Assembly: GCF_000374165.1 (NCBI RefSeq)
Contig: NZ_KB893752.1
Span: 1 to 39,139, forward strand
Reading direction: 5' to 3'
DNA length: 39,139 bases
Source of the DNA: Parafrankia elaeagni
GTDB lineage: Bacteria; Actinomycetota; Actinomycetes; Frankiales; Frankiaceae
Part shown: positions 1 through 39,139 of the stretch, piece by piece
How positions within the stretch are numbered: position 1 is the stretch's first letter
How the letters are laid out: each line of letters begins with the position of its first letter
The notes under the pieces: generated by a model
Database searches by the model: none
Seen by the model: only the letters and a program-made list of their open reading frames with translations
What the model was told of the DNA's origin: nothing
Translations under genes and position numbers: made by a program

Positions 1-276
1 GCCCGGGCCGAGCAGGCCACCGACACCTGGAAGACCCGCTACGCCCTACGCGCCGGGATCGAAGGAACCATCAACCAGGCCCTCGACGTCACCGGCCTGC
101 GCAACGCCCGCTACCGCGGCCTGCCCAAGACCCGCCTCCAACACGCCTTCTCCGCCACCGCGGTCAACGTCATCCGCCTCGACGCCCACTGGAACCCCCA
201 CCAGCCGCCCTTCACACCCCGCACCAGCAGACTCACCCGCCTCAGCCAGCAGCGCACAACCCCGACCGCGAATTAA
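1..276 (+). mobile_element. IS1182-type transposase, C-terminal end (5' part outside window)
   Basis: The window opens inside an open reading frame that runs 91 codons to a TAA at 274-276. The visible part, with the blocks YALRAGIEGTINQ, GLRNARYRGLPKTRLQHAF and AVNVIRLDAHW, is the usual C-terminus of DDE transposases of the IS1182 type: the catalytic Glu (here in AGIEGTI) and the 'RYRGL.KT.LQH' block. Nothing before residue 1 is visible, so I cannot say whether the element is intact or a remnant, and no terminal inverted repeat is recognisable after the stop. It marks the left edge as a region that has received insertions. The family call is from memory of the motif. Confidence 0.75.
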
Positions 277-306
277 GCAGCAGAGTCGTCAGCCAGTCGT
301 TGGACG

Positions 307-1191
307 TCAGCCGGTCGGACGGGCCACGGCGTCCCGGACGGCCTGGTCGCGGGTGGTCGGCGGGCGGCCGATCAGCTTGGCCAGGTCGTCGCTCGTCGTG
401 TGCAGCTCGCCGCGGGACAGGCCGGCGTCGGCGTCGGCCAGCGCCGTGGCCACCTCCGCCTGGAGCCCGGCGCCGGTGAGCAGGGCGGCGTAGTCGTCGA
501 CGGGCAGGTCCTGGTAGGCGATCGGGGTTCCGAGGACCTCGCTGAAGGTCGCCGCGAGTTCGGTGAGGGTGAACGCCTCTCCCCCGAGCTCATGAATGGT
601 GTGGACGGATCCGTCGCCGACGGCCCCGCCGCCGGTGAGGACGGCCGCGGCGGCGTCGGCGTAGTCCTGGCGGCTCGCCACGCTGACCCGTCCGTCGCCG
701 GCGCTGCCGGGCAGCACGCCGTGCTGGCGGATCACCGGCAGCTGGTCGGTGTAGTTCTCCAGGTACCAGCCGTTGCGCAGGATCACGTGCGGCGCCCCGC
801 TCGCCTGCAGGTACTCCTCGGTGCGGCGGTGCTCGTCGGCGAGGAGCAGCCGGGAGGTGTCCGCGTTCAGGATGCTGGTGTAGACGATCAGCGTGGCCCC
901 GGCGGCGAGGGCGGCGTCGATGGCCTGGCGGTGCTGGTCGAACCGCTGGCCGACGTCAGTCGTCGAGATCAGGAGGAGCTGTTCCACTCCGGCGAACGCG
1001 TCGGCGAGACTGGCGGGGTCGGCGAAGTCGGCCCGGCGGGTCTGCACACCGGTGCGCTGCGCAAGCGCGGCGAGGCGACTGGTGTCACGGCCCGTCGCGA
1101 CGATCCGTCCGGCGGGCTGGCCGATCTCGATCAGCCGGTCGACGACGAGGCTGCCCAGGTGCCCGGTGGCACCGGTGATGACGACGGACAT
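307..1191 (-). CDS. NAD(P)-binding NmrA/QorB-like oxidoreductase
   Basis: A 294-residue Rossmann protein. The N-terminus carries GATGHLG (residues 7-13), the nucleotide-binding loop of atypical short-chain dehydrogenases. The rest (LLLISTTDVGQR, AGATLIVYTSILNADTS, HVILRNGWYLENYT, LPGSAGDGRVS) matches the QorB/YtfG type of NAD(P)H:quinone oxidoreductase-like proteins, which lack the usual YxxxK pair. The start at 1191 is preceded by GGGAG at good spacing. An in-frame ATG 78 bases further upstream gives an unlikely Arg/Pro/His-rich extension and is rejected. It is divergent from the HxlR regulator at 1340, the classic arrangement for redox-sensing HxlR/QorR pairs, so I infer control by that protein. 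The quinone substrate is not proven. Confidence 0.85.
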   Translation of the reverse strand: MSVVITGATGHLGSLVVDRLIEIGQPAGRIVATGRDTSRLAALAQRTGVQTRRADFADPASLADAFAGVEQLLLISTTDVGQRFDQHRQAIDAALAAGATLIVYTSILNADTSRLLLADEHRRTEEYLQASGAPHVILRNGWYLENYTDQLPVIRQHGVLPGSAGDGRVSVASRQDYADAAAAVLTGGGAVGDGSVHTIHELGGEAFTLTELAATFSEVLGTPIAYQDLPVDDYAALLTGAGLQAEVATALADADAGLSRGELHTTSDDLAKLIGRPPTTRDQAVRDAVARPTG

Positions 1192-1278
1192 GGATGTCTC
1201 CCGTGGTGGGTGCGGATGGCGGTGGCCAACGGATGGTCTGGCGACCGCCGGCGGCGCTTTTCGACTCAACCGCAGACA

Positions 1279-1332
1279 CTTACCGGAGGGAAGTACCGAC
1301 CTGAAGGTAAGCTACCCACGGCCCGGTAAGCT
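1279..1332. promoter_or_regulatory. Candidate operator for the divergent HxlR/QorB pair
   Basis: In the 148-bp gap between the divergent genes, CTTACC (1279-1284) is inverted against GGTAAG (1306-1311). GGTAAGCT is repeated directly at 1306-1313 and 1325-1332, 19 bp apart, the last copy only 8 bp from the regulator's start codon. An AAGTACC half-site (1291-1297) sits between. This layout suits a dimeric winged-helix repressor that controls both promoters, but binding is inferred. Confidence 0.4.
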
Positions 1333-1339
1333 GCTGGCC

Positions 1340-1816
1340 ATGGTGGTTACCGAGAACACGGCGGTGGCCGACGAGCCGTGGGACCCGTACGCGCGGGGCT
1401 GCCCCTCGCGCGAGCTGCTCGACCGCATCGGCGACAAGTGGAGCGTGCTGCTCCTCGGCGAGCTGGCCGACCAGCAGCCGCACCGCTTCGCCGCACTGCG
1501 CGACAGGATCGAGGGCATCAGCGAGAAGATGCTCACCCAGACCCTGCGTTTCCTGGAGCAGGACGGGCTGGTCTCCCGCCGCGCCTTCGCCCAGATCCCA
1601 CCCCGCGTCGAGTACCAGCTCACCCCGCTCGGCCTCACCCTCTGCGACGTCCTCAACTCACTGCGCGACTGGTCCACGACGCACGCCGACGAGGTCATGG
1701 CCGCCCGGAAGCGCTACACCCAAGCAGGGCGGCCGGGACCAGCGCCTGAACCGGGCGGGTGGAGCAGCCGAGGGCTGGATGGCAGCATTTCGCGGCATGG
1801 GCAGGGACGACAGTGA
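1340..1816 (+). CDS. HxlR-family winged-helix transcriptional regulator
   Basis: A 158-residue DNA-binding protein. The signature begins at about residue 20 with ARGCPSRELLDRIGDKWS, including the conserved Cys that in several family members senses electrophiles or thiol stress. It continues with FAALRDRIEGISEKMLTQTLRFLEQDGLVSR (recognition helix and wing) and the typical YQLTPLGLTL block. The C-terminal 35 or so residues after RKRYTQAG are Gly/Pro-rich and not conserved. ATG 1340 gives the standard family N-terminus. It is divergent from the QorB-like gene at 307-1191, so it is probably that gene's regulator, acting through the repeats in the gap. Its 3' end overlaps the start of the next plus-strand gene. 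Confidence 0.88.
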   Translation: MVVTENTAVADEPWDPYARGCPSRELLDRIGDKWSVLLLGELADQQPHRFAALRDRIEGISEKMLTQTLRFLEQDGLVSRRAFAQIPPRVEYQLTPLGLTLCDVLNSLRDWSTTHADEVMAARKRYTQAGRPGPAPEPGGWSSRGLDGSISRHGQGRQ

Positions 1817-2567
1817 CGAAACGTATGTGATCGAGCTGTGCAACACGGTGTTGGGTGAGCAGGCCGCGACGCAGCACCGGTTCGAGTGGCTACTGGGTGA
1901 CCCCTCCGCCAACGGGCGACGAGTGATGTTGCCCGTCGATGGATACTGGCCTGGCCATCAGCTCGTCGTCGAGTATCGCGAGCTGCAGCACGATCAGCCC
2001 GTGGCGCATTTCGACAAGCCTGACAGGCTGACCGTCAGCGGAGTTCACCGTGGTGAGCAGCGGGCTCTGTACGACGCACGGCGCGACAGCGAGATCCCTG
2101 CACACGGGCTTCGGCTGGTCGTGATCCGTCCCGGCGATCTGGACTCCGACAGCCGTGGCCGCCTGCGCCGCAGGGCGGACGCGGATCTCGAGGTCGTCCG
2201 CACGTTGCTCGCTCGCGAGAGCGACGAAGACCGGGTGACGGATGCTTTCCGAGTCTGGTTGATCGCTGAGGGCTGGACACCTGTCACGCCGACCGACCCG
2301 TGGACCGATATCGAGGCCGTCCGGGGAGGGGAACGCCTGATCGGGGAGGCGAAGGGGAGGACCAGTGAACCGGGCACCGATGCCGACATCGCCTACGGCC
2401 AGCTACTGCGCCGAATGACCGTCGATTCGGCCGACATTCGCTACGCGCTGATAGTGCCGACCACCTCCGTGCGCGCCGCCCGACGGGTTCCCGTCCACGT
2501 CCGAGACCGTCTGCGCATCTGCCTGTACGAGGTGACCGCTACTGGTGAGGTGCGGCAGCTTCACTGA
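1779..2567 (+). CDS. Uncharacterised protein with PD-(D/E)XK nuclease-like features
   Basis: A 262-residue protein I do not recognise as a named family. The C-terminal half has a canonical-looking PD-(D/E)XK core: D177 (in WTDIEAV), then E190-A-K192 in RLIGEAKGRT, then a helix with YGQLLRRM. The N-terminal half resembles a degenerate Vsr/DUF559-like fold: D54 in LPVDGYWPG, E65-Y-R67, then YDARRDSEIPAHGLRLVVI. It may be a tandem nuclease-fold protein with one active and one decayed copy. No methyltransferase or toxin partner is adjacent. ATG 1779 overlaps the HxlR gene by 38 bp with AGGG upstream; ATG 1797 is an alternative. Nuclease function is an inference from motifs only. Confidence 0.65.
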   Translation: MAAFRGMGRDDSDETYVIELCNTVLGEQAATQHRFEWLLGDPSANGRRVMLPVDGYWPGHQLVVEYRELQHDQPVAHFDKPDRLTVSGVHRGEQRALYDARRDSEIPAHGLRLVVIRPGDLDSDSRGRLRRRADADLEVVRTLLARESDEDRVTDAFRVWLIAEGWTPVTPTDPWTDIEAVRGGERLIGEAKGRTSEPGTDADIAYGQLLRRMTVDSADIRYALIVPTTSVRAARRVPVHVRDRLRICLYEVTATGEVRQLH

Positions 2568-2595
2568 TCGACGGCGGTTCTGTCGCGACCGCGGT

Positions 2596-3405
2596 TCAGC
2601 GCGGGGAGGCCTCGCGGGCGGCCCAGTCCCGGAAGCGGGTGGCAGACCGGCCGAGGACCTGGGTGACGCCGTCGGAGAGGTAGGCGTCGGCGCCGGAACG
2701 GATGCCGCGCAGCATCGCCATCCGCCAGGCGATATACCCCTCAGGGGTACCGGCGGCGCGCAGCCGGGCGAGATGGTCGCCGTCGCTTTCCGGCACGAAC
2801 ACCACGGGCCTCCCGGTGGTCTGCCGGAGCACCGCGGCGGCCTCGGTGAACGTGATCGCCTCCGGTCCGGACAGAGCGACCACCTCGCCGTCGTGGGCGC
2901 GGCCGGTCAGGACGACGGCGGCGACCTCGGCGATGTCGTCGACATCGACGAACGGCTCGGCGCCGTCCCCGACCGGGGCGACGATCCGGTCGTTCACGGG
3001 GGTGAACATCGCCTCGGTGAAGTTCTGGGCGAAATGGGTCGGACGCAGGATCGTCCAGGCGAGCGGCCCGTCCCGCAGAGCCGTCTCCGCGGTGGCGACA
3101 GCACCGTCAGGATGGAACTCGACGCCGCGGGCGGAGAGCAGCACGGCGTGCGCGGCCCCGGCGTCCGCGGCGACGTCGAGCAGGCCGGTCAGGATGGCGC
3201 TCCAGTCGGTGGCGGAGCCGGGGCCGACGACGAACATCCCGCTCGCGCCGTCGAGCGCGGCCGGCCAGGTGGTCTCGTCCCGCCAGTCGAACGGAGTCGG
3301 GGTGGTGCGGCTGACCGGCCGCGCGTCGTGGCCGTGCGCGGTGAGGATGCGGACGAGGCGGTGGCCGACCTTGCCGGTACCACCGAGAACGACGTAGCTG
3401 GACAT
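2596..3405 (-). CDS. NmrA-like NAD(P)-binding protein
   Basis: A 269-residue atypical short-chain dehydrogenase. It begins MSSYVVLGGTGKVGHRLVRI with the nucleotide-binding GGTGKVG at 8-14, followed by LLSARGVEF, the LAWTILRPTHFAQNF segment, VDVDDIAEVAAVVLTG and ALSGPEAITFTEAA, all usual in the NmrA/HSCARG group. The YxxxK catalytic pair is absent, so it may act as a redox-sensing or epimerase-like protein rather than a classical dehydrogenase. The frame stays open far upstream, but that part overlaps the AraC gene and has no family similarity, so ATG 3405 is taken as the start. It is divergent from the AraC regulator across a gap of about 80 bp and is probably its target. Confidence 0.83.
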   Translation of the reverse strand: MSSYVVLGGTGKVGHRLVRILTAHGHDARPVSRTTPTPFDWRDETTWPAALDGASGMFVVGPGSATDWSAILTGLLDVAADAGAAHAVLLSARGVEFHPDGAVATAETALRDGPLAWTILRPTHFAQNFTEAMFTPVNDRIVAPVGDGAEPFVDVDDIAEVAAVVLTGRAHDGEVVALSGPEAITFTEAAAVLRQTTGRPVVFVPESDGDHLARLRAAGTPEGYIAWRMAMLRGIRSGADAYLSDGVTQVLGRSATRFRDWAAREASPR

Positions 3406-3487
3406 GCTGCCGACGCTACGAAGACCACGGGCGATGGACAATGTCTGATCTGCGCGAATGTATTTGTGATCGTCTACCGTGGGGCGG

Positions 3488-4405
3488 GTGGACATCCTCA
3501 GCGACGAGCTGTCCCGGGCGCGGGCCCGGGGCGCGGTGTTCTCCGTGCTGCGCCGCGCCGAGCCGTGGGGGCTGCGTTTCGAGGGGGTCCGGCCGCTGAC
3601 GGCCCACATCCTGCTCGAAGGGTCGGCGTGGATCGAGCGGGATGATCTCGACCCGGCACCGGTCCACGCCCGGGACGTCGTGCTGGCGACCGCCGGCTCG
3701 CCGTACTCGCTCGTCAGCGGACCAGGCGTCGCGACGGTGCCGATCGCCGAGGCCCGCAGAACCCCGTCCGCTCCCGGGCCACCGGGCACGCGGGCGCCGG
3801 AGGCAACGGTGATGTGCGGGGCGTACGTCCTCTCCGGCAGCGTCGGCGAGTCGCTCATGCAGGGGCTTCCCCCGTTCGCGCTCCTCCCGGCGGCCGAGCA
3901 GGAGCCCGCGCACCGCGCCGCGGTCGACCTGCTGGCGGCGGAGGCCGTCCGGGACGTCCCGGGCCAGCAGGCGCTCCTCGACCGGCTGCTGGACGTGACC
4001 CTCGTGTATACCCTGCGCTCCTGGTGGCGCACCACCGAGGCGGCCCCCGGCTGGTACCGGGCGCTGCACCATCCGCACATCCGCCGGGTTCTCGAGAACC
4101 TGCACGCCCACCCCGAACAGCACTGGACGCTGCCCGTTATGGCGCGGGACGCCGGACTGTCCCGCGCCGCGTTCGCGGCGCAGTTCCACCAGCTGGTGGG
4201 GCTTCCGGCCGGCCGGTACCTGACCCGGCTACGCATGAGCCGTGCCCAGGACGCGCTGCTGCGCACCGACCAGCCGCTGGCCGTGATCGCCATGAGCGTC
4301 GGGTACCGCAACGAGTTCGCCTTCGCGACGGCGTTCCGCCGCCAGCACGGCCTTTCCCCCGGCCGCTGGCGCGCCGACCGCCGCGGCGACACGGGCCGTG
4401 GGTAG
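3488..4405 (+). CDS. AraC-family transcriptional regulator (cupin type)
   Basis: About 305 residues. The N-terminal half is the cupin-like AraC-binding domain (VDILSDELSRARARGAVFSV, then PYSLVSGPG and VMCGAYVLSG). The C-terminal half carries two helix-turn-helix motifs: WTLPVMARDAGLSRAAFAAQFHQ and PLAVIAMSVGYRNEFAFATAFRR, ending with GLSPGRWR. GTG 3488 gives the common family start (VDxLSD); another GTG lies at 3479. It is divergent from the NmrA-like gene ending at 3405, a pairing seen widely in actinobacteria, so I infer that it activates that gene. The inducer is unknown. Confidence 0.86.
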   Translation: MDILSDELSRARARGAVFSVLRRAEPWGLRFEGVRPLTAHILLEGSAWIERDDLDPAPVHARDVVLATAGSPYSLVSGPGVATVPIAEARRTPSAPGPPGTRAPEATVMCGAYVLSGSVGESLMQGLPPFALLPAAEQEPAHRAAVDLLAAEAVRDVPGQQALLDRLLDVTLVYTLRSWWRTTEAAPGWYRALHHPHIRRVLENLHAHPEQHWTLPVMARDAGLSRAAFAAQFHQLVGLPAGRYLTRLRMSRAQDALLRTDQPLAVIAMSVGYRNEFAFATAFRRQHGLSPGRWRADRRGDTGRG

Positions 4406-4456
4406 GGCCCGGCAGTACCGTCCCGACGTCCGGATCCGTCGCGCCGGCCCGGCCCG

Positions 4457-4873
4457 TCAGCCGAACCCGCGGAAGGTCCCGTCAGGATCGACGTTGTCGG
4501 CGAAGTTCGCGAAATCCAGGTTGGCCAGCGAAAGATTGTTTTCGACACTCCACATCCAGGCCGGTACCACCCGGAACCAGCGTCCCGGCTCGCGCCGAAG
4601 ATCAATCACCAGAATCGGCATCTCCGAGTCGCGAACCGTCACACCATCGACGACGAAGACGAAGCTTCGACGAGGCGAACCCGCCAGCGCCATCACCTCC
4701 TCGATGGTGAGGCCGGCGAATCTCAGCTCGCTGACGAAGGAAAGCCCGGCGGCGAAGCCCTCGGGCGACGGGGCTGAACTCGCCGCGCAGACAGCGTGCC
4801 AGGCGGCATCATCAGAGAAATCGGTGCGCAGCACCAGGGAGTTCAGCGTCGCGGGAAGAGTCGACACCGGCAT
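4457..4873 (-). CDS. DUF6924-type small protein
   Basis: A 138-residue soluble protein. The blocks SLVLRTDFSDDAAW (12-25), FVSELRFAGLT, the Leu/Val-rich ILVIDLRREPGRWFRVVP and the C-terminal WSVENNLSLANLDFANFAD with final GTFRGF are, as I recall, the signature of DUF6924, a family of small actinobacterial proteins of unknown function. ATG 4873 lies 62 bp inside the 3' end of the MFS gene, which is a longer overlap than normal for this operon, but I see no better start. Being on the same strand it may be the fifth gene of the PKS operon. I see no evidence for its role. Confidence 0.75.
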   Translation of the reverse strand: MPVSTLPATLNSLVLRTDFSDDAAWHAVCAASSAPSPEGFAAGLSFVSELRFAGLTIEEVMALAGSPRRSFVFVVDGVTVRDSEMPILVIDLRREPGRWFRVVPAWMWSVENNLSLANLDFANFADNVDPDGTFRGFG

Positions 4874-6410
4874 AGTCTCGCAGACGAGTGGTCTCGGCCG
4901 GTGCGGGAAGCCGACGCAGGTGACGCGCGAGGGCCGACGGGTGCAGCGAGACCAGGCTGACGGCCGCGCCGAGGGCCACCAGGCCGGCGGCGACCTGCAG
5001 GGCGAGTGCGTAGCCGCTGACGAAGGCGTCGGCCGGAACCGCTCCGGCCGCGAGTGCGGACTCCTGACGGGTCAGCAGGATGGCACCGGTCAGCGCGATC
5101 CCGAAGACACCCGAGACCTCCCGTGCCGCGCTCACCACCGCCGACGCCGTTCCGGCCTGGCCACCTGCCGTCACCGCGAGCATTCTTTCGGTCAGTGGTG
5201 TGGTCAGTGCCGAGCCGGCGCCGATGCAGGCGAGGCCCGGGAGAAGGTCGAGGAAGTCGCTGCCCACCCCTGCCCGGGAGACCAGCACCAGCCCGACCGC
5301 GACCACCGCGAGGCCGCCGGCCACCGTCCAGTGGGCACCGGCTGTCGCTGACAGTTTCGCCGCGACGGGAACGGTCAGCACCAGCAGGACGGCGACCGGG
5401 ACGAACGCCATCCCGGCCCGGGTCGGGCTGAAGCCGAGCACGTCCTGCAGGAACAGCGAGGTGAAGAAGAAGACACCGTTGATGCCGAGCCCCCACAGCA
5501 CCTGGGCGACCGTGCCGCCGCTGAACACCGGGTGCCGGAACAGCGACATCTCGACCATCGGGTCCGGTACGACCCGTTCGACCAGCACGAACAGCACCGC
5601 CGCCGCGACGGCCAGCGCGAGCATTGTCAGGATCAGGAATGAGGTGTACCCGTGCTCCGGCCCCTGCAGCAGCGCGTAGGTGATGGCGAACAGCGCCGCT
5701 CCCGAGGTGAGCAGCCCCGGCAGGTCCAGCTTCGACAGGTCCGGCTTCGACAGGTCCGGCTTCGACCGTCCGCCGCGGCTGCGAAGCGGAGGTCGGGTGG
5801 CGCGGGGTGCCGGCTGGGTGGGAAGGGCACGCAGGCCGACAGCCAGCGCCGCGAGGCCGACCGGGACGTTCAGGTAGAAGATCCAGCGCCAGTGCCAGTG
5901 CTGCGCGACGATGCCGCCCGTCACGGGGCCGAGGGCCAGCGCGAGTGCGACCGCGGCCGTCCACACTCCGGCGCCGAGCTGTCGGCCGCGGTTGTCGACG
6001 TCGGTGGCCAGCACCGCGAGGGTGGCCGGCATGATCAGCGCGGCGCCGCCGCCCTGCACCAGGCGGGCCGAGATGAGGAGGTCGCCGGAGTTCGCCGAGC
6101 CGGCGACCGCCGACGAGCCGACGAAGACCACCAGGCCCAGCAGGAACATCGGCCGGCGGCCGTGCAGGTCGGTGAGCCGGCCGCCGACCAGCAGGAGCGT
6201 CGAGAACGACAGGATGTAGCTGGTCGCCACCCATTCCAGCTCGGAGACGCTAAGCCCCAGTTCGGACTGCAGCGTCGGCAGGGCGACGTTCAGGACCGTG
6301 TTGTCCATGGCGACCACGAAGGCGGCGGTCGCCACCGCTGCCAGCACCAGCCGGGACCGTCCCGCGGCCCTCACCGCATGCCCCTGGGACTCCCGTCCGG
6401 AGACAGTCAC
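4812..6410 (-). CDS. MFS transporter, DHA2 (14-TM) drug/proton antiporter type
   Basis: A 532-residue membrane protein with about 14 hydrophobic segments. Family motifs are visible: AMDNTVLNVALP at 34-45 (DHA2 motif D1), GGRLTDLHGRRPMF at 76-89 (motif A) and LALGPVTGGIV at 158-168 (motif C). The loop after the sixth segment carries three KPDLS-type repeats (about 217-229). GTG 6410 overlaps the carboxylase stop as GTGA, so translation is coupled. As the last step of a ligase-PKS-carboxylase operon it probably exports the lipid or polyketide, although most PKS lipids of this kind in mycobacteria use MmpL proteins instead. A role in drug resistance is the alternative. Confidence 0.85.
   Translation of the reverse strand: MTVSGRESQGHAVRAAGRSRLVLAAVATAAFVVAMDNTVLNVALPTLQSELGLSVSELEWVATSYILSFSTLLLVGGRLTDLHGRRPMFLLGLVVFVGSSAVAGSANSGDLLISARLVQGGGAALIMPATLAVLATDVDNRGRQLGAGVWTAAVALALALGPVTGGIVAQHWHWRWIFYLNVPVGLAALAVGLRALPTQPAPRATRPPLRSRGGRSKPDLSKPDLSKLDLPGLLTSGAALFAITYALLQGPEHGYTSFLILTMLALAVAAAVLFVLVERVVPDPMVEMSLFRHPVFSGGTVAQVLWGLGINGVFFFTSLFLQDVLGFSPTRAGMAFVPVAVLLVLTVPVAAKLSATAGAHWTVAGGLAVVAVGLVLVSRAGVGSDFLDLLPGLACIGAGSALTTPLTERMLAVTAGGQAGTASAVVSAAREVSGVFGIALTGAILLTRQESALAAGAVPADAFVSGYALALQVAAGLVALGAAVSLVSLHPSALARHLRRLPAPAETTRLRDYAGVDSSRDAELPGAAHRFL
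5721..5765. repeat. In-frame 3 x 15-bp tandem repeat in the MFS loop
   Basis: Three adjacent 15-bp units (5721-5735, 5736-5750, 5751-5765); the last two are identical and the first differs at one base. Read on the minus strand they encode consecutive S-K-P-D-L / S-K-L-D-L units in the cytoplasmic loop of the transporter. The reading frame is kept. Confidence 0.9.
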
Positions 6411-7999
6411 AGCGGAATGTTCCCGTGCTTCTTCGGCGGCATTAGCTCGCGTTTGTTCCGTAATGCCCGTAACGCTCGGGTGACCTCGACCCGGGTTTCG
6501 GACGGCGCGATGACGGCGTCGATGTACCCGCGGTCGGCGGCCGGGTAGGGCGAGGCGATGCGGCTTCGGTACTCCGCGGTGAAGGTGGCCGCCGCCTGGT
6601 CGCGTTCGGCGCCGGAGAGGGCGGCCAACTGCCGGCGGTGGAGAATGCTCACCGCTCCGGTCGCCCCCATGACGGCGATCTCGGCAGTCGGCCAGGCGAG
6701 GTTCACATCGGCGCCCAGATGCTTGGAGCCCATCACCGCGTAGCCGCCGCCGTAGGCCTTGCGTACCACCACCGTCACCAGCGGCACGGTCGCCTCGGCG
6801 TAGGCGTAGAAGAGCTTCGCGCCGCGCCGGATGATTCCCAGTTCCTCCTGCTGTCTGCCCGGCATGTAGCCGGGGACGTCGGTGAACGTGAGCAGCGGGA
6901 TGTTGAACGCGTCGCAGACCCGCACGAACCGGGCCGCCTTCTCGGAGGCGTCGATGTCGATCACGCCGCCGAGCGCCCGTGGCTGGTTCGCGACGACGCC
7001 GACGGAGCTTCCTTCGACCCGGCCGAACCCGCAGATGATGTTCGGGGCGAACTCCGCGGACACCTCGAGGAAGTCGCCCTCGTCGACCACCCGCCGGATC
7101 ACCTCGGCCATGTCGTACGACTGGTGCTGCGCGTCGGGCACCATGGTGTCGAGTTCCCGGTCGCGGTCGGTCACCGTCAGGGGCTCCGGCGGCGCGGCGT
7201 AGCTGGGCGGCGGGTCCTCGCAGTTGTCGGGCAGGAAGCCGAGCAGGACCCGAACCCAGTCGAGCGCGTCGAGCTCGTCGGTGGCCAGATAGTGGGTGTT
7301 GCCCGCGACCGCGGCGTTGATCCCGCCGCCGCCGAGCTCGTCGAGCGTGGTCCTCTCGCCGGTGACGGCGAACACCACGTCCGGCCCGGTGACGAACATG
7401 TGCGAGGTGCCGTCGACCATCACGGTGAAGTCGGTGACGGCCGGCGAGTACGCGGCCCCACCGGCGCAGGTCCCCATGATCAGCGATATCTGTGGCACCC
7501 GGCCCGAGGCCAGCACGTTGCGGCGGCCGATCTCGGCGTAGTAGGCCAGCGACGCGACGCCCTCCTGGATGCGTGCCCCACCGGAGTCGTTGATCCCGAT
7601 GATCGGGCAGCCGGTCCTGATCGCCAGGTCCATCATCTTGCAGATCTTTCGTCCGTGCGCCTCGCCCAGACTGCCGCCGAACACGGTGCGATCCTGTGCG
7701 AAGACGCCGACCTGCCGGCCGTGTACCGTCCCGAAACCGGTCACCACGCCGTCGCCGGCCGGCCGGCGGTCGCCGAGGCCGAACTCGTGGCACTGGTGGC
7801 GGGCCAGCGCGTCGAACTCGGAGAACGTCCCCGGGTCGAGGAGCAGGTCGATGCGTTCCCGCGCGGTCAGCCGGCCCGGGGTCTGTTGCCGGTCGGCCGT
7901 GCCCCGGGGCCCGGCGGGCAGTGGCTGTTCCCCGCGCTGACGCAGCTCCACCAGCCGGGCCACGGCCGTGGTGCGGCCTGCGGAGTCGGCGATCGTCAT
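6407..7999 (-). CDS. Acyl-CoA carboxylase, carboxyltransferase (beta) subunit, AccD/PccB type
   Basis: 530 residues, the normal length for actinobacterial AccD/PccB. It moves CO2 from biotin to an acyl-CoA. The two crotonase-like halves are complete: TPGRLTARERIDLLLDPG (40-57), the oxyanion-hole segments SGGARIQEG (139-147) and TCAGGAAYSPA (177-187), then ITDFTVMVDGTSHMFVTGP-like core, DVPGYMPG, KAYGGGYAVMGSKHLGAD (414-431) and the C-terminal PPKKHGNIPL. The residue after GGxY, which I recall is Asp in propionyl-CoA carboxylases, is Ala421. No biotin carboxylase or epsilon subunit is in the window, so partners must come in trans. ATG 7999 overlaps the PKS stop as ATGA. The context suggests it makes the PKS extender unit, like AccD4. 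Confidence 0.92.
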   Translation of the reverse strand: MTIADSAGRTTAVARLVELRQRGEQPLPAGPRGTADRQQTPGRLTARERIDLLLDPGTFSEFDALARHQCHEFGLGDRRPAGDGVVTGFGTVHGRQVGVFAQDRTVFGGSLGEAHGRKICKMMDLAIRTGCPIIGINDSGGARIQEGVASLAYYAEIGRRNVLASGRVPQISLIMGTCAGGAAYSPAVTDFTVMVDGTSHMFVTGPDVVFAVTGERTTLDELGGGGINAAVAGNTHYLATDELDALDWVRVLLGFLPDNCEDPPPSYAAPPEPLTVTDRDRELDTMVPDAQHQSYDMAEVIRRVVDEGDFLEVSAEFAPNIICGFGRVEGSSVGVVANQPRALGGVIDIDASEKAARFVRVCDAFNIPLLTFTDVPGYMPGRQQEELGIIRRGAKLFYAYAEATVPLVTVVVRKAYGGGYAVMGSKHLGADVNLAWPTAEIAVMGATGAVSILHRRQLAALSGAERDQAAATFTAEYRSRIASPYPAADRGYIDAVIAPSETRVEVTRALRALRNKRELMPPKKHGNIPL

Positions 8000-10900
8000 C
8001 GGTCCACTCCCGGCGTGCTGGTGGTGGTCTCGGCGGTCACGGCGGCTGTGGACGGCGCGGCGGGGCGGCGGGAATGGCGGGGACGGCGGGCGAGACGGGC
8101 GGCGAGATGGCGGGCCACGGCGTCGACGTCCGGCCGGTCGACGAGCGAGAGATGATCTCCCGGCAGGACCACAACCTCGAGGTCGTCGCAGCATTCGTCC
8201 CAGCCCAGCGCCAGGTCGGTGCGGTGGTAGCGCTCGTCCAGCGCTGTCATCACCGCCTCGGGCCGTTCGGCCCGGTAGAGAATCACCGGGCCGGCGTACC
8301 GCCGGGGCCGGTACCGTTCGGCGATCCGGGCGTCGAGGTAGGACGTCCGCTGGTGGGCGAGCACGCCGGGGCTCATCCCGAGACCGGCGTCCGCGATCGC
8401 CTTCGTCAGCAGGTCGACCTGCTGGTCCTCCGGCATTCCGGCCAGGGCGTCGACGGCGACGTCCAGCGTCGTGTCGTAGGTCTGTTCGATGTAGGACACG
8501 AAGCGGGCAAGCCGGGCGGAGACCAGGTCGTGGGCCGACCGGCCGGGCGCGGGTGCGGGCGCCGGCAGCGGCTGGATGCTGTCGATCATCGCGACGAGAT
8601 CCACCGTCTCGCCCGCGTCGACGAGCTGCACCGCCGCCTCGTAGGCCAGCACGCCACCGAAGGACCAGCCGGCCAGCCGGTAGGGGCCGGCCGGCTGGAA
8701 CTCCCGTAGCAGCTCGACGTAGCGAGCGGCCTTCCGTTCGACGGTCCGGATCTCGTCCAGCCGCTCGAACCCGACGCAGCCCAGCCGGGCGGGCAGCTGC
8801 GACACCAGCGGGTGGTAGACGCTGGACGTCCCGCCCGCGGGGTGGAACAGGAAGAGCGGTGCTCCGTCGCCGAGCGGGCGCAGGAACCGCACCGGCGACC
8901 CGGTGTCCCCCTCGAACCGGTCGCGCAGCAGGTCGGCCATCGCCGCCACCGTCGGTTCGGCGAACAGCTCGGTCGTGCTGACCCGCGGCCCCCCGGCCAG
9001 GGAGTCGGCCTGCCCGCCGACGCCGGCGGCGGATCGTTCGTCCAGATGCGTCTGGACCGCCTCGACGAGCCGGGCGGCGGCCGCCTCGTCGCCGCCGAGC
9101 GCATGGAACGAGTCGGTGACGCCGATCGCGTCAGTGACGCCACTCGCACCGTCCCGGCCGGTCGCGCCGTCCCGGTCATCCCGGCCCAGGGCCTCCCGCC
9201 ACAGCCCGGCCAGCCACCGCTCGGTGGCGTCGCGCGGCCCGACCCGCGTCGGCCCGGGCGACGCCACCGGGGACGCCTTCGACAGACCGAGCTCGCGGGC
9301 CACGTGGTGTTCGAAGTCGCTCAGGCTGGCGCCCTGCAGCAGCATCCGGGCGGGCAGCGCCACGCCGAAGTCCGCCTCGACGGCGTTCTTCGCCCGCATC
9401 GCCATCAGCGAGTCGAGACCGAGCTGGGTCAGCGGCACATCCGGGTCCACGTTCCCGGCCCCGTCCCCGTCCCCGTCCCCGAAGCCCATGATCGAGGCGA
9501 GTCGGGCCCGGATCCGTTCGGTCGCGGCCGTGCGGGCCTGGTCGGCGGGCAGCGCCAGCAGCGCGGGCACGCCCATCCAGTCGCCACCGTTCGGCCGGCC
9601 GCCGCCGGTGTCCGCGGACGGGCTGGTGCCGGCACCGGTGGTCCGGCCCGGTCCTGCCAGCTCGGTGAAGAACGGCATCGTGGCCAGGGCGGGGAACAGC
9701 TCGACCGCCGCGGCTACGTTCACCCCGGTCACCCCGGTCACCGGGCGGTCGGTGACCAGCACCGCCTCGAGCGCCTCGAAGCCCTCCGCCGGGCTGATCG
9801 GCGCGAGCAGCACGTTGTCGTTGTCGCGGGCGCCACCGATGCCGGACCACGCGCCCCATTCGATGCTCGTCGCGGGCAGCCCGTCGGCGCGCCGCCGCCG
9901 GGCGAACGCGTCCAGCCAGGCGTTCGCCGCCGCGTAGGCACCCTGCCCCGGTGAGCCGAACAGCGCCGCCGCCGACGAGAACAGCAGCAGCCAGTCCAGG
10001 TCGATGCCCCGGGTGGCCGCGTGCAGCCGCAGCGCACCGTGCACCTTCGGCCGCCAGACCCGGTCGAGGCTGGCCCGCTCCAGCCCGAGCACGACACCGT
10101 CGTCGAGCACACCCGCCGCGTGCGCCACACCGTGCAGCGGGACGCTGTCGGCGACAGCGGCCTCGACCAGCCGCCGGGCGACCGCCGGCTCGGCGATGTC
10201 GCCGGTCACCACGACGACGTCGGTACCGGCCCGTCGGATGTCGTCGAGTTCCGCGCCGGCCGCCGCGGACGGGCCGGACCGGCCGTTGAGGACGACGCGC
10301 CGCGCGCCGCGGTCACCGAGCCACCGCGCCAGCGACAGCCCCAGCCCTGACAGACCCCCCGTCACGACATAGCTGCCGGGACGAACCACCGGCCCCACCG
10401 CGTCATCGGAACTCACCGCGTTGCCGGGGCTGGCTGCCCGGACGGCGTCACCGGCGGGATACAGCCGGCCGACCAGGCGGGTAGCGCCGCGCCAGGCGAC
10501 CTCGTCGTCGGCGGTACCGGCCAGCAGCTCGGCGACCACGGACTCCCCCGCCGTCCCTCGCCGGTCCCGGGCCGTGTCCCCGTCCCCGCTGACGTCCGCG
10601 TCGACCACGGTCGCGGCGAGCTCCGGGTGTTCGAAGGCGAGGACCCGGACGATTCCGCGCAGACATCCACCGGCGGGGTCACCCGGCCCGTCGAGCGCCG
10701 CCGCGCGCTGGGTCACCACCCACAGTCGGATCGGCCCCCCCGGTCCGGCCGTCGCGGCCCGGACCATCTCGGCCGCGGCGAACACCAGGTCGGCGGCCGC
10801 GGCGGCAGTCGGGTCGACGGAGGCTGCATCGGCCTCGAGCGGAACCGCCGGCGGGCAGACGAGCACCAGACCGGTACCCGTCCGATCAGGGTCGTCCGCC

Positions 10901-13900
10901 GGCCGTTCCAGGACGGCAGCGGCCCGCCCGGTGCCGTGGACGGTGGCCACCCGGTACCCGGCCGCCCGCAGACCGACCTCGACCTCGACCGCGAGCCGGC
11001 CGGCGACGACGCTGCCGCCACCGCTGGCTACGTCGACGATCAGCCAGCTGGCAGGCGCGGGGCGCGCCGACTCCGCGGGCAGCGGCGCCGGATCCCACCG
11101 GGTCTCGTACAGCCGGCGTGCCAGCGGAACGGGCACCGCGGAATCCGCCAGGGCCCGCAGGTGGACGTCCCGAGCCTCGAGTAGCACCTCCCCGTCCGCG
11201 CCGAGGAGCTGCACGGTGCCGCGGAGCACGTCGGCGTCCACCCGACGCAGCCGCGCCCGGCAGCGCCCGCCCCGGCCGGGGTCGGCGAGGACGCGCAGCG
11301 AGCCGACGCCGACCGGTACGTACCACCGGCGCGCCTCCTGCCCCTGGCTCGCCGGGAGCGACCGGCCGGCGGCCGCGAAGACCTGCAGGCAGAGATCGAG
11401 CAGGGCGGGATGCACGACGAACGCGCCGTCCGCCGGAGCCGCCGGGCCGAGGCCGACCCGGGCGGTCGCCCACCCGCCGTCCTGGTCCGTCGACGCACCG
11501 GCCAGGGCCGCGTCGACGCCGGTGAAGGCGGGGCCGTAGGCGTGGCCGATCTCGGCGAACAACCGCGGGACGTCCACCTCGACGGCGTCGACCAGCGGGT
11601 CCCAGTCGTCGTCCCACCCGAGGGGGTCGCCGACGGTGACCCGTGCGGTGGCGTGCTTCTCCCACGGCAGCGGCGTCCCGGGTCCCGCCCCCGCCCCCGC
11701 ACGCGCACCCGCCCCCGCACGCGCACCCGCCCCCGCGCCCGCGCCCGCGCCCGGACCGATGCCGGCGCCGCGGGCGTGGACGTCGACCACCGCGGCGAGC
11801 CTGCCGGTGACCGTCACCGACGTCGTCAGCTCCACCCGGCCTTCGACGGACAGCAGTCCGAGCAGGTCGAGGTCGTGCACGCTGACCTGCGCCGGGTCGA
11901 CGCCGAACGCCTCCGCGGCGGCGGCGAGCACCGTCTCCGCGAACCCCGCGCCCGGCATGACGGCGGCGCCGCGCAGCCGGTGGTCGCCGAGCCACGGCAG
12001 CAGATCCGTACCGGTGACGGTGCGCCACAGGTGGCGGCCGCCCTCGGGCAGTTCGACCCGCTGGCCCAGGAACGGGTGCTGGCCGGCGGGTGGGAGGACA
12101 CCCGCGCCGCGGGCCGGAGCCTGGCCGGCGGGCAGGGGCGGGCTGAACCAGTGGCGTCGGCGGTGCCAGCGGGTCCGCGGCGGCACTGCCGCCGGCGTGG
12201 CGGCCCGTGGGCGGACGAGTGGCACCAACCGGTGCCGGTCGACGGCCACACCGTGCAGGTCCAGCTGCGCCACGGCGGCGCGTAACGACACGTGGTCGTC
12301 GGTGTCGCGGCGGCCCAGCACCACCGGTGCCGGCTCCCGCACCCCGCTGGCCCGCAGGGTCTCCCGTATCGAGGCCACCGCGACCGGATGCGGCGCGATC
12401 TCGGCGACCGTGGTGAAGCCGTCCTCGGCGGCCGCGGCGAGCGCCTGGGTGAACCGCACCGGACGCCGTGCGTTCGCCGCCCAGTACTCGGCGTCGAAGG
12501 CGGGCACCGACCTCGGGTCGGTCAACGCGGTGCCGTACAGCGGAATCCGGGGCGCCCGGCCTCGGACGTCGGCGAGCGCGGCGGTGAGTTCGGCGAGCAC
12601 CGGGTCCACCGCCGGCGAGTGCGCCGCACCCCGGACGTCGAGGGCCCAGGCATCGCGGCCGAGGGCCCCGGCGTGCTCGACGAGCGCCGCCACCCCGGCC
12701 GGGTCGCCGGCGACGACACACTGCGTGGGCGAGGAGTACACGGCGACACCGACACCGGGGTAGGCGTCGTCCTCGGCGGTGATCTTCGTGAGCTCGGCGG
12801 CGGACAGCCCCACCATCGCCATCGCGCCGATCCCGGTGATCTCCACGGACTCCAGCAGCCGGGAGCGGACGGCCATCACCCGCACGCCGTCGGCCAGGTC
12901 CAGAGCTCCGGCGACGACGGCGGCGGCGACCTCGCCCATGGAGTGACCGAGGACCGCGCCCGGCACGACGCCGTAGGAGCGCAGCGTCCCGGCGAGGGCC
13001 ACCTGCATCGTGAACAGCGTCAGCTGCGTGGCGGCGACGCCCTCGATCGCGGCCGTCGACCCGAGCGCCGCGCGGACCGAGAACCCGGCCTGCCGACGGG
13101 TCAGAACGTCGACCGCGGCGACGATCCTGGCGAAGGTCGCGTCCTCGGCCAGCAGGCGGGCGCCCATGCCCCGCCACTGCGAGCCGTAGCCCGAGAACAC
13201 GAACAACGGGCCTCGGGCCGTCTCCGCTCGTTCTCTGCCTCGGCCGCCTGTCGGTCCCGCCGCCACGACGACGTCGGGTCGTCCACTGCGGTCACCACCG
13301 GCGGCGACCGTTCGCAGGCCCGCGACCACGCCGTCGAGGTCGCGGCCGACGACGGCGAACGCGGCCGGCCCGTGGTCCCGGTGATGGGCCAGGATGCCCG
13401 CCGCCTCCGCGAGCCGCATCACCGAGTCCGCCACCCCGGAATCCGCCGACGCGGAGTCCGCCGGCCCGGGATCCGCCGGCCCCGGGTACGCCGTCCCCGG
13501 GTACGCCGTCGCGGCGAGCCAGTCGGCGAGGTCGCCGGCTGCCACCCGCGCCCGGTCCGCGGTCAGCCCCGACACCGTGAGTACCGGGCCGGCGGTGGGC
13601 ACGGCCGGGAGGTCACCGGAGGCGCCCGTCAGCCCCGGGCTGTCGTGAGCGCCGTCGGCCGGTCCGGCCTCGGCGAGGACGACGTGCGCGTTCGTCCCGC
13701 TGAACCCGAAGGCCGACACTCCGGCCGTCGCCCGTCCGCCGTAGCGCGGCCAGGACTGCGGCGCGGGTCCGGTGACGACGCGGAGCCGGGCGGCGGCGAA
13801 GTCGATGAACGGGTTGGGGGCGGTGAAGTTCAGGCTCAGCGGGATGTGCCCGTGGTGCAGTCCGAGCACCACCTTGATCAGCCCGGCGATGCCGGCCGCC

Positions 13901-15333
13901 GCCTCGAGATGGCCGAGGTTCGTCTTCACCGAGCCGGTCAGCAGCGGCCGGTCGGGCGGGCGGCCCGCGCCGAGCACCTCGCCGAGGGCGCTGGCCTCGA
14001 TCGGATCGCCCAGCGGCGTGCCGGTGCCGTGCGCCTCCACGTAGTCGACCTGGTCGGAGGCGATCCGGGCTGTCGCGTAGGCCGTCCGCAGCAGGTCGGC
14101 CTGAGCCTGCGGACTGGGCGCCGTCAGACCGTTGGACCGGCCGTCGGAGTTGACCGCGCTGCCCCGGATGACGGCCAGCGCCGGCCGACGCGCCTGCCTG
14201 GCATCGGCCGCCCTTTCGAGCACGACGACGCCGCAGCCCTCGCCTCTCGCGATGCCGTCCGCGCCGGCGGAGAACGTCTTGCAGCGGCCGTCCGCCGCCA
14301 GTGCCCCGCCCAGATCGAAGTTCACGGTCACGGCCGGGGTCAGCAGCAGGTTCACACCGCCGACGATGGCGAGGTCGATCTCCCCGGCCCGCAGGCTCTG
14401 GCTCGCCTGGTGTACCGCCACGAGCGACGACGAGCAGGCCGTGTCGACGGCGACACTCGGCCCGCGCAGGTCGAGCAGGTAGGAGATGCGGCCCGCGGCG
14501 ATGCTCGGCGCCGATCCGGTCGAGGTCCAGGCATCGATCGCGGTCAGGTCGGCGGTGGTCAGGTACGCGTACTCGGCCACGCTGAGCCCGACGAAGACGC
14601 CGGTGCGGGTGCCCCGCAGCGACGACGGCCGGATGGCGGCGTGCTCGAGCGCCTCCCAGACGACCTCGAGCAGAAGGCGTTGCTGCGGGTCCATCAGCTC
14701 GGCCTCACGCGGCGTGATGCCGAAGAACTCCGCGTCGAAACCCTCGACGTCGGCGAGGAACCCGCCCCAGCGGGTCGTGCGGGCGAGCAGCTCCGCCTGC
14801 TCGGGCGCCCTGGCGGCGAACGGCGCCCAGCGCTGCGGCGGCACCTCGCCGACACCGGCCCGCCCGGCGGTCAGGGTCGCCCAGAACTCCTCGGGCCCGT
14901 CGCCGCTCGGGAAGCGGCAGCCGACACCGACAACCGCGATCTCCGCCGGCGCGCCGTGCTCCGCCAGCGTGCTGGGCTCCGCGGGAGCGCCGTGCTGTGC
15001 GGGAGCGCCGTGCTGTGCCGGCGCTGCCGGGCGGGTCCCCGTCGCCGGCCCGTCCGCGGGCGGCAGTGCCTGGGCGTCGCCCGCGCCGGTCAGCACCCGC
15101 GCCAGCAGACGGATGGTCGGGTTCTCCCAGACCAGCGTCGCCGGCAGCACGACGTCCAGGTACTCCTCGATCTCCCCGGTGAGAGCCACCGCGTCCCGCG
15201 AGGCGAGGCCCACCTCGTTCAGTGGCTGGTCGGGATCGACGTCGGCCGGGTCGAGCTCCGCGGTGTCGGCGACCTGCGCGACCAGCCAGGCCACCAGCTC
15301 GCTCTCGGACGGCCGAGGCCCGGACCCGCTCAC
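7996..15333 (-). CDS. Type I polyketide synthase, Pks13-like: ACP-KS-AT-DH-KR-ACP-(degenerate carrier)-TE
   Basis: A 2445-residue single-module PKS. Domains: N-terminal ACP (about 9-85, Ser45 in GLASRDA, a Pks13-like sequence); KS 130-556 with C300, H435 and H475; AT about 709-1010 with S798 (GHSMG) and H905 in GAAHSP; DH about 1085-1395 with H1118 and D1313; KR structural plus catalytic part 1400-1880 with TGGLSGLG, LDD (1743-1745, B-type), K1763, S1787, Y1800, N1804; ACP2 with S1975 (GLDSL); a carrier-like domain about 2035-2140 with Glu2083 where Ser is expected; TE 2146-2415 with S2224 (GWSFGG), D2251, H2394. No ER is present. The TE shares HQRTSYLD and FHPAGG blocks with Pks13. GTG 15333 overlaps the ligase stop (GTGA). 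It should join a ligase-activated acyl chain to a carboxylated extender. Confidence 0.93.
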   Translation of the reverse strand: MSGSGPRPSESELVAWLVAQVADTAELDPADVDPDQPLNEVGLASRDAVALTGEIEEYLDVVLPATLVWENPTIRLLARVLTGAGDAQALPPADGPATGTRPAAPAQHGAPAQHGAPAEPSTLAEHGAPAEIAVVGVGCRFPSGDGPEEFWATLTAGRAGVGEVPPQRWAPFAARAPEQAELLARTTRWGGFLADVEGFDAEFFGITPREAELMDPQQRLLLEVVWEALEHAAIRPSSLRGTRTGVFVGLSVAEYAYLTTADLTAIDAWTSTGSAPSIAAGRISYLLDLRGPSVAVDTACSSSLVAVHQASQSLRAGEIDLAIVGGVNLLLTPAVTVNFDLGGALAADGRCKTFSAGADGIARGEGCGVVVLERAADARQARRPALAVIRGSAVNSDGRSNGLTAPSPQAQADLLRTAYATARIASDQVDYVEAHGTGTPLGDPIEASALGEVLGAGRPPDRPLLTGSVKTNLGHLEAAAGIAGLIKVVLGLHHGHIPLSLNFTAPNPFIDFAAARLRVVTGPAPQSWPRYGGRATAGVSAFGFSGTNAHVVLAEAGPADGAHDSPGLTGASGDLPAVPTAGPVLTVSGLTADRARVAAGDLADWLAATAYPGTAYPGPADPGPADSASADSGVADSVMRLAEAAGILAHHRDHGPAAFAVVGRDLDGVVAGLRTVAAGGDRSGRPDVVVAAGPTGGRGRERAETARGPLFVFSGYGSQWRGMGARLLAEDATFARIVAAVDVLTRRQAGFSVRAALGSTAAIEGVAATQLTLFTMQVALAGTLRSYGVVPGAVLGHSMGEVAAAVVAGALDLADGVRVMAVRSRLLESVEITGIGAMAMVGLSAAELTKITAEDDAYPGVGVAVYSSPTQCVVAGDPAGVAALVEHAGALGRDAWALDVRGAAHSPAVDPVLAELTAALADVRGRAPRIPLYGTALTDPRSVPAFDAEYWAANARRPVRFTQALAAAAEDGFTTVAEIAPHPVAVASIRETLRASGVREPAPVVLGRRDTDDHVSLRAAVAQLDLHGVAVDRHRLVPLVRPRAATPAAVPPRTRWHRRRHWFSPPLPAGQAPARGAGVLPPAGQHPFLGQRVELPEGGRHLWRTVTGTDLLPWLGDHRLRGAAVMPGAGFAETVLAAAAEAFGVDPAQVSVHDLDLLGLLSVEGRVELTTSVTVTGRLAAVVDVHARGAGIGPGAGAGAGAGARAGAGARAGAGAGPGTPLPWEKHATARVTVGDPLGWDDDWDPLVDAVEVDVPRLFAEIGHAYGPAFTGVDAALAGASTDQDGGWATARVGLGPAAPADGAFVVHPALLDLCLQVFAAAGRSLPASQGQEARRWYVPVGVGSLRVLADPGRGGRCRARLRRVDADVLRGTVQLLGADGEVLLEARDVHLRALADSAVPVPLARRLYETRWDPAPLPAESARPAPASWLIVDVASGGGSVVAGRLAVEVEVGLRAAGYRVATVHGTGRAAAVLERPADDPDRTGTGLVLVCPPAVPLEADAASVDPTAAAAADLVFAAAEMVRAATAGPGGPIRLWVVTQRAAALDGPGDPAGGCLRGIVRVLAFEHPELAATVVDADVSGDGDTARDRRGTAGESVVAELLAGTADDEVAWRGATRLVGRLYPAGDAVRAASPGNAVSSDDAVGPVVRPGSYVVTGGLSGLGLSLARWLGDRGARRVVLNGRSGPSAAAGAELDDIRRAGTDVVVVTGDIAEPAVARRLVEAAVADSVPLHGVAHAAGVLDDGVVLGLERASLDRVWRPKVHGALRLHAATRGIDLDWLLLFSSAAALFGSPGQGAYAAANAWLDAFARRRRADGLPATSIEWGAWSGIGGARDNDNVLLAPISPAEGFEALEAVLVTDRPVTGVTGVNVAAAVELFPALATMPFFTELAGPGRTTGAGTSPSADTGGGRPNGGDWMGVPALLALPADQARTAATERIRARLASIMGFGDGDGDGAGNVDPDVPLTQLGLDSLMAMRAKNAVEADFGVALPARMLLQGASLSDFEHHVARELGLSKASPVASPGPTRVGPRDATERWLAGLWREALGRDDRDGATGRDGASGVTDAIGVTDSFHALGGDEAAAARLVEAVQTHLDERSAAGVGGQADSLAGGPRVSTTELFAEPTVAAMADLLRDRFEGDTGSPVRFLRPLGDGAPLFLFHPAGGTSSVYHPLVSQLPARLGCVGFERLDEIRTVERKAARYVELLREFQPAGPYRLAGWSFGGVLAYEAAVQLVDAGETVDLVAMIDSIQPLPAPAPAPGRSAHDLVSARLARFVSYIEQTYDTTLDVAVDALAGMPEDQQVDLLTKAIADAGLGMSPGVLAHQRTSYLDARIAERYRPRRYAGPVILYRAERPEAVMTALDERYHRTDLALGWDECCDDLEVVVLPGDHLSLVDRPDVDAVARHLAARLARRPRHSRRPAAPSTAAVTAETTTSTPGVDR
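11684..11753. repeat. Gly/Ala-coding tandem repeat inside the DH domain
   Basis: Two perfect 18-bp units (11701-11718 and 11719-11736) flanked by degenerate 6-bp units. On the minus strand they code for an Ala-Gly run with Arg at regular intervals (about residues 1194-1218), between the two hot-dog halves of the PKS dehydratase. The frame is intact. Confidence 0.85.
13456..13515. repeat. 15-bp tandem repeat in the KS-AT linker
   Basis: Four adjacent 15-bp units of decreasing similarity, coding on the minus strand for TAYPG/PADPG pentapeptides (about residues 608-626) in the linker between the ketosynthase and acyltransferase. The unit keeps the reading frame. Confidence 0.75.
14981..15016. 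repeat. 18-bp tandem repeat in the ACP-KS linker
   Basis: Two identical 18-bp units (14981-14998, 14999-15016), with a third, diverged copy at 14945-14962. They code for AQHGAP units (about residues 106-130) in the linker between the N-terminal ACP and the KS domain. Confidence 0.9.
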
Positions 15334-17216
15334 AGGTCGTGCCCGATCGAACCCGACCGGATGTCCCACCGGCCGTCGAGATAGGCCTGCCGGCAGGCCC
15401 TCCGTGCGATCTTCCCGCTGGAGGTGCGAGGCACCGAGCCCGGCTCCACCAGCAGAAAGTCGTGCAGGGAGACGTTGTGCTCGGACGACACCGCGGCGCG
15501 CGCGGCCCGGGCGACCGCGCCGGTCTCGTCCGCCGCGCCGTCCGCCGCGCGATACCGCTCGGCGACGACAACGACACCCTCGCTGCCATCTCCGCCCTCG
15601 CCGCCATCTCCGCCCTCGCCGCGGCCCCCGCCGGTGGTCGGCACGGTGAAGGCCGCCGTGCGATGTCGGCCCACGGCCGGATGCGCCTCCTCGACGGTGG
15701 ATTCGACATCCTGCGGGTAGACGTTGCGACCGTCCACAATGATCATGTCCTTGATGCGGCCGGTCACGAAGAGCCCGCCCTCGTGCCAGATCCCCAGGTC
15801 GCCGGTGCGCAGCCAGCTCCCGGTGGCTGTCGTCTCGGCCCGGGCGCCCGCCGCGGTGTCGCGCAGGACCGCCCGGAACACCTCCTCGCTGGTCTGCTCC
15901 TGGCGCCAGTAGCCGCGACCGACGTTGTCGCCGCGGATCCAGATCTCGCCCACCGTGCCGTCCGGCAGTGCCCGGCAGGTCACCGGGTCGACGATGCGCA
16001 GCTCCTGATCCACCGGGGCGCCGCTGGACACGAGTTCGGTCCGTTTCGCCGCCGGGCCGGCCGGCGGTTCGAGGTGGCCGAGCGCGAGAGCGTCGGAGTC
16101 GGCGAACACGGTGGTCGGGCTTTCGTCCATCGGACTCACGCAGACCAGCACGGTCGCCTCGGCCAGACCGTAGGTCGGTCGCAACGCCGTCTCCCGGAGC
16201 CCGCACCCGGCGAACGCGGCGTAGAAGCGCCTGAGTGTGTCGGCCCGGACCGGCTCGGCGCCGTTGGCGAAACTCCGCACACGGTCCAGCGACAACTCGG
16301 CCTTGTCCGCCTCCCTGACCCGCTTGACGCAGTAGTCGTAGGCGAAGTTCGGCGCCGCGGTGACGACAGCCGGATACCGGGATGTCTGCTGCAGCCACCG
16401 CAGCGGCCGCTGCACGAAGGCCAGCGGGTCGAACACCACAGAATGGGCGCCCGCGACGACCGGACCGGCGATCGACAGGATCAGGCCCATGTCGTGGAAA
16501 AGCGGAAGCCAGCTGACGGTGGTGTAGTCCGCACTGCGCTGTACCCGGTGTCCCGCCACCGCCTGGTAGGCGTTCACCACCACGTTCCCATGGGTGATCA
16601 CCACTCCGGCCGGTACCCGGGTCGACCCGGACGTGTACTGCAGATAGGCCACGTCCTCGGCGGTGGGCCGCGGGCGGGTGGCCCAGGCCAGGTCGTCGAA
16701 GTTCTCGCCGGTGAAACGGTCGACGGCGACAACCATCACCTCATGGGAGGACGCTCCCTGGGCCGACCATTCCTTGACGAGGGTCTCCACCTGGTCGAGC
16801 AGCGGCGCCGAGGTGACGACGCAGCGCGGATCGCTGTCGGCGAGCACCGCCGCGAGCCGGTCGGAACTGACCCCGTACCCGGGCGGGAAGAGCGGCACCG
16901 CCACCGCACCGGCCGCGAGCGCACCGAGGAAAGCGACCGCGTAGTCGAGGTTCTGCGGCGTCAGCAGGGCCACCCGGTCACCTGGCTGGACGACCCGACC
17001 CAGCCCGACCGCCACCGCCCGCACCCGTTCGTGGAGCTCCCGGTAGGTCAGTGTCGTCTGAACTCCGTCGCGGTCCCGCTCATAGTCGACGAACGTCATC
17101 GCGGGCTCGTCCGGTTCGTGTTCCGTCCAGTGCACGAGGTGGTCGACGAGGGTACTCGCCCTCGTCGGAACCACCGGAAGATCGCCGCGGTCGTCGGCGG
17201 TCGTGGAAATTCTCAT
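15330..17216 (-). CDS. Fatty acyl-AMP ligase (FadD32-like)
   Basis: 628 residues, ANL superfamily. It activates a fatty acid to the acyl-adenylate for transfer to an ACP. Visible: YERDRDGVQTTLTYRELHERV (N-terminus typical of FAALs), ATP loop YTSGSTRVPAGV (194-205), PTYGLAEATVLV (347-358), TGDLG (471-475), GRIKDMIIVDGRNVYPQDVE (486-505) and catalytic Lys602 in TSSGKIARR. The stretch after YGLAE is long, consistent with the FAAL insertion that favours AMP transfer over CoA. A Gly/Glu/Asp repeat (529-547) is unusual. ATG 17216 has GGAG upstream. It is the first gene of the coupled operon, so it probably loads Ser45 of the PKS N-terminal ACP, as FadD32 does for Pks13. Confidence 0.92.
   Translation of the reverse strand: MRISTTADDRGDLPVVPTRASTLVDHLVHWTEHEPDEPAMTFVDYERDRDGVQTTLTYRELHERVRAVAVGLGRVVQPGDRVALLTPQNLDYAVAFLGALAAGAVAVPLFPPGYGVSSDRLAAVLADSDPRCVVTSAPLLDQVETLVKEWSAQGASSHEVMVVAVDRFTGENFDDLAWATRPRPTAEDVAYLQYTSGSTRVPAGVVITHGNVVVNAYQAVAGHRVQRSADYTTVSWLPLFHDMGLILSIAGPVVAGAHSVVFDPLAFVQRPLRWLQQTSRYPAVVTAAPNFAYDYCVKRVREADKAELSLDRVRSFANGAEPVRADTLRRFYAAFAGCGLRETALRPTYGLAEATVLVCVSPMDESPTTVFADSDALALGHLEPPAGPAAKRTELVSSGAPVDQELRIVDPVTCRALPDGTVGEIWIRGDNVGRGYWRQEQTSEEVFRAVLRDTAAGARAETTATGSWLRTGDLGIWHEGGLFVTGRIKDMIIVDGRNVYPQDVESTVEEAHPAVGRHRTAAFTVPTTGGGRGEGGDGGEGGDGSEGVVVVAERYRAADGAADETGAVARAARAAVSSEHNVSLHDFLLVEPGSVPRTSSGKIARRACRQAYLDGRWDIRSGSIGHDL
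15586..15621. repeat. 18-bp tandem repeat in the acyl-AMP ligase
   Basis: Two perfect 18-bp units (15586-15603 and 15604-15621) coding on the minus strand for GEGGDG-type hexapeptides in the C-terminal subdomain of the ligase. The frame is maintained. Confidence 0.9.
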
Positions 17217-17967
<751 letters not shown>

Positions 17968-19194
17968 GTGGCGGCAGTGGCGGCGGGCTCGGACCGGTCG
18001 GAGCAGGATGCCGAGGAGGCCCGCAACACCGCGGCGATCGAGGAGCTGCGTCGGGCCGTCCGCGCCCTTTCACAAACAGCCGCTGACGCCTTCGGCTCGG
18101 TGCCGTGGTTTCCCAGCCTGCCGGCTCAGACCCGGTCCTGGGCCCGCCTGGTCGTCGGGCGCGAGTTGATGATGATGGCGGCGGACATCGCGACACCGCA
18201 GCCCCCACGACTACGGAGCATCTTCTCCGGAGCTCCGCTGGAGGTCACGGGGCAGATCTCTCTCGACCAGATCCTGGAACTCATCCGTCTGACCGTCGAT
18301 GTCGTTCTGAACGGCCTCGACGACGTGATGGACGATACCTCCGCGTCGCTGGTACGCGGAGCTCTGGAACGTTATGGCCGCGAGGTCGCCTTCGCCGCGG
18401 CGGCCGTCTACGCGAAAGTGGCCGAGAACCGCGGCCGGGCGGGCGCCCAACGGCAGATGCTTCTCCTGGACGCTCTGGTCGACGGCGGGGAGGAACAGAT
18501 CGCGGAGCGGGCCTCCGGCCTGTTCCCGCTCGGTGTTCCAGTCCAGGTGATCGGCCTGCTCCCGAGGCCCGACGCCGGCGTGCACGTTTTGCACGAGGTG
18601 ACCCGGACCGCGGAACGGCACCGTGTCACGGTGTGCGCCGCCCAGCGCGGGCGGTACGTCCTGGCCATCCTTCCCGACGCCGCCGCGGGCGCCCTCGCCG
18701 ACCTGGCCTCGCCGAGCAGGTGGAACACCGAGGTGGCCGGCTCCAGCGGTCCGCTCATCACCCACCACACGATTGTCACCAGTGGCATGGTCGGCTCCCT
18801 GAGCGCTGCCGGCCCGGCCACCGCGGCGGTGCTGTCCTCGTTACGGGCCGTTCCCGCCTGGCAGGGTTCTCCCGGCCTCCTTCACGTCGACGACCTGCTC
18901 CCCGAACGCACGTTGTGCGGCGACCAGCAGGCCGCGGACCAGTTGGTCGCCGAATGCCACGGTCCACTCGCCTCCGCCGGACGAGGACTGGTGGAGACGG
19001 TGGATGCTCTGCTCGCCCATGACGGTTCGCCCGACGCCGCCGCGCGCAGCATCCCGGTACATGTGAACACCCTGCGTTACCGCCTGGATCGGGTGATCGC
19101 CCTGACCGGGAAGGATCCCCGCCGCGGCCGCGATGCCTTCGCCCTGCGGATGGCCTTCACCCTGGCACGGACCGGGGGGCACGCCTTCCAGTGA
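17968..19194 (+). CDS. PucR/CdaR-type transcriptional regulator
   Basis: About 408 residues. The C-terminus has the PucR-type helix-turn-helix: VETVDALLAHDGSPDAAARS followed by VHVNTLRYRLDRVIALTGKDP, then FALRMAFTLAR. The middle (RQMLLLDALVDGGEEQIAERASGL, then a GGDEF-like degenerate region with GRYVLAILPD) is the usual CdaR-type layout. The frame is open from 17812, but that extension is Arg-rich and unlike any family N-terminus. GTG 17968 or 17977, both just after a GAGCAGG, is more likely. It is divergent from the PKS operon, so control of that operon is plausible; autoregulation is the alternative. The effector is unknown. Confidence 0.8.
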   Translation: MAAVAAGSDRSEQDAEEARNTAAIEELRRAVRALSQTAADAFGSVPWFPSLPAQTRSWARLVVGRELMMMAADIATPQPPRLRSIFSGAPLEVTGQISLDQILELIRLTVDVVLNGLDDVMDDTSASLVRGALERYGREVAFAAAAVYAKVAENRGRAGAQRQMLLLDALVDGGEEQIAERASGLFPLGVPVQVIGLLPRPDAGVHVLHEVTRTAERHRVTVCAAQRGRYVLAILPDAAAGALADLASPSRWNTEVAGSSGPLITHHTIVTSGMVGSLSAAGPATAAVLSSLRAVPAWQGSPGLLHVDDLLPERTLCGDQQAADQLVAECHGPLASAGRGLVETVDALLAHDGSPDAAARSIPVHVNTLRYRLDRVIALTGKDPRRGRDAFALRMAFTLARTGGHAFQ

Positions 19195-19219
19195 GCTGGC
19201 CGGACACGCATGCTGCCGG

Positions 19220-19834
19220 TCAGAAGGCGCCAGGGCGGACGGCGCGCATGACGTCGTCGAGGATCCGGTCCAGGGAATGCTCGCCGTCGCACGCCTTCCA
19301 GGCACGGTTCGCCGCCTCCAGGCAGGCCAGCGCGGCCCCGATCATCGCCGCGGGGCGCGCGTCGACGCCGTTGCCCGCCGGGGCGGCGGCGAGGCGGGGC
19401 GCGACGTGCGGCAGGAGCTGCTCGTGCCACCGGCACTGCTTCTCCAGGTTGCGTGCCCGCAGGTCGGGGTTGCTGTCGAGCATGCGACGGATGGCGAGCG
19501 CGTCCTGCGGGTCACGCGCGTGGTGCGCCAGGAACACGTCGAAGGCACGGCGCAGCGCGGTCCAGGCGTCCTCGCCGGCGGGCCGCTGCGCGAGGGCCTC
19601 GGCGAGTTCCTCACCGAGGCTGTCCAGATGCCCGAGCACGACATCTTCCTTCGAGGTGAAGTAGCGGAAGAAGCTCCGCCGGGACATCCCCGCGGCCGCC
19701 ACGATCTCGTCGATGGTGGTCGTGTCGTAGCCCCTGCGGGTGAACAGGTCCATGGCCACGGCCAGCAGTTCGGCTCGCACGGCCCGGCGGGTGCGCTCGC
19801 GAAGCGGGAGCCCTGCCTCCACGTCGCCCGCCAT
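19220..19834 (-). CDS. TetR-family transcriptional regulator
   Basis: 204 residues. The N-terminal helix-turn-helix (about 22-64) reads AVAMDLFTRRGYDTTTIDEIV, AAAGMSRRSFFRYFTSKEDV, the standard TetR signature. The C-terminal ligand domain (LRRAFDVFLAHHARDPQDAL and onward) is of the kind found in many mycobacterial and actinobacterial TetR proteins. ATG 19834 gives the normal short N-terminus; an upstream ATG at 19876 lacks a ribosome-binding site. It is divergent from the four-gene cluster starting at 20042, with a perfect 13-bp palindrome between, so it is probably the repressor of that cluster. The ligand may be an acyl-CoA or the cluster's substrate; this is inferred. Confidence 0.9.
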   Translation of the reverse strand: MAGDVEAGLPLRERTRRAVRAELLAVAMDLFTRRGYDTTTIDEIVAAAGMSRRSFFRYFTSKEDVVLGHLDSLGEELAEALAQRPAGEDAWTALRRAFDVFLAHHARDPQDALAIRRMLDSNPDLRARNLEKQCRWHEQLLPHVAPRLAAAPAGNGVDARPAAMIGAALACLEAANRAWKACDGEHSLDRILDDVMRAVRPGAF

Positions 19835-19878
19835 GGCCGCGAGTCTACGCGCTGTTATCGCCCCTTGATATCGCATGT

Positions 19879-19891
19879 GGCACTCAGTGCC
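19879..19891. promoter_or_regulatory. Palindrome, candidate TetR operator
   Basis: GGCACT-C-AGTGCC, a perfect inverted repeat with 6-bp arms, 45 bp upstream of the TetR start and 150 bp upstream of the TIM-barrel gene. Its symmetry and place between the divergent genes suit a dimeric repressor. Binding is inferred. Confidence 0.45.
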
Positions 19892-20041
19892 GAACCAGGC
19901 GTAACGTGCCGATACGTACGGCCGACGAGGCCGGCCGGCCCGCGGTCACCGCCGCACGCCTCCGCGCGGTCGGCGAGGCGGCTTGTCGAACGGCGGCAGC
20001 ATGCCGGAGCCTCGCCCCGACCAGCAGGAGAGGAACGCGGC

Positions 20042-20881
20042 ATGAGCCACGCACAGCAGGAAAGGGACTGGGTCCTGTGGTCGGGGACGCTCGGGTTGGA
20101 CAGCCCGCTCGAGCGACGGATCAACGCCGCCGCCGCGAACGGGTTCCAGCGGCTCTCGATAAGCCCGCTCGACGTGGCGCTGGCCCAGGAGGCGGGCACC
20201 AGCCCGCGGGAGCTGGGCCGCAGGCTGCGCGACGCCGGCCTGGGCGTGGTGCTGGACGGATTCATGAACTGGTACGAGGGGGAACCGGTGCCCGCCCGGT
20301 CCGTGGCGTTCACGACCGACGAGGTGCTGGGCATGTGCGAGGCGCTGCCGGCCGAGGCGCTGACGGTGTTCTCCCGTCCCACCTGCGATCTGCCGTTCGA
20401 CGACGTCGCCGCGGCGTTCGGCCGGCTGTGTGATCGCGCGGCCGGGGCCGGTACCCGCGTGCAGCTCGAGTTCCTGGCGATGATGGCGATCCATGACCTG
20501 CCGGGCGCGGCGGCCGTCGTGCTGGCCGCCGACCGGGCGAACGGCGGCCTGGTCCTCGACACCTGGCACTTCTTCCGCGGCAATCCCGACTACGAGACGC
20601 TCGAGACGGTTCCGGGCGAGCGGATCTTCGCGGTGCAGGTCTCCGACGGCGGATCCGACCTGCGCGGAGACATCGCGCAGGACACCTTCCACCGCCTGCT
20701 GCCCGGGGACGGCTGTTTCGACCTCGCCCGGCTGGTCCGCGCACTCGACCGGATCGGCGCGCTGAACTCCGTCGGGCCGGAGGTCATCTCGCCGGCGATG
20801 ACGGCGATGGCCCCGACCGAGGCGGCCCGGCTGGCCAGAAGCCGGGTGCAGGCCCTGCTATCTCCTATCTCCGCACAGTGA
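20042..20881 (+). CDS. Sugar phosphate isomerase/epimerase-like TIM-barrel protein
   Basis: 279 residues of the AP endonuclease family 2 / xylose isomerase-like TIM-barrel fold. Candidate metal ligands in the right order: E143 (QLEFLAMM), D173 and H176 (VLDTWHFFRG), D202 (QVSDGG), E247 (GPEVISP). The spacing VLDTWHxxR is typical of IolE/hydroxypyruvate-isomerase-like enzymes. The substrate cannot be told; members of the fold isomerise, epimerise or dehydrate sugars and sugar acids, and some dehydrate polyols. GAGAGGAAC lies before ATG 20042. It is the first gene of a cluster followed 12 bp later by a crotonase, then an alcohol dehydrogenase and SDR, which suggests a catabolic route. Confidence 0.85.
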   Translation: MSHAQQERDWVLWSGTLGLDSPLERRINAAAANGFQRLSISPLDVALAQEAGTSPRELGRRLRDAGLGVVLDGFMNWYEGEPVPARSVAFTTDEVLGMCEALPAEALTVFSRPTCDLPFDDVAAAFGRLCDRAAGAGTRVQLEFLAMMAIHDLPGAAAVVLAADRANGGLVLDTWHFFRGNPDYETLETVPGERIFAVQVSDGGSDLRGDIAQDTFHRLLPGDGCFDLARLVRALDRIGALNSVGPEVISPAMTAMAPTEAARLARSRVQALLSPISAQ

Positions 20882-20893
20882 GGGGAACACGGA

Positions 20894-21691
20894 ATGACAG
20901 ATGATCTGGGCGCGGCCGGCCTTCGTTTCGAGCGTGACGGCGCCATCGGCTGGTGCGTCATCGACCGGCCCGGTGCGCGCAACGCGCTGACACCGGCTAT
21001 GTACTTCGGTATCCGGCGGGCGGTGAAGCTGGTCAACGCCGATCCCGACCTCGCCGCGCTGATCATCACCGGCACCGGCGACGTGTTCGCACCGGGCGGT
21101 GATCTGGGCAGCCGCTCCGAACCCGGCGACGCCCCGCTGCCCGACCTCACCGGAGCGGACGTGCTGCCGTTCCTGACCGTCCGGGACAGCCCGGCACCGG
21201 TGATCGCCGCGGTCAACGGCATCTGCCAGGCCGGCGGGCTGCTCATCGCGATGATGGCGGACATCGCGGTCGCCAGCGACCAGGCCACCTTCCGCGTCCC
21301 CGAACTGCTGCGGGGTATCCCCGACGCCACCTACGCGGCGGTCCTGCCCGCCCACGTCGGGCTCGCCGTCGCCCGCGACCTGCTGCTGTCGGCCCGTAGG
21401 TTCGACGCCGCGGAGGCCCTGCGGCTCGGCGTCATCAGCCGGGTCGTGCCGCACGAGGAGCTGCGTGCCGCCGCGGTCCAGGCAGCCGGGGAGATCCTGC
21501 AGACGGCGCCCGAGGCCCGGCTGCACGTCAAGCGCATGCTCCACGAGGCGTACGGGCCCATCGACTACCAGACCATGTTCTGGTCACTGCAGAACTCGCC
21601 CGAACCGCGGGAGGGCATGCGCGCCTTCATGGAGAAGCGGGCACCCGGCTGGGTCCCCGACCAGTTCGCCGGCGACGGCACCCGCCGCTGA
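20894..21691 (+). CDS. Enoyl-CoA hydratase/isomerase (crotonase) family protein
   Basis: 265 residues. The crotonase oxyanion-hole segments are FAPGGDLG (65-72) and NGICQAGGLLIA (108-119), followed by MADIAVASDQATFRVPELLRG with E137 at the position of a catalytic Glu of enoyl-CoA hydratase. The second catalytic Glu is not obvious (DATYAAVLPAHVG), so the reaction may be isomerisation or hydrolysis rather than hydration. ATG 20894 has AGGGGAA upstream. It follows the TIM-barrel gene by 12 bp, so it is co-transcribed. It supports a CoA-thioester pathway. Confidence 0.88.
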   Translation: MTDDLGAAGLRFERDGAIGWCVIDRPGARNALTPAMYFGIRRAVKLVNADPDLAALIITGTGDVFAPGGDLGSRSEPGDAPLPDLTGADVLPFLTVRDSPAPVIAAVNGICQAGGLLIAMMADIAVASDQATFRVPELLRGIPDATYAAVLPAHVGLAVARDLLLSARRFDAAEALRLGVISRVVPHEELRAAAVQAAGEILQTAPEARLHVKRMLHEAYGPIDYQTMFWSLQNSPEPREGMRAFMEKRAPGWVPDQFAGDGTRR

Positions 21692-21781
21692 CGCACGGTC
21701 GTTCTGGCACGGCAGCCGGTTCCCCCGCCGGCAGGCGAGGCGTGCCCGGATTCCGACGTTGATTCCCTCGAAGGAGGCACT

Positions 21782-22834
21782 GTGCTTGCGGCACGGCTGC
21801 ACGGCCATCAGGACATCCGGATCGACGAGATTCCCGAGCCGGAACCGGCGGCCGGCCAGGTGAAGGTAGCCGTCGCCCACAACGGACTGTGCGGCACGGA
21901 CCTGTCCGAGTTCTTCGCCGGCCCCCGGGCCTGCACGACCGTGCCGCACCCGCTCACCGGCGCCGCGCTGCCCCAGGTGATGGGCCACGAGTTCGCCGGG
22001 GTCGTGGCGGCCGTGGGGCCGGAGGTCGACGGCGTCGCGGTCGGTGACCGGGTCTGCGTCGAGCCGCTCTACTCGTGCGGGGAGTGCGACCGCTGTCAGG
22101 CCGACCTGCCGCAGCTGTGCCGCCTGGTCATCACCCACGGCATCGCCTCGTCCGGTGGTGGGCTGGCCCAGTACACGGTCGTGCCCCGCGCGATGGTGCA
22201 CCGCCTGCCGGCGTCGATGTCACTCGCCGAGGGCGCGCTGGTGGAGCCGATGTCGGTCGCGTTCAGCGGGGTGCTGCGGTCCGGTGCCGGGCCCGGTCAG
22301 ACGGCGCTGCTTTTCGGCGGTGGACCGATAGGGATCGGGGTCATGTTCGGCCTGCGGGCCGTCGGCGTCGACGACATCCTGCTCGTCGAGCCGGCTCCGG
22401 CCCGCCGCCAGATCATCGAGGCGCTCGGCGTCGCCGAGGTGCTCGACCCGAATGCCTGTGACGTCGCCGACGAGGTGCGCCGCCGGACGGGCGGCAGGGG
22501 TGTCGACGTCGTGCTGGACTGCGCCGGGGCACCCGCCGTCTTCGCGCTCGTCCCGGCCGTGCTGCGCGCGCGGGGGCGGTTCGTGGGGATCGCGGTGACG
22601 GACCAGCCGGTGTCCTTCGCGCCCTGGGTGCTGGCGCGCGGGGAGATCGAGCTCACCGGCTCGCTGGGCTACGGACCCGGCGTGTTTCCGCGGGTCATCG
22701 ACCTGATCGCACAGGGCGCCTATCCGAGCGCGGGGTGGGTCGAGCATGTCGACCTCCACGAGCTGCGTGACGCGCTCGACGACCTGCGCGTGGGGCGCCG
22801 CGCGAAGGTCCTCGTCGACCTCCCGACCAGCTGA
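21782..22834 (+). CDS. Zinc-dependent alcohol dehydrogenase (medium-chain dehydrogenase/reductase)
   Basis: 350 residues. Catalytic zinc ligands are C37 (GLCGTD), H69/E70 (GHEFAG) and E155 (VEPMSVA). The structural zinc loop is C99, C102, C105 and C113. The Rossmann loop is GGGPIGIG (179-186), and VLDCAG lies downstream. The overall type resembles butanediol/sorbitol dehydrogenase-like proteins rather than simple ethanol dehydrogenases. The start is GTG 21782, with an excellent GAAGGAGG ribosome-binding site. It is co-directional with the crotonase and 14 bp from the SDR. It probably oxidises a hydroxyl of the pathway substrate. The cofactor is probably NAD(+). Confidence 0.9.
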   Translation: MLAARLHGHQDIRIDEIPEPEPAAGQVKVAVAHNGLCGTDLSEFFAGPRACTTVPHPLTGAALPQVMGHEFAGVVAAVGPEVDGVAVGDRVCVEPLYSCGECDRCQADLPQLCRLVITHGIASSGGGLAQYTVVPRAMVHRLPASMSLAEGALVEPMSVAFSGVLRSGAGPGQTALLFGGGPIGIGVMFGLRAVGVDDILLVEPAPARRQIIEALGVAEVLDPNACDVADEVRRRTGGRGVDVVLDCAGAPAVFALVPAVLRARGRFVGIAVTDQPVSFAPWVLARGEIELTGSLGYGPGVFPRVIDLIAQGAYPSAGWVEHVDLHELRDALDDLRVGRRAKVLVDLPTS

Positions 22835-22848
22835 CAGGAGAGAACCTC

Positions 22849-23664
22849 GTGAAGACAGGACTGGCTGGCCGCACCGTGGTGGTGACCGGTGGCACCGCCA
22901 ACATCGGTCGGGCGATCGCCCTGGCGTTCGCGGCCGAGGGTGCGGGTGTCGTGATCGTCGGTCGTGACGACGTGCAGGGCCGGCGGGTATGCGAGCAGCT
23001 CGCGGCGGAGGGCGCCAGTGGCACCCTCTGGCACGCCGCAGACGTCACCGACCGCGCCGCGGTCGGTGACATGGTCGCCGCGGTACACGCACGCTTCGGC
23101 GGGGTCGACGTGCTCGTCAACAATGTCGGCGGCAACGTCGACATGGACGCGTTCGTGGACACCGATCCCAGCACGTGGGAGCAGGACATCGCGCTGAACA
23201 TCAGGAGCACGCTGAACTGCACCCACGCGGTGCTTCCCGGAATGATCTCGCAGGGCAGCGGCCGGGTCGTCAATATCGGGTCGACATCCGGAATCGTGGG
23301 CGATCCTCTGTTGGCGGTCTACTCGGCGATGAAGGGCGCGGTGCACGCGTTCACCAAGGTCCTGGCCAAGGAAGTCGGCGGGCAGGGCATCACCGTCAAC
23401 GCGATCGCGCCCTACGGCACACTCCCCGAGGACCCCGACAGGGACGTCAGCACGGGTAGCCGGTGGCATCCGAGCGGCGTCTTCGCGCGGCTCGCCGCGA
23501 CCCGGGCCGAACAGATGCACTCGATCGGCCGCCGAACGCTGCTCCAGCGCCAGACCGCCTACCCCGCCGAGATAGGCGCCGCCGCCGTGTACCTCGCCTC
23601 CGACGCAGCCGCCTTCATCACCGGTCAGGTGCTGTCCGTCGACGGCGGAACCCAGATCGCCTGA
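22849..23664 (+). CDS. Short-chain dehydrogenase/reductase (classical SDR)
   Basis: 271 residues. The cofactor loop is TGGTANIG (13-20), NNVGG is at 91-95 and the catalytic set is S145, Y158, K162 (STSG, YSAMKG). The final VLSVDGGTQIA is the standard SDR C-terminus. GTG 22849 has ACAGGAGA before it. It is the last gene of the cluster begun at 20042. Together with the alcohol dehydrogenase it supplies two oxidoreductase steps. The long insert between the catalytic core and C-terminus (PYGTLPEDPDRDVSTG) differs from the FabG type, so fatty acid synthesis is unlikely. Substrate unknown. Confidence 0.9.
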   Translation: MKTGLAGRTVVVTGGTANIGRAIALAFAAEGAGVVIVGRDDVQGRRVCEQLAAEGASGTLWHAADVTDRAAVGDMVAAVHARFGGVDVLVNNVGGNVDMDAFVDTDPSTWEQDIALNIRSTLNCTHAVLPGMISQGSGRVVNIGSTSGIVGDPLLAVYSAMKGAVHAFTKVLAKEVGGQGITVNAIAPYGTLPEDPDRDVSTGSRWHPSGVFARLAATRAEQMHSIGRRTLLQRQTAYPAEIGAAAVYLASDAAAFITGQVLSVDGGTQIA

Positions 23665-23985
23665 GATCACCGGTGCGGCGCCGGTCTGGGCGAGGCGCTC
23701 CATGTTCGGGCCGGGGACTTCGTAGGCCGCGGCCGATGACGGCGGGTTCGCAGGCCGGCATAGTCAGCGCCGCTGACGTTACTGGCGGGTCACTTGTCCG
23801 CCCGGGCCGCCGGCTTCGGCACCTGCGCGTGACGCGGTCGCGGCCAGGTGCGAGACGCCACACGGTCCGGGTGGGGCCTGCCTCGGATGAAAGCGGTTGC
23901 CGTCATGAAACTTCACGGATCTGTCCGGGGCGCCTTACCCGGAGACGTCGGTTCGTCTCAGGACGCCGGTGCCCGACCTCGGCGG
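23665..23985. other. Non-coding gap; contains a 15-bp inverted repeat
   Basis: About 320 bp. The only structure I can support is a perfect inverted repeat at 23763-23777 (7-bp arms GTCAGCG/CGCTGAC around one base), which could be an operator of the following lipoprotein gene or a weak terminator. The rest has no gene I can support. Confidence 0.5.
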
Positions 23986-25485
23986 ATGCCCCGCTGGTTC
24001 CGGCGGACGACGACTGCCGTCGCCGCCGCCGCGGTGCTGTCGCTGACGGCCTGCCTGCCGCCTGGTGGCGGCGGTGGCCCCGGGCCCACGCCCACGCCCA
24101 CGCCGACGCCGGTGCCCGGGCCGGCCGCGGACCTGTCGCAGGAGCTGACAGGCGGGAACGGTCCGTTCATCGGCACCGCGATCCCCGTGGACCTGCAGCA
24201 GGCGGGCTACGTCCAGCACGAGTACGTCGCGGCCGGTACGGCGACGTCGTACAAGCCGGTCGGCGCCCTCAGCGGGGACGGCAGGTGGAACTTCCAGACC
24301 GACGGGACCGCGCCCTACCGCACCCGGGTCCTGGTACGCCAGCCGGCGGACGCGGCGCGGTTCAGCGGCAACGTCGTCGTCGAGTGGCTCAACGTCAGCG
24401 GTGGCGTCGACGCCGACCCCGAGTGGGCGACCCTGCACGAGGAGATCATCCGATCCGGTGACATCTGGGTCGGCGTGTCGACCCAGCGGCTCGGCATCCT
24501 CGGTGGGCAGGTCCTCGTCCAGGTGCCCGCGCCGGGCGCGGAGAACGCCGGCAAGGGCCTGAAGGCAATCGATCCGGCCCGCTACGGGTCCCTCGACCAC
24601 CCTGGTGACGGCTTTTCGTACGACATCTTCACCCAGGTGGCACGCAGCCTCCGTGCCGGAGCCGGGATCGGCGGGTTGCAGCCGGAACACGTGATCGCCT
24701 CCGGCCAGTCACAGTCGGCGTTCGCGATGGTGACCTACTACAACGGCGTCCAGCCGCTGACCGGCATCTTCGACGGCTTCTACGTGCTCAGCCGGGGCGC
24801 GGCCGGTCTGCCGCTCGTCGGCCCCGGGCAGAACGCGGACCTGACCGGTGCGATCCTCGGCGGCACCACGACCACCTTCCGCACCGACGTGGTCGCGCCG
24901 GTGATGGACGTGCAGGCCGAATCCGACCTGACCAGCATTCTCGGTTCGGCCAAGGCCCGGCAGCCCGACAGCGACCGTTTCCGGCTGTGGGAGGTCGCCG
25001 GCACCGCGCACGCCGACGCGCACCTGCTCGGCTCGTCCGGCGCCGCCATCGACTGCGGCGCGCCGATCAACGACGGTCCGCTGCACGTGGTCGCCAAGGC
25101 CGCGCTGCGCGGGCTCACCAGCTGGCTCGACACCGACACGCCGCCCAGCGGCGCGGCCCGCATCGACGTGGCGGACGGGCTGTTCCCGTCAGTCCGCCGC
25201 AACGCCGACGCCATCGCCCTCGGGGGGCTCCGCACACCGCCTGTCGACGTTCCCGCCGTCGCGCTGTCCGGTGAACCGGGGCCGACGCTCTCCCCGATCT
25301 GCCTCCTGATCGGTTCGAGCAGGCCGCTGCCCGCCGCTCGGCTCGCCGCGCTCTACCCGTCACGGGCGGACTACGTGCAGCGCTACAACACCAGCACAGA
25401 CGCGGCGATCGCGGCGGGCTTCGTCCTCGCCGAGGACCGCGCCGCGCTCACCGGCTACGCCAGACCGCAGCTCATCGCCGACTGA
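23986..25485 (+). CDS. Alpha/beta-hydrolase-domain lipoprotein
   Basis: About 499 residues. The N-terminus RRTTTAVAAAAVLSLTAC has a basic start, a hydrophobic core and a lipobox with Cys23, so it should be a lipid-anchored exported protein. A PT-repeat linker (PTPTPTP) follows. The mature part is the large 'alpha/beta-hydrolase domain' type: nucleophile S242 in ASGQSQSAF, later Asp (VMDVQAESD) and His (GTAHADAH). Members are often annotated as carboxylesterases with unknown substrates. ATG 23986 gives the compact signal; ATGs at 23887 and 23905 would only add a non-conserved leader. No partner genes are adjacent. The substrate is unknown. Confidence 0.8.
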   Translation: MPRWFRRTTTAVAAAAVLSLTACLPPGGGGGPGPTPTPTPTPVPGPAADLSQELTGGNGPFIGTAIPVDLQQAGYVQHEYVAAGTATSYKPVGALSGDGRWNFQTDGTAPYRTRVLVRQPADAARFSGNVVVEWLNVSGGVDADPEWATLHEEIIRSGDIWVGVSTQRLGILGGQVLVQVPAPGAENAGKGLKAIDPARYGSLDHPGDGFSYDIFTQVARSLRAGAGIGGLQPEHVIASGQSQSAFAMVTYYNGVQPLTGIFDGFYVLSRGAAGLPLVGPGQNADLTGAILGGTTTTFRTDVVAPVMDVQAESDLTSILGSAKARQPDSDRFRLWEVAGTAHADAHLLGSSGAAIDCGAPINDGPLHVVAKAALRGLTSWLDTDTPPSGAARIDVADGLFPSVRRNADAIALGGLRTPPVDVPAVALSGEPGPTLSPICLLIGSSRPLPAARLAALYPSRADYVQRYNTSTDAAIAAGFVLAEDRAALTGYARPQLIAD

Positions 25486-25506
25486 CCGAAGAGCGCCGCT
25501 GCCGCT

Positions 25507-25542
25507 GCCGGCGCAGGTACCCGCCGCGGTGCCTGCGCCGGC
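25507..25542. terminator. Strong bidirectional hairpin between convergent genes
   Basis: GCCGGCGCAGG (25507-25517) pairs perfectly with CCTGCGCCGGC (25532-25542), and the stem extends inward with one G-T wobble. It lies between the stop codons of convergent genes, as a shared terminator would. No T-run follows, which is normal in high-GC actinobacteria. Confidence 0.75.
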
Positions 25543-25550
25543 TCGCGCCC

Positions 25551-25578
25551 GTCAGCCGGTCTTCGTCAGCCGGTCTTC
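25551..25578. repeat. 14-bp perfect tandem duplication across a stop codon
   Basis: GTCAGCCGGTCTTC occurs at 25551-25564 and again at 25565-25578. The second copy contains the stop codon of the unknown lipoprotein gene (25566-25568, minus strand), so the duplication begins just outside the coding region. Confidence 0.9.
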
Positions 25579-26717
25579 GTCGGGTTCACGGCTGACACGC
25601 TGCCGGGGTGGCAGACCCTGAAGGGTGCGCCGCTTCCGCCGGACTGCACGACGCGCCCTGACCAGAGCGGGGCGCAGGTGCCGGTGGTCAGCCCCCGCAG
25701 CGTCGTTCCGTCATCGACGCCGTTGCGGAAACACCAGTCGTAGTAGACGTAGGCCTCGTGGACCGACCCGCCCGCCGTCAGACGGAGCACGATCGCGGTG
25801 TCCCCCCACCTGTCGTGCGCGCAGGTGTCCGGCGTGTCCGGTCCCCCGCCCGCCGGCGCGGTCCTGAGCGCCGCCAGCAGCGCGGTCGCTCCGGTCCCGC
25901 CGAGCTCGCGGGAGGCCAGCAGCCCGGGGCTGCCCACCGGGCTGTCCAGGCCGTAGTGGCAGACCGCGATGGTGTCCACGACGTCGAGCCGGGCCAGGTC
26001 GAACGGTGCGGGCGGGCGGGCGAACCCACCGGCCTGGATCGGCGAGCTGGCAGCGCAGCCATGGTGGTCGACCTCGGCCCGGCGGGCCGAGGCGATGATC
26101 CGCCCGGCCTCCTCGATGTGCGCGTCGTCGGTCAGGACGAACACCTTCGCCGAGCCGACCGTGCGGACGAGCCTGGTCCAGCCGTTCGCGCTGACCTGCC
26201 CGTCCGGCACCTCCTCGATCCCGCCGGCGACGGGTGTGGCGGCGAACCGGACGTGCGGCGACCAGTGCTCGCGCGGCACGCCACCGCCATGCAGGTCCGG
26301 CTCCTGCCCGCCGCCGGGGCAGGCGATCGTCCTCACGGCCTGGTGGGGGCCTCGGCTGTCGACATAGGGCCTGTCGGGGAACGCCGCCGGCCGGCCCTCG
26401 ACCGCGGCGCACCAGTCGCCGCCCGGTGCCGGCGCGGGTTCCCAGGATGCCGGGACCTCCACCACCACGTCCCGGAACGACTCCGACCGCCACCCCGACT
26501 CGGATGCCTCGGATGCCGCGCGTTCGCCGGGTGCCGCGGCTTCGGGCCCGCGCCCGCCCGGCGCAGCGCCGCCCGCCTGCCCGCAGGCCAGCGCCACACT
26601 GCCGATGGCCAGGGCCCACATCATCCCCCGCAGACCATGCTGTCTGCCACGGCGGGCGACATCGACCAGCCGGGCCACAGCAGGCCGACACGATATGCGG
26701 ACCGGATGAGTTCCCAT
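25566..26717 (-). CDS. Putative lipoprotein of unknown function
   Basis: About 383 residues. After a long N-terminus comes MMWALAIGSVALACGQAGG: a hydrophobic helix with lipobox VALAC, so the protein is probably anchored outside the cell membrane at Cys45. The mature part has paired cysteines (DTCAHDRWGD, YDWCFRNGVD, CAPLWSG, RVCHPG) and a Trp/Gly-rich tone, but I recognise no family. ATG 26717 is the longest plausible start; ATG 26621 directly before the hydrophobic helix has a better ribosome-binding site. Function is not predicted. Confidence 0.65.
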   Translation of the reverse strand: MGTHPVRISCRPAVARLVDVARRGRQHGLRGMMWALAIGSVALACGQAGGAAPGGRGPEAAAPGERAASEASESGWRSESFRDVVVEVPASWEPAPAPGGDWCAAVEGRPAAFPDRPYVDSRGPHQAVRTIACPGGGQEPDLHGGGVPREHWSPHVRFAATPVAGGIEEVPDGQVSANGWTRLVRTVGSAKVFVLTDDAHIEEAGRIIASARRAEVDHHGCAASSPIQAGGFARPPAPFDLARLDVVDTIAVCHYGLDSPVGSPGLLASRELGGTGATALLAALRTAPAGGGPDTPDTCAHDRWGDTAIVLRLTAGGSVHEAYVYYDWCFRNGVDDGTTLRGLTTGTCAPLWSGRVVQSGGSGAPFRVCHPGSVSAVNPTKTG

Positions 26718-27115
26718 GGCGGTATCGACGCACAGTCGTGAGCGCCGGTTCCAGCGACCTCCAGAAACTTCGGGAGGATCGGCCGCGCCAACCGCTGGCA
26801 CGTACGCGGCGAGCCGCCCGGGGCTAGGACCAGGCTGCCCGCCCGACCATCCACCAGAAATCTGCCGTTGGCGCCGCGTTCCGATAACTGTTGATGAGCA
26901 TTCAGCAGACGGACGGGCCGACGCCAGGGGCTGAGCCCAGGAACAGCAGAAACGTTTTTCGACAACAACGTGACCTGGGGTTTCACAGTATTCTTCCCCT
27001 CTTCATCACGCCGCAATCTTTTCCGGCACGCCGGGCGCATGGCGACCGAAGAATACAAAGTGGCAGACCGATCCGACCGCCTGACACCTGCCGCGGTCGA
27101 CCAGGAGGAAAGGCA
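26718..27115. other. Non-coding gap upstream of the NPP1-type gene
   Basis: About 400 bp between divergent genes. It should hold the promoters of the unknown lipoprotein and the NPP1-type gene, and is a little richer in A/T around 26960-27060. I see no repeat, palindrome or gene I can support in it. Confidence 0.45.
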
Positions 27116-27871
27116 GTGCCGAAGAAGAGGAACCGGCTGAGGGTGTCGTTCGTCCTCGGCTGTACCGCAGTGCTGGTCGGCTTCTTCGCCGGCGTCGCGC
27201 TGGCGGCTCCCCCGGCCGCGTTGCCCGCCAACGCGGACTCCTTCGAGCAGACGTTCCAGCCAGCCTACGACTACGACACCGACGGTTGCTACTCGACCCC
27301 CGCGATCGGTCCCACCGGAACCCTCAACGGCGGTCTCAACCCGTCCGGTGCTCTCAACGGCAACTGCCACGACACGAGCGACCTCGACAACACCAACGGC
27401 TACTCCCGCTACAAGTGCAACAACGGCTGGTGCGCGATCCTCTACGGCCTCTACTTCGAGAAGGACCAGGCCACGATCGGCGGGCACCGACACGACTGGG
27501 AACATGTCGTCGTCTGGGTGCAGAACAACCAGGCGCAGTACGTCTCCACCTCGACGCACGGGAACTTCAACATCTACCCGAGCAACCAGATCCGCTGGGA
27601 CGGCACCCACCCCAAAATCGTTTATCACAAGGACGGCGTGAGCACCCACTGCTTCCGGCCGGCGAACTCCGGTGACGAGCCGCCGGAGAACGCCTACCAC
27701 ACCTGGCGGTACCCGCCCCTGGTCGGCTGGGGCGGCTATCCGAGCGGAATCCGGGACATTCTCGCCGCGGCCAACTGGGGCAGCGCCGTCTTCGGCCTGA
27801 AGGACGGCAACTTCAACAACCACCTGGCAGCGGCCAAGCCGGCCGGCATCCCCTTCGACCCCAACGCCTGA
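27116..27871 (+). CDS. Secreted NPP1-family (necrosis-inducing-like) protein
   Basis: 251 residues. Basic start, then hydrophobic FVLGCTAVLVGFFAGVALA with likely cleavage near residue 30, so it is secreted. The mature part has YDYDTDGCYSTPAI near its start and the diagnostic GHRHDWE heptapeptide at 123-129 (GGHRHDWEHVVVWV). NLP toxins need these His/Asp/Glu residues for metal binding and activity on plant membranes, and all are present. Cysteines at 58, 84, 101 and 106 could form disulfides. GTG 27116 has a strong AGGAGGAAAGG before it. The family occurs in oomycetes, fungi and bacteria including actinomycetes. Whether this member is cytotoxic or has another role is not known. A strong terminator follows. 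Confidence 0.93.
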   Translation: MPKKRNRLRVSFVLGCTAVLVGFFAGVALAAPPAALPANADSFEQTFQPAYDYDTDGCYSTPAIGPTGTLNGGLNPSGALNGNCHDTSDLDNTNGYSRYKCNNGWCAILYGLYFEKDQATIGGHRHDWEHVVVWVQNNQAQYVSTSTHGNFNIYPSNQIRWDGTHPKIVYHKDGVSTHCFRPANSGDEPPENAYHTWRYPPLVGWGGYPSGIRDILAAANWGSAVFGLKDGNFNNHLAAAKPAGIPFDPNA

Positions 27872-27880
27872 CCGATTCCC

Positions 27881-27925
27881 GCGCCGGGTCACCCCACCGC
27901 ACGTTCGCCGCGGGTGACCTGGCGC
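27881..27925. terminator. Terminator hairpin after the NPP1-type gene
   Basis: GCGCCGGGTCACCC (27881-27894) pairs with GGGTGACCTGGCGC (27912-27925) in a 14-bp stem with a single G-T wobble and a 17-nt loop. It starts 10 bp after the stop and lies before the convergent hypothetical gene, so it probably ends both transcripts. Confidence 0.8.
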
Positions 27926-27993
27926 GTTTCCCAGGCCTCCGCCGCCCCACGGAACGTCTCACCCCGCCGGGCGGGAGGCAGACACTGCGCCGG

Positions 27994-28341
27994 CTACTCG
28001 CTCCGCGGCGGGCGCTGTGGCCGAGGTCGCACCCGCCCCTGTGCAGGGTTGGCGAACTCGAACCTGCCGACGACCGTCCGTCCGTCCTCGGCGTACACAG
28101 GCACCGAGATCGTCTCGCCGGCCGCGGCGAGGTCGGCGAGACGGCGGTTCCAGGCGGCTGCTTCCTCGAGAGTGCTGACGGTGCCGCCGGTCGCCGCCTC
28201 GCACTCAGCGCGGTTGAGGTAGCCGGTCCGCCCGTTCGTCGCCCGAGCGAGGTAGAGATCCGGCTCGTCGCCCGCCTCGTCCACGTCACTCAACGATCCG
28301 TAGGTCTGTCCGGCCGCGTTGGTCGGCCACCGGCGGCCCAT
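27994..28341 (-). CDS. Conserved hypothetical protein (small, soluble)
   Basis: A 115-residue acidic protein with no signal peptide or membrane segment. It begins MGRRWPTNAAGQTYGSLSD and continues DEPDLYLARATNGRTGYLNRAE, then TVSTLEEAAAWN and ISVPVYAEDGRTVVGRFEF. I recall similar short proteins ('ATNGRxGYVNRAE' type) in Streptomyces and relatives without assigned function. The Arg/Pro-rich tail after RFEFANPAQG is probably not conserved. ATG 28341 is 17 bp downstream of the CoA-transferase B stop, so it may be transcribed with that operon. Confidence 0.65.
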   Translation of the reverse strand: MGRRWPTNAAGQTYGSLSDVDEAGDEPDLYLARATNGRTGYLNRAECEAATGGTVSTLEEAAAWNRRLADLAAAGETISVPVYAEDGRTVVGRFEFANPAQGRVRPRPQRPPRSE

Positions 28342-28357
28342 GGCGCGCGGGCTCGGG

Positions 28358-29005
28358 CTACGCCGACACGAGGTCGACGGCGAGCTCGCTGCCGGTGGCG
28401 GCGCGGACGTCGTCCACCGTCACACCGGGCGCCGTCTCCCGCAGGACGAGACCGGAGCCGGCCACGACGTCGATGACCGCCAGGTCGGTGATGATCCGGT
28501 GCGCGCAGGCCCGGCCGGTCAGCGGCAGGGTGCACTCGTCCAGAATCTTGTGGCTGCCGTCGCGGGCGACGTGCTCCATCATCACGATCACGTGCCGGGC
28601 GCCGTGGACGAGGTCCATCGCCCCGCCCATGCCCTTGACCATCTTGCCGGGGATCATCCAGTTGGCGAGGTCGCCGGCGCGGGAGACCTGCATGGCGCCG
28701 AGCACCGCGACGTCGACATGACCGCCGCGGATCATCGCGAACGACGAGGCCGAGTCGAAGAACGAGGCCCCGGGCAGGACGGTGACCGTCTCCTTGCCGG
28801 CGTTGATCAGATCCGGATCGACGGCGCTCTCGGCCGGGTACGGCCCGACGCCGAGGATGCCGTTCTCGCTGTGCAGCACCACGGTCACATCGGCGGGCAG
28901 GTAGTTGGGAACCAGCGTCGGCAGACCGATGCCGAGGTTGACGTACTGACCGCTCTCCAGCTCGCGGGCGACGCGGGCGGCAAGTTCGGTACGAGTCAGG
29001 GCCAT
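28358..29005 (-). CDS. 3-oxoacid CoA-transferase, subunit B
   Basis: 215 residues. It forms the second half of a two-subunit CoA-transferase that moves CoA between a dicarboxylic or short-chain acyl-CoA and a 3-oxoacid. [11 protein letters not shown] (22-32) and the catalytic Glu in [11 protein letters not shown] are present, followed by [15 protein letters not shown] and [17 protein letters not shown] 29005 lies 2 bp after the stop of subunit A, so the two are co-translated. The sequence is of the SCOT/AtoA/PcaJ type and does not separate acetoacetate from 3-oxoadipate use. Confidence 0.92.
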
Positions 29006-29007
29006 GG

Positions 29008-29751
29008 TCAGCTCACCGTCCGCTTCTCGATCCGCTTCTCCGTGTCGGGGGCGTGCACGACCCGCTGGACGAAGATTCCGGGGGTGTGCACCTGGGCCGG
29101 GTCGAGCTCGCCGGGCTCGACCAGCTCCTCGACCTCGGCGATGGTCACCCGGCCGGCGGTCGCGCACAGCGGGTTGAAGTTCGCGGCGCTGGCCCGGTAG
29201 ACCAGGTTGCCGTGCCGGTCGCCCTTCCAGGCGTGCACGAACGCGAAGTCGCAGACGATGCCACGCTCGAGAACGTAGGTGGCGCCGTCGAACTCCCGGG
29301 TCTCCTTCGGCGGCGAGGCGAGGGCGACCCCGCCGTGGCCGTCGTACAGCCAGGGCAGGCCGCCCTCGGCGACCTGGGTGCCGACACCGGCCGGGGTGTA
29401 GAACGCCGGGATGCCGGCACCGCCGGCCCGCAGCCGCTCGGCCAGGGTGCCCTGCGGGACGAGCTCGACCTCCAGCTCGCCGGAGAGGAACTGGCGCTCG
29501 AACTCCTTGTTCTCACCGACGTAGGAGCCGGTCGTGCGGCGGATCCGGCCCGCGCGCAGCAGCATGCCGAGGCCCCAGTCGTCGACCCCGCAGTTGTTGC
29601 TGACCGTCTCCAGGTCCTTCGGACCGGCCTCGAGGAGAGCACGGATGAGAGCACTCGGGATGCCACAGAGCCCGAAGCCGCCCACGGCCAGCGACGCCCC
29701 GTCGGGGACGTCCGCCACGGCGAGCGCCGGGCTCGGAATCACCTTGTCCAA
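29008..29751 (-). CDS. 3-oxoacid CoA-transferase, subunit A
   Basis: 247 residues. [18 protein letters not shown] is the standard family start, followed by the glycine loop [48 protein letters not shown] and [17 protein letters not shown]. These match subunit A of SCOT/AtoD/PcaI type enzymes. The TTG at 29751 is preferred because GGAGGGG sits 10 bp before it and it gives the common 'MDKV' start; GTG 29760 is an alternative. It is the first gene of the operon with subunit B. It faces the long non-coding region holding the 44-bp palindrome. Confidence 0.9.
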
Positions 29752-29863
29752 CCTGTCCACCCCTCCATCGCGCTACTTCGCCGGTCCTCGTCCGCCCGCG
29801 GCAGGCTGTGGTGCCTGCGCAGGGTCCGTCCGCGGCCGGCGGGCAACAACCTTCGATCAGCGT

Positions 29864-29907
29864 GGCCGGTTCCGCCGGTCGAACCGGTTCGACCGGCGGA
29901 ACCGGCC
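29864..29907. repeat. 44-bp perfect palindrome
   Basis: A perfect inverted repeat without a loop, centred between 29885 and 29886. Each arm is 22 bp, with GGTTCC and GGTCGAACC elements, and the centre is GAACC/GGTTC. The core GGTTCGACCGG with its mirror GTCGAACC is itself repeated. It lies 104 bp upstream of the CoA-transferase A start. It could form a cruciform or strong hairpin, or be a double operator. No gene overlaps it. Confidence 0.95.
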
Positions 29908-30633
29908 CGACCGGTGCGCTGGGAGCCACGCTGGGATCATGGCGCCGGGCCACGGCGCGGGGGGCCATGCGGCGCGGGCCCACGGGAGGAAGCCACGGAG
30001 GACTGCACGCCGGCCCCTTTCACGCGACGGTTCACGTTAGCAGAGACTCACATCGGTGCAGGCCCATCTCACCTGATCGGGCTCCGGCTGCCCGGCGCCC
30101 GGCAGCCGGGCCTCCGCTGGACTGCGTCCAGGTTGCGGCGGTACGTTTGGCAATGTTCCGCCGGCTGATGAGAACGCGATTTCCGCGGGCCGCCGACCTG
30201 CGGCTCCCGACGTGAACCGTCCACGGCGGACCCCTCCGAGGCGACCTGGAGGCATCCGACTGATGCTGTCGAAGGCGAGATCCGCTCCGGAGGTCCCGCG
30301 GGCGGCCGCCAGCGGATTCCAGGCAGGCTTCCCGACGGGCCGTGCACCCGGGCACGGAAACGATCCGTCCGCGCGCGTCGGGCTCTCCCCGCGAGAACCG
30401 TCCTCTCCGCAGGAGCGCTCCCCCGCACGCCCGGCTCTCGCCACGGGCGGGCCCGCTCGGCTGAGCCACTCGTCCCCCTGACCACCGGAGCCGGGCGAAG
30501 CCGGGCGGCGCCGGGCACCACCAGCTCACCCCGGCGAGCTCGCCCCGGCCCCCAGCCCGATGACCTGCCCGCCACGGCCCGCTGGCAGGCTCCGCCCAGC
30601 GGCACGCCCCGCTCCGACCCGTCCCGAGGCCGC

Positions 30634-30668
30634 GCTCACGGCTCACGGCTCACGGCTCACGGCTCACG
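30634..30668. repeat. 5 x 7-bp tandem repeat upstream of acyl-CoA dehydrogenase
   Basis: Five perfect GCTCACG heptamers in a row, 137 bp before the acyl-CoA dehydrogenase start codon. Copy number and unit length equal those of the array upstream of the acyl-AMP ligase, though the unit sequence differs. Confidence 0.95.
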
Positions 30669-30804
30669 GCCGGAGCGACGGACCACGCCGGCAGGGGGCC
30701 GGTGGGCGCCACCGGGCAGCACCGCGGGATCGCTCGGCCGCACACCCACGCAAAGACACAGATCCGGCGGAGACTTCCGCCTTGACCAGGAGAGAGGCGA
30801 CCGG

Positions 30805-31944
30805 ATGCGACGCACGGTCTACGGTCCCGAACACGAAGCCTTCCGGGCGGCGGTCCGCACCTTTCTCGAGAAGGAGATCGGGGCTCACTACCGGGAGTGG
30901 GAGGAGGCCGGGCTCCCCCCGCGCGACTTCTACAACAAGGCCGGTGACCTCGGGATCCTCGGTCTCGGCATCCCCGAGGAGTACGGCGGCGGTGGCGCCG
31001 ACTTCCTGTTCAACGCCGTCGTCACCGAGGAGGCCGCGCGGGCCGGCTACGCGCTGGGCCCGCTGCGCATCCACGCCGACATCTCCGTTCCGTACTTCGT
31101 CGACCACGGCAACGACGAGCAGAAGGCGCAGTGGCTGCCGGGCCTGGCCAGCGGCGAGCTGGTCGCCGCGCTGGCGCTGACGGAGCCGGGCGCGGGCTCG
31201 GACCTGGCCGGCCTGTCGACGACGGCGCGCCGCGACGGCGACCACTACGTGGTCAACGGCTCGAAGACGTTCATCACCGGCGGGCTGAACGCCGACCTGT
31301 TCCTCACCGCGGTGAAGACGGACCCGACCCAGCGGCACGCCGGGCTGTCCCTGCTGGTCATCCCCGGTGACCTGGCGGGTGTGAGCCGCGGCGCCCCGCT
31401 GCACAAGATCGGGCTGCACATCCAGGAAGCGGTCGAGATCTTCTTCGACGACGTCCGTGTCCCGGCCGAGTACCTGCTCGGCGAGGAGGGCCAGGGCTTC
31501 ACCTACCTGACCTCCCACCTGGTGCAGGAGCGGCTGTCGATCGCGATCAACGCCCAGGGGGCGGCGGCGTCGATCGTCGAGCAGACAGTGGAGTACGTCA
31601 ACAGCCGCAAGGTGTTCGGCAAGACGCTCAACACCTTCCAGAACACCAAGTTCGTGCTGGCCGGGTGCGCCACCGAGGTCGAGGCCGGGCAGGCGCTGCT
31701 GGACCAGGTGCTGCTCGCCCACGTGGCCGGCGAGGCGACGCCGGCGGACGCGGCGAAGGTCAAGCTGTTCTGCACGGAGATGCAGGGCCGGGTGATCGAC
31801 GCCTGTCTGCAGCTGTTCGGCGGCTACGGCTACATCAACGAGTACCCGGTGGCGCGGGCCTGGGCGGACGCGCGGGTCGGGCGCATCTACGGCGGCTCCA
31901 GCGAGGTCATGAAGACGATCATCGCGAAGTCCCTCGGACTGTGA
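30805..31944 (+). CDS. Acyl-CoA dehydrogenase (long-chain type)
   Basis: 379 residues, FAD-dependent, making a 2,3-double bond in an acyl-CoA. ALTEPGAGSDLAG (124-136) is the first family signature, followed by YVVNGSKTFITGG (148-160), QERLSIAINAQG, EYVNSRKVFGKTLNTFQNT and QLFGGYGYINEYPVARAWADARVGRIYGGSSEVMKTII. The C-terminal motif has YGG where medium-chain enzymes have the catalytic YEG, so the base is probably E259 in the helix before the SRKVFGK block, as in long-chain enzymes. ATG 30805 has GGAGAGAGG before it. It leads an operon with aldehyde dehydrogenase, 15 bp downstream. Confidence 0.9.
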   Translation: MRRTVYGPEHEAFRAAVRTFLEKEIGAHYREWEEAGLPPRDFYNKAGDLGILGLGIPEEYGGGGADFLFNAVVTEEAARAGYALGPLRIHADISVPYFVDHGNDEQKAQWLPGLASGELVAALALTEPGAGSDLAGLSTTARRDGDHYVVNGSKTFITGGLNADLFLTAVKTDPTQRHAGLSLLVIPGDLAGVSRGAPLHKIGLHIQEAVEIFFDDVRVPAEYLLGEEGQGFTYLTSHLVQERLSIAINAQGAAASIVEQTVEYVNSRKVFGKTLNTFQNTKFVLAGCATEVEAGQALLDQVLLAHVAGEATPADAAKVKLFCTEMQGRVIDACLQLFGGYGYINEYPVARAWADARVGRIYGGSSEVMKTIIAKSLGL

Positions 31945-31959
31945 CGGCCGGAGTCTGAC

Positions 31960-33381
31960 ATGCCCGACCGCCACGATCACTGGATCGACGGCCACGCGGT
32001 GGCGCCGGCCGGCGGGGCGTACCTGCCGACGCTCGACCCGTCCACACGCGAGGCCGGCGACGAGATCGCCGCCGGTTCGGCGCCGGACGTCGAGCGTGCC
32101 CTGACCGCCGCCGCGGCGGCGCAGCCGGCGTGGGCCCGCGGTTCCGGCGCGCGGCGCAGCGAGATCCTGCTGCGCGTCGCGGACGTGATGGACGCCCACA
32201 CGTCCGAGCTGATGGAGCTGGAACGGGCCGCCACCGGGAAGGTTCCCGGCCAGCTGCGGGTCGAGGTCGAGATGTCGTCGGCCTACTTCCGTTACTACGC
32301 GGGGGTTCTGCGGGCGCAGCACGGTCGCACGATCGACCTCGGCGGGGACAGCCACACCTACACCCGGCTGGAGCCGTACGGGATCATCGCGGTGATCACC
32401 CCGTGGAACCTTCCGCTGAACCAGGCCTGCCGGGCGCTGGCCCCGGCGCTGGCGGCCGGGAACGCGGTCGTCGCCAAGCCGTCGGAGCTGACGTCCGTCT
32501 CCACGGTGTACCTGGCACGGCTCGCGACCGAGGCCGGGCTGCCGGACGGGCTGCTCAACGTGGTGACCGGCACCGGGCCGGAGGTGGGCACGCCGCTGGT
32601 GTCCGACGCCCGGGTCGGGCGGATCACCTTCACCGGTTCGGTCGCCACCGGGCGGCACCTGGCGCGGATCGCCGCCGACCGGCTGGTGCCGACCACCCTG
32701 GAGCTCGGGGGCAAGTCCCCGATCCTGGTGTTCGCCGACGCGGATCTCGAGCGGGCCGCCGCGGCGGCGGTCTCGTCGGTGGCGACGAACGCCGGGCAGG
32801 TCTGCTCGGCGACGACCCGGCTGCTCGTCGAGGCCCGGGCGCACGACGAGCTGGTGGAGCGGGTCGTCGCCGCCGTCGAGAAGCTCACCCCGGGGGTCGA
32901 CTTCGGCCCGATCATCACCGAGGCCCAGTACCGCAGGGTGCTGGACTTCTTCGCGGCGACGCGGGCGACCGGCGTGGAGCCGGTGACCGGCGGCGGGCCC
33001 TACGAGGACGGCCCCGGCGCGCGCGGGTTCTACATCCGCCCCACCGTCTACGCCGGGGTGGCGCCGCACCTGCCGGTCGCCCGTGAGGAGATCTTCGGCC
33101 CGGTCCTCGTCACGATGCCGTTCGACGGCGAGGACGAGGCGCTCGCGCTCGCCAACGACTCCGAGTACGGCCTGGTCGGCAGTGTGTGGAGCGGGGACGT
33201 CGCCCGCGGCCTGCGGCTCGCCGAGGGCATCGACGCCGGCCAGGTGGCGGTGAACGGTGGTCCGATGACCATCGAGACGCCGTTCGGTGGTTACAAGGCC
33301 AGCGGCTACGGGCGGGAGAAGGGCATCGAGGCGCTGCACGAGTACGCCCGGGTGAAGACCGTCAGCCTGTCCCTCCGCTGA
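31960..33381 (+). CDS. Aldehyde dehydrogenase
   Basis: 473 residues. Family residues present: N150 in ITPWNLPL, K173 in VAKPSELT, E248 in TLELGGKSP and catalytic C282 in NAGQVCSA. FTGSVATG marks the nucleotide loop. The final block FGGYKASGYGREKGIEALHEYARVK is the usual ALDH end. NAD(P)(+)-dependent oxidation of an aldehyde to the acid is expected; the substrate is unknown. ATG 31960 has GGAG upstream and lies 15 bp after the acyl-CoA dehydrogenase stop. Confidence 0.93.
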   Translation: MPDRHDHWIDGHAVAPAGGAYLPTLDPSTREAGDEIAAGSAPDVERALTAAAAAQPAWARGSGARRSEILLRVADVMDAHTSELMELERAATGKVPGQLRVEVEMSSAYFRYYAGVLRAQHGRTIDLGGDSHTYTRLEPYGIIAVITPWNLPLNQACRALAPALAAGNAVVAKPSELTSVSTVYLARLATEAGLPDGLLNVVTGTGPEVGTPLVSDARVGRITFTGSVATGRHLARIAADRLVPTTLELGGKSPILVFADADLERAAAAAVSSVATNAGQVCSATTRLLVEARAHDELVERVVAAVEKLTPGVDFGPIITEAQYRRVLDFFAATRATGVEPVTGGGPYEDGPGARGFYIRPTVYAGVAPHLPVAREEIFGPVLVTMPFDGEDEALALANDSEYGLVGSVWSGDVARGLRLAEGIDAGQVAVNGGPMTIETPFGGYKASGYGREKGIEALHEYARVKTVSLSLR

Positions 33382-33430
33382 CGCCCCCGGGGACCGTTAT
33401 CCGACACGCATGGAGAGGACCTACCGCAAC

Positions 33431-33814
33431 ATGGAACAGAGCGAGCAGCTCCAAGCCGCCTACGCACTGCGCCGGGCCATGCTGGGCGACGCCTACGTGG
33501 ACAGCGCGACCGGCGACACCGACGAGGTCAGCCAGCAGTTCCAGGACCACATCACCACGCAGGCATGGGGCGTCTGGACGCGGGAGGGCGTGCTGTCCAC
33601 CCGCGACCGCAGCCTGCTGGTCATGGCGATGACGGCCGCGCTGGGCCGGATGGAGGAGTTCCGGCTGCACGCGAGCTGCTCACCGCGCACCGGGGTGAGC
33701 GACGCGGAGATCGACGAGCTGCTGTTCCAGGTGGCGGCCTACTGTGGCGCGCCGGCAGCGATCTCCGCGCGGCGCGCGGTCCGGGCCGTGCGGGCGGAAC
33801 GCGACGGGGCGTGA
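33431..33814 (+). CDS. Carboxymuconolactone decarboxylase family protein
   Basis: 127 residues. It matches the PcaC type: AYALRRAMLGDAYVDSA (10-26), FQDHITTQAWGVWTREGVLSTRDRSLLVMAMTAALGR and EEFRLHASC with H80 in the family's catalytic spot, then VSDAEIDELLFQVAAYCGAPAA. It lacks the CxxC peroxidatic pair of AhpD-type members, so decarboxylase or a related ring-cleavage-product reaction is more likely than peroxidase. ATG 33431 has GGAGAGG before it; ATG 33410 is an upstream option without such a site. It follows the aldehyde dehydrogenase by 49 bp and its stop is 2 bp before the next start codon. Confidence 0.85.
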   Translation: MEQSEQLQAAYALRRAMLGDAYVDSATGDTDEVSQQFQDHITTQAWGVWTREGVLSTRDRSLLVMAMTAALGRMEEFRLHASCSPRTGVSDAEIDELLFQVAAYCGAPAAISARRAVRAVRAERDGA

Positions 33815-33816
33815 CG

Positions 33817-34686
33817 ATGACGGACGTGACCTCACCGAGTGTCGGGTTCATCGGGCTGGGGAACATGGGCGGGGCGCTCGCGGCGAACGTGGCCGCCACC
33901 GGCGTCGAGCTGGTCGTGCACGACGCCGCCGGGCCGGGCCGGGCACCGGCGGGCACGGTCTTCGCCGACGACGTGGCCGCGGTCGCGCGGGCCGCCGACG
34001 TCGTGGTGCTGAGCCTGCCCGACGGCACCGTGTCGGAGGCGGTCGCCGGGCAGCTCGCCGCGGCCGACCAGCGGCGGGTCACCCAGGTCGTCGACACCTC
34101 GACGATCGGGGTGACCGCCGCCGGGCGCATCACCGAGCTCCTCGCCGCCCGCGGGATCGGCTACGTCGACGCTCCGGTCTCCGGCGGCGTGGCCGGGGCC
34201 CGCGCCCGGACTCTGACAGTGATGTACGCGGGCACGGACGAGGCGTGCGCGCGGGTGGAGCCGGTCCTCGCGGCGCTGTCGGACCGCCGCCGCCGGGTCG
34301 GTGACCGGCCGGGGCTGGCCCAGGCGCTGAAGCTGGCGAACAACTTCCTCGCCGCGGTCGCGCTCGCGGCCACCAGTGAGGCTGTCGCGTTCGGTACCGA
34401 GGCCGGCCTGGACATGGCGACCATGCTGGACGTCCTGAACACGGCGAGCGGGCAGAACAACGCGACCGCAGAGAAGTTCCCCCGTCAGGTCGTCACCGGC
34501 GCCTACGCCGCCGGTTTCGCGAACTCGCTGATGGCGAAGGATCTGCGGCTCTACCTCGGCGAGGTGCGGGAGCGGGGTGGGCCGACGTCGCTCGGCACCG
34601 TCACCTCCTCGCTGTGGGAGGCGTTCGCGGCCGCGGAGCCCGGCGTCGACTTCACCAGGATCTATCCGTTCGTGCGGGGTTCCTGA
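33817..34686 (+). CDS. 3-hydroxyisobutyrate dehydrogenase-type NAD(P)-binding protein
   Basis: 289 residues of the beta-hydroxyacid dehydrogenase family. GFIGLGNMG (10-18) is the nucleotide loop, VDAPVSGGVAGARA (117-130) the substrate loop and K172 with N176 (LKLANNFL) the catalytic pair. The C-terminal helix part (FANSLMAKDLRLYLGEV) is typical. It reversibly oxidises a beta-hydroxy acid. ATG 33817 is just after the preceding stop; GTG 33811, overlapping that stop as GTGA, is an alternative. It closes the operon begun at 30805; two strong hairpins follow. Confidence 0.9.
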   Translation: MTDVTSPSVGFIGLGNMGGALAANVAATGVELVVHDAAGPGRAPAGTVFADDVAAVARAADVVVLSLPDGTVSEAVAGQLAAADQRRVTQVVDTSTIGVTAAGRITELLAARGIGYVDAPVSGGVAGARARTLTVMYAGTDEACARVEPVLAALSDRRRRVGDRPGLAQALKLANNFLAAVALAATSEAVAFGTEAGLDMATMLDVLNTASGQNNATAEKFPRQVVTGAYAAGFANSLMAKDLRLYLGEVRERGGPTSLGTVTSSLWEAFAAAEPGVDFTRIYPFVRGS

Positions 34687-34715
34687 GTTCTCCGGCGCGC
34701 CTGCGCCCTCCGGTA

Positions 34716-34753
34716 CGCCCTGCGGGGCGCCTCCTGACACGCCCTGCGGGGCG
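34716..34753 (+). terminator. Two identical terminator-like hairpins
   Basis: CGCCC-TGCG-GGGCG occurs at 34716-34729 and again at 34740-34753, 24 bp apart, starting 30 bp after the 3-hydroxyisobutyrate dehydrogenase stop. Each forms a 5-bp all-GC stem with a 4-nt loop. A tandem terminator for the 30805-34686 operon is the simplest reading. Confidence 0.6.
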
Positions 34754-34874
34754 CGGCCGGTAGGCGCCCCGTTCCCGTGTCGGAGCCTCGGTGGCGCCGC
34801 GGCGGAGCCGAGGTGAAGCCGCGACGGGGTTGTGGTGGCGCTCTGGCGGAGCCGTGCTGGAACGCGGCGACCCA

Positions 34875-34940
34875 GGCTCCGGAGAGCGCCTCCGCAGGTT
34901 CTCGAGAGCGGTCGGACAGGTTCCGGAGAGCGCCTCGGCA
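34875..34940. repeat. Three 22-bp tandem repeats (iteron-like)
   Basis: Units at 34875-34896, 34897-34918 and 34919-34940. Units 1 and 3 are nearly identical (core TCCGGAGAGCGCCTC at 34878 and 34922); the middle unit is diverged but keeps GGTTCxxGAGAGCG. The period is about two helical turns, which would place the units on one DNA face. A further GGCGGAGCCG occurs at 34801 and 34845, again 44 bp apart. Confidence 0.75.
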
Positions 34941-34970
34941 CCTTCACGGGACAAGGTATGACATCCTCCT

Positions 34971-35005
34971 CTCCACGGCAGGGAGCATCCCTCTCCTGCC
35001 TGGAG
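34971..35005. promoter_or_regulatory. Long hairpin in the leader region of the Rieske operon
   Basis: CTCCA-c-GGCAGG (34971-34982) pairs with CCTGCC-TGGAG (34995-35005), 11 bp with one bulge and a 12-nt loop. It lies about 170 bp upstream of the candidate promoter, so it may be a terminator or operator rather than a transcribed leader element. Function unknown. Confidence 0.45.
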
Positions 35006-35173
35006 AACTGGCGACCCCTGGGGAGGTGTCGCGGCGCCGGGGCGCCGCCGGTGGAAGTCCTCATCCGGGGCTGCGGCCACGGCCGGGGGTCGGAAACGGC
35101 TCGTCTCGGCCCGTCGCCTCCGCCCCGTCGACGGCGTCGGACGTTGACGCGGACACCCCTCTCATGGAAACCT

Positions 35174-35201
35174 TATTATCGACCGCGAGAACGTAGTTCT
35201 C
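35174..35201 (+). promoter_or_regulatory. Candidate -10 element with overlapping palindromic operator
   Basis: TATTAT (35174-35179) is the most A/T-rich promoter-like hexamer in the region, though a good -35 at normal spacing is missing (TTGACG at 35144 is too far). Seven bases further on is GAGAAC-GTA-GTTCTC (35187-35201), a perfect palindrome that would cover the transcription start, fitting a repressor site for the Rieske operon. Confidence 0.45.
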
Positions 35202-35387
35202 ACCGGAGCGAGGGGAGGCTGGACGGCTGTGTGTGTTCCGTTCCGCTCACCGTCGCCACCGGTCGACCCGAGGACCACGTCGACGGCCGCCAGGGGATGG
35301 ATCCGCCGCACACCGTCGGTGCCTGTCGCCTGCTCGCCACGGCCCGCACCAGTACCGGCATAGAGCTCGAACACGAGAGGTAGACCT

Positions 35388-36659
35388 GTGCCCCACTTCA
35401 CCAAGCCCCCGGCGGGGAGCTGGACCGAGAACTATCCCGAGCTCGGTACAGCGCCCGTCGACTACACCGACTCGATCGACCCCGAGTACTACGAGAAGGA
35501 GCGCCAGGCGATCTTCCGGCGCACCTGGCTCAACGTCGGCCGGGTCAACCGTCTCCCCCGCACCGGCAGCTACTTCACCAAGGAACTGCCCTCCGCCGGG
35601 ACGTCTCTGATCATCGTCAAGGGTGGCGACGGCAAGATCCGCGCCTTCCACAACGTCTGCCGCCACCGCGGCAACAAGCTCGTGTGGGAGGACTTCCCCG
35701 GCGAGGAGACCGAGGGCACCTGCCGGCAGTTCATCTGCAAGTACCACGCCTGGCGGTACGACCTCACCGGCAAGCTCACCTTCGTCCAGCAGGAGGAGGA
35801 GTTCTTCGACCTGGAGAAGGAGCAGTACGGCCTCAAGGAGGTCGCCTGTGACGTCTGGGAAGGCTTCATCTTCGTCAACCTGGACCCGCAGGAGACCCTC
35901 ACCGAGTACCTCGGTGACATGGTCAAGGGCCTGGAGGGCTACCCCTTCTCGGAGATGACCGAGGTCTACTCCTACAAGGCCGAGATCGGCGCCAACTGGA
36001 AGCTGTTCATCGACGCCTTCGCGGAGTTCTACCACGCTCCCGTCCTGCACCAGAAGCAGGCCGTCAAGGGCGAGGCCGAGAAGCTGATCGGCTACGGGTT
36101 CGAGGCGCTGCACTACGAGCTCTTCAGCCCGCACTCGATGGTCTCCTCCTGGGGCGGCATGGCCCCGCCGAAGGACCCGTCGATGGTCAAGCCGATCGAG
36201 CGTGTCCTGCGCAGCGGCCTGTTCGGCCCGTGGGACACCCCCGACGTCGACGGCCTCGAGGTCAAGGACCTGCCTGCCGGCATCAACCCGACCAAGCACC
36301 GGTCGTGGGGCACCGACTCGTTCGAGATCTTCCCGAACTTCACGCTGCTGTTCTGGAAGCCGGGCTGGTACCTGACCTACCACTACTGGCCGACCGCGGT
36401 GAACAAGCACACGTTCGAGGCGAGCCTGTACTTCGTGCCGCCGAAGAACGCCCGCGAGCGCCTCGCGCAGGAACTGGCCGCGGTCACCTTCAAGGAGTAC
36501 GCGTTGCAGGACGCGAACACCCTGGAGGCCACCCAGACCATGGTCGCCACCCGGACGGTCACCGACTTCCCGCTGTGCGACCAGGAGATCCTGCTCCGGC
36601 ACCTGCACAAGACCGTCGCCGACCGAGTCAAGGAGTTCAGCGATGCCGCTGCCGTCTGA
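35388..36659 (+). CDS. Aromatic ring-hydroxylating (Rieske) oxygenase, alpha subunit
   Basis: 423 residues. Rieske [2Fe-2S] ligands are C91/H93 (NVCRHRG) and C117/H120 (CKYHAWRYDL). The mononuclear iron site follows: NWKLFIDAFAEFYHAPVLH with H216 and H221, and a later Asp. SSWGGMAPP and NFTLLFWKPGWYLTYHYWP belong to the catalytic domain. No ferredoxin, reductase or beta subunit is in the window, so electron partners act in trans. GTG 35388 has GAGAGGTAGACC before it. The next small gene overlaps its end by 17 bp. Substrate is unknown; the family covers aromatics, sterols and carnitine-like compounds. Confidence 0.93.
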   Translation: MPHFTKPPAGSWTENYPELGTAPVDYTDSIDPEYYEKERQAIFRRTWLNVGRVNRLPRTGSYFTKELPSAGTSLIIVKGGDGKIRAFHNVCRHRGNKLVWEDFPGEETEGTCRQFICKYHAWRYDLTGKLTFVQQEEEFFDLEKEQYGLKEVACDVWEGFIFVNLDPQETLTEYLGDMVKGLEGYPFSEMTEVYSYKAEIGANWKLFIDAFAEFYHAPVLHQKQAVKGEAEKLIGYGFEALHYELFSPHSMVSSWGGMAPPKDPSMVKPIERVLRSGLFGPWDTPDVDGLEVKDLPAGINPTKHRSWGTDSFEIFPNFTLLFWKPGWYLTYHYWPTAVNKHTFEASLYFVPPKNARERLAQELAAVTFKEYALQDANTLEATQTMVATRTVTDFPLCDQEILLRHLHKTVADRVKEFSDAAAV

Positions 36660-36966
36660 GTTCGCCGACCTGGAGCCGTACCAGGCCTGGGCCCTGGCCA
36701 CCGAGCCCGAGCGCTACGCGCTGCGGCTGGCCTCCAGCATGGATGACATGCAGGCCTTCTACGACGCGGCCTTCGCCCGGCTCGAGGACGCGATCACCTA
36801 CCTCGACAAGTTCCCGCTCGACGACCTGCCCGAGGACGCCCGCACCCTCATGCACCTGATGCAGTCCCTGGTCATGGTGTCCTTCCCGGTCGAGGTCTGG
36901 AAGCAGCCGAGGGTTCCCGACAGCGGCGCCGCGTACCTGGATGTGATCGTCGAGCCCGTGGTCTGA
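36643..36966 (+). CDS. Small conserved protein encoded with the Rieske oxygenase
   Basis: 107 residues, acidic and soluble, with no cysteine or signal. It starts MPLPSEFADLEPYQAW and has ERYALRLASSMDDMQAFYDAAF (24-45), LEDAITYLDKFPLDDLPED (47-65) and VSFPVEVWKQPRVPDSGAAYL. I recall close relatives next to Rieske oxygenases in actinomycetes but no assigned function. It overlaps the oxygenase stop region by 17 bp and ends 2 bp before the amidohydrolase start, so it is tightly co-translated. A role as accessory or small subunit of the oxygenase is a guess. Confidence 0.8.
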   Translation: MPLPSEFADLEPYQAWALATEPERYALRLASSMDDMQAFYDAAFARLEDAITYLDKFPLDDLPEDARTLMHLMQSLVMVSFPVEVWKQPRVPDSGAAYLDVIVEPVV

Positions 36967-36968
36967 CG

Positions 36969-38177
36969 GTGCTCACGCTCAGGGCTGCCGGGCTTGTCGA
37001 CGTCGACCTCGGCGAGGTCGTCAGGCCCGGCATCGTCAGGGTCGACGGCGAGCGGATCGTCGGGGTCGGCGGCCCCGTCGAGGGCGAGGTCGTCGACCTC
37101 GGCGATCTGGTCCTCCTGCCCGGCCTGATGGACATGGAGGTCAACCTCCTGGTCGGCGGCCGTGGGGAGCACCCCCTGGTCTCGCAGGTGCGTGACGACC
37201 CGCCGCTGCGGATGATGCGCGCCGTGGAGAACGCCCGCAGGACCCTGCGGGCGGGCTTCACGACCGTCCGCAACCTCGGTCTGCTGGTGAAGACCGGGGG
37301 CTACCTGCTCGACGTCGCGCTGAGCAGGGCCATCGACGCGGGCTGGGTGGACGGCCCACGGGTGGTTCCGGCCGGGCACTCGATCACCCCGACCGGCGGC
37401 CACCAGGACCCGACGATGTTCGGGGCGTACGCACCGCACGTCCTCGACCTGACGGTCGAGGAGGGCATCGCCAACGGGGTCGACGAGGTCCGCAGGTCGG
37501 CCCGCTACCAGATCAAGCACGGCGCGCAGCTGCTCAAGGTGTGCGTGTCGGGCGGGGTCCTGTCGCACACCGGCCTGCCCGGTGCGCAGCACTACTCGAC
37601 CGAGGAGCTGCGGGTCGTCGTCGACGAGGCGCACCGACGGAGCCTGCGGGTCGCCGCGCACGCGCACGGCGCCGAGGCGGTGCGCTCCGCCGTGCTGGCC
37701 GGCGTCGACTGCATCGAGCACGGTTTCCTCGTCGACGACGAGGCGATCGCGCTGATGGTGAAACACGGGACGTTCCTGGTGGCGACCCAGGCCCTCACCG
37801 AGGCCATGGACATCTCCCGCGCCACGCCCGCGCTGCGGGAGAAGGCGGCCCTGATCTTCCCCCGGGCCCGCGCCTCCGTCCGGGACGCCATCGACGCCGG
37901 GGTGAAGATCGCCGTCGGCACCGACGCCCCGGGCATCCCGCACGGCAGGAACGCGCTCGAACTGGTAACACTGGTCGAACGCGGCATGACGCCGATCGGC
38001 GCCATCCGGGCAGCAACCACCACCTCGGCCGAGCTGCTCGATGTCACCGACCGGGGCCGGCTGGCCGGAGGCCTGCTGGCGGACATCATCGCCGTGCCCG
38101 GTGATCCGCTGCAGGACATCTCAGTGCTGCAGAACGTGAAGTTCGTGATGAAGGGTGGCAGGACCTTTGTCCACTGA
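36969..38177 (+). CDS. Amidohydrolase-superfamily protein with altered metal motif
   Basis: 402 residues with the composite beta-sandwich/TIM-barrel layout of imidazolonepropionase/Xaa-Pro-dipeptidase-like amidohydrolases. LVLLPGLMDMEVNL (47-60) is where the family has GLIDxHxHL, but the two His are Glu57 and Asn59. Other ligands are in place: K190 (LLKVCVSGG), H231 (VAAHAHG), H251 (CIEHGF), D319 (VGTDAPG). Either the metal site is altered or this is a divergent subfamily. GTG 36969 is 2 bp after the preceding stop. It overlaps the next gene by about 23 bp. The substrate is unknown; hydrolysis of an amide or lactone made by the Rieske pathway is plausible. Confidence 0.87.
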   Translation: MLTLRAAGLVDVDLGEVVRPGIVRVDGERIVGVGGPVEGEVVDLGDLVLLPGLMDMEVNLLVGGRGEHPLVSQVRDDPPLRMMRAVENARRTLRAGFTTVRNLGLLVKTGGYLLDVALSRAIDAGWVDGPRVVPAGHSITPTGGHQDPTMFGAYAPHVLDLTVEEGIANGVDEVRRSARYQIKHGAQLLKVCVSGGVLSHTGLPGAQHYSTEELRVVVDEAHRRSLRVAAHAHGAEAVRSAVLAGVDCIEHGFLVDDEAIALMVKHGTFLVATQALTEAMDISRATPALREKAALIFPRARASVRDAIDAGVKIAVGTDAPGIPHGRNALELVTLVERGMTPIGAIRAATTTSAELLDVTDRGRLAGGLLADIIAVPGDPLQDISVLQNVKFVMKGGRTFVH

Positions 38178-38577
38178 CGATGTCATCGAGATCCAGCAAC
38201 TGCTGGCCAAGTACGCGGTGACCATCACCAAGGGCGATGTCGAGGGGCTGTTGTCGGTCTTCACCCCCGACGGCACCTACAGCGCCTTCGGCGACATCTT
38301 CACCCTCGACCTGTTCCCCAAGATGGTCGCGGCCGCCCCCAAGGGCCTGTTCCTGACCGGAACGGCGCTCCTCGAGATCGACGGGGACGACGCGTCCGGT
38401 ACCCAGCCGCTCTGTTTCATCGAGCACTCCAAGCACGACATGCGGATCGGCTACTACTCGGACACCTACCAGCGCACGGCGGACGGCTGGCGTCTGCGCA
38501 CGCGGAAGATGACGTTCATCCGCCGCAGCGGAGCCCACGACTCGGGCCGTCCGCACGCGTACGAACCGACTCCGTGA
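38155..38577 (+). CDS. SnoaL/NTF2-like protein
   Basis: 140 residues of the cone-shaped alpha+beta fold: LSTDDVIEIQQLLAKYAVTITKGDVEGLLSVFTPDGTYS-type N-terminus, FLTGTALLEIDGD in the middle and a C-terminal YYSDTYQRTADGWRLRTRKMTFIRR. These proteins act as isomerases, dehydratases or hydroxylase-linked enzymes in aromatic or steroid routes. The start is GTG 38155 or TTG 38167 (AGGACC just before it); both overlap the amidohydrolase end. The stop overlaps the next start as GTGA. It is part of the Rieske operon. Confidence 0.85.
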   Translation: MAGPLSTDDVIEIQQLLAKYAVTITKGDVEGLLSVFTPDGTYSAFGDIFTLDLFPKMVAAAPKGLFLTGTALLEIDGDDASGTQPLCFIEHSKHDMRIGYYSDTYQRTADGWRLRTRKMTFIRRSGAHDSGRPHAYEPTP

Positions 38578-39139
38578 ACATCGAGGAATTCCGGTCGGGC
38601 GTCCAGGAATGGCTCGCGCAGCATGACCTGACCCCGGGGCCCGACCACTCCCTCGACAGCCAGGTGGCGCAGCTCGCCCGGGTCCGCCGGGAGCTGTACG
38701 ACGCCGGGTGGATGCGGTACGGCTGGCCCGCCGAGGTCGGGGGGCTCGGCGGCCCGGCGGTGCTGCGCGCGGTGCTCGGCGAGGAGGTCGCCACCCGCGA
38801 CCTGGCCGAGCCGGGCATCTACTCGATGATCGAGGTCCTGGCACCGACCATGATCTCGTACGCGCCGCCGGAGCTCGCCGCCGAGATGGTGCCGCTGCTG
38901 CTCTCCGGCGCCGAGCAGTGGTGCCAGGGGTTCTCCGAGCCCGGCTCGGGCAGCGACCTGGCGTCGCTCGCCACCCGGGCCGAGCCGCGCGGTGACGACT
39001 GGGTGGTCAACGGGCAGAAGGTGTGGACGAGCCTGGCCCAGTACTCCCAGCGCTGCGTGCTGCTCACCCGCACCGCGCCGGGCCACGGCGGCATCACGGC
39101 GTTCTTCGTCGACATGGACACCCCGGGCATCACCGTCCG
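38574..39139 (+). CDS. Acyl-CoA dehydrogenase, N-terminal part (runs off the window)
   Basis: GTG 38574 overlaps the previous stop as GTGA. The 188 visible codons read VNIEEFRSGVQEWLAQHD, then LYDAGWMRYGWPAEVGGLGG, GFSEPGSGSDLASLATRA and WVVNGQKVWTSLAQYSQRCVLLTRT, all standard for acyl-CoA dehydrogenases (N-terminal helical domain, then the middle beta domain). It is open to the right edge, so the catalytic base and C-terminus are not visible. Its place suggests it dehydrogenates a CoA-activated intermediate of the Rieske/amidohydrolase route. It is unlike the acyl-CoA dehydrogenase at 30805. Confidence 0.9.
   Translation, partial: MNIEEFRSGVQEWLAQHDLTPGPDHSLDSQVAQLARVRRELYDAGWMRYGWPAEVGGLGGPAVLRAVLGEEVATRDLAEPGIYSMIEVLAPTMISYAPPELAAEMVPLLLSGAEQWCQGFSEPGSGSDLASLATRAEPRGDDWVVNGQKVWTSLAQYSQRCVLLTRTAPGHGGITAFFVDMDTPGITV

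Follow-up and report, generated by a model that had tools for sequence, protein, structure and literature searches.

Mycolic acids are the waxy lipids of the tuberculosis bacteria, and MmpL3 is the mycolate exporter. The closest described enzymes to those considered here are FadD32, Pks13 and AccD4 of the Mycobacteriales. According to a 2026 paper, conservation of fadD32-pks13-accD4 extends throughout the Corynebacterineae (PMC13324839). A 2024 paper reports that Pks13 carries a dead dehydratase-like domain, DH*, and an inactive ACP ahead of its thioesterase, TE (PMC11649247).

The window (the whole stretch of 39,139 nucleotides that was analysed) carries on its minus strand, in this order, genes of a fatty acyl-AMP ligase (FAAL), a type I PKS, an acyl-CoA carboxylase beta subunit (AccD) and an MFS transporter. 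To our knowledge, the group of this plant-symbiont bacterium, a Parafrankia relative, is not known for mycolic acids. The original prediction had placed the operon in an organism possibly without them, and the genome agrees: the Emb arabinosyltransferase family (PF04602) had no match in this draft, which is 98% complete, as fits a non-mycolate bacterium. The other gene taken as a mark of a mycolic acid system, a mycoloyltransferase, was likewise not found in the draft in the form of the esterase seen in the family. The operon suggests that a related lipid is made by a non-mycolate bacterium, and it hints at the origin of the mycolic acid enzyme.

Gene order and catalytic sites of the operon

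The genes and the domains of the PKS are as follows.

15330..17216, minus strand: fatty acyl-AMP ligase (FAAL), 628 aa (Pfam AMP-binding)
7996..15333, minus strand: type I PKS, 2445 aa, GTG start, ACP-KS-AT-DH-KR-ACP-inactive ACP-TE (Pfam, motifs)
15094..15288, minus strand: N-terminal ACP, GLASRDA (Pfam and motif)
13636..14943, minus strand: KS, with DTACSSS, EAHGTGT and KTNLGH (Pfam, motifs; in a clade with Pks13)
12244..13203, minus strand: AT, with GHSMGE, and GAAHS at the YASH/HAFH position (Pfam, motifs)
11137..12078, minus strand: DH, with HRLRGAAVMP and DLCLQ intact (Pfam, motifs)
9844..10377, minus strand: KR, LDD motif, with K/S/Y/N intact (Pfam, motifs)
9289..9486 (approximate limits), minus strand: second ACP, GLDSLMA (Pfam, motif)
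8914..9237 (approximate limits), minus strand: inactive ACP, LGGDE replacing LGGDS (alignment with the matching Pks13 region)
8059..8886, minus strand: TE, with FHPAGG, GWSFGG, HQRTSYLD and GDH (Pfam, motifs, TE tree)
6407..7999, minus strand: AccD4-like acyl-CoA carboxylase beta subunit, 530 aa, ATG at 7999
4812..6395, minus strand: MFS transporter (bounds of the ORF, start codon not fixed; conserved in the family)

Both joins within the predicted trio of ligase, PKS and AccD-type subunit are 4-bp overlaps, GTGA between FAAL and PKS and ATGA between PKS and AccD. A 595-aa ORF of AccD from 8194 was regarded as a mechanical over-extension, with the ATG at 7999 taken as the true start, while the ORF 6234-4843 on the minus strand was dropped as a reading of the MFS region in the wrong frame. 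The nearest copy of the operon (L016) has the identical FAAL-PKS-AccD-MFS layout, and a FAAL gene was found in the stretches around all 53 PKSs that have both DH and KR, the window included; therefore, the layout is not a chance one. The PucR-type gene at 17812-19194 was rejected as a regulator of the family, its counterpart at L055 being alike in the helix-turn-helix only, and scans for sigma-70 promoters and terminators gave nothing above chance level.

The Pfam scan of the PKS covered residues 1-2381 of 2445 and matched ACP, KS, AT, PKS_DH_N with PS-DH, KR, ACP and thioesterase. The four motifs predicted for the PKS were all present: GLASRDA at residue 42, FHPAGG at 2163, GWSFGG at 2222 and HQRTSYLD at 2327. 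Two features lie beyond that prediction, the inactive ACP between the second ACP and the TE, and the downstream MFS gene.

We observed that the reductive sites are largely kept among the 53 DH+KR enzymes. The DH active-site histidine is present in 51 and the aspartate in 52, while the K/S/Y/N residues of the KR are kept in all 53; the DH model matched 52 enzymes and the KR model all of them. The glycine of the HxxxG motif is replaced by aspartate in 15 of the 53 (the window's DH has Gly), and the DH model gave no score in L071; therefore, some DHs of the family may be inactive. The YASH/HAFH position holds the usual methylmalonyl/malonyl motif of ATs. Neither form was found in 83 of the 84 ATs of the family, the remaining one being unmatched by the search pattern, and the single mycobacterial Pks13 aligned has GASH there. 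The arginine of the carboxylate pocket is retained in the window's AT, as judged by eye.

Relatives of the enzymes and spread of the family

The label of a Pks13-like PKS holds at the level of sequence. The original prediction had proposed the grouping of KS and TE as a check, and both joined Pks13. In the KS tree, the family and Pks13 form a clade with support 100/96, apart from the sampled modular PKSs; from the family, this tree held 19 KSs besides the window and L141. A quick tree with 87 rows, among them the window's KS and those of 38 of the 83 family members, showed the same clade. The sister of this clade is a mycobacterial KS, L149, taken for PpsA from the size and order of the adjacent PKS genes. 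In the TE tree, the family and Pks13 are united with support 96 against 14 other TEs, with long-branch warnings, and the best PDB match of the TE was Pks13 with 169 bits, compared to 82 bits for the best match other than Pks13. The inactive ACP is common to both as well: the family's region matches that of Pks13 with E 1e-13 over 93 columns, and its serine is absent in 55 of 57 copies, while the whole region is absent from the Streptomyces-like copy L036. The best NCBIfam model for the PKS was mycolic_Pks13 (NF040607), with 1289 bits, below the cut-off of 2100. The Pks13 order ACP-KS-AT-ACP-TE without active reductive domains is not matched, the DH and KR motifs being intact here.

For the ligase, the prediction of a FadD32-like enzyme stood in part. 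FadD32 is the best PDB match of the FAAL (457 bits, followed by FadD23 with 394). The tree, however, does not show it to be the sister of FadD32, since the family FAALs fall into one group, FadD32 into another and the remaining FAALs into yet others, in an order that is not settled. The NCBIfam scores of 567 bits for PRK05850 (cut-off 775) and 562 bits for the FadD32 equivalog NF038339 (cut-off 975) both fall short.

The label 'AccD4-like' for the carboxylase subunit is supported by its sequence relatives, as the tree groups the family with AccD4 (support 95). At the specificity position (PccB-422), all 25 family rows and all 9 AccD4 rows have alanine, while the five PccB/AccD5 rows have Asp (4) or Cys (1). 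Yet the best PDB match was the propionyl-CoA carboxylase of S. coelicolor with 709 bits, ahead of AccD5 (650) and of the chain taken by its label for AccD4 (520).

The family was studied at 84 PKS loci in Frankiaceae, Pseudonocardiales, Streptomyces and Solirubrobacterales, where assignments to Streptomyces, like those to Mycobacteriaceae, rest on the genes present and on positions in the trees. The AT-ACP2 distance and motif alignment served to class 53 loci as DH+KR, 4 as DH-only and 27 as having neither domain. Of 118 relatives, the best 80 by similarity to the window's TE were kept, and these class frequencies are therefore biased. Gene counts cover the stretches around each PKS, some of which end at contig ends, and absences may therefore be incomplete. 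AccD was not found in the stretch examined at 17 of the 53 DH+KR loci. Matches to the MFS protein at loci without DH and KR were weak (scores 68-199) and were not counted as the same gene.

An esterase resembling mycoloyltransferases was present at 71 of the 84 loci, in each case within 3 kb of the PKS (46 of the 53 DH+KR loci and 25 of the 27 loci with neither domain). It was not found at the window, L016, five Actinopolyspora loci or the four DH-only loci. Two of these esterases, from L033 and L036, were compared with the PDB and had PS1 first (126 and 138 bits); Cmt1 and antigen 85 (Ag85) came after PS1 for L033, while the next match of L036 was a general esterase (77 bits), just above Cmt1 (73). 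By eye, the family esterases look secreted and share the H-x-W-x-Y-W stretch of Ag85. In the esterase tree Ag85 lies among the family rows, but the branch that parts the two from other esterases is supported at 59 only, and branches are long. A family-type esterase was not found in the window's own draft genome (98% complete), and transfer of a product to the cell surface is therefore doubtful in this organism. We found no description of the family in the open-access PMC literature, though subscription journals may hold such work, and the actinopolysporin literature in open-access PMC gave no lead.

Proposed pathway and history of the DH and KR domains

The operon probably encodes a Pks13-type condensing system with full reductive domains, which would join two fatty chains by one Claisen condensation, reduce and dehydrate the product on the enzyme and then export it. 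The substrates, the number of rounds, the product, the acceptor and the export are what we infer here. The FAAL would convert a fatty acid to acyl-AMP and load the N-terminal ACP, while the AccD4-like subunit would pair with a biotin alpha subunit that is shared, to carboxylate a longer acyl-CoA. The AT, with small residues at the malonyl/methylmalonyl motif as in Pks13, would put the 2-carboxyacyl unit on the second ACP. A single decarboxylating condensation by the KS would give an alpha-alkyl beta-keto acyl chain, in which the cis KR would reduce the ketone and the DH remove water, leaving an acyl chain with an alpha branch and probably a 2,3 double bond. A polyol or water would receive this chain from the Pks13-type TE, and the MFS protein would export the lipid. 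Most relatives also encode the mycoloyltransferase-like enzyme of secreted look, which the window's lineage appears to do without.

A rather unlikely alternative is a PpsA-like synthase that takes its starter from the FAAL and extends it once, by methylmalonyl (or malonyl). AccD would then make methylmalonyl-CoA, and the TE would release a 2-methyl-2-enoic or 2-enoic fatty acid for export. The position of L149 as sister KS, the propionyl-CoA carboxylases as closest solved structures to AccD, and a DH without an ER domain, which would give an enoyl product, are all consistent with it. However, the KS joins Pks13 before the PpsA-like KS, the AT has GAAHS in place of YASH/HAFH, and AccD, which groups with AccD4, has Ala where PccB and AccD5 have Asp or Cys.

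The original prediction called the DH and KR extra; their presence and intact motifs were confirmed, while 'extra' may not be the right word, since the two domains may be ancestral. The DH* of Pks13 aligns with the family DH minus the catalytic segment of the DH. Against 47 of the 53 family DHs, with the AT linker excluded (the linker alone scores E 4e-12), DH* scored 68.5 (E 2e-10), compared to at most 19.5 in 30 column shuffles and 11.6 for six modular DHs of the own genome; draws of six family DHs gave 35-64 in 20 draws. The best KS trees place Pks13 within the family, with one row (L133) outside (98/90), but the AU test did not reject Pks13 outside the family (p-AU 0.244). The trees thus leave the matter unsettled, and because of this test we claim less firmly that Pks13 may be nested in the family.

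The likeliest history would be a DH/KR-bearing ancestor common to Pks13 and the family, with DH* as a remnant of the DH. That a Pks13-like ancestor instead gained DH and KR from modular PKSs, with DH* unrelated, is improbable: modular PKSs often exchange domains and the AU result would allow Pks13 as an outside sister, whereas DH* can be aligned to the family DH but not to the six modular DHs of the same genome, the presence of DH needs only four changes on the KS tree (49 scored rows), and the best trees put Pks13 inside. It is quite possible, if somewhat short of probable, that a mycolate-like pathway is spread across actinobacteria without mycolic acids, made up of a FAAL, an AccD4-type carboxylase, a Pks13-type synthase whose DH and KR are live, an exporter and, in most lines, a secreted mycoloyltransferase-like enzyme, and that the mycobacterial pathway is one simplified branch, the DH* of Pks13 being the fossil of a lost dehydratase.

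We consider it very unlikely that the operon makes an ordinary secreted lipid natural product (a signal or antibiotic) by an iterative PKS, with the MFS pump for self-resistance and the likeness to Pks13 a matter of ancestry only. The MFS protein does resemble drug efflux pumps (226 bits to an EmrB-type model, cut-off 230), the genome is PKS-rich (44 KS-family matches) and occurrence is patchy: TE matches above 300 bits occur in 5 of the 7 genomes that represent the genus and, elsewhere in Frankiaceae, in 4 of 29, all four in one genus of 8 genomes. However, 53 PKSs from several orders retain the catalytic motifs, and most are accompanied by AccD4-like and mycoloyltransferase-like genes, for which the making of an unrelated iterative product would have no use.

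If the family works as we propose, alpha-branched 'mycolate-like' lipids would extend beyond the mycolic acids, and there would be an explanation for the dead dehydratase in Pks13. Mass spectrometry could then be used to look for a new group of lipids that actinobacteria secrete or carry at their surface.

Comparison with known systems

PpsA, which with FadD26 belongs to phthiocerol synthesis, receives its substrate from a FAAL at an N-terminal ACP, as would the window's PKS; unlike the latter, it has no TE and works in an assembly line. The likeness here extends to the KS, the presumed PpsA being the sister of the family and Pks13 clade.

The likeness of the family's esterases to PS1, Cmt1 and antigen 85 lies in PS1 as best PDB match of the two compared and in the H-x-W-x-Y-W stretch seen by eye, and such an enzyme was not found at the window, at L016, at the five Actinopolyspora loci or at the four DH-only loci.

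The closest system is that of Pks13, FadD32 and AccD4, which shares with the window the FAAL-PKS-AccD operon, the N-terminal ACP, the KS and TE clades, the AT motif, the inactive ACP before the TE and the AccD4-type carboxylase. On the other hand, the window's FAAL is not joined to FadD32 in the tree, neither Emb nor a family-type esterase was found in its genome, and its operon includes an MFS gene. The PKS of the window has a complete DH and KR, while for Pks13 the 2024 paper describes only the dead DH* (PMC11649247).

The operon and its surroundings

The operon lies on the minus strand. The FAAL/PKS and PKS/AccD joins are both 4-bp overlaps (2/2), and a transporter ORF follows.

17216-15330, minus: fatty acyl-AMP ligase (FAAL), 628 aa
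15333-7996, minus: type I PKS, 2445 aa, GTG start
7999-6407, minus: acyl-CoA carboxylase beta subunit (AccD), 530 aa
6395-4812, minus: MFS transporter ORF, downstream of AccD

Pfam models gave the PKS domain order ACP, KS, AT, DH, KR, ACP, TE, and every sequence motif quoted in the original prediction of a FadD32-Pks13-AccD4-like operon was found in the window. The MFS gene showed 55% identity over 501 residues to that of a related operon.

Parafrankia are nitrogen-fixing plant symbionts, and such bacteria are not known to have mycolic acids. A family search of the window's genome (7,589,313 bases, 135 contigs, 98% complete, 5.5% contamination) gave no match to the Emb arabinosyltransferase family, for which Corynebacterium glutamicum was the sole positive among 14 control genomes. 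The nearest operon copy is in G002, a genome of the same genus.

A short tandem repeat of GCGAGAT units (17235-17267) is located just upstream of the FAAL start, within a stretch of lower G+C, and a PucR-type regulator (17812-19194, plus) is divergent from FAAL. PucR-type genes occur near other related loci too; the window's regulator and that of locus L055 are alike in the helix-turn-helix only. The window, from a plant symbiont's genome, also encodes an NPP1 family (necrosis-inducing-protein-like) protein (26891-27871, plus; 203 bits) and, at 20894-25485 and 29008-38177, products of genes that look catabolic (enoyl-CoA hydratase, dehydrogenases, CoA transferase, acyl-CoA dehydrogenase, Rieske oxygenase, amidohydrolase).

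Kinship with Pks13 and extent of the family

A search of named genomes yielded 118 relatives, the best 80 of which were kept; with the window and nine loci from other searches, minus six duplicates, the family set comprised 84 PKSs. The top NCBIfam model for the window PKS was mycolic_Pks13 (1289 bits, under the cut-off of 2100). For the TE alone, Pks13 was the top model match (248 bits) as well as the top PDB match (169 bits, the next-best non-Pks13 match having 82 bits).

A quick KS tree with 87 rows placed 39 family KSs (the window and 38 of the other 83), the Streptomyces-like L141 and nine mycobacterial Pks13s in one clade with support 95, apart from 37 other KSs from the window's own genome, one Streptomyces-like genome and two mycobacterial genomes. 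The sister of this clade was a KS taken for PpsA. A careful KS tree (53 rows) gave the clade support of 100/96, and in the TE tree a branch with support 96 set the family and Pks13 apart from 14 other TEs, with long-branch warnings. Grouping of KS and TE with ordinary modular PKSs, which would speak against a Pks13-like operon, was looked for in both trees and seen in neither.

Both KS trees placed Pks13 within the family, with L133 (Bailinhaonella) branching outside (98/90 in the careful tree, 93 in the quick one). A constrained tree holding 21 family rows together with Pks13 outside was only 8 log-likelihood units worse, and the AU test did not reject it (p-AU 0.244). Common ancestry of the family and Pks13 is thus well supported, and Pks13 may be nested in the family or lie beside it. 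Like the gene layout, domains and motifs, the kinship is observed.

Classes assigned by the AT-ACP2 distance left room for DH and KR in 53 of the 84 PKSs, for DH only in 4 (Solirubrobacterales) and for neither in 27. Among the 53, every PKS gave a KR model match and all except L071 a DH model match (52); the DH catalytic His was kept in 51 and Asp in 52, the KR Lys, Ser, Tyr and Asn as well as the LxD Asp in 53, and the HxxxG glycine was replaced by Asp in 15. The four Solirubrobacterales loci (L070, L072, L077, L097) have a DH and no KR model match between AT and ACP2, a gap of ~352 residues.

Genes in the fetched stretches around family PKSs (DH and KR; DH only; neither)
FAAL: 53/53; 4/4; 26/27
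AccD: 36/53; 4/4; 9/27
MFS gene: 44/53; 3/4; 18/27 (the last with weak scores)
Mycoloyltransferase-like esterase: 46/53; 0/4; 25/27

A phylum-wide TE survey (396 genomes drawn, E<=1e-30) found relatives in 17 genomes: the window's own, 2 in a genus taken for Streptomyces, and a further 14 in a family taken for Mycobacteriaceae. Outside mycobacteria the family is thus uncommon. One family operon, L057, closest to Svornostia, occurs in a record named Bifidobacterium breve MAG and is probably a misassigned contig.

Carboxylase, AT and esterase

By bit score, the nearest solved structures to AccD were propionyl-CoA carboxylases, then AccD5, then a chain labelled D4a, which we take to be AccD4. The AccD tree contradicts this order: 25 family AccDs joined nine AccD4s and two paralogues from genome G105 (support 95), while five PccB/AccD5 rows made an adjacent clade (support 95), so that the family sides with AccD4, not with propionyl-CoA carboxylases. 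Position 422 of S. coelicolor PccB, which has a role in substrate specificity, is Asp in that protein; the aligned residue was Ala in 25/25 family rows and 9/9 AccD4s, Asp in four and Cys in one of the PccB/AccD5 rows, Ile in nine further rows and Tyr in five distant ones.

AT motifs are HAFH for malonyl and YASH for methylmalonyl units. At this position the window AT has GAAHS, compared to GASH in the one Pks13 aligned, and YASH or HAFH occurred in 0/83 family ATs (the search pattern matched 83 of 84). The AccD Ala and the altered AT motif are compatible with a bulky 2-carboxyacyl unit, short of proof; the substrates are predicted, as are product, acceptor and export.

The esterase was under 3 kb from the PKS in all 71 loci having it. 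Two esterases, of L033 and L036, were compared with the PDB, and the top match of both was the corynebacterial mycoloyltransferase PS1, followed by Cmt1 and antigen 85 for L033 and by a general esterase just above Cmt1 for L036. In the sequences inspected, a signal-like stretch is visible by eye at the N terminus. In the esterase tree Ag85 fell among family rows (90); the split from other esterases was weak (support 59), and long branches meet. In three operon-bearing genomes (G006, G011, G052) the PKS-adjacent esterase was the genome's top esterase-family match. No esterase was found in the fetched stretches at the window, the nearest copy (L016) and five Actinopolyspora loci, and no family-type esterase elsewhere in the window's genome and G002 (best PF00756 matches 43 and 42 bits).

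In mycobacteria, a cutinase-like gene lies close to pks13. A cutinase-family gene is also near the PKS at L117 (13135-13854) and in its neighbour cluster of 14 loci, the listed members of which include Streptomyces and Amycolatopsis; one member was scanned.

Possible domain remnants and comparison with Pks13

A 2024 cryo-EM study of M. tuberculosis Pks13 (PMC11649247) reports that residues 1074-1172 form a domain (DH*) which resembles the N-terminal half of a dehydratase and lacks catalytic residues, and that residues 1376-1447 are an inactive ACP ahead of the TE. The stretch matching DH* in nine mycobacterial Pks13s, with the AT linker left out, scored 68.5 against 47 family DHs (E 2e-10, 91 columns), compared to a maximum of 19.5 for 30 column shuffles and 11.6 for six modular DHs of the window's genome. 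With six family DHs per draw, the score was 35-64 across 20 draws. In the alignment, the family DH catalytic His falls in an 18-residue gap of DH*.

The window PKS has an inactive ACP before the TE, with LGGDE replacing LGGDS. The corresponding region from 57 family PKSs matched its Pks13 counterpart with E 1e-13 over 93 columns (control against ACP2, 0.04); its Ser was absent in 55 of the 57, and the region itself was absent from the Streptomyces-like L036.

DH presence on the KS tree needed four changes among 49 scored rows. The simplest reading, though not proven, is an ancestor with DH and KR, followed by losses in several lines including Pks13, with DH* as a relic; this reading does not depend on Pks13 being nested in the family.

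Open-access PMC searches on Pks13-like proteins, Pks13 homologues and mycolate-like lipids turned up no description of this family. Pks13 and the window PKS share an inactive ACP ahead of the TE and differ in that Pks13 has DH* without catalytic residues where the window PKS has a DH domain.
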